The notes under the pieces were generated by a model. That model saw nothing but the letters and a program-made list of their open reading frames with translations, was not told the DNA's origin and searched no databases. A stretch of DNA of 64,000 bases from Cladocopium goreaui (lineage: Eukaryota > Sar > Dinophyceae > Suessiales > Symbiodiniaceae), in NCBI GenBank assembly GCA_947184155.2, contig CAMXCT020000370.1:82392-146391 (forward strand), given 5' to 3'. The position numbers and the translations under genes were made by a program. Of this stretch, positions 1 through 64,000 are shown one piece after another. Position 1 is the stretch's first letter. Every line of letters starts with the position of its first letter.

Positions 1-228
1 AACAGAGTGAATGTGAATATCTAGGGTTATTTTGGGTATATCTTTTTAATTTAAATTTAATAGTTCCTAATTCATCAGTGCTAACACTATTTTGGGCACT
101 TTTTAGAAGCTCCACCTCCTAAGATTTTAGTGCACTGATCGGCGGTGTATAGTATCTTATGGTATCGTGTAGTAGGTATGCTATGGTACGAGTATGGTAT
201 GGTGTCGTATTGTATCGTATCGTCCATC

Positions 229-783
229 ATATGATATCATATGATATCATATGATATAATATGATATAATATGATATAATATGATATAATATGATATAAC
301 ATGATATATATATAATATAATATAATATAATATACTATAATATAATAAAATATTATATATTATAATATATTATAATATAATATAATATGATATAATATGA
401 TATAATATGATATAATATGATATAATATGATATAATGTGATATAATATGATATAATATGATATAATATACTATGATATAACATGATATAATATGATATAA
501 TATGATACAATATGATATAACATGATATAATATAATATGATATAATATGATATAATATGATATAATATGATATATATATATATATTAATATAATAATATA
601 ATATAATATAATATGATATGATATAATATGATATATATATATGATATAATATGATATAATATGATATATATATAATATAATATAAAATAATATAATATAA
701 TATGATATAACATGATATAATATGATATGATATGATATAATATGATATAATAAGATACAATATGATATAATATGATATAATAT
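229..783. repeat. AT-rich 10-bp tandem satellite
   Basis: Near-continuous tandem copies of a 10-bp unit, ATGATATAAT, with substitution variants (ATGATATCAT, ATGATACAAT) and runs of pure TATA inside. Degenerate GTATG/GTATC pentamers at about 150-228 lead into it and may be a decayed extension. Both strands stay open in some frames only because the unit holds few stops; the translations (YHIISYYIIL runs) are not proteins. Confidence 0.93.
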
Positions 784-1000
784 GTATCTACGAATGCCCA
801 TGCCGGTATCAATATCGTTGTCTACATTTATATCTACAGTCTATAACTGTATCTATCTGTCTGTTCAGATTCAGATCTATCTTGATCTGTATCTGATCTG
901 GATCTCTACCTGTCTATCTATCCATCAATCCTTCCATCCACTGATTCATCCATCCACCCAAACATCTATCCGCATACATATGTTTCAATTATTTTATGTA
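784..1000. repeat. Degenerate tetranucleotide (ATCT/ATCC) repeat tract
   Basis: Cryptically simple sequence built from ATCT, GTCT, GATCT and CATC words, for example CTATCTGTCTGTTC followed by CCATCCACTGATTCATCC. No exact periodic array remains, so this is an old or impure microsatellite flanking the 10-bp satellite. Confidence 0.7.
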
Positions 1001-3470
1001 TTTTATTTCGAAGACGTTTGAAGACTATTTGGCGCCCATACAAGTATGTCTGGTCATGTCTGGTCCAGATTTTGACATGCTACATAGTTACTAGGCCTTC
1101 ATAATTGGTCCTAGATTCGGAGATTCACAGCCTTTCACACACGACGATTGTGAAAAGTTGTCACAAAAGCCTTTTCTTTGGGCTCAGGTGAAAACGATGA
1201 AAGGTATCATCATGCAAAACACCACAACCTGAGATGTCTTGCTATGTGCATGTCTTAACAGCAAATATCAGCAAATCTCGTCTGCCAGTCTGCCAACCAA
1301 AACAAGGTCATAAATCAAAGGTGTTGCGACAGTAAGGTCCTCACACTAACTGCAAGCAGAATCATGGTGCCTTAGCGAAGAAAAACAAGAATGCTCCGAG
1401 TGTCCACCACTTCCTTTGTCATGGTTCCACATTTTTGCAACACCAGTCCAAGATGTCCAAGGTAAAACACAAACATCGCAAACAACATCATACAACCTAG
1501 CCCCGAGAAAGCAATGCAAACACATGAAAATCATTTCATGTTGTTTCCATAGTTCCAAGGAGCAGAAGAAACTCATCTGTCCGGATCGAAGTAGTTTTTT
1601 GCCACTTTCTGAATGGGCAGTCACATTGTCAAGGCCTTGGCGACACTGCATCTTCGCGAACCGCTTCTGCATCAGCATCTCTTTTGAAATTAACAACTAT
1701 ATCATTCTAAAATACATATTTCAACTTGCTATATGTTGCCATAATTTGCCATAACCTGCCCCTGAATTCAGAGTAAAAAATCTGTAGCGAAATCTTTCAT
1801 CTCTTTGAGCAGGTTCAGTTTCCCAAAGTCTTTACTTGCACCCCTCCCTTAGCCCTTGCTCCAGAACCTAAAAACATGCAGTAGTGATCAGGAGTGTTCT
1901 TTCATTGTTTCTTGCATTTTCTTGCTACATTTCTCGACGCTCATCAGCTCACCACAAACATAGGCCCGGTTCGATTGGATGTATGCAAAATTATGCAACC
2001 ATAGGCAAACCAATTTTGATTCCAGAAACCCGAATACACGTCCCGTATGTCCAGGTGATTCTTACTGGCCTTGCGTCTTGAGACTGTTGGGGTCAAACAT
2101 GGTCAAACAGTGGAATGTCAACAAATGTCGGTGCTGGATATGGATATTTGTATCCTGTGTCTCAGTGTCTGCTGTTCTCAACCCGTCAATTTTGTCACTG
2201 AGACCGTGACTGCGCTGCTGAGATGAGTGCATATCCTACACTTGCATGTCTGATGATAGAACAAACAGGCAAAAACTGTTAAATCTGCTTACGCTTCATT
2301 TTGTTTGCAAACGATAGAACACGACTGAACAACTGGCCTCCAAACGTTCGTTGTCTTTCTTCAAGGTTTGAAGGAACACATTTGCAGCTCCTTGAGGGTA
2401 CGCGCATTTTTCGCGCGAAAAACAATCTGAACGTTTGAACATTTCGAATCATTCTTGCACAGGGTCATGTGCAGTTGATTCGAACCTTTCATGTTCTCAG
2501 CCAAGTCGACCATTTCCGATTCCAAATTGTTTCGGGCCTGTCGCCGTGTTTCAAAACCCACACAAACATAAAAAACGACGTAATTATTGAAACCGCTTTG
2601 CTGCAATCGCCTCACCGTTTGTAGCAATTGGCCTGAATCTACTCAGCCAAAACTGCTTTAAATCGACAAAACGGGACAAACAAACAACTCAGTTCAGATT
2701 CAGTGACGTGCAAACGCGAAGGAAAGGGAACATGCCAGCCTGGTTTCCAAACGTGTGCCTCCACACAAGAGACACAAATGCAGTGTTTTTAACAAAAACT
2801 GCAAAAACTGTCGTTGTTAAAACTCTGCAAAGGATGAAATACGAAATCCAAAATAAACCCGTCCTTGGTGACCTTGAGAGCGACGCCATGGCCTTATCAC
2901 TTTCAAATTCATTCAATTTCTATTTGATTCTATTTGTCGCAACCCAACATCTCGAAATCATATGAAATCATGAGATCCTTAGCCTTAGCTGCTGACACAT
3001 CTCTCGGAAAACATGGTGTGTTTTGTTCCTTTGTCCAGGCAAAATGATCTAGAATTAAAAAACATATTTAAATCATTTTAAATCAATGTTTCGGAAAACA
3101 ATCGTCCTGGACATTCGCAGAAAGTGCGGCTTGTCGGTGCGGGTCCTGACAGTCGGCATCAATCAGATTGATGTTTGTTCTGAAAACAATTCGAACTAAT
3201 CATTTGACTTCATTTTGTTTTGGTTTGCAGTCCGCCTTTTGGACATGAGAAGTGCACTCTTCTTGTTCATTCTCTAGCCGGGGGAGTTCTGCTGCTGCAG
3301 GTGTCCTGGGATGCGACCCCGGCCAAGACACTCCTAAATACTACCAAGAAATGCGATGGACACGTACCTGAGGCTCAGGCTCTTTCTTCAACATGCAACC
3401 TAAAAAAACAATAAAAAACATAGAATTTGTTAAACAATGCTGGTTTGATTTGGTTCGTGCATTTAAACTC
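1001..3470. other. No firm gene; weak minus-strand frames only
   Basis: I see no recognisable gene. Two minus-strand blocks look mildly coding. One is near 1690-1575, open from an AAAAG acceptor-like site and reading MLMQKRFAKMQCRQ. The other is near 2560-2400, after a CGACAG acceptor-like site, reading ARNNLESEMVDLAENM. Neither has a confirmed start, stop or phase partner. The plus strand has equally long open frames, so these are pointers rather than gene calls. Confidence 0.25.
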
Positions 3471-3479
3471 CCGCCCTGC

Positions 3480-3610
3480 CCCCCCCCCTCCGCAATAGGT
3501 TCTCGAGAACATGACTCAGTTGCTCCACCCTTGAGCGGTATTGTTCTGCCACATTGATGGGCAAAGCCTCCCAATGCCTCACTGAACATCGAACCAGCCT
3601 TTCAAATCCT
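3480..3610 (-). CDS. Candidate internal exon (hypothetical)
   Basis: An open minus-strand frame without its own ATG reads VRHWEALPINVAEQYRSRVE and continues QLSHVLENLLRR, with the heptad-like spacing of a short helix. It lies downstream, on the same strand, of two phase-0 exon candidates at 3885-3826 and 3762-3712, so it could belong to the same transcript. The junction to the preceding exon is not resolved, because the nearest good acceptor would leave an intron of only 26 bases. I recognise no family. Confidence 0.25.
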
Positions 3611-3711
3611 TTCAAATCCTTTCAATGCATTTTGGATTCCATTGGATTCCATACTTGGATTCCATACACTTGCAGGAGTCACGATCTTCCCGGTGGGAAA
3701 AAAACTGCAAC

Positions 3712-3762
3712 CTCAGGCCTCAACTTTAAGCGGTCTCGAAGCGCTAACTCATATGAAGCAAC
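3712..3762 (-). CDS. Candidate 17-codon phase-0 exon
   Basis: The minus-strand block between an ATCAG acceptor and a GAG|GTTGCAG donor encodes VASYELALRDRLKLRPE, exactly 17 codons. The upstream candidate exon (3885-3826) ends in the same phase, separated by a 63-base intron. Very short exons fit dinoflagellate gene structure but are also easy to imagine by chance. Confidence 0.3.
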
Positions 3763-3825
3763 CTGATGGATCACAACGATTCCAGATGATTCATGATGAT
3801 TCCAGTGTTTCAAAATGTTTCAAAC

Positions 3826-3885
3826 GGGTGTCGGCTCTGTGCAGCATTGCACCTTTGCCTTCCGAATCTTCCAGTCACAACCCTC
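3826..3885 (-). CDS. Candidate 20-codon phase-0 exon
   Basis: The minus-strand block reads EGCDWKIRKAKVQCCTEPTP between a TTTCCTAAG acceptor and a CCC|GTTTGA donor. Length is exactly 60 bases and phase is 0 at both ends, matching the next candidate exon at 3762-3712. No domain is recognised. Confidence 0.3.
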
Positions 3886-4228
3886 CTTAGGAAAGCCAAA
3901 CAGTTGGAAGCACCTGTTGAACATATGCATATGCAACATAATATATATATATGTATATTATTATATATTTATATTTCCATAAGTTCTGAGCGCTTTGAGA
4001 CCCACATTCAAAGATTTAAATTGCTTCATGACAAGTGTCTGCTATGCACTGTCATCCATCTCTCACAACAGCAAAATTGAAAACATGGCAACAATTCATT
4101 TACCCTTCAGCTAGCCGTGAGCATCTGTAAGCACGCAAATTATGTTTATGCAAGTCTTTTCATGCAAATAACAAGGCATGGGGGCCACTGATGCCATGTC
4201 ATGCTCACGTGATTGGTGTGAGCCGCTG

Positions 4229-4309
4229 TTATTCAGAGCAGCCAAGTCTGCTTCCTGAGCGCGGCCAGACTTCAGAGCATTCTCGACATGTGCCAAGAGC
4301 AGCAAAAAC
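4229..4309 (-). CDS. Candidate terminal exon of small Cys-rich gene
   Basis: From a CAGCTGAG acceptor the minus strand reads 26 codons, including CRECSEVWPRSGSRLGC, then a TAA stop. It starts in phase 0, matching the phase-0 GTGAAG donor of the preceding candidate exon (4596-4406) across a 96-base intron. Together with that exon and 4786-4669 it would give a complete protein of about 129 residues rich in paired cysteines. A different frame of the same bases (LAHVENALKSGRAQEADLAA) is open further, so this choice rests on phase agreement alone. Confidence 0.33.
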   Translation of the reverse strand, partial: VFAALGTCRECSEVWPRSGSRLGCSE

Positions 4310-4405
4310 CTCAGCTGGTGACAAACAAGGAGTGGTATCACAAAGATGATACAATCACAAGAATGACAACAAAATATAATGACATAGCCTAGCATACGTC
4401 TTCAC

Positions 4406-4596
4406 CAAAATCCCTGAGGCAAGCACTCCGCAGCCAAAGGATGCAAACTGCCAACGATGTTGTAACAAACGCTCTCTGTCACGCTCAACTTGAATAAAGC
4501 AAGCAGAACTAGCTTGCCCAAAGCAGTCATGACACATGAATCCTTGCCTCTGCAGTTGACTGCACATGCTTCCTTCCTTTCCCTCCGCAGGAAGCC
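4406..4596 (-). CDS. Candidate middle exon of small Cys-rich gene
   Basis: The minus-strand exon starts after AACTCACAG with two bases completing a codon, then 63 codons up to a TTTTG|GTGAAG donor. It contains MCHDCFGQASSAC followed by an amphipathic VERDRERLLQHRWQF segment. Its entry phase (one base plus two) matches the GTGAGC donor at 4668 exactly, giving a 72-base intron. The MCHDC..C spacing suggests a metal-binding or disulphide role, but no family is recognised. Confidence 0.38.
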
Positions 4597-4668
4597 CTGT
4601 GAGTTTATGTGTTGCAATCTGGCAAAATCTTAATCTCTCCCTCTCTCTTCTACGTGTGCACAGCTCAC

Positions 4669-4786
4669 CCCAAACCTGTGCTGGTAGGATCTGGTTCGCA
4701 ATGCGTAGGATCGGTTTAGGTTCAGTCTGAGCAGCACCCTCTGAGCTCAAGCTGCAATCAGATTTATGACTTGCAAGAGTAAACAT
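4669..4786 (-). CDS. Candidate first exon of small Cys-rich gene
   Basis: An ATG at 4786 in ACCATG context opens a frame reading MFTLASHKSDC and on to PILRIANQILPAQVWG, ending at a strong TGGG|GTGAGC donor. With exons 4596-4406 and 4309-4229 this makes a three-exon minus-strand model whose phases agree at both junctions. Upstream of the ATG lies AT-rich sequence. The alternative is that the ATG is internal and the block continues an upstream gene through the GATTGCAG acceptor-like site. Confidence 0.36.
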
Positions 4787-4789
4787 GGT

Positions 4790-6130
4790 TGAAATGTATA
4801 TTACTATATTACTATGTATTACTTTGTATTATTGGAATACTTCTTCAGCTGTGGGCCGAAATGAGGCCTGCAAGTGAACATCATTCCTGCAAGCTCACAT
4901 GCAAAGAATGATCAAAATCCTGAAATTTAGGAGTTGGAAGGTGAATCAGCACTTGACAACGCAGCAGTCTTTTGATAAGTCATTGGCATTTCTTCAAAGG
5001 AAGGGGAGAGGCGAGTATGCGTCTTGGCTTCACGCCACAAAAAAACAAAAACGCTACTCAAACTTGGATGATTCAGCTATATTCATCTATATTCAGCTTC
5101 TAGAAGTACCAGGGCATCTTTCAGTTGAATCAAATTGCAGTGGCTCGTACTGCTGCAGCCGCGACCTTGGGTATGTAGCAACTCCGAAAGGTGCGGCCAT
5201 CTCAAAGTCGGTATGGTTGCTTCAAAAAAAAAATGACAAGCAACATGAACGCTACGCATTTTTTCGGTAACCCAGTGACACAACTGGAAAGGAACAAGGA
5301 TACATCGAAAACAACATGGACGGCACTGGGGCACTACTGTATGTTGGGAATGGTTTTGACAGATTTTGAAAGTAGCTCAAGGATATCAAAAGGTCAACAC
5401 GGGAGGTTCGGTGCGTACAAAGGGGTGAACTTGGTGAACTGCAAAGCAAACAAACATGGAGAAAGGATGAGAAAAGGAGGGTTGGGAGGCATTCGACTGA
5501 AATGACCTGGGTACATGTAGAGAGACCGTTGCAGTACCATTTTAGTGTTCAATGCAGTGTCAGAGCAAACTGCGCTTCCTTGTTCCCCTTTGCTTGGCAA
5601 AATTGAGCCTGCTTAAGTCCAAGCAAGGTCAGGGTTTTAAAATAATTGTGCCATAATTATTCCAACATCTCAACTTGCACGAATAGAATATTTTTCGGGA
5701 AAGATGTTGCTTGTGAATATAAGGGGGGGTAGGACAAGAGAAGGAACAAGAAGGAATCGAAAGGGAGAGGCACGATGCAAAAAAACATAATAAAGAAAAA
5801 AAAAACACGAAGAGGCAGGAGGGAACGTGATAGATCACATTCCAGCTTTCCTGATAAAGTGGAACACCAAACAAATGCAGATAGGATAGGTTCACAGGTG
5901 GTCCCCATGTGAGCTTAACATATGGAAGTCTGAGAATGCTGCAGTGGTTTGCCCACCTGAGTGTTGGCACGACAACTTGAAGTATCACATGCCGTGGCTT
6001 GTCTACATCCGATGTACATATCTCATTCCAAGAAAAACTGTTTTGAAGACCCCTGAGCGCGACTGTGATGGGGAAGTGCCTGGCCAACTACTCCCTACTA
6101 TCATGAAGTGTGCGGGGCCCAACCCATTGA
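4790..6130. other. Ambiguous region, both strands open in places
   Basis: At about 5220-5083 the minus strand reads HLSELLHTQGRGC and then LIQLKDALVLLEAEYR before a stop, which looks mildly coding. At 6100-5840 both strands hold long open frames of similar quality (a minus frame starting ARHFPITVALRG and a plus frame starting VVCPPECWHDNL), and I could not decide between them. No complete gene is claimed. Confidence 0.2.
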
Positions 6131-6135
6131 CAATA

Positions 6136-6650
6136 TTATAGCGACGGACAATCACTTAGAACATATTTGGGGGAAAAATTGACTACACTGAGAGCTATGT
6201 TTTAGAACATGCGAAAGTCACCACAAAGTCACCACAGTTAGAACATCACAAGACATTACGACATACACAAATTTACAAATATCCATTGACATAATGATAG
6301 TGGTTGACATACACTTAGAACATATTTACCAAAATTCCCGAGCTCACACTTAGAACCGCTTGTTTAAGGATTTTGCCCCACACCTAGAACGTCAACTTAG
6401 AATAGAACATCTGAGTAATATTGCACCCTGATATTCTAAGTGTGGAGCCTTTGCAAGCTAATGATTGCTTTTGAACATCATCATACATTATCACATCATC
6501 AACCCTGCGCGCATTTCATTTTTTGCCGCATAGCAATCATTTCAACCTAATTTTGATGCCTTTGTTCGAAGCTCGCCAGACAGCGGTTCTAAATTGTGAG
6601 ATTGGAAAAATTCAGAAAATGATTTTCTAGGTGATTGTCCGTCGCTATAA
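6136..6650. mobile_element. 515-bp MITE with 20-bp perfect terminal inverted repeats
   Basis: The left end TTATAGCGACGGACAATCAC is repeated as an exact reverse complement at 6631-6650; one mismatch then TAGAA extends the match to about 26 bases. The outer bases are compatible with a TA target duplication next to TAGCGACGG, as for Tc1/mariner-type MITEs, but the exact cut point is ambiguous because the ends are themselves TTATA/TATAA. The interior has no ORF and is dotted with CTTAGAAC and inverted TTCTAAG words. It is non-autonomous; the source transposase is not in this window. Confidence 0.82.
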
Positions 6651-6766
6651 TCGCTTTCATGTGTACGTTTATATAGTTCGATAAATGCTGCATGAAATAT
6701 TTATACGTATAGGATGAAATTGATTTTTGACTGCAGCCATAACCTTGTTTCGGGGCCCTGGGATAA

Positions 6767-6850
6767 AGTACGCTTCCTGTAGATCTTTCAACACTGGCAA
6801 TGAGGTAGAGTACACTTCCTGTAGCTCTTTCAACAATGGCAATGAGGTAG
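6767..6850. repeat. 42-bp direct tandem duplication
   Basis: Two adjacent 42-base copies starting AGTACGCTTCCTGTAG and AGTACACTTCCTGTAG, differing at only a few positions. It keeps a plus-strand frame open (KYASCRSFNTGNE and EYTSCSSFNNGNE). It may be part of a decayed repeat; no function is inferred. Confidence 0.85.
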
Positions 6851-6897
6851 ATGTCGTCTCATGTTGGGATGATGTAGGTAAGCCTTTGGGATGTTCT

Positions 6898-7169
6898 AAG
6901 TGTGGGGTCTCCACAGCAGAATGCAAGCACACACACATATATATATATACCTATAGTATAACTGTCAGCCGAATTTTGAATCCAATGTGGAACGGGTAAT
7001 CCTCTGATTTGATTCAGAAATCTTTGAGATGTGAACTTAACCTGAAGCACAATTGGAATCCCTTTGTACATCAACACTAAAGCGTAGTTGAATGAATATT
7101 CCAGCGCAATCCAAAATCGGATGTTCAAAGTGTATGTAAGTGTGGGGTCTCCACAGCAGAATGCAAGCA
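6898..7169. repeat. Pair of 32-bp identical direct repeats 240 bp apart
   Basis: The segment AAGTGTGGGGTCTCCACAGC...AAGCA occurs at 6898-6929 and again, identically, at 7138-7169. Each copy runs into an AT or CA/TA microsatellite. The second copy lies just left of element copy 1 (start 7186), so the interval could be a duplicated landing site or an older element remnant. Confidence 0.85.
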
Positions 7170-7216
7170 TATATATATATATATATTGGGGGGTGCTGTG
7201 GCCTGTTTATCTGTTC

Positions 7217-7370
7217 CACAGCCCCCCCTATCTGGAACTATATATAAATTTTCAGGAACTATATTTAAATTCTCAGGAACTATATACAGATTCTCAGGAA
7301 CTATATTTAAATTCTCAGGAACTATATATAAATTCTCAGGAAATTTATTTAGAATCTCAGGAATTTCAGG
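7217..7370. repeat. Subterminal 21-bp repeats (GGAACTATATATAAATTCTCA)
   Basis: About six tandem copies of a 21-bp unit lie just inside the left end of element copy 1; the equivalent in copy 2 is 15676-15803. The same GGAACTATATATAAA core recurs at 8725-8790 and, inverted, beside the right terminus of copy 2 (18553-18613). This arrangement resembles the subterminal transposase-binding motifs of hAT-type elements. That reading is inference. Confidence 0.85.
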
Positions 7371-8442
7371 GGCTATGTAAAAGATATCAACATGTATGTT
7401 GTATGATTTCTGATGATTTCACGAATCTTGTCGATCTCAGTGCGACTCTGTTGCGGAGAAAACTGGGAAATATCAATTTCTCAAGCAAAGTTCTCGCAAA
7501 ACTGGCCGGCCAAAGTTTTTTCCCCCATGTGTTGCTCCAAGCCTTCTGCTGAAAATTGCCCTAAGGCTCCACATTTATAAATGGTTGATGTGACAGATCC
7601 TTGGTAGCAAAATATCTTCAACTTGTAACAACCAAGTAGTTGGTATCATTTTGCGTTCCTATCTTCTAGTTTGGTTGTGACATTCCTGCAGGCCCCGATC
7701 GACTTCATCTTGCGCGGTTTCCTTGGAGACGAGCCTGTGGGACTGGCTTTGATCGATGGCTATTTCTTGTAGGAAATCCACCTTGAGTTCCTTGACCATC
7801 AGATGCAGGGTGCCATAGCATACTGACAGTATCATTGTTACGTTCATTCATACTGTATGAATTGGGAGATTCGAGAAGTTAGTAAACCTCGCTCACCAGA
7901 CACTTGGATGCTTGTGATTCATGACTAAACCTTACCGTGCTATCACCAGAATCATTTTCAGATTTTCTCTTCCTATTCCATATTGACATTGACTTATTCA
8001 GTGGGTGATCTCCCGGAAAAAGGTTAAAGTTTAGGCGTCGTCTGAGTAAGTTGATTTACTCTTGCGTCGTATGATATGGACGGACCCTGTAAAACTTCAT
8101 TCGTACAGTATAAAGAGAGGTATTCGTAGCTCAGAAAGTTGCACAATTGTCAATTGCGATGACTTACTTTCTTGGTGGCTTACAAGAGCTCAATCTGAAA
8201 ACGAAATCAAAGTCCACTTGTACATCCACACATTGTATCTAGTTTTTGAGAACATCAACCTAGTCTAGTCTAGTTCAGCGGTCCAAGCCCGGGCAGCCAC
8301 TGAGTTCTGCCGATTTCGGGCTGCCACAGAGCCGCCGTCGGGTCTACATTTTGATGGCTCGCAAAGATTTGGTTTCCTACCAAGTCTTCAATGACGTGGT
8401 GAAGTCCATTGAGGATGTTTTGACCCAAGTTTTTCCTGTCAG

Positions 8443-8562
8443 GACAGGTTGGCCGATGTGCGGGGCCATGTGGAGATCACTTCCGAGTACAAGACGGGCT
8501 ACAAGTTGCATTTCCCTCCTGCAGCCAAGGACCCTGAGCAGCAAAAAGCGCGTGTGGCCTAG
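8443..8562 (+). pseudogene. Captured exon-like fragment inside TIR element copy 1
   Basis: After a strong TTTTTCCTGTCAG acceptor the plus strand reads 39 codons (RLADVRGHVEITSEYKTG, then KLHFPPAAKDPEQQ) ending in TAG. Copy 2 carries the same block at 16886-17005. The acceptor and a protein-like frame inside an otherwise repeat-built element suggest a captured host exon. No family is recognised, and no donor or start for a complete gene is visible. Confidence 0.35.
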
Positions 8563-8708
8563 ACACATCATCTTTTAACAGTCCCGGGCCCTGGTTTATA
8601 CCTCAGCCTGACGCCGGTCCTCCTAAGTGAGACGACCTCTAAGTGTGGACTTTTTTCCCGGCAGTTTTCCGGAACACCAAAACCACTGCTGTCCTGGATT
8701 GTCAAAAA

Positions 8709-9119
8709 ATGTCCCTTACTAAACTATATACCGGAACTATATTTAAATCCTTTGGAACTATATATAAAATCTTCGGAACTATATATAAAACCGATCTCGG
8801 TATATCCTCTCGAGGACTGGCCGCCAGGTCCGCCACAGACCTTAGGCAGACCCCAGGTCAAACGCCCACAAATTCCCTGCGTTTCGTCAGCCTGTGCTCC
8901 CAGGATGGTGTGATCAGTGCATCCAAACGACGCCAGCAATTTGTCAAGGATTGCCAGAAGAAGCTGGGGCTGGGAAGCGGGATGGAGTTCTACACTGAGT
9001 CCCATCTGGAGCCACACCAGAAGGCCATGCTTAACACCCGAGAAGCAGAGAGCCTGAATATCCAGTTTGCCTCTTTGGTTGTTACTCAGCTTTGCTTCGA
9101 CAGTGGTGGGATGGGATGA
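8709..9119 (+). CDS. 136-codon ORF inside TIR element copy 1, doubtful
   Basis: An ATG-initiated frame. The first third simply translates the GGAACTATATATAAA repeats (GTIYKIFGTIYK); the rest reads like unique protein (SASKRRQQFVKDCQKK, FYTESHLEPHQKAML). The same ORF, unchanged in length, is at 17152-17562 in copy 2. The antisense strand is also open for 149 codons. It is not a recognisable transposase: I see no RNase-H-like DDE signature or BED finger. It may be a second captured exon read through repeat DNA. Confidence 0.3.
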   Translation: MSLTKLYTGTIFKSFGTIYKIFGTIYKTDLGISSRGLAARSATDLRQTPGQTPTNSLRFVSLCSQDGVISASKRRQQFVKDCQKKLGLGSGMEFYTESHLEPHQKAMLNTREAESLNIQFASLVVTQLCFDSGGMG

Positions 9120-9323
9120 TACTTCCGTCTGCTCTTTCCAAGATCCCTTTTTGCCAAGCCACATTCTAACCATGTCATCTTAAGATTTTGACCAAGGGGG
9201 AAACGACTTATAACTTCTAAGTTTGTAACGGTTTCTTGATTGACTTTGTCATGTTGGCTGAAAAAAAGACAGAAAAAAAACAAAAAATGAAAAAAAATGA
9301 AAAAAACACAAACCATCTCAGTA

Positions 9324-10024
9324 TTGGTTCAGAACCGTTCGGAACCGTTCTGAACTCTATATTTTTTTTTGGCGAAGAGTAGTTCGGAACCGTTCGGAAC
9401 CGTTCTGAACTATATATAAAAACAAGTTGCAGAAGTAGTTCAAAACCGTTCGGAACCGTTCTGAACTATATATAAAACATGCAGCAAATATAGTTCGGAA
9501 CCGTTCGGAACCGTTCTGAACTATATATAAGATATGCTTTAAATATAGTTCGGAACCGTTCGGAACCGTTCTGAACTATACATAAACTCTGTTTATATAT
9601 AGCGCGGAACCGTTCGGAACCGTTCTGAACTATATATGCGTCCAAAACCTTTTTAGTTCCAATGAGTTCCGATTAGTTCCAAATAGTTCCAAATAGTTCC
9701 GATGTAAAAATAGTTCGGAACCGTTCCGAACCGTTCTGAACTATATATAAAACATGCAGCAAATATAGTTCGGAACCGTTCCGAACCGTTCTGAACTATA
9801 TATAAGATATGTTAATAAGTAGTTCGGAACCGTTCAGAACCGTTCTGAACTATATCTTTGATTTATTTTTTATATGTAGTTCGGAACCGTTCGGAACCGT
9901 TCTGAGCTTTATTACACTGCATGTTTTTATATATAGTTCGGAACCGTTCGGAACCGTTCTGAGCTATATTACACCGTATTTTTTTATATATAGTTCGGAA
10001 CCGTTCGGAACCGTTCTGAACTAT
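9324..10024. repeat. Array of about 12 long palindromes (TAGTTCGGAACCGTTC units)
   Basis: Units spaced about 55 bp apart each carry TAGTTCGGAACCGTTC, one central G, then GAACCGTTCTGAACTA. Folded on itself this gives about 16 base pairs with one mismatch and one G-T pair. Spacers are AT-rich (ATATATAAAACATG and similar). Copy 2 has the same array at 17772-18470. Translations such as SSEPFGTVLNY are repeat artefacts. Confidence 0.92.
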
Positions 10025-10109
10025 CTTTGTCAGATTTTTGTTTTAGCCAATATTTTCTTGATTTTTTGAAAGTTAGTTTAGTTGTTAAGTTATGAAATAT
10101 AGGTTTTAT

Positions 10110-10158
10110 TCCCGAGAGCGCCTGCGAAGGGTTCTTCGTAAAAAAGCAGCCGTTATAC
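10110..10158. repeat. Composite satellite family 1, locus A: header anchor
   Basis: The sequence begins TTCCCGAGAGCGCCTGCGAA and continues GGGTTCTTC. The matching header at 47459 reads TTCCCGAGAGCGTCTGAGCG and then AAGGGTGCTTC. It begins exactly where TIR element copy 1 breaks off, so this is probably the true 5' edge of the composite. Confidence 0.75.
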
Positions 10159-10714
10159 TAGATCTTCACTCCTTCACATCTGCTGATCTAGATCTTCACT
10201 CCTTCACATCTGCTGATCTAGATCTTCACTCCTTCACATCTGCGGATCTAGATCTTCACTCCTTCACATCTTCACTCCTTCACATCTGCTGATCTAGATC
10301 TTCATACCCTCACACCTGCAGATCTAGATCTTCACACCTTCACATCTGCAGATCTAGATCTTCACACCCTCACATCTGCAGATCTAGATCTTCACACCCT
10401 CACATCTGCCGATCTAGATCTTCACACCTTCACATCTGCAGATCTAGATCTTCACACCCTCATATCTGCAGATCTAGATCTTCACACCCTCACACCTGCA
10501 GATCTAGATCTTCACACCCTCACACCTGCAGATCTAGATCTTCACACCCTCACATCTGCAGATCTACATCTTCACACCCTCACACCTGCAGATCTACATC
10601 TTCACACCCTCACATCTGCAGATCTACATCATCACACCCGCACACCTGCAGATCTAGATCTTCACACCCTCACACCTGCAGATCTAGATCTTCACACCTT
10701 CACATCTGCAGATC
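10159..10714. repeat. Family 1, locus A: 30-bp tandem array (module B)
   Basis: About 18 copies of a 30-bp unit, GATCTAGATCTTCACACCCT plus CACATCTGCA. The unit is built from the 8-bp word TCACATCT, which makes up the corresponding array at locus B, plus a palindrome AGATCTAGATCT. There are no spacers between units, so this is not a CRISPR array. Confidence 0.93.
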
Positions 10715-10778
10715 TCTTGTCGCTCTTCTTCTATTCTCTCTTAAGGCGGGGGCGGTGCCGCCGGAGCGCCACGAAACG
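10715..10778. repeat. Family 1, locus A: pyrimidine tract and conserved anchor
   Basis: A TCTTGTCGCTCTTCTTCT pyrimidine run leads into TCTCTTAAGGCGGGGGCGGT and then CACGAAACGCAACCC. The equivalent at 48121-48233 has TCTCTTAAGGCGTGGGGCAG and then GGCACGAAACGCAAC. These single-copy anchors between arrays are what tie the two loci together. Confidence 0.75.
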
Positions 10779-11524
10779 CAACCCTTTCGCACGAAATGGA
10801 CGTTGGACGTCCAAAACCTATGTAAAATTGCGATTTTGAAGCGTCGCCGGCAACCCTTTCGCACGAAATGGACGTTGGACGCCAAAAACTGAGGAAAAAT
10901 TGCAACTTTTATTGGTCGCGCGCAACCCTTTCGCACGAAATGGACGTTGGACGTCAAAAACTGAGGAAAAATTGCGACTTTGAAGCGTCGCGCGCAACCC
11001 TTTCGCACGAAATGGACGTTGGACGTCAAAAACTGAGGAAAAGTTGCGATTGTCATCCGTCGCGCGCAACCCTTTCGCACGAAATGGACGTTGGACGTCA
11101 AAAACTGAGGAAAAATTGCGACTTTGAGTTGTCAATCGCAACCCTTACGCACGAAATGGACGTTGGACGTCAAAAACTGAGGAAAAATTGCGACTTTGAG
11201 TTGTCAATCGCAACCCTTACGCACGAAATGGACGTTGGACGTCAAAAACTGAGAAAAAATTGCGACTTTGAGTTGTCAATCGCAACCCTTACGCACGAAA
11301 TGGACGTTGGACGTTAAAAACTGAGGAAAAATTGCGACTTTGAAGTGTCCCGCGCAACCCTTACGCACGAAATGGACGTTGGACGTTAAAAACTGAGGAA
11401 AAATTGCGACTTTGAAGTGTCCCGCGCAACCCTTACGCACGAAATGGACGTTGGCCGTCAAAAACTGAGGAAAAATTGCGACTTTGAGTTGTCAATCGCA
11501 ACCTTTACGCACGAAATGGACGTT
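10779..11524. repeat. Family 1, locus A: 72-bp tandem array (module C)
   Basis: CAACCC landmarks fall at 10779, 10851, 10923, 10995, 11067, 11139 and so on to 11499, an exact 72-bp period for ten full units plus a partial. A typical unit runs CGCAACCCTTTCGCACGAAA, TGGACGTTGGACGTCAAAAA, CTGAGGAAAAATTGCGACTT. Because 72 is a multiple of 3, frames stay open on both strands (24-residue repeats), which creates spurious ORFs at 10700-11101, 10868-11317 and others. Confidence 0.95.
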
Positions 11525-12430
11525 GTGTGTAAAAGCGTCTGTGTGTAAAAGTGCAAAAGCGTTTGTGTGTAAAAGCGTCTGTGTGTAAAAGCGCCTGTGT
11601 GTAAAAGCTTCTGTGTGTAAAAGCGTCTGTGTGTAAAAGCGTCTGTGTGTAAAAGCGCCTGTGTGTAAAAGCTTGTGTGTAAAAGCGTCTGTGTGTAAAA
11701 GCGTCTGTGTGTAAAAGCGCCTGTGTGTAAAGGAGTCTGTGTGTAAAAGCTTCTGTGTGTAAAAGCTTCTGTGTGTAAAAGCGTTTGTGTGTAAAAGCCT
11801 CTGTGTAAAAGCGCCTGTGTGTAAAAGCTTCTGTGTGTAAAAGCGTCTGTGTGTAAAAGCGTCTGCGTGTAAAAGTGCAAAAGCGTTTGTGTGTAAAAGC
11901 GCCTGTGTGTAAAAGCTTCTGTGTGTAAAAGCGTCTGTGTGTAAAAGCGTCTGTGTGTAAAAGCGCCTGTGTGTAAAAGCTTGTGTGTAAAAGCGTCTGT
12001 GTGTAAAAGCGTCTGTGTGTAAAAGCGTCTGTGTGTAAAAGTGTCTGTGTGTAAAAGCGTCTGTGTGTAAAAGTCTCTGCGGGTAAAAGCCTCTGTGTGT
12101 AAAAGTCTCTGTGTGTAAAAGAGCCTGTGTGTAAAAAGCGTCTGTGTGTAAAAGCGTCTGCGTGTAAAAGTGTTTGTGTAAAAAGCGTCTGTGTGTAAAA
12201 GCGTCTGTGTGTAAAAGCGTCTGTGTGTAAAAGCGTCTGTGTGTAAAAGGCTCTGTGTGTAAAAGCGTCTGTGTGTAAAAGAGCCTATGTGTAAAAAGCG
12301 TTTGTGTGTAAAAGTCTCTGTCTGTAAAAGCGTCTGTGTGTAAAAGCGTCTGTGTGTAAAAGCTTCTGTGTGTAAAAGCCTCTGTGTGTAAAAGCGCCTG
12401 TGTGTAAAAGCTTCTGTGTGTAAAAGCGTC
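11525..12430. repeat. Family 1, locus A: 16-bp tandem array (module D)
   Basis: Dozens of copies of GTGTGTAAAAGCGTCT with variants (GCCTCT, GCTTCT, GTCTCT). The minus strand has no stop codon in any of the three frames of this unit, so it translates as endless FTHR/FYTQ/LLHT text. This is an array property and not evidence of a gene. Confidence 0.95.
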
Positions 12431-12486
12431 CCTTACGCACGAAATGGACGTTGGACGTCAAAAACTGACAAAAAATTGCAATTTTA
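12431..12486. repeat. Single module-C unit embedded in module D
   Basis: One diverged 72-bp-type unit (CCTTACGCACGAAATGGACG, then TTGGACGTCAAAAACTGACA, AAAAATTGCAATTTT) interrupts the 16-bp array. It shows that modules can be transferred or recombined within a locus. Confidence 0.85.
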
Positions 12487-12812
12487 CTGTGTGTAAAAGC
12501 TTCTGTGTGTAAAAGGGTCTGTGTGTAAAGGAGTCTGTGTGTAAAAGCTTCTGTGTGTAAAAGCGTCTGTGTGTAAAAGCGCCTGTGTGTAAAAGCGTCT
12601 GTGTGTAAAGGACTCTGTGTGTAAAGGAGTCTGTGTGTAAAAGCGTCTGTGTGTAAAAGCGTCTGTGTGTAAAAGCGTTTGTGTGTGAAAGCGTGTGTGC
12701 GTGTGTAAAAAGCATCTGCGTGTAAAAGCGTCTGTGTGTAAAAGCGTTTGTGTGTGAAAGCGTGTGTGCGTGTGTAATAAGCATCTGCGTGTAGGAGCGT
12801 CTGTGTGTGATG
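12487..12812. repeat. Family 1, locus A: second 16-bp array block
   Basis: Continuation of GTGTGTAAAAGCGTCT-type units, becoming irregular (GTGTGTGAAAGCGTGTGTGC and AAAAAGCATCTGCGTG) before ending in unique sequence at about 12812. Confidence 0.9.
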
Positions 12813-13618
12813 GCATTCTCAGTTTGGAACGCAGCGAACAAATCCTTTGCAGTGGATTGTGCAACTCTGCACCGACAAGCATAGTTTACCTCTTTACCTC
12901 TTTCCTTGGCTCAGATGTGAACGTAGAGACAAGATGCATTGTGTACAGGGTGAACATCCATATTCTTATATGTACGCTGAATGTTCGTGAAACAAGTGAC
13001 GATTGGCAAACAGGTATCTTGAACATTTCTTGGACTTCTCGAGGTTTCTGTGGGGGCTGTCCCTGAGATCTCGAGAATTGCATTGTGACAATGTCAGTGT
13101 TTGTTTACGATGCAGTGGATCTATGTAAGTACAGCACGAAAAAATATATGTAATGTTTTCATGGAAATGCATGAGCAGTGGACAAAAAATACTATTCGGG
13201 CCGATCCTGACATGCCGCCATTTTTAAGTCGGGACCTTATATGCAAATGAATAACATGTGGTTTGATGATTTGATGTGTTCATTGTAAGCTTCACTGTTG
13301 ACACGTTCAGCCTTCAGTTTGCAGGACTCTGCGACAGTGGTTCTTTGCCATGTCAAACTCATGCGTGGCATTCTCAGTTCTTTTGTGGACATGTCCATGA
13401 TGATTGTTTTGTGCACAGAGTGAACATTCTTATTCCCATATGTACGCTGAATGTTCGTGAAACAAGTGATGATCGGACCGCATGGTTTTTGACAATGAAA
13501 ATGATCTGATGCTGGTTTCGCAGTGCGGTTGATGTATTTATATATAGCATGTGTATTGTTTGCATGTTTGCCATTCTTTGATAGACGTTGTTCGGGAAGC
13601 AGCAGCTGAGTTTTGAGC
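12813..13618. repeat. Unique spacer with a diverged direct repeat
   Basis: A block at 12941-13009 (GTGTACAGGGTGAACATCC...TATGTACGCTGAATGTTCGT) recurs at 13411-13478 with a few substitutions, preceded in both cases by GGCATTCTCAGTT (about 12809 and 13368). It looks like an old duplication of a few hundred bases. No gene is recognised here. The shared frame (CTLNVRETSDD) is open in both copies, which is weak evidence that it was once coding. Confidence 0.6.
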
Positions 13619-13718
13619 NNNNNNNNNNNNNNNNNNNNNNNNNNNNNNNNNNNNNNNNNNNNNNNNNNNNNNNNNNNNNNNNNNNNNNNNNNNNNNNNNN
13701 NNNNNNNNNNNNNNNNNN
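13619..13718. other. Assembly gap (100 N)
   Basis: Exactly 100 unknown bases, the usual placeholder for a scaffold gap of unknown size. Order and distance between the sequences on either side are not proven by this window. Confidence 0.99.
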
Positions 13719-13945
13719 TAATATAGATATTACCTTTGCGTAATATATTAAATATATGTATATATATATATTACCTTTGCGGAATGTTAAAATTTGCAGA
13801 AAATATAATTAAAATAAATAATTTTATTTCTTTTTCAATTTTATTTACCTTTCTAGCTCATGATTCCTCAATAATACAATATATATATATAGATATATAT
13901 ATATAGATATATATATATATAGATATATATATAGTACAATATACT
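13719..13945. repeat. AT microsatellite (TATATATAGATATA)
   Basis: Imperfect (TA)n with interspersed GATATA next to the assembly gap, including a short repeated word ATTACCTTTGCG (13729 and 13769). Confidence 0.85.
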
Positions 13946-13982
13946 ATATGTTTACATAATTGTTTTGCTTTATTAATTTTGT

Positions 13983-14130
13983 TATCCGGGCCAGAGGTCG
14001 TCTGTAAATACCTCGATATCTGTTGCAATCTGTTGTACTATTCTAGCCAACAAGAGTTCGCCCTTTATGTCTTGCAGAAAATTGTTCAATTTGTGTCCAT
14101 TGATATCAACAATTGCCTTTTGCCTTAAGT
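13983..14130 (-). CDS. Candidate exon ending at a stop
   Basis: After an ATACTTAAG acceptor-like site the minus strand reads KAIVDINGHKLNNFLQDIKG, then ELLLARIVQQIATDIEV, and stops. A neighbouring block at about 14240-14140 reads RIILNDSELLILLEALWNGS in another frame. It may be the 3' part of the minus-strand gene or genes seen further right, but the gap to the left and unresolved phases keep this weak. Confidence 0.27.
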
Positions 14131-14571
14131 ATATCCAAAAAGAGTATATAAATTGAAAAATGATCCATTCCATAGGGCTTCAAGGAGGATAAGAAGTTCA
14201 GAATCATTCAATATGATCCGATAAAACCTGTCTCTCCGGAACCTGGATCACTCTGCACCAAGCTGCCATCAGCACAAAGGAAACTGCCACAACCTCAGCC
14301 CCCATCTACTGACCAGTACACCTTGTTGCTCCTCGCGGCATTGATCTGCTGTACAATTATGTACGCTTAATGTGCATATCCCGCAAAGTGTATCTATATA
14401 CTTGGTACATGTTAATTTAATGCGTGGGTTAGTGTGCAACCAGTACTTGTTGTACATGAATATTTTGCAAGATATCTGTTTATTCCTAAGGCTAGCTGCT
14501 AAGGTTACTTCATGTTACTTCGCAATCTGTAAGTTTTGATAAGTTTGTATCTTGCTGAACCAAAGTTGTCC

Positions 14572-14725
14572 TCAGAAAATTGTTCTCAAAAGGCGCTGCG
14601 TCCTATCTCTCAGCAAGGTCCTTTCATTTTTTAGCCATTCAACCTGGTCACACGTCCCTGAGCACTTCACCACCACTATGCGGAGCAACACGCTACTCGT
14701 CTCCTTGACGGTCGTGAGGTTCAAC
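14572..14725 (-). CDS. Candidate exon with stop codon
   Basis: From a CTATCCGTTTCCAG acceptor the minus strand reads LNLTTVKETSSVLLRIVVVK, then CSGTCDQVEWLKNERTLLRD, and ends in TGA. The composition is protein-like, with hydrophobic strand and charged helix patterns. No family is recognised, and no phase partner has been confirmed. Confidence 0.3.
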
Positions 14726-14729
14726 CTGG

Positions 14730-15078
14730 AAACGGATAGATGCGGAACAAGGCGGCAAGGCGGCAAGGCGGCACAAGCTGAGAGCGTTGCAGCCAAAGGA
14801 TCAGGAATCCACTGAAGCCTCGGTCACACTTCCTGTAAAGAACCTTGTGGTGTCCATGAAAATCATGAAAATCCAGATTGAAATTAGTTTTGAAGCAAAA
14901 GTGCTTCCGATCACGTGTGACTTTCATACGGTGTGACGAATCAAACCGCTGGATTTTCAAGTGAAGCACATCTCTAGTCAAGTCATGTTCTCTTCTGCTG
15001 GTGCCAACGTTAGTCCGGTGTGAGCCTCCAATCAGCAAATGATCATACAGAACTATGTACAGTCTTGTGATGTCCCCA
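14730..15078 (-). CDS. Long open frame, candidate exon
   Basis: The minus strand is open for over 110 codons, reading GGDITRLYIVLYDHLLIGGS and then RDVLHLKIQRFDSSHRM. A donor AAG|GTTCTT after HGHHK (near 14838) would end it earlier. No clear acceptor is seen at the start. It lies left of element copy 2, on the same strand as the candidate exons right of it, so copy 2 may sit inside an intron. Confidence 0.3.
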
Positions 15079-15083
15079 CCCAA

Positions 15084-15619
15084 GTGTCAAGATGGTGATT
15101 ACATTTCATTTGAGATCATTCTAGTTTAGCTGCAGCTGCTCAAGTTTTGGCAAGTTTGGTGAGTCTACGTCAGTTCAAGCTTGATGTGTTCTCTGCATGG
15201 CCAGTCGCACATGAACTGAACCTTCTTTTGCAACCGGCCCTTCAAATCCGAAGAACCCAGACCATATCTTCTGTATTGTTCAAAACATGATAAGACATGA
15301 TAAAATATGATAAAACATGATAAAACATCGCATCCGGACTTTTCTTCATATTAAAACTTCTTAGTCCCCCAGAGAATTGGGCCGCAGACCAATGCAAAAT
15401 AAGACGAAGAGCTGCAATGGCACTGGGGAGCCCAAGGCCTTGGCTCTTCAGCACTTTTCGGTATCTGCGCGACACCACTGATATCATCCATCAAAAAGTG
15501 CTGCAAATGCACCACACCATGCCCTGCTCTTCTCACTAAGAACCAACTTCCAAAGATCCACCTTAGGGAACCCATGACCGAACAGGTTTGGCAGGTGACA
15601 TATAGCCGCTAATATAGCC
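15084..15619. other. No firm gene left of TIR element copy 2
   Basis: Minus-strand frames at about 15580-15480 (PKVDLWKLVLSEKSRAWCG) and 15470-15350 (SAIAALRLILHWSAAQFSGG) look mildly coding but are in different frames with no clear splice pair. A short (ATGATAAAAC)n-like stretch is at 15285-15327. Confidence 0.25.
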
Positions 15620-15627
15620 TATATAGC
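15620..15627. other. Left 8-bp target site duplication of element copy 2
   Basis: TATATAGC immediately precedes TTGGGGGGTGCTG and recurs exactly at 18669-18676 after the right terminus. Eight-base duplications are typical of hAT and some other cut-and-paste superfamilies. Confidence 0.8.
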
Positions 15628-16885
15628 TTGGGGGGTGCTGTGGCCTGTTTATCTGTTCCACAGCCCCCCCTATCTGGAACTATATATAAATTTTCAGGAA
15701 CTATATTTAAATTCTCAGGAACTATATACAGATTCTCAGGAACTATATATAAATTCTCAGGAACTATATATAAATTCTCAGGAAATTTATTTAGAATCTC
15801 AGGAATTTCAGGGGCCATGTATAAGATATCAACATGTATGTTGTATGATTTCTGATGATTTCACGAATCTTGTCGATCTCAGTGCGACTCTGTTGCGGAG
15901 AAAACTGGGAAATATCAATTTCTCAAGCAAAGTTCTCGCAAAACTGGCCGGCCAAAGTTTTTTTCCCCCATGTGTTGCTCCAAGCCTTCTGCTGAAATTT
16001 GCCCTAAGGCTCCACATTTATAAATGGTTGATGTGACAGATCCTTGGTAGCAAAATATCTTCAACTTGTAACAACCAAGTAGTTGGTATCATTTTGCGTT
16101 CCTATCTTCTAGTTTGGTTGTGACATTCCTGCAGGCCCCGATCGACTTCATCTTGCGCGGTTTCCTTGGAGACGAGCCTGTGGGACTGGCTTTGATCGAT
16201 GGCTATTTCTTGTAGGAAATCCACCTTGAGTTCCTTGACCATCAGATGCAGGGTGCCATAGCATACTGACAGTATCATTGTTACGTTCATTCATACTGTA
16301 TGAATTGGGAGATTCGAGAAGTTAGTAAACCTCGCTCACCAGACACTTGGATGCTTGTGATTCATGACTAAACCTTACCGTGCTATCACCAGAATCATTT
16401 TCAGATTTTCTCTTCCTATTCCATATTGACATTGACTTATTCAGTGGGTGATCTCCCGGAAAAAGGTTAAAGTTTAGGCGTCGTCTGAGTAAGTTGATTT
16501 ACTCTTGCGTCGTATGATATGGACGGACCCTGTAAAACTTCATTCGTACAGTATAAAGAGAGGTATTCGTAGCTCAGAAAGTTGCACAATTGTCAATTGC
16601 GATGAGTTACTTTCTTGGTGGCTTACAAGAGCTCAATCTGAAAACGAAATCAAAGTCCACTTGTACATCCACACATTGTATCTAGTTTTTGAGAACATCA
16701 ACCTAGTCTAGTCTAGTTCAGCGGTCCAAGCCCGGGCAGCCACTGAGTTCTGCCGATTTCGGGCTGCCACAGAGCCGCCGTCGGGTCTACATTTTGATGG
16801 CTCGCAAAGATTTGGTTTCCTACCAAGTCTTCAATGACGTGGTGAAGTCCATTGAGGATGTTTTGACCCAAGTTTTTCCTGTCAG

Positions 16886-17005
16886 GACAGGTTGGCCGAT
16901 GTGCGGGGCCATGTGGAGATCACTTCCGAGTACAAGACGGGCTACAAGTTGCATTTCCCTCCTGCAGCCAAGGACCCTGAGCAGCAAAAAGCGCGTGTGG
17001 CCTAG
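16886..17005 (+). pseudogene. Captured exon-like fragment inside TIR element copy 2
   Basis: Same block as 8443-8562, with the same TTTTTCCTGTCAG acceptor and TAG stop. No disabling change between copies was noticed, which reflects recent duplication rather than selection. Confidence 0.35.
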
Positions 17006-17151
17006 ACACATCATCTTTTAACAGTCCCGGGCCCTGGTTTATACCTCAGCCTGACGCCGGTCCTCCTAAGTGAGACGACCTCTAAGTGTGGACTTTTTTC
17101 CCGGCAGTTTTCCGGAACACCAAAACCACTGCTGTCCTGGATTGTCAAAAA

Positions 17152-17562
17152 ATGTCCCTTACTAAACTATATACCGGAACTATATTTAAATCCTTTGGAA
17201 CTATATATAAAATCTTCGGAACTATATATAAAACCGATCTCGGTATATCCTCTCGAGGACTGGCCGCCAGGTCCGCCACAGACCTTAGGCAGACCCCAGG
17301 TCAAACGCCCACAAATTCCCTGCGTTTCGTCAGCCTGTGCTCCCAGGATGGTGTGATCAGTGCATCCAAACGACGCCAGCAATTTGTCAAGGATTGCCAG
17401 AAGAAGCTGGGGCTGGGAAGCGGGATGGAGTTCTACACTGAGTCCCATCTGGAGCCACACCAGAAGGCCATGCTTAACACCCGAGAAGCAGAGAGCCTGA
17501 ATATCCAGTTTGCCTCTTTGGTTGTTACTCAGCTTTGCTTCGACAGTGGTGGGATGGGATGA
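17152..17562 (+). CDS. 136-codon ORF inside TIR element copy 2, doubtful
   Basis: The counterpart of 8709-9119. Its N-terminal part is translated repeat; its C-terminal part (from about residue 40) is unique-looking and charged. No transposase motif is seen. Confidence 0.3.
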   Translation: MSLTKLYTGTIFKSFGTIYKIFGTIYKTDLGISSRGLAARSATDLRQTPGQTPTNSLRFVSLCSQDGVISASKRRQQFVKDCQKKLGLGSGMEFYTESHLEPHQKAMLNTREAESLNIQFASLVVTQLCFDSGGMG

Positions 17563-17771
17563 TACTTCCGTCTGCTCTTTCCAAGATCCCTTTTTGCCAA
17601 GCCACATTCTAACCATGTCATCTTAAGATTTTGACCAAGGGGGAAACGACTTATAACTTCTAAGTTTGTAACGGTTTCTTGATTGACTTTGTCATGTTGG
17701 TTGAAAAAAGACAGAAAAAAAAACCAAAAAATGAAAAAAAAAAATGAAAAAAACACAAACCATCTCAGTAT

Positions 17772-18470
17772 TGGTTCAGAACCGTTCGGAACCGTTCTGA
17801 ACTCTATATTTTTTTTTGGCGAAGAGTAGTTCGGAACCGTTCGGAACCGTTCTGAACTATATATAAAAACAAGTTGCAGAAGTAGTTCAAAACCGTTCGG
17901 AACCGTTCTGAACTATATATAAAACATGCAGCAAATATAGTTCGGAACCGTTCGGAACCGTTCTGAACTATATATAAGATATGCTTTAAATATAGTTCGG
18001 AACCGTTCGGAACCGTTCTGAACTATACATAAACTCTGTTTATATATAGCGCGGAACCGTTCGGAACCGTTCTGAACTATATATGCGTCCAAAACCTTTT
18101 TAGTTCCAATGAGTTCCGATTAGTTCCAAATAGTTCCAAATAGTTCCGATGTAAAAATAGTTCGGAACCGTTCCGAACCGTTCTGAACTATATATAAAAC
18201 ATGCAGCAAATATAGTTCGGAACCGTTCCGAACCGTTCTGAACTATATATAAGATATGTTAATAAGTAGTTCGGAACCGTTCAGAACCGTTCTGAACTAT
18301 ATCTTTGATTTATTTTTTATATGTAGTTCGGAACCGTTCGGAACCGTTCTGAGCTTTATTACACTGCATGTTTTTATATATAGTTCGGAACCGTTCGGAA
18401 CCGTTCTGAGCTATATTACACCGTATTTTTTTATATATAGTTCGGAACCGTTCGGAACCGTTCTGAACTA
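17772..18470. repeat. Palindrome array in element copy 2
   Basis: About 12 units equal in order and spacing to 9324-10024, including the same irregular stretch of TAGTTCCAAATAGTTCC words in the middle. Confidence 0.92.
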
Positions 18471-18668
18471 TCTTTGTCAGATTTTTGTTTTAGCCAATAT
18501 TTTCTTGATTTTTTGAAAGTTAGTTTAGTTATGTTAAGTTATGAAATATAGGTTTTATATATAGTTCCAAAGATTTTATATATAGTTCCAAAGGTTTTAT
18601 ATATAGTTCCAAGCTCTTACCCCCCCTCAACACAAGTCATCAAATAAACAGGCCGCAGCACCCCCTAA

Positions 18669-18676
18669 TATATAGC
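18669..18676. other. Right 8-bp target site duplication of element copy 2
   Basis: TATATAGC directly after CAGCACCCCCTAA, identical to 15620-15627. Confidence 0.8.
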
Positions 18677-18792
18677 TGATATTAGCTGATTAAGTTCCTT
18701 GCTGCGTTGGGTGCAAGCTCACCTGCTGAAAGCACGAAACTGCCTCGGCAATGTGCAAGAACACAAGAGGATGCATTGATCGTCTGATCGAA

Positions 18793-18814
18793 CCGTGCCA
18801 CGCTACGGCTCAAG
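18793..18814 (+). other. Possible degenerate spliced-leader relict
   Basis: CCGTGCCACGCTACGGCTCAAG compared with the known dinoflagellate spliced leader (CCGTAGCCATTTTGGCTCAAG, quoted split as CCGTAGCCATTTT and GGCTCAAG): CCGT, GCCA and GGCTCAAG are shared, with small gaps between. A relict would mark reinsertion of a trans-spliced mRNA. No retroposed gene is evident just downstream, so chance is quite possible. Confidence 0.2.
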
Positions 18815-18949
18815 ATCCGAAATTATTCCTATTACAATCATGTTTTTACAAATAAAGTGATAGAGTTCCTTCATAATCGGTACAGTAAATTTTCCTGACA
18901 GGGCTTCTGACATTCTAGTGTGATCTAGTGTGTTCTTCTTGGATCACCA

Positions 18950-19400
18950 GAACCGACATTGAGAGTGTGGCCTGATGAGCTTGAAGCTGTCATCTCTGAC
19001 CGCGCCAATCAACAGTGCAGTAATGGAGCGGTCAATAGATGGACCAAACAAGGCTTCAGAACAGTGTCGTCTTGTCCTCCCATTGTCTTTCATGTTCTTT
19101 CACTATGCAACTTACTGTGACTTTTTGTACATAATTTTTCACTTGATGTTGATAAATGTTGCGTCAGTAAATCTTGATCGGTGTTCAAAATAGGATCTTT
19201 CATGATTGGAAGGGTCTGTGAAGTGTGAACTCATCTTACGTGATTCAGCAGTGAAAGAATGTTATGTGCTCCTGTGCTTCTCTGTATGCAAATCTGCCTG
19301 TACTGCCTTCCAGCAATAGTGGAGGCTACCAGCTTGTTGTCAGCCATGAATTCAAACCAAGGCAGGAATGCGAGCACAATTGCGAGGCGCAAAAAAAATA
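18950..19400 (-). other. Weak minus-strand exon candidates
   Basis: Two minus-strand blocks look protein-like: about 19360-19231 (ADNKLVASTIAGRQYRQICI and on to a stop) and about 19080-18950 (CSEALFGPSIDRSITALLIG and on to RPHSQCRFW). They continue the strand bias of the 21.2-19.9 kb exon chain. The plus strand is also open at 19259-19534, so these remain suggestions. Confidence 0.25.
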
Positions 19401-19576
19401 CCGTCAGCTTTTGGCACGGCAAGACTGGAGGGGCTGAACATCAAGCTGTAGAACTAGAAGGAAAAGGTGTTCAACTTCAACATAGAGACTTGTATTCAAA
19501 GTCTTGCCACAATCTCGTTGCTCGTTGGCACTAGCACTGTAATCGTCTGTATCAAGTTAGCATCATGAACAATGGA

Positions 19577-19850
19577 ATCATGGTCAAGTTTAATAAGTGA
19601 GTGTTCAAGCCTGCTGGCAAATAGCCAGGGCACATCTGATTGTCAAGTCGATATCCAGGGGCATATGCACAAAATAAGCTGAAAACACGCTCCGCACTTC
19701 GGGAATCAATGTAGACAGGAGATAGGGCGCCGCAACCAGGTGCTGGTTCAGAACATGGTTGGCAAAGAACACATAATCTCAGTCATCCAGCAACTTGAGA
19801 AGGTCAAAAACCCTGTCCAAAGAGTGAGCACCATGGCAATGGCAAAGCGC
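19577..19850 (-). pseudogene. Protein-like frame interrupted by one in-frame TGA
   Basis: The minus strand reads HGAHSLDRVFDLLKLLDD, then TGA, then DYVFFANHVLNQHLVAAPYL and on to CALAICQQ. Removing a single stop would join about 90 codons. Either the two halves are separate exons (CTTTGGACAG and GACTGAG are both acceptor-like), or the gene is broken here. It lies directly downstream of candidate exon 20286-19879 on the same strand. No family is recognised. Confidence 0.3.
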
Positions 19851-19878
19851 ATGTGCAAGCTCGTTTTTCAACGATCAA

Positions 19879-20286
19879 TTACAAATCCTCTCGAGCACCA
19901 TCGACCACCACAGACTTAATGGAAGCCAACGTTTCAAGCATGTGAGTAATGGCTATAAGACACATGGCCGTGTCATCAACCCGCAATGTCTTGCGGTGTT
20001 CCAACTGGAGCTGATCATCATCCCTGTAAAAACCACCCAACAGGCCCAACAGGTCAGCCGGCTTTCGAATGGGGCCTCGAATGGGGCCTGGATTGGATGG
20101 TTGGATCTGGTAGCGAGTGATATCTTTTTCCATCAGCTGAAGTACCACTTGAATCACTTCGGCATCTTTCAAGATGGCTGCCAAGGATGCCAAGCCCTGT
20201 AAAGGCCCACAGGTGTATCGAGAACCGCCAATTCTAGCCAGAATGCCCTTGGATATTCGATCATTCGGGCCGTCCGTAAGATGAAC
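19879..20286 (-). CDS. Candidate exon 3 of phase-0 chain, hypothetical protein
   Basis: From a GATCGCAG acceptor the minus strand is open for 135 codons up to TAA, reading VHLTDGPNDRISKGILARIG, LQGLASLAAILKDAEVIQVV, KPADLLGLLGGFYRDDDQLQ and HMLETLASIKSVVVDGARED. It begins in phase 0, matching the preceding exon's TTG|GTACGC donor (118-base intron). It is rich in hydrophobic helices with repeat-like LL/AI spacing, so a helical-repeat protein is possible, but I recognise no family. The real 3' end may be a donor before the TAA, several GTGGTG sites being available. Confidence 0.42.
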   Translation of the reverse strand, partial: VHLTDGPNDRISKGILARIGGSRYTCGPLQGLASLAAILKDAEVIQVVLQLMEKDITRYQIQPSNPGPIRGPIRKPADLLGLLGGFYRDDDQLQLEHRKTLRVDDTAMCLIAITHMLETLASIKSVVVDGAREDL

Positions 20287-20404
20287 CTGCGATCTACCTG
20301 AGTTGGCTTGCAAAGAGTGAATACAAGTGTTTTGTTTGACACAACCCCGCTACAGGATGCTACAGGAAGGTCTTGGAATCTAATTGCCTCCACATGCAGC
20401 GTAC

Positions 20405-20515
20405 CAAAGGAATTAAAGGAATCATGGAGTGCTCAAAATCCCTGAAACTTGCGAGCAAGGTGCCCAGAAAACGGTCCACGTGTTCCACAGCCCACTGTTT
20501 CAGCTTCACCCTCTC
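20405..20515 (-). CDS. Candidate exon 2 of phase-0 chain
   Basis: Exactly 37 codons between the acceptor TTCCTATCGCCCAG and the donor TTG|GTACGC on the minus strand: ERVKLKQWAVEHVDRFLGTL then LASFRDFEHSMIPLIPL. Phase 0 at both ends agrees with exons 20778-20620 and 20286-19879. Introns are 104 and 118 bases with GT...AG borders. Confidence 0.42.
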
Positions 20516-20619
20516 CTGGGCGATAGGAAACAAGCTTCAATGGCTGGTGAGGTTGGGAGTCCTTGAGCAACTAAACCTTGGAAACATGAGTTGAAAGAAG
20601 TCCGACAATACTATTCAAC

Positions 20620-20778
20620 TCGAAATCGCCAGGTGGCCTTTTTCTTCTTTGTCGAGAACCATCTGACAGCAAGCGCCCTTGCAGAAGCGAAGGACCAGTG
20701 CTCTTTGTTCTCTTCCCAAGTGTCCCGGAGAAAAATCTCAAAACGCTGTAGGTACCTTGGTACGGATAAAATCTCAAC
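20620..20778 (-). CDS. Candidate exon 1 of phase-0 chain
   Basis: Exactly 53 codons between an AAGCTTTCAG acceptor and a CGA|GTTGAA donor: VEILSVPRYLQRFEIFLRDT, WEENKEHWSFASARALAVRW and FSTKKKKATWRFR. The tryptophan-, arginine- and lysine-rich amphipathic composition is unlike the surrounding DNA translated in other frames. The upstream exon junction is not resolved. Confidence 0.42.
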
Positions 20779-21034
20779 CTGAAAGCTTTGAGTGGAACAG
20801 AGGTTGCAGAAAATTGAAATTCACCTGGACCATGGGTGTTTCTATTAGCTTTCTCAGTTTACGTTTGCATAAAGAAAATCATGCACTAGTATGTGGCCAG
20901 GTATGACATAACCTTCAACGGGGGTATCGCTATTTGGGAAGGTTCCATCGCTTGCAGTAGCTCATGTTTGTGTCATTTCTGAAAAGCCATGTGGCCATGT
21001 CCGTTCCCTGACACGTTTGGTCAATTGATGTTAC

Positions 21035-21203
21035 AGGGTCCAAGGCACTCTTCAAGGCCCTGGTGGAAGGATGAGTCCTTTCCAATGTGAAGAGCAGTCA
21101 CCGCCAAGGATTCCCAGGTCATTGCTGAGCGATGAAAGGAAGTGAAGGATTTTTTCCACATGTCTTCTGGGTAAATGGTGCTCAAGCCCAGAAACCACGA
21201 CTC
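21035..21203 (-). CDS. Candidate exon upstream of the phase-0 chain
   Basis: The minus strand reads ESWFLGLSTIYPEDMWKKSF, TSFHRSAMTWESLAVTALHI and GKDSSFHQGLEECLGP between an AAATGTCAG acceptor and a CCCT|GTAACA donor. It leaves in phase 1, so a further small exon or a different donor is needed before 20778. It probably belongs to the same hypothetical gene. Confidence 0.38.
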
Positions 21204-21460
21204 CTGACATTTCAGGCCGCTGTTTCTAGTGCAAAGCGATGGATTCTGAGTTCAATGCCAAAGCCTGGCTGAAACTAGTCGGGCAAACATTGCTTTAGTA
21301 ACTTTAGTATACTACTAGTGTTACTACTAGCATCTGCTAAAAGTTTCACCCGGAAAGTTGGGACGCTTCAAGTCTGAACTCAGCGATTAGATTTGAACAT
21401 CTTCCACAAGAAATATCAAGAAATATCAAGAAATGCGTTCATTGAAATATCTAAGATTTT

Positions 21461-22363
21461 CTAAGAATAGTCTTTCATTGAAAAGCAAACAAGTTGCTCT
21501 GACAAAAACCCAGATTCCGCGTCATCCAAGTGCTGCTTCTGACCTAAAGCTTGGCCACATCGCACCGCTGCCATCAGCATACTTGCTTGAATGGCTGGAC
21601 TAGCATCCATATCCCCAGGATCCCCGTCAGGTTCTTTCCGAACAAGAAATATTGAAGCTCCCGACATCTTTTGAAGCTTCATGGCCAACTCTGGAATCTC
21701 TGGGCTTCGCAGTAAATGCCCTAAGTGCTTCTCTGCAATCTCCTTGCTATCAGCGGTCATGGGCACATCACACAGTGCGGTCAAGGCCTGCAATTGACGA
21801 AGAACGCAGTTCTCTACAGAATCTCTTGAGGTCGCTATGCCCAAACAATCATGGGTCCACTTGGCTGCTTTGGCTTTGCTTCCTTTTCCATACTCCAACT
21901 CATACCCACTGAAGAGATTGGTGGTAAGCGAAAATCGCTTTGACAAATGGCGTGCTGCCAGGGTTGCAGAAGTGTTCAGCAACTGTTCGATCCGTTCTTT
22001 GTATGATGCTTCCAGCGCTGCCGGAGCTTGCTTTGCAGCTGCAACAAGTAAGAACGCTGAAAGTGTCCATGGCAATGAAAGAAGATTCATGAGAACTGTA
22101 ACTGTAAACAAACTTGTTGACATTTGACAGTGGTTTTGGACGACCGTGATACGAGTACAAGCTACAAGCATGTACAAGCTCTGTCTCAGCAACAAAAAAC
22201 GACTCGATGTCGTGGCGCTTGAGATTAGTACACAAAAAACCTTTGCAAGTGTTTGGATATTGCATGATATTGCTTTTATTTGAGCAAATTTTAGCTGATC
22301 AAAACTCCCTGCTGGGAATGGGCACGCAGGCATGTGAACTTGCGTTCCATTGGCAATTCTCAA
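21461..22363 (-). CDS. 300-codon open frame, hypothetical protein or long exon
   Basis: This is the longest non-repetitive open frame in the window. It opens at a TTG, so the true start is either the ATG at 22123 or a splice acceptor. From the ATG the first 30 residues are hydrophobic and signal-peptide-like (LFTVTVLMNLLSLPW, AFLLVAAAKQAPA), giving a 220-residue product. The same stretch is also a good intron end: GTTCTTACTTGTTGCAG precedes AAKQAPAALEASYKERIEQL. Further on are SKRFSLTTNLFSGYELEYGK, a soluble helical middle, PEIPELAMKLQKMSGASIFL, and LMAAVRCGQALGQKQHLDD before the stop. No family is recognised. It lies just upstream, on the same strand, of the exon chain at 21.2-19.9 kb and may be its first part. 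Confidence 0.55.
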   Translation of the reverse strand: MRIANGTQVHMPACPFPAGSFDQLKFAQIKAISCNIQTLAKVFCVLISSATTSSRFLLLRQSLYMLVACTRITVVQNHCQMSTSLFTVTVLMNLLSLPWTLSAFLLVAAAKQAPAALEASYKERIEQLLNTSATLAARHLSKRFSLTTNLFSGYELEYGKGSKAKAAKWTHDCLGIATSRDSVENCVLRQLQALTALCDVPMTADSKEIAEKHLGHLLRSPEIPELAMKLQKMSGASIFLVRKEPDGDPGDMDASPAIQASMLMAAVRCGQALGQKQHLDDAESGFLSEQLVCFSMKDYS

Positions 22364-22599
22364 GCCGAAAAGCTAGTCGTGCCCAAAAGTGGCTCCTTGC
22401 CAACAAACAGGTTACTTCCGGTCAACCCGACATCAACTTACCTGAATGGTAGTGATTGAAATCGATATCCTATTTCGTGCAATGCGTTTCTCTTCACTTG
22501 AAGAAAAGGATCCCACGATAGACCGGGGTCCCCTTTACACTATCGCTAACAGCAGGATTGAGAGAAAAATTATCCAATGGAGCGCAGACTGAATCATTT

Positions 22600-25275
22600 C
22601 TAGGTCAAACGTGCCCTGTGACAGCACGACTGATTATCCAAAAGATATCTGATTTCCTGACACTGTTGGTCACGGAAATCCTGCTGGCATGATGCGTTTG
22701 CTCTTGCAGCAGGTCCTAGACCTGAACTCCCGCAACTGTCGCCAGCCACAAACACTGTACTGCAACACTGCCTTAATGCCGTTAATTTCATACCTCGGTG
22801 GGTGTGTTCATCATTCAACAGAATTAATCCTTTGAATCCAGAGACCCATAGCTAATTCAGCAATATTCACGTTTGTGAAGACGAAATCGACCTGTCTCTA
22901 TATTGTCAGTATCTAAGGCTTGCAAGTAACACATTGACCAGTAATGCCAATAAAGAACCAAGATCAAGTGGAAACGCCATGACAGGCTCATCTTCTACGT
23001 CGCACGGAAGCCTGACAGCAAAGGTAGTCTGGTGGCCTTTTGAACATGGCTTCACTCCTGGTTGTGTATCTGAAATTTTGAAAAAATGGCATGGACATGC
23101 ATAGACTGGAGAATGCACACTTCCATTCAAAGAAGGGTTACAACCTGCATGAACAGATTTGGGAAGCGGGAAGCTACGGCTTAGATGTTCTGGCTTTTAA
23201 GATGCCAACGAATTCAACAGGCCTTCCCTCAAGTCACATAGGTCACTCGTCCTGCCTGGAACTCAAGGAAGCGGGTCAGGTGCTGAGCCGTCAGAGCTGA
23301 AGCCACCTGGTCGGGTAAGCTGCAGATAGCTGCAGATAGCTGCAACGATTGTATTTTGATGTATTTTGATGTATATTGTGAATCCATGTGCTGGTGCCGG
23401 CGTGGAAACCATTACTATTAAGATCCATGCATTATCATGTCTGTTTATTTTATGAACTCAAAAGAGGCTCCACCTACTACGATCAAAAGGATTCCATCAT
23501 CAGAAGGGTTGGGTTTAAAGAGACATCATTCTTGAGAATACTGCAGTAGAATTGTATCACATCGGATTGTCTACTATGACTATGATGGCTATTAGTGGAA
23601 CCATCATCACTCAAGTATGGGCACGGGACGCAGAGTCCAAGATGTCAATGAAACCAGTCCTATGATATCCTATGGAATCACATGTTCATGTCAACCCTCA
23701 TTTGAGCCCAGTTTCTGATTTCCACACCAATCATAAATTTGGCATGACTTCTCTTGAACACGGAAAAGAAGCAACATATTTCCCTGGAACCTTTTTTCGA
23801 AACCATTTACCCCATTCTTGGTGGTGATATTCCCATCTTTGTGGTCGAAATTCCAATCGTTCTTCGATTCATTTGCATTTTCCTGACATTTGAATATTGT
23901 ATAAATACAGTATTCTCAATATATACTCAATATACCAAATGGGGTATTCCATTCATCTATCCATAAATATCGGATAATATCGGTATGTTGTATAACTGGT
24001 TTGTCAAAAATGAGGCTGTTCAGGTCACCAATTTTGCCCTGTTCTGTGCCTCTGCAGTGGAGAAATCTTCGCCCGAGGCGTTTGAAGCCAGCAGTCGGCA
24101 CCTTTGCAGCGTCAATGAGGATCACGGAGGTCTCCCCCCGTTTTGGACAAACCATGTTGACATGGTATGCCTGGTATGGTATTGCTTGGTCAATTCTGAT
24201 TTCCGCGGTGGGATAAATGATGATAAATGTCACAGGTAAACACTCAGTGAGAATATCTCTCTACTTATATATATATAGGTGAGTGCAAAGGCAGAATCAA
24301 CAATTGTAGCCAATGCGGAGTCATGGGGAAAACGGATTGCAATCCAATTGGAAGATTTCCACAACGTGTCTTCAAGACTGTGAACGCTACCATCCCACTG
24401 TACCCCATTTGCTCCAGGTGCAGCACATCTCGCAGTACCACCGGCACAAGTCTGACCTTCCCAGGGTCGAGAAGAGACACGGTGGGAGCTCCAATGAAGA
24501 GCCGCATTACTGTTCTCAATACCGACTCATTTCATGAGGTGCTTTCGTGGAAACTGTGTTTGCAGTACCATAAGAATTGAGAACCAAAGATGACATGATC
24601 GAAGAAAAACATCTCTGGAACCTCACCAACTCCATGATGCTCCTGGCCTACGAACTTCATGTTGAGGAAGATTGAAGCAAATGAGGCCATGCCTAGGTGA
24701 ACACAGAATGCAAAGGGGAAAGCACATGCGTGGCCATCGACATGCCATCGACATCTTTGATGAATTAAACGTCAGTGTCTTGGCTTACAAACAAGCCGTG
24801 CATCTGTACATGATGTTGACAAACTGGATAAGACTATAGACTATAATATACTATAACTATATATATGATACTGTAAATTCCTCTATTCGAAAAAGTGGTT
24901 CAAAATCAGATGCTTCTATAGTTCTGATGGACACAGCCCGCCCCGACCATGGCTTTGCCAACATGAGATCCGCATTGTCTGCACTGAGACTGCAACACAT
25001 TGCGACCTCGACCTTACCGTATCGGCTTGGGGGCACCATTGTGTCTTGCAACATTTAGAGGCCGTTGTGATCTTGGGTTAATGTGATCAACATGTCATCA
25101 ATATGTCATCAATATATATCAAATTATATCAATAGGTCATCAATATGTCATCAATATCTCATCAATATGTCATCAATTGCAATGGCTGCAGTCACCCTCT
25201 TGGTGACCCCTTGAGGCAGGTGCCAATGCTTGGGCCAACTGCTGCAGCCACACTAGCAACTGGAACCTCAGGTCA
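22600..25275 (-). other. Cluster of further minus-strand exon candidates
   Basis: In minus-strand order, protein-like open blocks are: 25275-25173 (DDLRFQLLVWLQQLAQALAP); 25054-24885 (PPSRYGKVEVAMCCSLSADN, then FEPLFRIEEF); 24660-24550 (MKFVGQEHHGVGEVPEMFFF); 24515-24290 (TVMRLFIGAPTVSLLDPGKV); 24150-23990 (GETSVILIDAAKVPTAGFKR); 23085-22915 (after a TTCAAAATTTCAG acceptor: TQPGVKPCSKGHQTTFAVRL, LPCDVEDEPVMAF); and 22750-22610. Phases were not chained, and some blocks have equally open antisense frames, so this is a candidate gene region rather than a model. Confidence 0.3.
25090..25180. repeat. 11-bp repeat (ATATGTCATCA)
   Basis: About eight imperfect copies of an 11-bp unit ATATGTCATCA, ending just before the 25275-25173 exon candidate. 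Confidence 0.85.
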
Positions 25276-25350
25276 TCGAAGGTATCCCATAGGTATCCCA
25301 TAGGTATCCCATAGGTATCCCATAGGTATCCCATAGGTATCCCATGAATT
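25276..25350. repeat. 11-bp tandem repeat (GGTATCCCATA)
   Basis: Six to seven near-perfect copies of GGTATCCCATA. The same 11-bp period as the unrelated array about 100 bp to the left. Translations (MGYLWDTYGIP) are array artefacts. Confidence 0.93.
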
Positions 25351-25526
25351 CCCACGGTATCCCTGGATGGTTCTGCCATGTGTCACCGGGCCTGGAAGAA
25401 TTGTGCCAAGGGGACCAAGACCGAATCCGCAAAAGAGGCAGCTCTCTGTTTCAGGCCTGGCGAGAAGCAACAGACAGATCCAGACAGCGCATCTATCGAA
25501 AACACATTGAAGATTACATTGTCTGA
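25351..25526 (+). CDS. Weak plus-strand exon candidate
   Basis: The plus strand reads PGLEELCQGDQDRIRKRGSS, LFQAWREATDRSRQRIYRKH and IEDYIV, then stops. Highly charged, helix-like. The antisense strand is also open here, and the region is otherwise minus-biased, so strand is uncertain. Confidence 0.25.
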
Positions 25527-26199
25527 TGTATGCTGCATACAGCATATTCAAAATATGCTCAAATTGATCGAGTCATATCATGTCATATCATGTCATATCA
25601 GTGTTATTGGATAGTAAACCATCCCAATCAACATGATCTAAGGTTTAATATAGGCCTTTACTATATGTACGATATAAACCACAGTAGTTAAACCATATAT
25701 GGCCCACTGCTCTGCGCCTTCGGATGGCAAAAAGCTGCCACGCGGCACTGATGCCTCGGCGTGTATGCACTACTCATTTTCCGTCATTTTCCAGTATAAT
25801 CACTGTTCATATAACATTTGACATTTTATGACTGTATAATACTGTATACCGTATTTTATAATTGGAAGATCTTGGAATATATCATATATCTGTATACTGA
25901 TGTATACTGTATATAGGAATAGTCTGTTGGGTTTGGCCATGTCGTGGAGTATCTTCCATGACTTGTGCAGTCCTTCGGAAAGCAGGAGGAACAAGGTCAG
26001 GACGATGGAATATACACTGCATCATACATTCGCTTCCAAGAACAATGGTCCCAAGTTGCAAACTAAATTTGTACTGGGCTGACAAAAAGGAATCGCGTGA
26101 TTGCCCAACCGCAGACTTCATTAATCCAGGATAAGCCAGGTGTAATAAGCGCGACTTCAACTTCAACCAGCTTTTTTAAACATCCATTTAATTTAACCT

Positions 26200-26435
26200 A
26201 TGCAAACAGAGCTTCACCTCCAGTGTCTAAGATGATCCAAGTCCCCGAACTTGTCGGCCTGCTAAGGAAAGCCCCTCAGCTTGAAGAGCCTCAAAGCGGA
26301 AACGACCAATTCCGACAGTTGGAAACCCATGTGAATTTCAAATGGGTAACAACTTTTTTAATTCTTGATGTCTTTTGTTTAGTTCTTATTTGTTTTTCCG
26401 TTCAGTATTGGTATTTGCGGCATTATCGGAGCTAA
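26200..26435 (+). CDS. Weak plus-strand candidate with probable 59-bp intron
   Basis: The plus strand reads ASPPVSKMIQVPELVGLLRK and FRQLETHVNFKW. It then enters an apparent membrane segment (FLILDVFCLVLICFSV) that coincides with GTAACAAC...TTTTTCCGTTCAG, a plausible 59-bp GT...AG intron (about 26346-26404). If so, the membrane helix is an artefact of translating intron pyrimidines. Confidence 0.25.
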
Positions 26436-26439
26436 AATG

Positions 26440-26700
26440 TCCAATTTGGACGGCATTTGCAGCATTTTGGATCTTGAATCTCTCTTTTTGCAGCACATTT
26501 GCTGCATTCCGGATCATTCCGGAGTTAGATGCTGTACTTTATACTTTGCGCTGAATTTTCTGCAGCATATTTAAGCTGAAACCTCTTAATCATATGCATT
26601 GTATTTGCAGGAGTTTGGAGTTTGAATCTGCATTTTGCATTTTATTTGCAGCATTTTGGAGCTTGAATCTCTCGTGTGCAGAGTTGTAGCATGTCGGAGC
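26440..26700. repeat. Diverged repeats of TTTGCAGCATTTTGGA-type units
   Basis: Words such as GCAGCATTTTGGATCTTGAA (26459) and GCAGCATTTTGGAGCTTGAA (26649), with GCAGCACATTTGCTGCATTC between, repeat with irregular spacing. An old minisatellite or decayed element; no gene is seen. Confidence 0.6.
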
Positions 26701-26799
26701 CGGCGTCGAACAGAGTAGCGCGTACAAGAATTTAATTTGATTTATACAATTGCCCTTGTGAGAAACCTTCAATCCCTCAATTGCCCTTGTTCGAAGCCG

Positions 26800-26925
26800 A
26801 AATACTAGAAGCCAAAAATCAAAACATCAGAAGTAGGAAAAAGCCAAGAAATCAAAAGCTACAAAAGCCAAGAAGCCAAAGGCTACAAATGCCAAGAAAC
26901 CCAGAAAGCCAAAGATACGGAAGCA
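26800..26925. repeat. Purine-rich degenerate repeat (AAGCCAAGAA / GCTACAAA)
   Basis: Imperfect repeats of AAAAGCCAAGAAATCAAAAG and GCTACAAAAGCCAAGAAGCC. Its translation (KPRNQKLQKPRSQRLQ) is low-complexity and not called as a protein. Confidence 0.7.
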
Positions 26926-27424
26926 AGCCCGAGGCTGGAAACAGACAAAAAACAAGCAACCAATACCCCTCCAGGCTAAACTCCGCTTGATGGTTAACGA
27001 AACAAAGCAAATCAGTCTAAGCGTCCTAGATGATACCGGTTGTTTCCGCACAAAACACGGAAGTGAATCAAAATGCAGCTGCTCATTTCAGATGGTGCAA
27101 ACTGAAAAGCTACTTTGGGTGGGGAAACATCAAGACCATCAGGGAAGTAAGTAAGCTGCAGGAATGTACATTCATCCTCCGACCCCTAGACATGAATTGA
27201 GATGAATCTGTTTTTGATATTATTAATTATTACTGTATTACATATTGTAAATTATTGAAATACTTTGCCACCTGCTCTTTGCTGTACATGATGCTTAATA
27301 AAGGTTTGATTATGGAAACTGCCAATCTCTCTATCGACACTCTGCCGCCGTCACAGGCCTCTGGGGAGGCCAAAAAGGCTGGAGGACCACAGGCATACAG
27401 GCTCACACCTCCATGTGACCTGGG

Positions 27425-27597
27425 TGATTGTAGCAGTGTAATGCAGTGTAGCAACCAGTGAAACATCGTGCTGTCTGTATCACACTTTTACCATCTTTTA
27501 CCCTTTGGATCCCAACTGCTCCAGTTGCTAAATATATGCCCGTGTGGTGAAGGCTGAAAAGTACTGTGTTTAATTGCATTGAGAGGACGAGGCGGAC
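27425..27597 (-). CDS. Candidate exon, hypothetical
   Basis: The minus strand between GCAATGAG and a CACCCAG|GTCACATGG donor reads VRLVLSMQLNTVLFSLHHTG, IYLATGAVGIQRVKDGKSVI and QTARCFTGCYTALHCYNHP. The pattern of hydrophobic strands and a GAVGIQRVKDGK turn is protein-like. No family assigned. Confidence 0.32.
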
Positions 27598-27872
27598 CTC
27601 ATTGCACATAGTTTCCTTGAGAAGAGACTTCTTCGATCCATCTTCATCTCAAATCAGGTACAGTAGATGAGGTTGCCACAGTGTGCTGGATGCAATGCTG
27701 TATGTTGCTGAGACTCCTACCAATGGATTTTCCGCAAGGCAACCTGAGATGCGCCATCTGCAACACCACCTTCAATCAAGTTCACATGAAATATCATGAA
27801 CTATAAGCCGCAAAGATCGCAAAGCTTGAACTCAGCTTTATAAATCCCCGATGCCCTGCGTTCCTAGCGTTC

Positions 27873-28240
27873 CTATGCCCAAGTGGTCTTAATTCCTAAT
27901 GTTGTCCCAGTCACCTCCTCTGTGGTGGTCGGAAGTCCACTGCTGCCTCCAGTGTACATGGCCTGGCGATTGCGCCATCTCGAGGAAAGTAGAGCTAGAA
28001 GGGTCAGCTGGAAACCATGATTTTTATCGATGTAAAATTGTTCATCCAATTTTGGGAGAAAGACCATTTCATTTCAGTAGAATTATTCTCTTCAACAGCA
28101 GCAAGATGCCAAACCAGCATGAGACAACTTATGGGCCTCTCCGGCTTGCGCTGAGCGAGTTCGCTGGGTGCAGCGCGACATGAGGTTTCGGAGGAAGGTG
28201 GCCTCAATGAACAACAATCCACGCAAGGAGCGTGTACCTG
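27873..28240 (-). other. Weak minus-strand coding blocks
   Basis: At 28170-28090 the minus strand reads AAPSELAQRKPERPISCLML and VWHLAAVEENN. At 27975-27873 it reads RWRNRQAMYTGGSSGLPTTT and ends in a stop. The plus strand is open across the same interval, so strand is not certain. Confidence 0.22.
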
Positions 28241-28602
28241 GCTATGGCATGCTACTTGGGATCTCCAAAAAATGGAAATTGTGCCCATTTGATGGCCAAT
28301 TTAAGAGTGACATGACATGATATGACATAATTAATGCATTTTGACCCGATTTTGAGACAGACCCGTATGATTCCGTATGGATATGTATGGATGTGGAAGA
28401 AACACCATGAACGCCGGATAGCCCCGGTGAACCCCACAGGGTCTTGAGATCGACCAACTGTAGCATGTAAGTAGCATGTAGGGATCACTCCTGGACATAT
28501 AGGGAGTAATTTCAGGAATGGCTTGTGACTCTGCAGTCTTTGGATGCTAGTAGCACGAATCTCAAATGTCTTTCTGTCTGACCCAAGGTCTCCATTGAAT
28601 GC

Positions 28603-28940
28603 TCATGGTCGCGTCATTTGCAAGTCTCCGGTGTCATAAGAGTACGACCTGTTTGAGGATGACAACAAAAGCAACACGTTCAGCTCCCACTGAGTTTGGG
28701 TCATCCACATCTGCATCAGCCTTACATTCGGAAGTCCGAGGACAAACTCTCTTATACTAATATCTTGTGCACGTTGCAGTTGTTGATAGGAAAGCCTTTC
28801 TGAAGAACTTGGCTGGAAATTCACTAGACAATTGTAGCTTCTAGTCTCCGTGCTTGCAACGACTTTCTGCCCTGTCTGAGCATTCAGGGTGGACACTCTG
28901 TGACTGAGACACATCAGGCACGTCTTTCTCTTTCCACAGT
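28603..28940 (-). CDS. Candidate exon (about 110 codons), hypothetical
   Basis: The minus strand reads KTCLMCLSHRVSTLNAQTGQ, KVVASTETRSYNCLVNFQPS, SSERLSYQQLQRAQDISIRE, FVLGLPNVRLMQMWMTQTQW and so on to a stop. Upstream residues (SYIFVIFLLDCGK) coincide with a pyrimidine tract and are probably intron. It lies on the same strand as neighbours 29255-29040 and 27597-27425. Confidence 0.35.
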
Positions 28941-29039
28941 CAAGTAGAAAGATTACGAAAATATACGAAAATCGTAATCTATCAGAATTTGACATGATTT
29001 TGGAAACAGAAGCTACTCTGGCCTACCAATAAAATGCAA

Positions 29040-29255
29040 AAAACTGCATGATTGAAGACAAACTACTGTGCTGAGCATTGAAAGAGCCACTTGCACATCA
29101 GAATCATCAACAGAATTGGATAGAATTGGTATCTTCGAATCCTCACCAAGGGAACTTGCTGAGAGTCCGGCAGGCAAATTGTCTGTCCTACCAATAGATT
29201 GAGGGCAATCAACGTGGAAACTTGCAACTGCTGCAAAACGCTCAGTATGTTTCAT
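29040..29255 (-). CDS. Candidate exon, hypothetical
   Basis: The minus strand reads RFAAVASFHVDCPQSIGRTD, NLPAGLSASSLGEDSKIPIL and SNSVDDSDVQVALSMLSTVV up to a TATTG|GTAGGCC donor. A block just upstream (about 29390-29275: SLTQSFFTSPGLPSAVAAEH, LVPSAGGLIWGHHG) continues the same strand. No family recognised. Confidence 0.34.
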
Positions 29256-29399
29256 GACCTTCTCAAGGCCAGTTTCTTTTCATTTCTGTTCCATGGTGAC
29301 CCCAGATCAAGCCTCCTGCGCTTGGCACCAGATGCTCCGCTGCGACTGCCGAAGGCAGGCCTGGGCTAGTGAAGAATGACTGGGTGAGGGATGTAGAAC

Positions 29400-31820
29400 C
29401 TGTTCAAAGTCAAAACATATTAAAACTGATAGCTCAAAAGAGACTACTTTGGTGTCTTGATTCAATGTTTGTGTTCAAATTATCACTTGTAATGATCTCG
29501 TCAAGATTCTCGAAACTCAAGTATTCAGTTCACCTTACCTCGCAATGATCTTCCCTTAAAAAATGTTCCAAATGCTGGTGATCGCATCTTAAAAGTATTT
29601 AAGGTATTTTAAAGTGATGTTTCATATGTTTCCCAGATCTCAAAAACTTATCACATCATGAACTCCACCTTGGGATGTCTGGGATGATCCCATCCCCAGA
29701 TTGGCTAAACGCCTATCTTAGGCTATCTGGGATGATGCCCATGCTGATACTATGTTCATCTATGTTCTATATCTTGAAATGAAGTTTTCTGTAGATGACC
29801 TTCTCAGATTACGGCCTTTTTCATCTTCTTCCAGGATAAACTCGCCTTACGTTGACCTTATCCTAGCATGATTTCATCTGAATGGGCCTTTGCAATTCTT
29901 TACACACTGTGACGAGTGGTGCGCTTGCAATAATAAATCCATGAACATTCTCTCGTTTTCTTTTTTTAAGGGGATTATATATGTGTAATTACTGTACATA
30001 CCTGAACACCCACCTGGATATGCAAGCAAGAATACAAATGGCCAATTTTAACAAGCAAGATCAGAAGAGGTGATGGACATGGGAAAAGGCAGCAAGGACA
30101 ATGCCCAGATAATCAGAGAAGCAATGTTCCCTCAACCAAATGTTCCACTTTGAAGCCAGTTTCGATTGAGGAAAATCAAGCAGCAGAAACGAGAAGAAAT
30201 GTGAACAGTGAAAATGAGCAAATGGAAAAAAGAAGAGGATAATACGGAAAGAGAAAATAACACTTTAGATACTTTAGGAAAACTGGGGAAAGGAAGAAAC
30301 ATGTGAACGATACAAAGCAAAATAAGAGGAAAAACACAGGGCAATGTAAGAGGAGAGAAAGGAACAGAAATGACACCAAAGCAAAATTCCCGGATTGGAA
30401 AGCAACACCAGCAGAAAATCCACTAATTAAGAAGGTGATGGAAGGTGTACGCTTGACAAAACTTATCAGTATTGTATGGCCAGATGCTTCTTTGTCTATT
30501 TGCTTTTGATCTGCTTGAAAGCTCATTGGCTTCTGGGCCTGACACATTCACCATTCAAGTCCTATTTGAAAGATTCTCAAAGTGGGTCCTGCCATGCTTC
30601 CAACATCTTCCAATCCAAATCCAACTAGGGAAGCATTCTGCAGGAGTTGGGTTCCGGATGGTTCCTGGTTACTGACTCTCATCTTTCATCATCTTTAATC
30701 CATCTCAACATATCTCAACATTCCCAACTGTTTTCCCCTCCAGCTGTGCTTCGGGCAGAATGTCCAGCAGCCCAGCTTCATCACCCAGAAGGTCCTTGTG
30801 ACAGGTCGCAGCACGAGATACGAGGAGAATGGGAGCGAAAAGACATGGCAATGACAGGCAATGGATTGATATATAGATTAAAATAGCAAATCCTCTGTTT
30901 ATCAAAGGACTTTATTTAATACATTCCTTTCATGAACCGGTCAGCCTGTCTAGTCAACCAATCAGCTAGAAACTCTCAGAAACTGTCACAACGGCGGCAA
31001 CGTTCACCGAGTTCCTGCAAGCCCAATGTGGCATCGTCCTGCATGCTGGAATCAAGTTGCGAACATGGCTGCGGAAAACTGAGTCTAAATTCTGGTATCA
31101 CGAAACATGTTGCAGTTCATTTTCCAGTGCTGGTCATACCAACTAACGACAATTCTTTGTGAAATCTTAGGCTAGTGACTAATTCGCACTTCCCGTTTGA
31201 ACTTGTCGAAGATCGCAATGAAAAACATGATTGCACCATCATAAGAACATTATAACACCGTGATAGCACCAAAGCACAGTGATGTTTTTATTGAAAATGG
31301 AGGACGAATGAGGACGATACTATTGACACAGCACAAAAATATCCGAAGCTCACCTCCGCTTCCACAGAGTCCTGTCAAGAAAGATGAGTGATTTCGACGA
31401 CATCAAATTCGACATAGTCCAAGATACATATACGGTACGTATCATTAATATGTTTAACACATTGTTTAACCATGTGTAACGGCCTATGACTACCGGTTGC
31501 CATTTCTGGGTCTGGTGTGTTCTCCTGTCACAATACCATACCATACCCTTCACAAAGTTTGAAGTGGAATGCCACGCTTTTTCTATGGAACAGCGACAGT
31601 TTATCTGACTCATCCTGACTCATTGTTTCTCTGTATCATTGTTGAACTATGATAAAGCACTTGCGACAGCCAGGCCAAACCCAACTGATGGCAAAATCAG
31701 CAGAAATCAAGCGGCCAAACCACCCTCCACACCACGAAAGCATTATGCATATACTGTAGACTGAGCGTCGCTGTGTATGTATATATATATGTATATAAGA
31801 CTATACAGTAATAATAAAAA
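29400..31820. other. Mostly unassigned; scattered weak frames
   Basis: Weak minus-strand blocks: about 30800-30725 (after a CCTGTCACAAG acceptor: DLLGDEAGLLDILPEAQLEG) and about 30520-30400 (QIDKEASGHTILISFVKRTP). On the plus strand ATG 31384 opens MSDFDDIKFDIVQDTYT up to a textbook ACG|GTACGT donor at 31434, which could be a first exon; its next exon was not found. A T-rich/AT tract is at 31775-31820. Confidence 0.25.
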
Positions 31821-31877
31821 TTACTTTACTTCGTGTGATCCTCACCATGACATTTATACATTTTCTTACTGGCAAAT
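31820..31877. repeat. Composite satellite family 2, locus A: header anchor
   Basis: CATTTATACATTTTCTTACT followed by GGCAAATCTTCTGGCATTC, preceded by ACTTCGTGTGATCCTCACCA. Locus B has the same header from 44120 (ACTTCGAATGATCCCCACCA then GGCATTTATACATTTTC). Both follow AT-rich microsatellite DNA. Confidence 0.85.
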
Positions 31878-32160
31878 CTTCTGGCATTCTATCTGACATA
31901 TCTTCTGGCATTCTATCTGACATTCTATCTGGCATATCTATCTGGCATTCTATCTGGCATTTTATCTGGCATATCTTCTGGCATTCTATCTGACATTCTA
32001 TCTGGCATATCTTCTGGCATTCTATCTGGCATATCTTCTGGCATTCTATCTGACATTCTATCTGGCATATCTATCTGGCATATCTCATGGCATTTTATCT
32101 GGCATATCTTCTGGCATTCTATCTGACATTCTATCTGGCATATCTTCTGGCATTCTATCT
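31878..32160. repeat. Family 2, locus A: 12-bp array (CATATCTTCTGG / CATTCTATCTGG)
   Basis: Tandem 12-bp units in two main versions. On the minus strand the 12-base period gives endless MPED/MPDR/MSDR text. This is a tandem array and is not called as a protein. Confidence 0.93.
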
Positions 32161-32345
32161 GGCCGTTGAGGTCCAGCGGTGCACACTGAGCTGGGCAGGT
32201 CCCAGGTTGAGGTCCAGCGGTGGGACCGTCCCAGGTTGAGGTCCAGCGGTGCACACTGAGCTGGGAAGGTCCCAGGTTGAGGTCCAGCGGTGCACACTGA
32301 GCTGGGCAGGTCCCAGGTTGAGGTCCCAGTGCACACTGAGCTGGG
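32161..32345. repeat. Family 2, locus A: 41-bp array
   Basis: Units begin GTTGAGGTCCAGCGGTGCAC and continue ACTGAGCTGGGCAGGTCCCAG; GTTGAGG landmarks at 32165, 32206, 32235, 32276 and 32317 give 41-bp spacing with one shortened unit. It starts directly after ATTCTATCTGGCC, the same junction as at locus B. Confidence 0.92.
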
Positions 32346-32553
32346 AAGTTGGCAAAGAGCTTGGCGAAGAGAGTTGGCAAAGAGCTTGGCGAAGAGTTGG
32401 CAAGGCGGAAGTGGAGGTGGAAGTTGATGCAGACATGGTCGAGGAGAAACTAGAGGAGGAGGAGGACGAGGAGGAGGAGGAGGACAGCTAGCCGAGGAGG
32501 AGGAGGAGAACAACTCTGATAAAATCTAACAACCCTCACCTGGCAGGTGGGGA
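32346..32553. repeat. Family 2, locus A: GAGGAG tract and tail anchor
   Basis: GGCAAAGAGCTTGGCGAAGA repeats run into (GAGGAG)n, then the tail GAGAACAACTCTGATAAAAT, CTAACAACCCTCACCTGGCA, GGTGGGGA. Locus B ends with the same tail (GAGAACAGCTCTGATAAAAT...). CACCT/AGGTG in the tail can form a small hairpin. Confidence 0.85.
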
Positions 32554-32585
32554 ATATATATGTATACAATTCCCCACATCTTTGT
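32545..32585. other. Nested inverted repeats next to family 2 tail
   Basis: GTGGGGAAT and ATTCCCCAC are perfect 9-bp arms around a 13-base AT loop. The right arm can pair alternatively with GTGTGGGG a few bases on, giving two competing stem-loops. Confidence 0.6.
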
Positions 32586-32635
32586 GTGGGGTTCTTGTTT
32601 TTGGTTGTGCACTTCCGCCTCTCCACCCCGCCTCT

Positions 32636-32820
32636 CACTCACACATCTCACTCACACACAACTTGTCACAACACAACTTACTCACACAACACAACGTGTC
32701 ACCACACAACTTACTCACACACAACTTGTCACCACACAACTTGTCACCACGCACAACTTACTCCCACACAACTTGTCCACGCACAACTTGTCCACACACA
32801 ACTTGCTCACACACAACTTT
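32636..32820. repeat. CACACAACTTGTCAC array, left arm of a nested block
   Basis: Units of ACACAACTTGTCACCACACA and ACACAACTTACTCACACACA variants. A similar array reappears at 33525-33795, so the two bracket the GC-rich array between. Confidence 0.88.
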
Positions 32821-33520
32821 GCGTGGCACGCGTGGCATTTATGGCACTGGGCTGGCTCTGGCGGCGCGCTTGGGTACTTTGGTCGCCGCGGCTGTTTGCG
32901 CAGCAGGCATGGCACTTGGCGACATCGACCTTCACTTTCCGTGGCAGGCGTGGCACTTGGCGACATGGACCTTCACTTTGCCTGGCAGGCGTGGCACTTA
33001 TGGCGCTGGACTGGCTCTGGCGGCGCGCTTGGGTACTTTGGTCGCCGTGGCTGTTTGCGTGGCAGGCATGGCGCTGGGCGACATCGACCTTCACTTTGCG
33101 TGGCAGGCATGGCGCTTGGCGACATGGACGTGCGTTCTGCGTGGCAGGCGTGGCGCTTATGGCACTGGACTGGCTCTGCTGGTGCGCTTGGGCACTTTGG
33201 TCGCCGCGGCTGTTTGCGTGGCAGGCGGCACTTGGTGACATCGACCTTCACTTTGCGTATGGCGTGGCACTTGGTGACATCGACCTTCATTTTGCGTGGC
33301 AGGTGTGGCACTTATGGCACTGGGCTGGCTCTGGCGGCGCGCTTGGGTGCTTTGGTCACGGCTGTTTGCGTGGCAGGCGTGGCGCTTGCCGACATCGACC
33401 TTCACTTTGCGTGGCAGGCGTGGCACTTGGTGACATCGACCTTCACTTTGCGTGGCAGGCATGGCACTTGGCGACATGGACGTGCGTTCTGCGTGGCAGG
33501 CGTGGCACTTATGGCACAAT
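32821..33520. repeat. GC-rich minisatellite (GTGGCACTTGGCGACATCGA units)
   Basis: Repeats of GCGTGGCAGGCGTGGCACTT, GGCGACATCGACCTTCACTT, with a longer alternative unit GCACTGGGCTGGCTCTGGCG, GCGCGCTTGGGTACTTTGGT. All three plus-strand frames are long-open (up to 446 codons) because units lack stops. Not called as genes. Confidence 0.9.
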
Positions 33521-33524
33521 TTTG

Positions 33525-33795
33525 TCACACAAGCCTTTCACACACAACTTTGTCACACACAACTCTTTCACACACAACTTTGTCATACACAACTCTTTCA
33601 CACACAACTCTTTCACACACAACTTTGTCACATTCATCTCTTTCACACACACACAATCTTTTACACACAACTTTGTCACATTCATCTCTTTCACACACAC
33701 ACAATCTTTTACACACAACTTTGTCACATACAACTCTTTCACACACAACACTTTTACATACACAAACTTACACACACAACATTGTCACACACAGC
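33525..33795. repeat. CACACACAACTTTGTCACA array, right arm of the nested block
   Basis: Units CACACACAACTTTGTCACAC with TTCATCTCTTT and CTCTTT linkers. Same core ACACACAACTT as the left arm at 32636-32820. Confidence 0.88.
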
Positions 33796-34102
33796 TCTTT
33801 CACCCAACCTGTCTTGCACCATCTCCTTTCCTTCCTGCCTTTCCCATCTCATTTTCACATCTGCTTGTGATCATTGGAAGAAGTTGATTTGTGGGGTTAT
33901 CCGGTCCTTTAATTGTAGTATATTGTAGTATATAATATTTTTTAGAATGTATAGTTGCAATTGGATTCTAATATTATAGTCTATATCTTCAAACATGTTT
34001 CAACTCGGCTTTGTATCAGCGTCGCAACGTCGCGTCTCTCCTCGCTGGAATCCTCGTCCTCACTGAGCTCCTGGACGATTCGACGGGTTTCCTAGTCGTC
34101 AT
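33796..34102. other. Unique spacer and a Symbiodinium-type dispersed segment
   Basis: After a T/A-rich stretch, 34010-34100 on the minus strand reads SSRSSVRTRIPARRDATL in one frame and QELSEDEDSSEERRD in another. From memory this sequence type is widely dispersed in Symbiodinium genome annotations. That recollection cannot be checked here. Confidence 0.4.
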
Positions 34103-34191
34103 GGGGGTACCCCAATTTATGGATGGTTTGGAATGGAAAAATACAAAAAACAAAACATAAGGAAAATGGGATGATTTTGGGGGGTAACCCC
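34103..34191. mobile_element. Short palindrome-ended element, copy a (inverted)
   Basis: 89 bp bounded by GGGGGTACCCC and GGGGGGTAACCCC. Its reverse complement matches 39066-39136: CCAAAATCATCC versus CCAAATCATCC, TTTTCCATTCCAAACCATCC versus TTTTCCATTATAAACCAACC, with the same palindromic ends. A very short MITE-like dispersed element. Confidence 0.65.
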
Positions 34192-34629
34192 ATGGATTAG
34201 ATGGATTGGAAACCTCCAACTGGTTTCCAAATTCAAATTGCTCATCCAAATTAATCTTTGGTCACCGACACGTCAGGGCAAAACCCATTGCTATCCGTTA
34301 CTACAAGATGCTGCAAGCAGGCTCATTGGTGAATCACCATTTTTTGCGCTTCAAATTAAACTTCGCAGAATGGAATTCGACACTGACATCGCCACATCAT
34401 CAACTCTCTTGGCTCGAATGCTTCTGACGGATTCACTGAATCTGTGCTTGTGAGCTGCAAGCGAAGCTGCAGTTATCATAATCTGTAGTTGATTCATGTT
34501 TATTCTATATTAACATATAGAATATAATAGACCCCTACCACTGGACTGCTGTCAAAAGACCTTGGTGCGCATATTTAATCATATTTCCAAGTCCTGACAT
34601 GCCATTCCACATAATATTGCCTTACGTCA

Positions 34630-34785
34630 GATGCAGTCGCCGGTTTTACGGCGTTTGTGAAGACGATCTCTGATCGGCCAAAGCTGGCCAAAAGGTTTCT
34701 GAACCATGGCGGTATCAAGAGTCAACCCAAAATAAATTTCAAGTGCTTCGTCTCCGACGAAGGGGGCTCACGAAAAGAAGGTTGT
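34630..34785 (+). CDS. Weak plus-strand exon candidate
   Basis: After CTTACGTCAG the plus strand reads AVAGFTAFVKTISDRPKLAK, RFLNHGGIKSQPKINFKCFV and SDEGGSRKEG up to a GAAG|GTTGTAGG donor. The minus strand is also open (KPFGQLWPIRDRLHKRRKTG), so the strand is not secure. Confidence 0.25.
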
Positions 34786-34879
34786 AGGATTTGAAAGGGA
34801 ATAACCTTCTGGTACCTGCACATCTAATTACTCATCCTGATCAGCCTTTGCTCAGCCCGAAACCAACTATACTCATGCT

Positions 34880-35207
34880 GGCTTGTCCCACAGCTTATAG
34901 CTTGTCGAGGCCTCCCAATCTACACGACCATTGCTCGGATCACGACGAGCAATGCTTCCAGCAAAACTCTGCAACACTGCGGGGTTGCCACCCAAGGGTT
35001 TCTCGGATTCGCAGTGCTTCAATGTACCGAAGCTACGCAGCCTACGCATTGCTTTGATGTTTGGATCTTCGCCGAGGGCCTCTTCAAAAGACTTTGGATC
35101 CTCCAGAAAGAAAAACTCGGGGAACGTCTCATTGCGGCTCCGATGTATGAAGTCTTCAAAGCTCTTTGGATTGGTCCTCAGGGACTGGCAGCAGTACTCA
35201 TGATCGA
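34880..35207 (-). CDS. Candidate exon of about 110 codons, hypothetical
   Basis: After a GTTCAACTTAG acceptor the minus strand reads SFDHEYCCQSLRTNPKSFED, FIHRSRNETFPEFFFLEDPK, SFEEALGEDPNIKAMRRLRS and on to a stop. The acidic/aromatic helical composition is protein-like. No start codon. Plus-strand frames over the same bases are also open, so strand choice is a judgement. A block at 35500-35240 (SAWKSLEGFFDGFESSFMAF, SRQPLLVPIGCEDMFNICPT) would be the preceding exon. Confidence 0.36.
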
Positions 35208-35509
35208 AACTCTAAGTTGAACAAACATGAACAAACTGGACTGGAGAGTGAGTGGACTTCAAAACAATTCAAAGAAACAGTTGGATCAGTTGGGCATATG
35301 TTGAACATGTCCTCACACCCAATAGGAACAAGGAGAGGCTGTCTTGATGTGATTCCTGTGGCTTCTTCTGAGTCAAGAAATGCCATGAAGCTCGATTCAA
35401 AGCCATCAAAAAAACCTTCGAGTGACTTCCAAGCTGAATCGGCACGGGGGCTGTGGGCAAGCGAAGAATTCAAACGGCTGGCCTTTTGAACAATGACATG
35501 CAGCTTGCC

Positions 35510-35670
35510 ACTGTCCATGTGTTTCCATGTGTACAGCAACATGATATATAATAAAATATAATAAAATAACATATCAGAATCATCTCATAATATACCATAG
35601 CCATATTAATCCATATTATATTATATATCAAATAATTAATATATATTAGATCATAAACTGATGGCATCAT
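35510..35670. repeat. AT-rich tract
   Basis: Irregular ATATAATAAAATA and TATATTATATATCAAATAAT sequence; intergenic or intronic. No motif with a clear role. Confidence 0.7.
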
Positions 35671-35718
35671 TCTAGCAGCTTTGCAGCGGCTGGTGACAGC
35701 TGGTGATGGTGGCTGTCC

Positions 35719-36054
35719 TCACCACGTGGCTGAGGTGCCTGAACGGTGTTTTGTTGTTGGAGCAGCAAGATTTGTTTCTAAGCTTTCCATTTCGTGCAGA
35801 AAATAAAGAATGATCGAGTGACCTTGGGTTTGATCTGACTTCCCTTGATCACATCTGTGCAGCACTAGAAGCTTGTAGCTTCCGTCACCACGACGCGCAA
35901 CTCCCCAACCTCCTGGTGGGTCTGTAGCGGTCGACCAGGCCTCAGGTTTTGTGAGGAGAAGATGATGAAGGCCAAAAAAAAACATTAAAACTAAAACTAC
36001 CATTACGACCATAACCCTGAGTACCGAATATCTTGTAACCCAAGCAAGATGCAT
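35719..36054 (-). CDS. 111-codon ORF with apparent N-terminal membrane segment
   Basis: The minus-strand ATG ORF has a hydrophobic stretch (MVVMVVLVLMFFFGLHHLLL) followed by a soluble part, ATDPPGGWGVARRGDGSYKL and LHRCDQGKSDQTQGHSIILY, ending at TGA. It could be a small type II membrane protein. The hydrophobic part is also T-rich and ends CTCACAAAACCTGAG, so it may be an intron end with the exon beginning at AWSTATDPP. No family. Confidence 0.32.
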   Translation of the reverse strand: MHLAWVTRYSVLRVMVVMVVLVLMFFFGLHHLLLTKPEAWSTATDPPGGWGVARRGDGSYKLLVLHRCDQGKSDQTQGHSIILYFLHEMESLETNLAAPTTKHRSGTSATW

Positions 36055-38990
36055 CTCGAAACATCCCTATCAAAACATATCACATGTCTCAAGACCACAG
36101 TCTTGTGGAACCCAGTCGTAGAGTTGCTTGAATGAATGGAATGTCATCTCAGAAACTGTTGGTTGCCCTGATTCAAATTGTACCAAGCTCACAGCCTGGG
36201 ACAAGGCAGCCTCTCCCAATCATCGTCATCTTCTTGCCCTTCACCCCAATTAACCTGACCTTGCCTTCCATGCCTTCCTGGGTGAGACGTTCCCACTGAA
36301 GATGCCCATGACTCAATTCCCCCCAGCAGGCCTGCTCTGAGGTTGAAAGCGTCTGGCAAGCTCCTGACAGCGCCAAGGCAACTTTTGCCATGGTGCATCT
36401 GATTCTGCTTGAGCGAAACTCCAGTTACTCTACCCTCCTGAACAAGTGCTAAAATTGCTAAAACCATCTAAAACCTTAATGCCGATCGAACCGGAATGCT
36501 TTGCGACATGTTTGTATATCTTTGTACCGTCCTTTGCTTGGCTTATCAATCGATAGCTGAAATTTCGTCACTCATCCAGGCCAACGCTATTTTTACAGTA
36601 GCTGTCGCTTTGTGCGATCGCAACATCTTTTGGCAGGGCTGAGGTCAACTGTGACCCAAGCTCAACTTGTAGCTTTCTCAACCCAAGCTCCTCTCTGGTC
36701 AAGACTTCCTTGACACCTAAGACCTAGCATCCAAAACAACTGGTGGAGTGCAGCGACGTAAAGAGTCATAGTTTCATGACTTTGATGTGTCCAACATTGG
36801 CGATGTTTCCTATGTTTCCTTCCAACAACTTGTTCTTGACCTCCCAGAATTCCGGAGGTTGATTGCAGAATAAAGCACTATAATTGACCGAGCAGATTAT
36901 ATCCATAAGAATATATAAGAATGACATATCACGTCATGCGATACACATGGACTCCAGTCACGTGGACCAGATTGACATGCTTGCCATCGCAGGTTTTCAA
37001 AGGCAGCCTCAACGAAGAATTGTTTTAGATCCACATCAACACCTCGGGCCACGACATGCCACGACTATTGCGTAACAGGAGAGGTACTGACGGTCCATCT
37101 GAAGTTGATGTACCGGAATGTACCGTGGTGTTTAGTTGTTCTGGAATTGTCCTGGACATGAATTTCTCTGGGTACCTGCATGTCGGACCCCTTGAACAGC
37201 CTTGAACTATTTAATCTTCAACATAAATTGTGTTCTCAACTAGAATACGTCCAATACATGGTTCTGATATGTTCTGACTTTGTGCGCTCAGAGTACCACA
37301 GTCATGCCACTTTTGCTTTCACAAACCATAAACTACCAGGGTGCAATTCAGCATTTGTAATTGCCCAACGTTGTATAGCTTGCTGCGGAGGATCTCCAGT
37401 TCGATGAATTTACAGCGGAACGGATCATCATTTTTTTATTCAATGCATCAATACCGTTGTCAATACCTGCTGCGAGACAGGAATGACACTAGGGCATGGG
37501 CATACAACCTTGACTGCTATACTCTTTCAATCTGATATAGCTAAAGCATGCTAAAGCATGATAAAGCTTGCTTTTAGCTTGCCAGAAAAAAATAAGATTT
37601 GGTGTTGATGACTTGCTGCTTACTAGGGAATTCAATGAGGAAACACTACAAAGCCCACCACTGCCAAACACTCTGAACATCCAGCAGTCGCAGCCAAAGG
37701 CACTTTCACCTTGGTTAGTCCTTGGACATTGAGGACACGCATCTGATCGTTGTTCTCATCCACATAGGAATTTCTATGAGGACAAGGCAGCGGAAACAAA
37801 GGTGGTCGTGTGCATTGAAAAAAAACCGATGGACCTTTTGTTTGCTGGAAATCAGGGCCATGATTCCCCCCGTGACCAGTGACTCACGCCATCCAAAGTC
37901 GGCCTTTTCACCCTTCGTGGCATCTGCTGAGCCCCGATCTTCCCCTGAAAAGATCCCCTGCTAACGTCACCAAGGAACTTTTGGACCGGGCTGGCATAGA
38001 AGTTGGATAGGGCAAACTTGCTGCAGGGCCTGATCGCTGGTCATGGACTTACCAAGCGCTTTCTGCCAAGTTGTCATCGTTTGTGTCGATCTGCCCCCTT
38101 CGTGATTTGGGACTCCCAATGTTTGATGAGTGCTGCCATCAATCAGTTTAGCACATGCAAATTATATCAAATTATTCCTTTCTACCAGAATTTCTAGCAC
38201 TATGCTCTACCACTACGCTACCAAAAACATAAGGTCATCTGCCATGACAAGCTTTGAGGGCACAACAGATCAGCAATCTCAAGGTCTACCTCTGTGGCAG
38301 TGTGGCACAACAATAATGCCAAAAAATGAGTCACTAGATGTGACTAGTACATGGTAAATGGCAGTCAATGTCCCCCCATTCAGAATGCCACATGTGGCAC
38401 TCCAATTCAGCTCTTGCAGCTCTTGCACTCTGCACTGGGTCGCGAGCAGACCAATAGGTTTGTGCTGATGTCAGAAACTTCCATGGCCTGGCTGTGTGGG
38501 AGAGGGGAGTCAGCATCGGGAGCATTTCAGAGATCCGCAGAGTAGAGCCACCATTAACACCATGGCCCAACTGTCTGACACAAAGCTGCAGTGTGAAAAC
38601 CCTCTGAAGAACTCTGACAAACTAACTATGCAATCTATAATAATCTATAGCCTATAGCAAACTGTAAAGACTATATAGAGAAGACAACCCACCTTTGATG
38701 TCCCCCCTTTGATATCCACCCGCTGGTCTCCTTCCCCGAGCTTGCGGCAACACCACGAACCTGGCGAATTGGAGACTTCCGAAGAGTGTGACAATAAAAT
38801 ATATAAAAACAACATTGTACAACCATAATGGATCAAGAATAGATCCACAAGATCACTACAATCATCTAGTGATATCTAGTGAATCTAGTATCCTCTGATA
38901 TCCTCTGGCCGCTGGCCTCTTTGACCGGAAGATGGTGTTGACGTGGAATCCGAGGGGATCACCTTTGACACCAGCTCAACTTGACTGTTG
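36055..38990. other. No firm gene seen
   Basis: Unique-looking sequence without large repeats. Weak frames exist on both strands, for example plus strand 38380-38545 reading TPIQLLQLLHSALGREQTNR, with none supported by a phase partner. A small GCTAAAGCATGCTAAAGCAT duplication is at 37540-37565. Confidence 0.25.
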
Positions 38991-39065
38991 CTACCACTTT
39001 GCTACCTGTAGGTCCTCTATAAGCCCAATATAAATAATATAAGCACATTGAGGTTTCCTGAAATA

Positions 39066-39136
39066 GGGGTGCCCCCAAATCATCCATTTTATATAATAGG
39101 ATTTTCCATTATAAACCAACCATTTGGGGTATCCCC
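39066..39136. mobile_element. Short palindrome-ended element, copy b
   Basis: 71 bp from GGGGTGCCCCC to GGGGTATCCCC, homologous in inverted orientation to 34103-34191. The minus-strand translation (GYPKWLVYNGKSYY) resembles a piece I remember as common in Symbiodiniaceae protein predictions. Confidence 0.65.
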
Positions 39137-39164
39137 TATTTATGGAACCCCCCATATATTTGAG

Positions 39165-39250
39165 CCCTCTAAGTCTGTGGCGTTCTCGGGACAGTTCCTG
39201 CAAGGTCATGTCATCGTCGACCCGCCGCCGTTTCAACTGCTGCACATCCT
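39165..39250 (-). CDS. Candidate short exon
   Basis: After a CAGTGCCCAG acceptor the minus strand reads DVQQLKRRRVDDDMTLQELS then RERHRLRG, a strongly charged helix. It runs into the short dispersed element, which may therefore lie in the following intron. Confidence 0.33.
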
Positions 39251-39259
39251 GGGCACTGG

Positions 39260-42200
39260 TCCATACCGGTCCAAAACCCAATGTCCCGTCATGTTAACAT
39301 ATGTTAACTATAAATTGTGTTAAAATTATGCTAGGACTTTATGTTAATGATTCAGGAATATTTAATACTAATATTTATGAATATTTATACATTGATAATA
39401 TTGACAATGGATGGTTGATCATGGTTGCATGGTTTTGCTTTGCTTTCTGATTCCAAGCTGATTGCATCAGCTATCATCAGCCAAAGGCTCGAGCCTCAGA
39501 GGCTCGAAATCCCTCCTGAAGCTGCAGGAAAAGTTCAGCCTTGCTGCGCAGCAAAATCACTCTGGATATCTCTGGATGCCATTGAAATTCAGCAATCTGA
39601 CAGAATTCTGTAAGATATTGTAAGCAAATTAATATGAAAGGCTGATCATCCTGATCTACTGCAAGCAACATGTTCACATCCGATTTCCTGTCCTATCCAC
39701 TTTCACCTTTATGTTTTGTCCCTATCCCAGTTACCCTAGTAGCAAGGCAGTCAAGGCAGGTGGAGTGTAGGCTCCAAACATAAATCTGACGGAGAAGCAA
39801 CAAGGTTGGCTTCACCTTTGGCCCCTCTTGGCCTCCGCCAATTTGCGCTGGCAATATCCTGCAAATCACAGCAAATCGGCATGTCTGGCTTGAGCAAAGG
39901 GCTGAGACAAGCCTGTTTTGGTCAAGAATCACAGCTCGGTGTTGTATTGTGTTGTTGCACAAGCACGTGTATCACGTCCAATTCGCATATAGGTGCTCCT
40001 GAAACTTTCTCATAACCAGGGATAGCCAAGATTTTCAAAATTTTCCTCAATGTCTTTTCATTACTATTTGTTTCGATACGAGTGATATTATCCCATTGAC
40101 AACTGCGAGGGAAAAAACTTAACAAGACCTAAGCAGCCAGCATGACTGGGATAATTCACACTGGAGCTCACTATTCCCGTTTCGCCTTGTAAGCGCTTGT
40201 AGAAGCTGAAACCTTGGCCATATCGAGGAAGAATGGCACTTAGTCTCAAAGCAAAGTCCCAGATGCAGTCGGTACATGCGGTTTTTATTCTTATGGCAGC
40301 TGGCCAATCAAACACGAGCATTTAGACATGGGTCAAAATGGGTTGCCAATACTGAATCCACTAATTTGGTCCAATTTGGGCAACTTTTAGGCTGAAACAT
40401 TGGCTGTACCATTTTGAAACCATCCATTCGTGGTGCCAACGGTGCCAATGACTTTGACCTGCTAATGAATATTGCTAGGAGGATAGCATTGGGAAATTAT
40501 GGGAAACATGGGAAACTCCTGCCGACTCCCCAAACTGAGTGTCAGGCACGCCCGGCGAATCCCTCACGTTTAAGAAGTAGCAGAACCACCCTCGCCTGAA
40601 GATGCAACAAACATTGCCTGGAGTCCGTCAATTGACCTGCGTAAAAATGTACTCAAATGATATTCATACTTGTTTTATCTTTTTCTGCCATCAGCGTTAT
40701 CTTGATTGAACACACTTAGTGGCATGCGTACAGGTCACTGGGCAACGATTCTTCATCTTTATTCAACCAGTATAATTAGGACATCAAGAAGTGAAGTGAA
40801 GGGACTTGTGATACTATGGCTGACCAGCTTCCTCAAGATGTTACATCATTGCTATCTGTTAAGCTTGCGGTTTGACTTCTTCTCAATATTATGTCCTGCT
40901 GTTGGCTCCAGATCAAGGCCTACATATCGGACAAACTGGAATTTGCTGCTGAGGGCAGCACAAAGACTCCCCGTAGATGTCCTGTTGGAGGGAGATTGTC
41001 ACGGTTTAACTAGCCATTCAATGTATGATCTTGGTAAAACCTTGGTAACTACAGGAACTACACGCAACTACATTATCCGAATCATTATCCTCTAACACTT
41101 CTCTAATTCAATCTAATTTCATGCGGTCGTGATTTTCCCTAGCCTGGAGTTGAATCGAGAAAGTATGGAGATGAGCACCTCTCTTGGAAGGCCAGAGAAA
41201 CTCTTGCAGATCCCCACGAAAACAGCCGCAGCGATCATCCTCAAGAATTGGGGCATCAGCCTGGGAGTGGCAGAGCATTCGTAGGCTTGGGGAAAAACCA
41301 AAGGCTTGTCAGAGCACACTTAAAAGATGACAAAACCATACAAAACCATCTCAAGATGCTATGACAACCCAATCGGCAAAGGTAACGTGCTTAACTCTGC
41401 ATTGGTGTCATCAAGAGTACATGCATTTTTCAGCGGTTAGGCTTAAACATCGGGCGCGAGGAAAGTGCATGGGTCTTACTTTGTGAATGACTCTACTAAG
41501 CAAGAAGGAAGATCACTCTAGTCACTTTAGAATGTTTTTAAGATGCTTTAATGCTTTAAGCAATGACCTTTTGCCCCACTAGGAAGTCTTCACAATGGGC
41601 TGAAGAAGTGCTGTCAAAGGGCCAGCTTGCACACATTCCGCACAAAATCATTCTCCCCTTCTCCAGCAGACCAAACAGCCTCCGGTGCCACCCAGAAGTG
41701 CCAAATTCGCACACCCTTCACTTTGTTGCCATTTCCATGAACTTCCTATTCACTGACATTCACTTGTTTTAATCAACTTGAAACTGTCCATCCACCAGAG
41801 CCTGGGAACAGATGGGAAAATGCTAATGCATCAATTTGAATCCGATTCCAACCTGGTGCGCTTCAATCGGACCCTTCCCAGGGATGAAGACTTTCTTCTT
41901 GAGATCCAGCAACCTGGGTGTAGCCCGTAGGTCAGAGAACAAACTGCCAGCTGCAATTTCGGGTTCTTTGGCTGGAACTATAGAATTTGGCCTCAGTCCT
42001 TGAGAACAACATCTCTAGTATTCCGTAGTGAAGCCGCTATCATCGTTAATTTTTTGGGCAAAATATCTCCACTGATTTCTTTTTTCTGATTCTCAGAAGA
42101 GATAGAAGAGAGAAGAGCAATGGGAAAAGGGACGCCTGTCCTCGTTGGGATCATGTAACCTGGAGGAACAATTTGACTAGTGGTGAAAAACTTTCGATTG

Positions 42201-44030
42201 CTTTGATGGACTCCTTTGATGCAGGCTGCAGGGCTGAATTCCTTGAAATGTGGTGTATCGCTGGAAGATGCTGGAAGGCCGGGTAAATCCGGGAAATGTG
42301 TTGAGGGAACAGCTGGTGCTCGCACACATCAAGGCAGAAAGTGCTGCACACCTTTCTTTCAACCTCCTCACTTCCCCCGTACAAATGTGGCTGTCCCATC
42401 TGGCCAGGCCCATGAAAAGAACATGGAGATCATGGAGTATAATTATGGAGAACGCAGGAGATCATGCTCTAAGCATTGCTGGGTATGTCATAGAACATCC
42501 TCATAAACACAGGCACTTGTGATATCTTGTGATCAATTGTGCCTTTGAGATGTCTGAGACCAATTCTTTCCGAAACCTTTCAGACCCGAATTGGACCAAT
42601 CTAAGGCTCGCGTCAAAACTTGAACTCTGAACTGAGGAGGGAGCACAGATGGTGTCTGCCTCAGCAGAGAGCTTTCGAGATTTCGAGACAGGCAACGGGA
42701 TGCTATGGGATGCTATAAAGCCCAAGGCATCAACTTCCACCACTTCCAGTACTTCCACTTCCAGTAGTAGTCTCTTCAACTAATTGGTGATTTAACCCAT
42801 TCTCCGCGACATGTTCAGTCCCGAAACGTCCCGACACTGTGTGCTCGACCTTTCGTGCAGTGCTTGCTTCAGCAAAGCCTCGGCAACGACACAGAAATCA
42901 ACATGACGACCCTGCCGAATAGGGGGTTGGAAGATTAGTTTCCACATGTTTCCACTAAACATAACATATTCTCATATTATCATAATATATTGTTATATAT
43001 CATCTAAATTTTACTAAAGATTGGCTATTTCAGGATCAAACTGTTTTTTTGGGAGGGTAATAATCATCAAGTATTGGATTTTAGGGTTCCTCCATTTTTG
43101 AGCAAGCCCATGCATATCGACATGAGCATCTGACAGTCGCTCATCGAACAAAATCATACAAAATCTAGATGTATCATGATGTATCTAGATGTACTGCTTA
43201 TTGCTGAATGATACTGGAGATCTGACAGTGTGCCATTCATCTGGTCAAGTCATGGCAGGTGACAGACCAACGGTCCCTCGCAGACTTGGTTTGTGGCGTG
43301 CATCAGGGCCTTTGGCGCGCACATTGGAGGTGGTTCCTGCCATAACTGAGCTGGCTGGCAGTTCTCAAAATCATGTGTAGATCTTCGAAATAGTGAATCA
43401 CGTCTTGATGTCCACTTCTGGAAACACACTCCCAAACCCTTGTCTCAACCACCTGCCTTTCGTAGTCTTTCCAATTTCAATCAAATTTTGATCCAGTTCG
43501 CCTTGTCTGCCCAACAACTCAATGCCACCGCCAGGTTCTCGAAATTTGCCACACAACGAATCCTGGTGTCAACAAGCACCCCGAGTACCAACTCTGCGTG
43601 AAAACGTTGGGTTCCTGGAGTTGAGCTACCTGACCTAGGTCGCCAACATGTCTGACAATTCTTGGAGAGAAAATTAATGAACATTATCTGGAGATCATTT
43701 TCCTTCAGCGGTGACTTCCAAATGGCAGCGGAAGGGGAGTGGTCCTCAGCATCTCCAGATAAGGCTGACAAATCTCCGGCGCCTTGGAAGGATTGGTCTC
43801 CAAGCCCCGTTTCCTGTCTGGCGCTGAGATGCGCTGAGAACTCCGACATCCACATAAGGAAGCCCAGCTTCACCTGAGAAATGGTCGAGACGGTCCCATT
43901 CCATCCTTTGCCACCTTTGTCGCCTTTGCCAGCCCATTCTCATCCACAGGTCTCAGAGAACTCAAAAAAAAATTGGGAGTTGGGTTGGTTCACCTCACTG
44001 AAGATGAGTCTATCCAACATATATCATCGT
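39260..44030. other. Unique sequence with unresolved candidate frames
   Basis: Best minus-strand frames are 43873-43481 (130 codons: LSARQETGLGDQSFQGAGDL, ELVLGVLVDTRIRCVANFEN), 42325-41993 (HFKEFSPAACIKGVHQSNRK, ILPKKLTMIAASLRN), 41319-41119 (PQFLRMIAAAVFVGICKSFS) and 40320-40130 (IKTACTDCIWDFALRLSAIL). Best plus-strand blocks are 41147-41278 after TTTTCCCTAG (LELNRESMEMSTSLGRPEKL) and 40910-41035. Several intervals are open on three or more frames, so no gene model is claimed. Confidence 0.25.
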
Positions 44031-44119
44031 AGCATATGATAACCATAGTTCAACATATTATATATATATATATATCATCAAAATATATCATGATCATATC
44101 ATCAGCAACATATCACAAA

Positions 44120-44177
44120 AGTGACTTCACTTCGAATGATCCCCACCATGGCATTTATACATTTTCTTACTGGCAAA
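44120..44177. repeat. Composite satellite family 2, locus B: header anchor
   Basis: ACTTCGAATGATCCCCACCA, TGGCATTTATACATTTTCTT, ACTGGCAAATCTTCTGGCAT; homologous to 31820-31877. Confidence 0.85.
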
Positions 44178-44458
44178 TCTTCTGGCATTCTATCTGGCAT
44201 ATCTGGCATTCTATCTGGCATATCTTCTGGCATTCTATCTGACATATCTTCTGGCATTCTATCTGACATATCTTCCGGCATATGTTCTGGCATATCTTCT
44301 GGCATATCTTCTGGCATATGTTCTGGCATATCTTCTGGCATATCTTCTGGCATATGTTCTGGCATATCTTCTGGCATATCTTCTGGCATTCTATCTGGCA
44401 AATCTTCTGGCATTCTATCTGGCATTCTATCTGGCATATCTTCTGGCATTCTATCTGG
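44178..44458. repeat. Family 2, locus B: 12-bp array
   Basis: CATATCTTCTGG, CATTCTATCTGG and, only at this locus, CATATGTTCTGG units. The last is arranged in a higher-order pattern of one CATATG unit followed by two CATATC units. Confidence 0.93.
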
Positions 44459-44788
44459 CCGTTGAGGTCCGGCAGTGCCCACTGGGATCTGGAGCTCGCG
44501 GTTGAGGTCCGGCAGTGCCCACTGCGATCTGGAAGTCGCGGTTGAGGTCCGGCAGTGCCGACTGCTATCTGGAAGTCGCGGTTGAGGTCCGGCAGTGCCC
44601 ACTGCGACCTGGAAGTCGCGGTTGGGAAGTCGCGGTTGAGGTCCGGCAGTGCCCACTGGGATCTGGAGCTCGCGGTGGAGGTCCGGCAGTGCCCACTGGG
44701 ATCTGGAGCTCGCGGTGGAGGTCCGGCAGTGCCCACTGGGATCTGGAGCTCGCGGTGGAGGTCCGGCTGTGCCCACTGGGATCTGGAC
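44459..44788. repeat. Family 2, locus B: 40-bp array
   Basis: Units begin GTTGAGGTCCGGCAGTGCCC and continue ACTGGGATCTGGAGCTCGCG; landmarks at 44461, 44501, 44541 and 44581 give exactly 40 bp. Homologous in position and leading sequence to the 41-bp array at locus A, but the second half of the unit differs. Confidence 0.92.
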
Positions 44789-44885
44789 TGCGAGGAGGAG
44801 GACGAGGAGGAGATGGAGGAGGAGGCGGAGGAGGAGGAGAACAGCTCTGATAAAATCTAACAACCCTCACCTGGCAGGTGGGGAA
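44789..44885. repeat. Family 2, locus B: GAGGAG tract and tail anchor
   Basis: (GAGGAGGACGAG)-type run, then GAGAACAGCTCTGATAAAAT, CTAACAACCCTCACCTGGCA, GGTGGGGA, one substitution from locus A. Confidence 0.88.
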
Positions 44886-45090
44886 AAAATACCAACATAT
44901 GATTTCTCAAAATGTTGGATCCCCAAGTCACCATTGGTATCATTGGTTTCTATACCAGCAATGGTCCCACCCCGGCCTACAATGGGCTCAAAGGCTCCAC
45001 GTCGGAAGTAACTTCCGATCCTTTGACCTGGACGACCTCAGGGGAGGCCAACCTATGAGATGCAGAAATCACAGATGTTTCTGAAAACAC
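44886..45090. other. Short unique spacer
   Basis: Unique sequence between the family 2 tail and the 12-bp TATGGTAACATA satellite. No gene is seen. Confidence 0.5.
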
Positions 45091-45780
45091 AATGGTAACA
45101 TATATGGTAACATAAATATGGTAACATATTTATGGTAACACATATATGGTAACACACACATATGGTAACATATATATGGTAACACATATGTTAACATAAA
45201 TTATGGTAACATATATGGTCACATATATTATGGTCACATACATTATGGCAACATATGTATTGGTAACATATATAATGGTAACATATATTATGGTAACATA
45301 AATATGGTAACATTTTTTTTGGTAACATATACTATGGTAACAAAATATGGTAACATATACTATGGTAACATGTATATGGTAACATATATATGGTAATATA
45401 TATATATATATGGTAGCACATATGGTAACATAAATTATGGTAACATATATGGTCACATATATTATGGTCACATACATTATGGCAACATATGTATTGGTAA
45501 CAAATATTATGGCAACATATAGTATTGTAACATATTTTTTGGTAACATATATTATGGTAACATAAATATGGTAACATAAAGATGGTAACATATATATGGT
45601 AACATTTATATGGTAACATATATATATATGGTAACATTTATATGGTAACATATATATGGTAACATTTATATGGTAACATATATATGGTAACATATATATG
45701 GTAATATATATATATATGGTAACACATATGGTAACATAAATTATGGTAACATTTATGGTAACATATATGGTAAATAATTA
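45091..45780. repeat. 12-bp satellite (ATATATGGTAAC) with higher-order units
   Basis: Tandem TATGGTAACATA units with variants (GGTCAC, GGCAAC). A longer block starting CACATATG(G/T)TAACATAAAT and running through TATGGTCACATACATTATGG recurs at 45184 and 45417 (233 bp apart), with a third start near 45725. The reading MLPYICYHINVTIY is an artefact. Confidence 0.93.
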
Positions 45781-47458
45781 CATGGTAAAATCACAAAAAC
45801 ATACAACACCATTCAAAACTCTGAGATGTTTAAGGAATTCTTTGTTGATCTTTGTTGGCGCATGTTGCTGCGAATAAAAATGCCGAACCCATCTTTTGCG
45901 ACTGGGAAGATTGAGGCTCCTGACCACGCGCTGGGACCTGAGCTTCTGATGATTCTGGGATCAGATCGTGTTGATTTTTCTTATTAAAAAGAAATTATGA
46001 AACGATATGAAAAGTAAAAACATAAGAGTTGTCAACCAGTGAACCAGTGTACTTTTTACTTATTGTATAGTAATCCAAACCCACAGTATAGTGTGTCAAA
46101 GTAAGTCCAGAGTCGACCAAACCCGAGCCAAACGCTGCGAATTCGCGTAGGCTGCAGAGTGACGAGGATGTTTACTTTCATTATGATGAATATGACCTTA
46201 TGTGACTATGAGCGCAAATGACTTACACATATACAATAATAAACATATTTAATAATATTGTGTTTGATATCTACACACTTTCACTGACCCAGTGCTGTGC
46301 AGCAAGACCTCCAAATCTGGCAGCCAGCTCTCGTTCTCACGGAAGACACGACACACCTCAATCTTTAGACAGTATGTTGAGTATTGATGAATATTGACTA
46401 TGAATGCATATGAAATACATTGATATATATATATATGTATACATATATATATATATACATATATATTTATATACATATATATATATATACATTTTATATA
46501 ACCACATTCACCCACATTCTACATTCTGATCCACAATTCTGGAGTCTGATGAAGTGCAGATTTTCTTTGGCTTTTTCGAGTAGTTGCACGAGCTATGTCT
46601 ACGTCTTTGATATCACGGAGAATCTGGGAGATAGCAAGTAGAAACGAGTTTGATGAATTCTGTATCGCAATCAACACCATGAAACACCTGGATCTTAAGA
46701 ATTCCATGTCGAACATGGTCCAACTGATACCCGCAGGCGGTGCTGACAATGATGACAATGGGCTTCCACGCGTGCCGTCTGAGATCTGCTGACTTCGCTA
46801 CGACCTGTTGGGTCACAAGATGTCAAAAAACGATGGCAAATACAGTAAGCGTAGGGGAGAGCCCAAACCATCACAAACCCATATCTAAACCCTTCGAAAC
46901 TGTCAGGCACTTGATGGCATTGGACACAAATCAGGCTTATTCAGGCAGTGAACTATTCTTGAACTAAGAGACATTGTGTAAAAGGCACGAATGAAGTCAA
47001 ACCAAAACGTGCATAGACCAATTCCTATTGGTCCTGAGATGTCTGAAACACAAGGCCGCGGACGACTATATACTGAGGAAAATCTGTTCCCTTTAGTCTA
47101 ATAGTCATCGCCAAACTGGCCATCCGTGACAAATGCCGGATGGGGTGCAAGCTGACAATTCACTGAACCAGCCATGCAACTTCTTCATGTCAAAGAAGCG
47201 TTGAACTGCTTGTCTCACAGACTTCAATCACCACGGATGCTTTATTTTGAATCCATTGCTCTGCATTTCCCATTTTCCCATCAGAAAATATCTTCTCTGT
47301 GTGCCTCCCAGAACTGTCTCGAGACGAGGCGTTCCTTCGGTCAATGTCACAAGCACACAAAACTTTGGTGCCAGAGCTCTATCTGCCACAGAAGTCTAGC
47401 TGCAAGGGCCCTTGCTGATCTTCCTACCCTACCGGGAAGTGTCCCTTTTTTAGTTTTT
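45781..47458. other. No firm gene; one AT microsatellite
   Basis: Unique sequence with an imperfect (TATATACA)n tract at 46422-46500. Open frames exist (for example plus strand 47174 onward before the array) but none is supported beyond chance. Sequence from 47440 becomes T-rich just before the family 1 header. Confidence 0.35.
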
Positions 47459-47510
47459 TTCCCGAGAGCGTCTGAGCGAAGGGTGCTTCTAATAGTGGGG
47501 GTCTGTCAAA
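47459..47510. repeat. Composite satellite family 1, locus B: header anchor
   Basis: TTCCCGAGAGCGTCTGAGCG then AAGGGTGCTTCTAATAGTGG; matches the locus A header at 10109-10158 over about 34 positions with a few differences. Confidence 0.75.
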
Positions 47511-48120
47511 CATTTTCACATCTTCACATTTTCACATCTTCACATCACATCTTCAATTCTCACATCTTCTCATCCTCACACCCTCACATCTTCACATCTT
47601 CTCATCTTCACATCTTCGCATCCTCACATCTTCACACCTTGAAATCTTCACATCTTCACATCCTCACATCCTCACATCCTCACATCTTCACATCTTCTCA
47701 TCTTCACATCTGCTCATCTTCACATCTTCTCATCTTCACATCTGCTCATCTTCACATCTTCTCATCTTCACATCTGCTCATCTTCACATCTTCTCATCTT
47801 CACATCTTCTCATCTTCACATCTGCTCATCTTCACATCTTCTCACCTTCACATCTTCACATCTTCACATCTTCTTATCTTCACATCTTCACATCCTCACA
47901 TCCTCACATCTTCACATCTTCTCATCTTCACATCTTCACATCCTCACATCCTAACTTCCTCACATCTTCACATCCAAAAATTCACATCTTCCCATCTTCA
48001 CATTTTTTCATCTTCACATCACATCTTCACATCTTCTCATCTTCTCATCTTCTCATCTTCACATCTTCACATCCTCACATCTTCACATCCTCACATTTTC
48101 ACATCTTCACATCTTCACAT
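47511..48120. repeat. Family 1, locus B: 8-bp array (TCACATCT)
   Basis: Tandem TCACATCT units with TCTCATCT, GCTCATCT and CCTCACAT variants. At locus A the same word is expanded into a 30-bp unit. The plus-strand reading HIFTSSHLHIFSSS is an artefact. Confidence 0.93.
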
Positions 48121-48233
48121 TCTCTCTTGCCCTCTTGCTCTCTTGCCCTCTTGCTCTCTTGCCCTCTTCTTTTTCCTTCTTTTCTATTTCTCTCTTAAGG
48201 CGTGGGGCAGTGCCAACGAGACGGCACGAAACG
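48121..48233. repeat. Family 1, locus B: pyrimidine tract and conserved anchor
   Basis: CTCTTGCCCTCTTGCTCTCT repeats, then TTTCTCTCTTAAGGCGTGGG and GGCACGAAACGCAACTC. Same place and wording as 10715-10778 at locus A. Confidence 0.75.
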
Positions 48234-48500
48234 CAACTCTTTCGAACGAAACGAGGTTCGATCGCCAAAAACTGCGGTAAAATTGCGGTTTTCAAGTGTC
48301 GGTCGCAACCTTTTCGCACGAAACGAGGTTCGATCGCCAAAAACTGCGGTGAAATTGCGATTTTACAACCTCGGCGGCGACCCTTTTGCACGAAATGAGG
48401 TTCGATCGCCAAAAACTAAAGTGAAATTGCGATTTTGAAGTGCCCGTCGCAACCCTTTCGCACGTGAAATGAGGTGTGATCGTCGAAAACTGCGGTAAAA
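48234..48500. repeat. Family 1, locus B: 72-bp array (module C)
   Basis: CAAC landmarks at 48234, 48306, 48378 (as CGACCC) and 48450 give an exact 72-bp period. Units read CGCACGAAACGAGGTTCGAT, CGCCAAAAACTGCGGTAAAA, TTGCGGTTTTCAAGTG. Same framework as locus A but with GAGGTTCGATCGCC in place of GGACGTTGGACGTC. Confidence 0.93.
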
Positions 48501-48504
48501 AGGT

Positions 48505-49480
48505 ACTTCTGTGTGTAAAAAGTGTCTTTGTGTAAAAGCGTCTGTGTGTAAAAGTCTCTGTGTAAGCGTCTGTGTGTACAAGCTTCTGTGTGTAAAAGCG
48601 TCTGTGTGTAAAAGCTCCTGTGTGTAAAAGCCCCTGTGTGGAAAGCTTCTGTGTGTAAAAGCTTCTTGTGTAAAAGGTGTGTAAAAGCTTCTGTGTGTAA
48701 AAGCTTCTGTGTGTAAAAGTGTCTGTGTGTAAAAATATTCTGTGTGTAAAAGCTTCTGTGTGTAAAAGCTTCTGTGTGTAAAAGTGCCCGTGTGTAAAAA
48801 TCTTCTGTGTGTAAAAGCTTCTGTGTGTAAAAATTTCTGTGTGTAAAAGCTTCTGTGTGGAAAAGCTTCTGTGTGGCAAAGCTTCTGTGTGTAAAAGCTT
48901 CTGTGTGTAAAAGCTTCTGTGTGTAAAAGCGTCTGGGTGTAAAAGTGTCTGTGCGTAAAAGTGTCTGTGTGTAAAGCTCCCGTGTGTAGAAGCTTCTGTG
49001 TGCAAAAGCGTCTGCGTGTAAAAAGCTTCTGTGTGTAAAAGCTTCTGTGTGTAAAAATATGCTGTGTGTAAAAGCGTCTGTGTATAAAAGCGTCTGTGTG
49101 TAAAAGCTTCTGTGTGTAGCTTCTGTGTGTAAAAAGCTTCTGTGTGAAAAACTTCTGTGTGTAAAAAGCTTCTGGGTGCAAAAGCGTCTGTGTGTCAAAG
49201 CGTCTGTGTGTAAAAGCGTCTGTGTGTCAAAGCTTCTGTGTGTAAAAGCGTCTGTGTGTAAAAGCGTCTGTGTGTAAAAGTGTCTGAGTGTATGGGAAAA
49301 ATCTTCTGTTGGTCTTTTGTATGTAAAAGCTTCTATATGTAAAAGCTTCTGTGTGTAAAAGCTTTTGTGTGTAATTAAAAGTGTTTGTGTGTAAAAGCTT
49401 CTGTGTGTCAAAGTTGTTGTGTGTACAGGCTTCTGTGTGTAAAAGCTTCTGTGTGTAAAAGCTGCTGTGTGTGTGGGTTT
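48505..49480. repeat. Family 1, locus B: 16-bp array (module D)
   Basis: GTGTGTAAAAGCTTCT and GTGTGTAAAAGCGTCT units with length variants; the GCTTCT version dominates here, the GCGTCT version at locus A. The minus strand is open throughout (up to 378 codons) because the unit has no minus-strand stop in any frame. Confidence 0.93.
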
Positions 49481-50254
49481 GTGTGTGTGTCTGTGTATAT
49501 ATGTGTAAACATGTTTCTCTGCGTGTGTCTGTGTTTGAGAGCCTATCAGCATATCTGTATGTTTGCATTTTTCACATCTTCAATAACATTCTATACAGCA
49601 TACCTTGCCTGTCTCTTGCAACTAAAACCCTGACATCTTCACGTATTCTTATCTTGACATCTACACATAATGAACATATTCACATGATCTCAAGTAACAT
49701 TCTCCTGGACATATTCATGCAAGTCTTTGGAGTCTGCAAATCATACAACTACATAACACATCTGAGTACCTATACACCTACTCGCTCTCGGGCCAACCAT
49801 CGTCTAGTTTTGTTAGTTTTGAGGATGTCAATTGGAGCCAAGGCTCTCCCAGAACTTGCAGATCCAAAGAGTCAAACGGCGGCTGCTCCTGCTCCAGCAA
49901 CCGTTTGGATGGGTCGAATAATAAACTGTTCAAACATATTCATGCATTGTAGCGGCGCAACATAGTGCAATGGATTAAATTAGAGGAACTTACTGAACTT
50001 ACGCATAAATGCACAAAAATGCGCTATGCCTAAATGGTTTTGGTGTGTTCATGATCACAAGCATAAACCTGCATTTGGAGCCCCATGTCTGCTCTGGTGA
50101 CGTCGTGACAGCAAGCCACTCTCAAGCTGGGGCCAAAACAGATTTCATGTCCGCCAAAAAAACTTCCCACCTGCAGGGGTGTCATCCGACTCAGTGGGGT
50201 TGCTTTCAACAGAATCCAAGGACAACGCACAACAAAACACGACACACACACACA
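49481..50254. other. Unique spacer ending in a (CA)n tract
   Basis: No firm gene. A (CA)n run at 50243-50259 marks the left edge of the 1.3-kb tandem array. Confidence 0.4.
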
Positions 50255-53200
50255 CACACTGTGGGATATATAGATTCGATCGTAGTGAGGTGAAGAGCAC
50301 CACCAATTCCTGAATAGAGGGCCTGAAACGGATCCTGAGACATGAGGCATGAATTATGAAATGTGAAAAATGAATTCCGATTCTCAACTTAGCCGGATGC
50401 TATATCAAAGTTACTTAGTTTCCGGTTCTCAGCTTAGCCGGTTGCTATCCTCTGATGCAGGTACGCTGGGTTGATCAGACCCAGTATCCCATGATTGTGG
50501 TAGCTTCGTTGAGTGCGGTCCCACAATCACTCCCCTGCCAAATCAATATTTAGACTGCATGTTATTAGCAGTGTACACACACACATGGCCTCTCAATATG
50601 AGAGGCAGATCAGTAAATGGGGCAAAACCGCAAACTGCCTATAGTTTTTACCTAAGAAAACTGACCTAAAGAGCCTGCCTAAGAGAATGAATACCTGGCC
50701 TAAAAGAACCTGATGACGATGACGAGTGATGTGAAAAGCAAAAATTACTTTCAACGCAACAAGGGCAGGGTTGCAACAACAGAATTTTCCAACTGAATCG
50801 GCCAGTTTCCTCAAATGCCTCTCCAGGGAAGATATTCGGGTCTGCTCACTGGGGAATGAACTTAACATGTGGTTTTCTTTGGTTCAAGTGACACCCATGA
50901 CTGTCAATTGATCTGTCAAATCAAACCACATCTCCATGGTTTCCAGAAACCTAAGGAGCCTGCCTAAGAGAGTGAATACATAGCCTCAACAGAACCTGAT
51001 GACGATGATGAGTGATGTGAGAATTAAAACGTTGAACCATGTTCTATACCTAGTAAATCTGACCTAAGGAGCCTGCCTAAGAGAATGAATACATGGCCTC
51101 AAAAGAACCTGATGACGATGACGAGTGAAGTGAGAAACAAAACGTTAAACATGTTCTATACCTGGAAAAACAAACCTAAGGAGCCTGCCGAAAAGAATGA
51201 ATACATAGCCTAAAAAGAACCTGATGACGATGACGAGTGAGGTGAAAATGCTACTGAGACTCCAACCACATGTACTGGTAGAAGTGCGCATTCAGAGTAC
51301 TTCGTCATGTGACAACTTCTCCCTTGTGGGTACTTCGCCAATTGGGCTAAACTTCGCCTTATGGCTTCCAAATTGTGTTGGACGAACTTCAATGTCGGCT
51401 CTGACATTTACTTCTTTGTTTGCATGCAATATGCAAAGGGGACTTCAGGATGTTGGCGACATCCCACTCTGCAGCCGGGAAAATGCCCGGTCATAACTTT
51501 CATATCCGTCGAAACGGACAGACGGTACTACCAAGTGAGGTAAAGTACCCAAAACACACTGTGGGATATATAGATTCGATCGTAGTGAGGTGAAGAGCAC
51601 CACCAATTCCTGAATAGAGGGCCTGAAACGGATCCTGAGACATGAGGCATGAATTATGAAATGTGAAAAATGAATTCCGATTCTCAACTTAGCCGGATGC
51701 TATATCAAAGTTACTTAGTTTCCGGTTCTCAGCTTAGCCGGTTGCTATCCTCTGATGCAGGTACGCTGGGTTGATCAGACCCAGTATCCCATGATTGTGG
51801 TAGCTTCGTTGAGTGCGGTCCCACAATCATGCCGCACTCCCCTGCCAAATCAATATTTAGACTGCATGTTATTAGCAGTGTACACACACACATGGCCTCT
51901 CAATATGAGAGGCAGATCAGTAAATGGGGCAAAACCGCAAACTGCCTATAGTTTTTACCTAAGAAAACTGACCTAAAGAGCCTGCCTAAGAGAATGAATA
52001 CCTGGCCTAAAAGAACCTGATGACGATGACGAGTGATGTGAAAAGCAAAAAGTTACTTTCAACGCAACAAGGGGAGGGTTGCAACAACAGAATTTTCCAA
52101 CTGAATCGGCCAGTTTCCTCAAATGCCTCTCCAGGGAAGATATTCGGGTCTGCTCACTGGGGAATGAACTTAACATGTGGTTTTCTTTGGTTCAAGTGAC
52201 ACCCATGACTGTCAATTGATCTGTCAAATCAAACCACATCTCCATGGTTTCCAGAAACCTAAGGAGCCTGCCTAAGAGAGTGAATACATAGCCTCAACAG
52301 AACCTGATGACGATGATGAGTGATGTGAGAATTAAAACGTTGAACCATGTTCTATACCTAGTAAATCTGACCTAAGGAGCCTGCCTAAGAGAATGAATAC
52401 ATGGCCTCAAAAGAACCTGATGACGATGACGAGTGAAGTGAGAAACAAAACGTTAAACATGTTCTATACCTGGAAAAACAAACCTAAGGAGCCTGCCGAA
52501 AGGAATGAATACATAGCCTAAAAGGACCTGATGACGATGACGAGTGAGGTGAAAATGCTACTGAGACTCCAACCACATGTACTGGTAGAAGTGCGCATTC
52601 AGAGTACTTCGTCATGTGACAACTTCTCCCTTGTGGGTACTTCGCCAATTGGGCTAAACTTCGCCTTATGGCTTCCAAATTGTGTTGGACGAACTTCAAT
52701 GTCGGCTCTGACATTTACTTCTTTGTTTGCATGCAATATGCAAAGGGGACTTCAGGATGTTGGCGACATCCCACTCTGCAGCCGGGAAAATGCCCGGTCA
52801 TAACTTTCATATCCGTCGAAACGGACAGACGGTACTACCAAGTGAGGTAAAGTACCCAAAACACACTGTGGGATATATAGATTCGATCGTAGTGAGGTGA
52901 AGAGCACCACCAATTCCTGAATAGAGGGCCTGAAACGGATCCTGAGACATGAGGCATGAATTATGAAATGTGAAAAATGAATTCCGATTCTCAACTTAGC
53001 CGGATGCTATATCAAAGTTACTTAGTTTCCGGTTCTCAGCTTAGCCGGTTGCTATCCTCTGATGCAGGTACGCTGGGTTGATCAGACCCAGTATCCCATG
53101 ATTGTGGTAGCTTCGTTGAGTGCGGTCCCACAATCATGCCGCACTCCCCTGCCAAATCAATATTTAGACTGCATGTTATTAGCAGTGTACACACACACAT

Positions 53201-54507
53201 GGCCTCTCAATATGAGAGGCAGATCAGTAAATGGGGCAAAACCGCAAACTGCCTATAGTTTTTACCTAAGAAAACTGACCTAAAGAGCCTGCCTAAGAGA
53301 ATGAATACCTGGCCTAAAAGAACCTGATGACGATGACGAGTGATGTGAAAAGCAAAAAGTTACTTTCAACGCAACAAGGGGAGGGTTGCAACAACAGAAT
53401 TTTCCAACTGAATCGGCCAGTTTCCTCAAATGCCTCTCCAGGGAAGATATTCGGGTCTGCTCACTGGGGAATGAACTTAACATGTGGTTTTCTTTGGTTC
53501 AAGTGACACCCATGACTGTCAATTGATCTGTCAAATCAAACCACATCTCCATGGTTTCCAGAAACCTAAGGAGCCTGCCTAAGAGAGTGAATACATAGCC
53601 TCAACAGAACCTGATGACGATGATGAATGATGTGAGAATTAAAACGTTGAGCCATGTTCTATACCTAGTAAATCTGACCTAAGGAGCCTGCCTAAGAGAA
53701 TGAATACATGGCCTCAAAAGAACCTGATGACGATGACGAGTGAAGTGAGAAACAAAACGTTAAACATGTTCTATACCTGGAAAAACAAACCTAAGGAGCC
53801 TGCCGAAAGGAATGAATACATAGCCTAAAAGGACCTGATGACGATGACGAGTGAGGTGAAAATGCTACTGAGACTCCAACCACATGTACTGGTAGAAGTG
53901 CGCATTCAGAGTACTTCGTCATGTGACTACTTCTCCCTTGTGGGTACTTCGCCAATTGGGCTAAACTTCGCCTTATGGCTTCCAAATTGTGTTGGACGAA
54001 CTTCAATGTCGGCTCTGACATTTACTTCTTTGTTTGCATGCAATATGCAAAGGGGACTTCAGGATGTTGGCGACATCCCACTCTGCAGCCGGGAAAATGC
54101 CCGGTCATAACTTTCATATCCGTCGAAACGGACAGACGGTACTACCAAGTGAGGTAAAGTACCCAAAACACACTGTGGGATATATAGATTCGATCGTAGT
54201 GAGGTGAAGAGCACCACCAATTCCTGAATAGAGGGCCTGAAACGGATCCTGAGACATGAGGCATGAATTATGAAATGTGAAAAATGAATTCCGATTCTCA
54301 ACTTAGCCGGATGCTATATCAAAGTTACTTAGTTTCCGGTTCTCAGCTTAGCCGGTTGCTATCCTCTGATGCAGGTACGCTGGGTTGATCAGACCCAGTA
54401 TCCCATGATTGTGGTAGCTTCGTTGAGTGCGGTCCCACAATCATGCCGCACTCCCCTGCCAAATCAATATTTAGACTGCATGTTATTAGCAGTGTACACA
54501 CACACAT
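50255..54507. repeat. Tandem array of a 1307-bp unit, about 3.25 copies
   Basis: Unit starts (ACACACTGTGGGATATATAG) fall at about 50257, 51554, 52861 and 54168. Copies 2 and 3 are 1307 bp. Copy 1 is about 1300 bp because it lacks ATGCCGC near 50528 and one base near 50747. Copy 4 is cut at about 54507. Identity is near complete. No unit has a convincing full gene: the best frame, ANWAKLRLMASKLCWTNFNV to VETDRRYYQ, ends at a CAA|GTGAGG donor and could join VRWVDQTQYPMIVVASL after a GATGCAG acceptor about 220 bp on, but it is preceded by an in-frame TGA. The array could be a tandem gene fragment or a satellite. Confidence 0.93.
50664..51260. repeat. About 113-bp internal sub-repeats of the 1307-bp unit (first copy shown)
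   Basis: ACCTAAGGAGCCTGCCTAAG, AGAATGAATACATGGCCTCA, AAAGAACCTGATGACGATGA, CGAGTGAAGTGAGAAACAAA starts at about 50664, 50948, 51062 and 51174, with variants. The same set recurs in every unit, so the unit arose from an older minisatellite plus unique sequence. Confidence 0.85.
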
Positions 54508-55717
54508 ACACACACTCAAACGTATACTGTACACATCCAGCTGCAGGTTGTTGAATTCTCGTGGTATATCATATTCTGCAATAAATATATGGAATAATAT
54601 GAATTTATTTGCAATTGTTTACATACATCTTGCGACTTGTGGAGATCTCACCAGGCTTCCCTGAACACCAAGTCTTTCTCCTGTCCATCTTCCCCAGCCT
54701 GAAGTGCTGCTCGCTTCCCTGGCCACCAATCACCGGTACAAGGTCAGAACCTGAACCTGAAGACCTTGATAGACCTCGGATGGGAATAGTTGGGCTCAAG
54801 TCAAAATGTTACTGTATATAAAAAGTGGAACAAGGATCATCAACCAAAGCTGCCTGGAGGCAAAAGTGAACATGCAAAAAGTTGTTGATACACAGTTCAA
54901 ACATGCTCAAACCTTAGCATCTGTGCCGTTTCAAGCATCCATCCACGGGATGTCACACCTGCTGCGCGGAACTTGTTGGCATTGCGACCTTGGAAAGCAA
55001 GGGCTATGGTATAGGCTGCCAGATGCTGCAAGGCCCCTCGAACCATTCAACTGAGTGGGCGGCCATCATGGGAGGTTCGGACCTCCAGGTCCAATGTCAC
55101 CCACCGCTTTCAAATGTCTCCGGTATTCTTCTTTTAGCATTTTGCATATTTTGTTGTGGTGCATGTCTCACCGCTGTAGGATTTTACATGACACCCCCTA
55201 CTGCTTTCTGCTCCCATATGACAATGTATCAAATATGTGATATATAATTCAAACATAGGTATGTCAAACCAAATATATCCTTGGGACACTGGATGGCATG
55301 ACTGGCCATGAATGCACTCACCTGCCGTGGCAACTTCCAGGCACCTCTCTGAAGCAGCTGATGAAGTAGGAGGAGAATCCTTTGCGATGCAACTCTCATT
55401 GCCATGCCCACCACCCTTTGCCTTATATCGCTTTCAGAGGTCTAAAGCTGAAAAAAGAAACATGTCACACCTGCTATGGGGATCTATGGGGCGTGGCAAA
55501 AAGAAACGAAGTTTCAGCTTGCGGCAAACGCCACTGTGGCAAGAATTACGAACATTCGTTCGAAGGTAATGGCCTTCAGGGTATCAATTTATATATATTT
55601 ATATCATTTTATATCAATTTGGTACACGACATGCTGTGAAACATCCAGTACTATCCGGAGTCCTTGAGGCCAGCAAGTGTGGATTTTTGAGGCAGCTCTG
55701 CAGCCACACCTGACAGA

Positions 55718-55758
55718 ATGGATCCAGATGGATCCAGATGGATCCAGATGGATCCAGG
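55718..55758. repeat. 12-bp tandem repeat (GGATCCAGATGG)
   Basis: Three to four exact copies of ATGGATCCAGATGGATCCAG-type sequence. Confidence 0.9.
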
Positions 55759-56572
55759 GAAACCAGACCGCTGCGCCTAAGAAGGTGCGCCGAACTAGTG
55801 CTGGTGCACGTCGCAAGAGCAGCTCTCCATCTGCCTGTGCCAATCAAATACACCGCAATGATCCGCCATGTCTAAAGTCACTAAACATCTCACGAAACGG
55901 TACTGACTCCGCATTCAGTCTTGCCTTGCTTCGGACTATGACTACAGTTACTGTACATTGAGCGAAACATGGGGCAAAACGAGCCAGTGATGCAGATCGT
56001 GCTGGCAACCAAAGAACTCGTCCCAAGGCCTCTCCGAAGCTGGCTATCGAGACTGGATTGGTGGCACGAGCAGTGTCGAACAGTGTCAAGCAGTGGATGA
56101 GAGTCTAGCTGTGAATGAGAATGATGAGAATGAATTTATAACAATGATCCTAAATTTGATAGACCGGCTTGTTTTGCCTAGGACACGCAACCAATGCGTT
56201 GGATTCAAGAGTATAACGCCCAAGAGTCTGCTCGTTGAAACCACGAAAGCACCATGAATTTCGACCGCAGCACAAGAGTGCACATGCCTGGCAGAGTCTT
56301 CGCATGTCTTCGCCCATGCGTGCCGATGTGTGGTGGAAAACCCATATCTTTACCTGTCCAATTGTGGCACCTCTGCTGTCATCTTCAACGAAGATTTGTT
56401 TGGGCCTTGGCCCATTGGCATCGGAAGCTATTGGATGGTTCTAAATGCAGAGCAGCCATCTATGCCTATCGCTGAGGCCTTTGCCAACACTTGGAGCACC
56501 ACACAAAGCAGGATCTGGCCTTGGATAAAATGCCTCTGAGCAAGCCATCAAAACAAAGAGCCCTGATATATG

Positions 56573-56616
56573 GATTCAAGTACACTATATAGATTCAAGT
56601 ACACTATATAGATTAA
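56573..56616. repeat. 21-bp direct duplication
   Basis: GATTCAAGTACACTATATA occurs twice in direct succession. Confidence 0.9.
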
Positions 56617-57337
56617 TTTTAACTTTAACCATGACTAGTATAGGTTTGAGTAGGTGAGATGCAATAGATCAATGTACAGTACATAGATCAGACTTCAATT
56701 CGAAAACCGGCCTGCACCCACCTTGAAAACAATTCTTGACAGCAGAATCCAAGCCTTTCTTCTCCAACTGCTGGAGATCACCGGCCAAGTTGCTTCATGC
56801 TGCCAGCTGCCACAGGTTTTCCAGTGTCATCACGACAGGCTTCATGGGCCAAGCCTTTGTCCGGGAGCCATGGAACTCATGTCTGTTGCCTCTTGGGTGT
56901 TGGATCCCGCATGATCCCGCAGCTTGACTTGCCAACTACCAGGCGTGGGTCATTTCCATCCTGCAGTCATCTTTATGCTACGTATTTTTACTGCACGTTG
57001 CGGGTGGTTCACTGTGGGGCAACCTGTTGGGAGATGATGGTCAGCCTTGACGCAAAACAGCGAGGTGATGGGCATCAAGGGCTGCTAACTCATGGTAGCT
57101 ACTCATGGCCACCGAAGGTCCCCCAACGTTGCAGTCAGGTGTCATTCCCGCATGGAACTACGTCCCCCAACTGCCAGGAAAAGTCACCCCAACTTCTTCG
57201 CCCATTGTAAACGCAGCACGAAAATGAAAAAGTACAAAAAATCTATCATCCCAAATGTGCAAAACACAATCAGAACGCAAGTCACCCCAATGGTCTTAAA
57301 CTATGGAACATTATCAAAAAAACGATATATTTTGATA

Positions 57338-57508
57338 GCCAAACACCATGTGAACGCATGATTCATGTATGTTTGGGTAGGATATCTCTTTTGTTACAAA
57401 ACGCATCCAATTCGAATGTTAAAAGTGTAACAAGTACATCTAAGAAATGTCATCTTTTGGATCAAAACACAATGTGAACGAATGATTCATGTATGTTTTG
57501 GTATGTTT
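57338..57508. repeat. Diverged direct repeat with 125-bp spacing
   Basis: CATGTGAACGCATGATTCAT then GTATGTTTGGGTA (from about 57347) and AATGTGAACGAATGATTCAT then GTATGTTTTGGTA (from about 57472). Confidence 0.7.
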
Positions 57509-57629
57509 TGGTAACAAATCTATGGGGTTCTGATTTACATCTCAACTCAATATTTCCGCAACGGGTTCCGAGCGAGGCCAAAAACGAGGCCAAAACGAGG
57601 CCAGAAAATAGCTTTGGAACCCCCTCAGC

Positions 57630-57760
57630 TTTAGCAGCAGTACCACCAGCCCGGCAGCAAGTCTCTATAGCAGGAGTCTAGAAGCAGTCTGGCAGCAGCT
57701 CAGCACCGCAGCCATTTAGCACCAGCCCGACAACAGCCTAGCTGCAGGCCAGCATCTACT
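57630..57760. repeat. Degenerate CAGCAG-rich repeat
   Basis: Irregular words such as AGCAGCAGTACCACCAGCCC, GGCAGCAAGTC and CAGTCTGGCAGCAGCTCAGC. A preceding small array repeats GAGGCCAAAA (57575-57606). No gene is called. Confidence 0.6.
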
Positions 57761-58720
57761 GTAATTAGATGAATCGATGCAACTACTCTAGAAAGGCACC
57801 ACCCCCGGCAGGGCGACATGTAAACACGTGACTGGATTTGCTTGAAGGTCACATGAATGAGCCAGGCATGACAAAAAAACAAGTTCACCAGTGTAAACAC
57901 AAGCTAAATGAAGCAAAATTTACTTCTAAAGCATCGTTTTCTATCTTACGCAACTGATCCACAGCAAGTAAACGCATGTTGGGGCGACTTTCCCGGGAAG
58001 TCCCCCCCAACTAAACGCAAGATTTTGGATCCGGCGGGGTGAGTTCACTATAGGTGAGTATGCAGTTTCAACTTTTGCGAATCTCAATACCACTTGACCA
58101 TACTTGACCATAATATCCAAATATCCAAAATTGAACAAAAATTGAAAGCTGAATGTGCCGGATTGGCTTTGTGTCATCCCTGCCATGGGTGCATCCCATG
58201 TATCCAATTCTGCTGCATCCCAGCGGCAAACTACTTCCAAACCAGCCCACAAGACCTTCACTTCGGCCTCTGCAGGAGTTCTGAAGTGAAAACCCATTAG
58301 ACCGAACAGGCCATCAGTCAGCGTTTGTGTTTTCTAGCCATCTTTCCAAACTAAAGAAAGGTCCACACAAAGAATCAAATCTGAAGCCGCTTGAGCAACA
58401 GTTCATCCAACCATTGATCTCGGTTTGACGTCTGAAAATCAGTTTTGCCGTTTCATGCTGTTTCGGTCCAGCAGCCCAGCATGCATGGCTTACTGGGGTG
58501 GATTTAGTAAGGTTCTTTGCGCTGATTGGTGGTGCTTCTATGTTTTAAGACATGGTTATAGAGTTGGTTTTTAACATATGTTACAAGTCATTCAGGGATA
58601 TGTATGTGTTGCCCAAAACTCTCTTGATTTAACATATTGGAGAAAACGTATTGCTTCAAACATGTTTGTCTTGTTTAGATGTTACTGTTTCCATGATCGA
58701 CTCATGTAAATTCATATGTC
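57761..58720. other. No firm gene seen
   Basis: Open frames on both strands (minus 58297-57941, 118 codons) without splice or start support. Confidence 0.25.
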
Positions 58721-58724
58721 ACAT

Positions 58725-59015
58725 GCCTTGCCGAAGGCTAAACCCTCCTGAGCAAAGATCATTTACCAGTGTTTCCATAATGAATTCAGATTTCCTGTCC
58801 TGGCCAAGGAGGTACACCTTCCTGAGCAAGGATTTCATTCACAAGTTTTCATTATCACACCTCCTGACCAGGACCAAGGAGGTGCACGCAACAATCATTG
58901 ACATGTTTTCATTATCCATCAGTGTCCTGACCAAGGAGGTGCACCCTCCTGAGCAAGGATCATTGACATTCATCATATAAGCTTCCTTGGCCAAGGAGGT
59001 ACACACTCCTGAGAA
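58725..59015. repeat. About 60-bp imperfect repeats with CCAAGGAGGTGCACCCTCCT hairpins
   Basis: Five imperfect copies of CCAAGGAGGTGCACCCTCCT then GAGCAAGGATCATTGACATG and TTTTCATTATC. AGGAGG...CCTCCT arms around TGCAC can form a short stem-loop in the best copies. Confidence 0.8.
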
Positions 59016-59024
59016 AAGTGTTTT

Positions 59025-59810
59025 GTGAACTTCTTCTTTTTTTTGCCACGTTCATTGCGCAGAGAGGCTTCTATAGTTTCCTGGACAATTGGTCAACACC
59101 AGCAGCTACTAGGGGGAAGTCACGCAAGGAGGCTCCTTAGGTCTCCTGTGTCAGTAGCAGCGTTTTCTCAACCAATGTTTTCAGCCATGTGTCAGACGAG
59201 CCAAGCGACAAGATTTGGCCAGCTCCTCATGCCGGTGAGCCCAAAGAGGTCGACTTTGTTTTGCAATTCTGAGAAGCCATGGAAGCAGGATGCAGCAACC
59301 TCAGCCCAGATGGTTCAACAGCAGCTTCTCCGCAGGGTGGGCTCAAAGACAAGCATGGCTATTTGATGAACAGCGCATCTTGACTGCCGCCAGAAGTTTC
59401 GACTCGTTTTGCTCAAGTTTTGTTACTAAACTAAACCCCTATGTTTAACACTGACAGCTGAGAACTCGGAGACACGCCAGTTAGCCAAAAAGATCCGAGC
59501 AGAGCTGCGCTGTTGAAGCTGCTATTTCCCAGACTGAGATTCAGATACTTGCTGAAGATCATTTTTGGACGTCGCATCTGACCGTTGTCCGGAGTGTATC
59601 AATGTCTCATCGCCGCAGGGGGGACGCGGCTGAGGGGAAAAAATGGCCGAAGGGGTCACTTTGAACGGTGGCTGAGTGTCATTCAGTAATTTCTTTCATG
59701 GCGGCAGCCAGCTTGGCAGGCTTTCCTATCAGTTGATCAGTCATTATTATTGTTAGCTGCAAGCCGCACACATTTCCCTTTCTGCTTGACCGGCTCAAAC
59801 CTAGGGATCA
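59025..59810. other. Unassigned, with one perfect palindrome
   Basis: AAGGAGGCTCCTT at about 59127 is a perfect palindrome around one base. A plus-strand frame of 113 codons (59025-59366: RRVGSKTSMAI end) has no independent support. Confidence 0.25.
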
Positions 59811-59816
59811 GCAAGT

Positions 59817-60327
59817 ATGTCAGAGCAGTTGGGCAACTGTTCGCTTGGCGGCTATGATGATGATGCACATGTGAAAGCTTGCTCTGCAGGTGCAAAATGT
59901 GCTCGATGCACATGGGTGAAATATAAGCCTGTATGGCAGAAAGAATTAGCATGGTTGGACGCCAAAATGAATATGGAGAGTGGCAGTTGGGGCTTGGGCT
60001 GCCGACTGTGCCATGATGCTCAGGAAGTGAGTCCTGAAGCCATGTCCAAGTTTCCGGTTTCCAGGCATCACTTTGCAAGGTATGAAGTGAACAGTGGTGA
60101 CATTCGTGTGGCTCGTTTCCGCAAACATGCTGCTTCGCCTGCTCACCGCACTGCTGAAAGTATGGCCGGTGGCAAAGCGCCAGCGCTTGAGGAATTTTTT
60201 CTCGCCAACCATGTCTGAATGGAAGTCAGTCATCTCTCACAGCAAGCCGGGTCACTGTCAAGCCGATGTGGACGATGCAGTCTCCTGTTGTCTATGTTTG
60301 CCTTCCGCGGGCAGCAAGTTGAGTTAA
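59817..60327 (+). pseudogene. BED-type zinc-finger-like gene fragment with a 1-bp frameshift
   Basis: The ATG at 59817 opens a frame with cysteines at 22, 28 and 31, then CTWVKYKPVWQKELAWLDAK, WGLGCRLCH (C62, C65) and FRKHAASPAH (H104, H110), a C-x2-C...H-x5-H pattern like BED or hAT-type zinc fingers. From memory, WGLGC.LCH plus a basic RH...H segment marks a large multicopy dinoflagellate family of unknown function. The frame stops at 60218 after PALEEFF. In the +1 frame the text continues SPTMSEWKSVISHSKPGHCQ to a stop at 60327, so one extra T in a six-T run (about 60194-60199) has broken the frame, or the assembly has a homopolymer error. The remainder of the family protein is not found downstream. 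Confidence 0.6.
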
Positions 60328-60780
60328 AAAAGATCGCTACTAAGGCCTCTCCCTACTATTTCCAGGAAGCAGTTCGACCGCCATGTGTTGCACGTGTTCT
60401 CCATGTACAGCATGGCAGGCAAATACGCGTTTGGCCGCCGTGTTCGTACACGGTTTACCATGTGCTAACATGGCAGCCTCCTTTCTTTATCAAGGAGGCT
60501 GTGCCATGTTAGCGCACGGTCTGCCAGGTGGTAGCACGGCAGGCAAATACGCGTTTGGCCGCCGTGTCGTTACACGGTTGACCATGTGCTAACATGGCAG
60601 TCCTGGTCTTTGAACTCTCCAGAGGACCCGAATTTAGTACGGGTCATGAGCATGGCAGCCAAATACGCGTTGACTCTTGCAGCTGGCCCGAATTTAGTAC
60701 GGGTCACGAGCATGGCAGTCAAATACGCGTTGAATGCTGCAGTTGGCCCGAATTTAGTACGGGTCACACGCATGGCATGG
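60328..60780. repeat. Repeats sharing GGCAGSCAAATACGCGTT and CCCGAATTTAGTACGGG
   Basis: A word GGCAGGCAAATACGCGTTTG occurs near 60415 and 60539, each followed by GCCGCCGTGT...ACACGG. A 60-bp unit starting CCCGAATTTAGTACGGGTCA is at 60627, 60687 and 60747, each followed by CATGGCAG.CAAATACGCGTT. The two repeat types therefore share the same core. Confidence 0.85.
60465..60512. other. Large hairpin (CTAACATGGCAGCCTCCTT arms)
   Basis: CTAACATGGCAGCCTCCTT, loop TCTTTATC, then AAGGAGGCTGTGCCATGTTA plus G. Arms of 19 and 21 bases pair throughout except for a 2-base bulge. It sits between the broken zinc-finger gene and the next ORF. It could be a transcript-processing signal or the remnant of an inverted duplication; nothing in the sequence decides this. 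Confidence 0.8.
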
Positions 60781-60908
60781 TACAACCGTCTTGATTTTAG
60801 CAGGAGACATTTTAAGATCCTTGCAGTCCTGGCCCAGCTGTGAGTGTACCTCCAACTTAGTTATTACTTCCCACGGCTGAGTTTCTGCAGAGTGGGTGCG
60901 TAGTAGAC

Positions 60909-61202
60909 ATGGCTCCCAAGAAGTCAGCAGCGAAGAGAGGCGCGGAGCTGTTGCCTGAAGCTGCTGAGCCCAAGGCCAAGGCTGCCAAGGCTGCCGCCAA
61001 GACTCCGAAAGCTAATGGCAGCCAAGACCCGGCACTCATGGCCAACTTGGCTTCTGGCAGCCCGGGGGTGTCTTCACAGGCGCTTTGCCTGAATGGTGGA
61101 GTTTGGGCAAAACATGCAGAGAATGTCCGACGTTTCAAAGAGCAGGCAGTGAGTGAAGATGCTGTGCAGCTCCGCCCCAACACGGCATTCTTTGAAGAAT
61201 AG
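60909..61202 (+). CDS. 97-residue Lys/Ala-rich small protein, hypothetical
   Basis: An intronless ATG-to-TAG frame on a locally GC-richer background. The first 37 residues are low-complexity basic (MAPKKSAAKRG, then PKAKAAKAAAKTPKANG), like the tails of H1-type or dinoflagellate histone-like proteins; nuclear or DNA/RNA-binding localisation is an inference from that. The C-terminal half (GGVWAKHAENVRRFKEQAVS, DAVQLRPNTAFFEE) is unlike known histone-like folds. It lies on the same strand as the neighbours at 59817 and 61392. Not DVNP or HCc by any motif I can see. The antisense frame (61237-60857) is also open. Confidence 0.5.
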   Translation: MAPKKSAAKRGAELLPEAAEPKAKAAKAAAKTPKANGSQDPALMANLASGSPGVSSQALCLNGGVWAKHAENVRRFKEQAVSEDAVQLRPNTAFFEE

Positions 61203-61359
61203 GCGGCATGTTTCCAGTTTGACCTGTTGAAAATCATTTGAGTCAGCTGCGCTAGCCGTGGTTACCACAATGCTTGCACATTCAGTGCTGAACATTGCCG
61301 CAATGCAATTCAACCTCGGTTTTGCTTTGTCCATCACATCGACCCATTCGACCCAGGTT

Positions 61360-61369
61360 TTTTGGCTCA
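61360..61369 (+). other. Possible spliced-leader relict (TTTTGGCTCA)
   Basis: TTTTGGCTCA matches ten consecutive bases of the dinoflagellate spliced leader (which ends CATTTTGGCTCAAG) and lies 22 bases before the ATG of the 61392 ORF. Such relicts occur in retroposed dinoflagellate genes. The final AAG does not match and the upstream SL bases are absent, so chance cannot be excluded. Confidence 0.25.
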
Positions 61370-61391
61370 CAAAACTAGTCTAACCTGCAAC

Positions 61392-61928
61392 ATGGCAGCA
61401 GCAGGTGAGAAGAGATTGTCCCAAGGTGTCCTCAACAGAGCTGACTTGCAGTTGGGCGTCCAAGCCTTCTTGCGGTGGGATCCAGCACTCAAGGAGAAGA
61501 GCGCGTTCGAGCTGGAAAATGCTCGTGAGGCTTTGATTTTTTGCCAGCCTTTCTTCAAGGAAGACCGCACCAGGTCATGTGCGCTTGCCTGTGCCATCAT
61601 GTTTTTGACCATCCTTCAGATGACGCTGGACCGCCCTGGCACAGAGCCCACAGACTGTACATGGACCGCTCACCTTTACACCAGGTCTGGACAAATCCAG
61701 CCTATGCAAGAGAAGATCGAGAAATGTCCAGCTTTGACATCGCGCGACTTGCTTGCAGGAAAGGTTGGTGAGTTGGATAACGCTGCTTCTTTTCTTTTGG
61801 GCGCCATCAACGCCATGCCTCATGACCTGCTGCCCCAGGCGCCGCATTTCGAAGGCTGTTTCGCTTGCCTGGACGACTTGTTGGTGCATATGAAGTTTCG
61901 ACTTCACCAAAGTTCTTCTGCTAGTTAG
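61392..61928 (+). CDS. 178-residue intronless ORF, hypothetical protein
   Basis: Starts MAAAGEKRLSQGVLNRADLQ and continues LGVQAFLRWDPALKEKSAFE and LENAREALIFCQPFFKEDRT. A moderately hydrophobic segment (CALACAIMFLTILQMTL, residues about 63-79) is too polar at its edges to be called a membrane helix firmly. The tail reads FEGCFACLDDLLVHMKFRLH then SSSAS. A non-ATG extension upstream to 61362 exists, but the ATG is preferred. Being intronless, following a possible SL relict and sitting in a same-strand row of ORFs fits a retroposed or tandemly organised dinoflagellate gene. No family recognised. Confidence 0.5.
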   Translation: MAAAGEKRLSQGVLNRADLQLGVQAFLRWDPALKEKSAFELENAREALIFCQPFFKEDRTRSCALACAIMFLTILQMTLDRPGTEPTDCTWTAHLYTRSGQIQPMQEKIEKCPALTSRDLLAGKVGELDNAASFLLGAINAMPHDLLPQAPHFEGCFACLDDLLVHMKFRLHQSSSAS

Positions 61929-62137
61929 GTTCGAGACCGAGGCATGTGAGCTGAACAAATGTCCTTTGGTGCTGCTCGCTTTCGCATAAACACAGTGGCC
62001 CCGAGAACGACCCGGAAACTTTCAAGGAGGACATCGCCCTTAATATCGAAACCTCCTGTAACGCCAAAGTTATTGATTGATCATAGCTCGACAGACATTA
62101 TAAGGAAGGCCTTGCAAGGTCTCCTGCGCACAAGCCT

Positions 62138-62162
62138 GTTTTCAAGGAGGTGTTGCCTCCTT
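62138..62162. other. Hairpin AAGGAGG-TGTTG-CCTCCTT followed by T-rich sequence
   Basis: A perfect 7-bp stem with a 5-base loop, then TGTTAAAATTT, about 215 bp after the stop of the 61392 ORF. It looks like a bacterial terminator but is here in a eukaryotic context. It uses the same AAGGAGG/CCTCCTT arms as the hairpins at 60465 and 58.8-59.0 kb. Confidence 0.6.
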
Positions 62163-62169
62163 TGTTAAA

Positions 62170-63370
62170 ATTTATGGGAGGCGCCGCTGTAAAGTTTGTG
62201 GAGGGCGCCACCGCGCAGAGCGGGGAGGGGCTCTGTGCCACAACAAAAACACCAGAATCACCTACTATACACATCGGATCTTTGCACAGTGACGCTTAGC
62301 ATCAGTCATATTTGTTTTCTAGTTATAACTGATCGATTTGTAAACATCCGGAACACCATTCTTCAGTTATAAATCCACATTACCACCCACTAAATAAAAG
62401 CAACGCCAATAACTTCATCACAGAAGCACCTTCAATCAGCACAAAGAACCTTACTAAATCCACCCCAGCTTAGCTGAAGAGGAGTGATCAAAAACCGACC
62501 TAGTCAACTATTCCGCTGGGAAGCTGAACATTACTCTCTCCCATTCCTCAAGCTCAACAGTTCCTGGTTTTATCAAATAGATCCAAATAGAATCTTTTCC
62601 CAACCTCTTCGCCCTCTTTGCTGATGCAACTGCCCAGCTTCAGAAATGTTCCACCTGGCAATGCAATGCAATAGATCGCGATGGGGCACAATGGGGCACA
62701 TGAGGTGCCCAGGTACCAAACCGACAAACAGCCTGGCTGAGGCTGATATCCATCAGTGAATGATACGCACAATCTTGGGTTTGGTCCTGGTACAGTTTGG
62801 TGGATTTAGCATGAAGCAACGACCTGCAATGCGTCTTCCTGAGGCCTTCTGATCGACTCTGGTAGCAAATTACATGTTCTTGTGTCTGCTTTCAATAGTT
62901 CTTTAGTCCTGCATATATTGTGGACATCATATTATGACATCATTCTGCTAATGCCTGCCGCGGATCACGACGGGATAACAGGGGTATGACGTCTAAACTC
63001 TAGACTCTACAATGTTGGTCTTCCCGGGTGACTCTGTGTTGTTCTTAGTCCACTTCTCAGAAGCAATCAATGCGATTGAGTTCCAAACTGAAGTCTGGCA
63101 CCCGTACTCCTTCGTCGAGCTGCAATGCATGGACACCTTCAGCAAAAGCAGCTCCAAACTCTATGTCAAAATTAAAATCACTGGACTGTGATTGATGGTG
63201 GGTAGTGTCAAAACAACTTTTTCCCACAACACAAATCAAAGTAGCAATATTTTTATCTCGCAGCTGCAATCCACCGGAAACCATTGATCAGGATGGACTT
63301 TTGTACCCTTTTCTGACGGTATCTACAAGATTTTGACATACTTTCCATGGGGACTTTCCAAGAGAGGACT
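62170..63370. other. No gene seen
   Basis: A GC-rich patch GGAGGCGCCGCTGTAAAG...GGAGGGCGCCACCGCGCAG at 62175-62225 contains a repeated GGAGG(G)CGCC word. The rest is unremarkable unique sequence. Confidence 0.4.
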
Positions 63371-63375
63371 GACCT

Positions 63376-63768
63376 GTGCCAAACAATACTGATTGCATCA
63401 AAGTGCCAGGAGCCCAGGCGGACAACTGCAGACGCCACTTCTGCCAGAGCTGCCTGCACTGCGTTGATTCGAACTTGAACTTGGCAAAGCTTGGCAATGG
63501 CATGTTTCTCCAAGATCATACAATGCCTTGGCAATCCTTTTTTTCTGTCAAACTTTCCAAACGAAAGCAGTCAAACTCGACAGCTGAGCAATGGGATGAG
63601 ATCGATCCAGTGGCGGGAGCTGTACAACTGAGATCAGCTGGGCCATATCCATGCAGAGCTTCACAAGAGCCTAGAGTTGGTACCTGGCAGGGTGAAGAAA
63701 GAGGAAGATACAGGCAGCGGATGGAACGGAACAACTTCATTCTCAATCCTGGAACAGTCCAAAATTAA
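63376..63768 (+). CDS. 130-codon ORF, low support
   Basis: The plus-strand ORF reads HFCQSCLHCVDSNLNLAKLG, SKRKQSNSTAEQWDEIDPVA and RGRYRQRMERNNFILNPG to TAA. The antisense strand is open over much of the same span. Length alone is within chance expectation; no domain recognised. Confidence 0.25.
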   Translation: MPNNTDCIKVPGAQADNCRRHFCQSCLHCVDSNLNLAKLGNGMFLQDHTMPWQSFFSVKLSKRKQSNSTAEQWDEIDPVAGAVQLRSAGPYPCRASQEPRVGTWQGEERGRYRQRMERNNFILNPGTVQN

Positions 63769-64000
63769 AAAGTCTGTATATTCACAGGTCAGCCAACAAT
63801 ATAGTATAAACTATAATGGGGCTAAACCACAATCCGTTCAGCTCTCAGTCCTTTTGAACCAACGCTACAGAGTAGATCGATGATATATACACTACATGGT
63901 TTTACTGCAGGAGTTTTTACACCCCCCTCGGGCGAGCAGGGACGACTGCGGAGAACGAATAACCCAGAAGAGCATACCCTCGCGGGTAGCCAAATCTGTT
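63769..64000. other. No gene seen at right edge
   Basis: AT-rich then GC-rich sequence (CCCCCCTCGGGCGAGCAGGG). Too short to interpret. Confidence 0.4.

Follow-up and report, generated by a model that had tools for sequence, protein, structure and literature searches.

Three tandem-array families in fixed order within a dispersed element, probably of the Helitron superfamily

The window considered here, that is the whole 64-kb stretch of DNA analysed, holds two loci at which the same tandem arrays follow one another in the same order, and the question is what keeps such sets of arrays together. An earlier note on this DNA had described a common module order and had proposed a dispersed unit carrying its arrays with it. 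Very probably, in our view, the two loci represent a single family of the Helitron (rolling-circle) superfamily, one that carries three families of arrays.

Layout of the two copies in the window

By sequence and TRF the module order was identical at 10109-12808 and 47459-49472, as the earlier note had it: a header, a B array, CTCTTAAGGCG, the CACGAAACGCAAC anchor, a 72-bp (C) array and a 16-bp (D) array. The units themselves turned out to be longer than had been proposed, since copy 2 ends at 49807 and copy 1 extends beyond 12808, as far as the gap at 13619 or further. With up to 3 mismatches allowed, the header was found twice in the window, each time exactly (shuffle mean 0.38; two matches were reached by 4 of 100 shuffles). 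TTCTCTCTTAAGGCG also matched twice, both times exactly; at up to 3 mismatches two matches were reached by 34 of 100 shuffles, so that the count for the CTCTTAAGGCG anchor is weak when taken alone. Aligned to each other, the two copies are 66.9% identical over 1055 columns (10103-11115 versus 47453-48500).

Copy 1 (10109-13618, plus strand like all features given for the window) is of subfamily A and was delimited by alignments and end search as the 5′ part of a putative Helitron-type element, cut by an assembly gap. Its 5′ terminus, TT followed by the 5′ inverted repeat CCCGAGAGCG, was located by motif search at 10109-10120. TRF reported a B array of 19 copies of a 30-bp unit (10158-10715), a C array of 10 copies of a 72-bp unit (10777-11525) and a D array of 79 copies of a 16-bp unit (11524-12808), with an island of C sequence near 12430-12492 detected by self-alignment; the pyrimidine tract, CTCTTAAGGCG and the CACGAAACGCAAC anchor lie at 10716-10790 (sequence and anchor search). 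The internal region that follows (12809-13618) is free of arrays and in alignments has parts in common with other copies, being 98.5% identical to locus L084 (203 bp) and about 94-95% identical to L077 and L093 (about 297 bp). The visible part of copy 1 is ended by the N gap at 13619-13718. Its 3′ end lies outside the window sequence, and from 10121 up to the gap no CGCTCTCGGG was found with 1 mismatch allowed.

Copy 2 (47459-49807), of subfamily B, has both ends according to the end searches and measures 2349 bp. Its 5′ terminus, again TT plus the 5′ inverted repeat, occupies 47459-47470 (motif search) and is followed in the TRF output by a B array of 77 copies of an 8-bp unit (47510-48120), a C array of 3.7 copies of a 72-bp unit (48232-48500) and a D array of 61 copies of a 16-bp unit (48506-49472). 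The pyrimidine tract, CTCTTAAGGCG and the CACGAAACGCAAC anchor are found at 48122-48240 (TRF and anchor search), and in this copy only the tract is itself a short array (16-bp unit, 2.9 copies). The 3′ region (49473-49782) contains four degenerate B-type motifs, seen as matches to ACATCTTCAC with up to 1 mismatch at 49574, 49633, 49657 and 49674; three further window matches fall outside the two array loci. The end search placed the 3′ inverted repeat CGCTCTCGGG at 49783-49792. This repeat is a perfect inversion of the 10-bp header core CCCGAGAGCG, and with its 15-bp tail ending in CTAG it makes up 49783-49807, after which comes a T. A Pfam scan of seven frames of the window gave nothing above cut-off.

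Ends, copy number and insertion sites

The element begins with TT-CCCGAGAGCG and ends with CGCTCTCGGG-CCAWCCGTCGTCTAG, that is, with the inverted header core and then CTAG. These ends were searched in the window's own assembly (1.17 Gb in 6,202 contigs), and the genome-wide header search called for by the earlier note returned 2,390 exact matches to the 14-mer CCCGAGAGCGYCTG (reversed control 3). With TT included and up to 2 mismatches the header matched 3,972 times (reversed control 436), and the 25-bp 3′ end matched 2,623 times at the same tolerance (control 0). TT stood directly before CCCGAGAGCGYCTG in 96 of the first 100 exact genome matches listed, and 15 of 16 distinct 3′ ends read CTAG, the other one CTAT. 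Among the first 100 exact headers listed, which were taken in contig order and not at random, 61 had a 3′ end on the same strand within 25 kb downstream, compared with 3 that had one on the opposite strand and 4 that had one upstream; this pairing made use of 82 of the 100 listed exact 3′ ends (contigs up to C124). The 61 paired copies span 0.9-12.1 kb from header to 3′ end, with a median of 2,672 bp. Greater length, a contig end, truncation or divergence may account for the 39 headers of this hundred that had no listed exact 3′ end inside 25 kb.

Copies for the comparison of flanks were chosen by exact TTCCCGAGAGCGYCTG, which leaves the base preceding TT free. Of 33 distinct 5′ flanks, 28 have T at this position, 3 have A and 2 have G, and all 16 distinct 3′ flanks begin with T. 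TTT immediately preceded the terminal TT in 25 of the 33 flanks, 13 of which had TTTT, and insertion after runs of T is a feature of Helitron2; the A/T insertion of canonical Helitron1 is not the rule here, with A before TT in only 3 of the 33. The earlier note had also asked for precise boundaries and empty sites, and both were found, the latter at one locus. L083 is inserted, between A and T, in a 52-bp tandem array, and excision of TT...CTAG restores the unit length without any target duplication, the junction unit then sharing a 34-nt stretch with both of its neighbours; the absence of duplication thus refers to this one in-array site. Cutting TC...CTAGT restores an identical sequence, which leaves the position of the terminal T ambiguous. 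The host DNA of copy 1 is another transposon (7178-10108, by alignment), interrupted at 10108/10109, of which the window also holds an uninterrupted copy at 15620-18665 (aligned up to 18558; inverted ends GGGGGTGCTGYGGCCTGTTTAT by eye) that gives the left-side pre-insertion sequence. The two are 99.4% identical (7178-10109 versus 15620-18558), and the alignment stops at the first base of copy 1, while the second host copy continues without the element. To the eye the left side of copy 1 also fits an A/T insertion; its right side is lost.

The proposal of a dispersed unit that travels together with its arrays is supported. Fixed ends, unrelated flanks, the in-array empty site and a relative bearing Rep/helicase, which is described below, point to a transposon of the Helitron type. 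The element would insert before T in T-rich DNA without duplicating its target, and in a rolling-circle form the joined ends would place CTAG beside TTCCCGAG.

Could the same loci be a composite satellite that has no mobility of its own and was multiplied by unequal exchange or segmental duplication? Some loci have been duplicated together with their flanks, as in the two copies of L079, whose flanks on both sides are identical apart from one base in the part shown. This explanation appears very improbable in view of 33 different 5′ flanks and 16 different 3′ flanks around ends that are constant to the base, and of 61 end pairings in 100 where the controls gave 3 and 4. Hardly credible, in our view, is a poly(A)-tailed retroelement on the other strand, with the header as its 3′ end beside a run of A. 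The T that mostly precedes the header would indeed be an A tail on the opposite strand; but T also follows the other end, which is itself fixed at CTAG, in some copies TT is preceded by TTAA or TTTG and not by a run of T, and the Rep match of contig C120 shares its strand with the header.

The perfect 10-bp inverted repeat at both ends would also be expected of an array-carrying DNA transposon of the cut-and-paste type (MITE-like or foldback-like) bounded by terminal inverted repeats, and in subfamily B the similarity of the ends seems by eye to extend further inward. We nevertheless judge such a transposon unlikely, because the 3′ repeat lies 15 bp inside a fixed CTAG end, the one empty site has no target duplication and a Rep/helicase-bearing relative exists. 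A plain terminal-inverted-repeat transposon had been our first reading and was dropped on account of the CTAG end and the Rep link.

Array order and the two subfamilies

The order of the modules was tabulated in 33 copies genome-wide and proved not to be random: by first occurrence, B, C and D follow in this order in all 27 copies that bear the three arrays, and the other six, with one or two arrays each, have none out of order. The first set of 25 copies was drawn from 20 long loci, of which two contained a second header, together with L097 and both copies of the window, and 20 of the 25 have all three arrays; the second set added eight 3-kb loci, seven with all three arrays and ordered in 7/7. 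L072 was covered for 1.5 kb only, and the two L079 copies represent one duplicated locus. The B array starts at about position 52 in 30 of the 33 copies (exceptions L086, L090 and L074). The pattern is not entirely clean: in copy 1 and in L079 islands of C sequence recur within the D array, and L077, L093 and L094 go on to a second D array.

Two subfamilies could be told apart, and the window holds one copy of each. Subfamily A combines GCCT headers with B units based on 30 bp and, where the consensus shows them, GGACGTTGGACG C units, and subfamily B combines GTCT headers with B units that are mostly 8/16-bp or of other lengths (periods 8 to 60) and with C units that are mostly GAGG-TCGATCG, from which L081 deviates. 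The earlier note had taken the differences in array sequence for drift; they are instead traits of the subfamilies, in the B unit as in the C unit, rather than drift of single loci. It had also counted four unrelated arrays in fixed order, and here the order stands and the number does not. The B arrays of both subfamilies are related to each other, with a score reached by 0 of 1000 shuffles, while C is not related beyond chance to D (139-242 of 1000 shuffles reach the score) or to B. There are therefore three unrelated array families, B, C and D, whose order is fixed behind the 5′ end. By eye it had seemed that the D unit was derived from the C unit, a suggestion rejected since 139 to 242 of 1000 single-base shuffles scored as high.

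Order and anchors are kept while the unit sequence is replaced subfamily by subfamily. The arrays would change in length after insertion, and order and anchors would be inherited. Carriage by a Helitron-type element would explain thousands of dispersed, ordered sets of unrelated minisatellites without the birth of new arrays at each site.

Exact-pattern scans gave 28, 15, 0 and 1 stretches in viral contigs and none in genome contigs. One of the viral-contig matches, L044, is phage-like and has no tandem arrays, and because a D-array motif was found in 0 of the 44 loci compared, these pattern matches were taken as chance. The dinoflagellate spliced leader had no match in the window, and an 18-mer part of it none in 94 loci.

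Coding capacity and relation to known elements

In this genome the Helitron N-terminal domain PF14214 gave 145 matches among the 150 scored of 330 candidates, and it gave none in 14 control genomes. Six of the matches lie on contigs up to C124, for which the header list is complete for exact matches; one of them is near a listed header on the same strand and five are not, so that the majority of the Rep genes in this genome may be those of other families. The one match, at C120:10576-11136 (minus strand), is about 11 kb downstream of a same-strand header, which is followed by B, C and D arrays. After the D array come 785 bp (L098) that are 99.7% identical to window positions 12834-13618, the tail of copy 1 up to its gap. 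The Rep frame matches PF14214 above cut-off (E 1.1e-14), and a helicase-like frame of 682 aa matches AAA_19 (E 0.00081) and PIF1 (E 0.0012), both below cut-off; past this frame the tail of copy 1 is matched again, with 98.8% identity over 172 bp (L095). On one contig, then, the 5′ modules are followed by a Rep/helicase frame, together with an internal region that hardly differs from the one in copy 1. The C120 sequence examined excludes 8001-10559 and 12601-17699; no 3′ end was found in C120:1-8000, and the list of exact 3′ ends contains none on this contig. Header and Rep are thus linked by a single contig. Among Pfam matches of five C120 frames (E up to 0.1), which cover the protein in part, there was no endonuclease. 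The Rep frame has 58 homologues, of which the two that bear an organism name come from Durusdinium trenchii and Effrenium voratum (both Symbiodiniaceae), so that the genome is probably that of a dinoflagellate in or close to this family; a search of the helicase against solved structures found nothing.

We infer that the Rep/helicase of C120 lies within the same element and moves the short copies, and that the family replicates as a rolling circle; most of the paired copies, being too small for Rep/helicase, should then depend on copies that have it. Copy 1 presumably continued towards Rep/helicase before the gap.

The features shared with the Helitron superfamily are the Rep and helicase-like frame (on one contig), the CTRR 3′ end and the absence of target duplication (at one empty site). 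By its ends, its targets and the absent duplication the element is nearest to Helitron2 and proto-Helentrons. As in Helitron2, a 5′ asymmetric inverted repeat lies 0-2 bp from the 5′ end, here CCCGAGAGCG directly after TT. The Helitron2 hairpins at both ends are weak here (z-scores of -0.16 and 0.36 at the 5′ end, 0.56 and -2.11 at the 3′ end), and the hairpin that Helitron1 has 10-12 nt before its 3′ end is absent, both subfamilies having no more than a stem of 3 bp at 8 nt from the end. Since canonical Helitron1 fails on target and hairpin, and Helitron2 is matched incompletely, we class the element at the level of the superfamily.

The comparisons with published systems hold as far as the available excerpts of the cited papers go. 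For Helitron2 these describe asymmetric inverted repeats of which that on the 5′ side lies 0-2 bp from the terminus, a likeness to our element, whereas the 3′ repeat is about 20-30 bp from the end and 15 bp here, and hairpins are expected (PMC3627910). A further likeness is the insertion site of Helitron-1N1_CRe of Chlamydomonas, which lies between TTTT and T/C and is not duplicated (PMC3627910). Proto-Helentron-Pi of Phytophthora infestans likewise has a 5′ TT, a 3′ CTAG, no target duplication and a Rep/helicase, which is without endonuclease, but it inserts between A and T, where our copies mostly have T before TT, and ordered arrays are not described for it in the excerpt (PMC4067079). FoHeli of Fusarium oxysporum resembles our element in its asymmetric inverted repeats, in a start that is ambiguous between TC and TTC and in insertion between TNAT and T; it differs in that the same partial source describes no ordered satellite arrays (PMC5148889).

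Closest in content are the Cg_HINE elements of Crassostrea gigas, non-autonomous Helentrons with central satellite-like arrays that are dispersed by the elements in thousands (PMC7492417). Like our element they have inverted repeats close to the termini, keep their arrays in one orientation and enter T-rich DNA without duplicating the target, to judge from the part of that paper at hand (PMC7492417). Cg_HINE elements carry one array each, exceptionally two consecutive ones, with units of 138-181 bp and a microsatellite on the left (PMC7492417, in part). In our family, by contrast, three arrays that are unrelated to one another, with units of 8/30, 72 and 16 bp, follow in a constant order that begins some 50 bp inside the 5′ end, and the 3′ end is CTAG; the HINE palindrome after the 3′ inverted repeat is absent, with a 3-bp stem only. 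Dispersal of one, exceptionally two arrays by Helentrons is therefore known from the oyster, and what is new here is three array families in fixed order. Tetris of Drosophila virilis is another transposon linked to tandem repeats, of the foldback type by its title (PMC4079207). Among the titles and abstract openings listed by searches of the open-access literature, none describes this family. Within that portion of the open literature helitrons of this group are mentioned just in passing: one Symbiodiniaceae paper names them once in the text available (PMC9087856), and by term count the word does not occur in a dinoflagellate genomics review, likewise available in part (PMC11453091). The exact ends can now be used for annotating this family in a dinoflagellate-like genome.

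Some copies also carry a phosphatase frame. L077, L093 and L094 have a frame of 261-265 aa between two D arrays, and L084 has a 258-aa frame after its only D array. In the two frames scanned, a dual-specificity phosphatase domain was matched above cut-off in L077 (E 7.5e-10) and with 33.3 bits in L084, where the cut-off is 33.5. The three frames of subfamily A (L077, L093, L084) are 91-99% identical, and that of L094, from subfamily B, is 52-53% identical to them. HCFGGINRS is present in all four, which we take to be the HCxxGxxRS active-site form with the motif intact. Values of dN/dS were 0.85 between L077 and L093 (almost no changes), 0.38-0.42 to L084, and 0.20-0.21 to L094, at a dS of about 2. 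From sequence comparison, the phosphatase would fit a gene of the element as well as separate captures of host genes.

The arrays begin about 50 bp from the 5′ end in both subfamilies and also in the copy leading to Rep. A rather doubtful idea is that they are a working part of the element and not passengers, forming a 5′ control region of three satellite modules in an element that has kept its own phosphatase gene. Whether the movement of a rolling-circle element needs its arrays becomes testable. In L094 the 3′ region is repeated internally, at 95% identity along 184 bp but without its last 29 nt, after which come the cargo, the second D array and an intact 3′ end, a structure such as capture by read-through of a lost terminator would leave.

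Transposon copies in the window

A transposon with inverted ends GGGGGTGCTGYGGCCTGTTTAT is present in two copies in the window, at 7178-10108 and 15620-18665, which share 99.4% identity and both carry GTTCGGAACC arrays internally. One of these two copies is broken by the element, the Helitron-type transposon with three ordered tandem arrays.

Unusual copies of the element at other loci

Elsewhere in the same genome assembly, locus L079 holds two element copies (297-2934 and 5757-7948, in the coordinates of that locus) spaced 5.46 kb apart, and because the flanks of both are near-identical, this is a single locus that has been duplicated rather than two insertions. At L075, the D array of one element copy, built of 16-bp units, reaches about 300 units (4.8 kb), and this copy ends at its 3′ side in CTAT, not in the usual CTAG. 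Diverged relatives of the header, the conserved 5′ terminal sequence, were found at L088 (positions 3277 and 7007); they read CCCGAAAGCTCCTG, are preceded by GAGTT, and perhaps represent a third subfamily.

Further repeats and coding frames in the window

A second modular composite occurs at 31811-32560 and 44112-44891, and the alignment of the two copies within the window gave 73% identity. Both follow the same module order, a 12-bp CTGGCATTCTAT array, an array of about 40-bp GTTGAGGTCC units and a GAG run, and terminate close to CACCTGGCAGGTG. Further arrays, with units of 15/47, 41/159 and 15/48 bp, adjoin one of the copies at 32620-33800. Separately, 50254-54507 is a tandem repeat with a unit of about 1307 bp, slightly more than three copies and about 99% identity.

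The frames at 61242-61925 and 21464-22129 are probably host genes, and public assemblies contain proteins 98-99% identical to them (60 and 17 member sequences, respectively); those of the frames that were scanned against Pfam gave no match.
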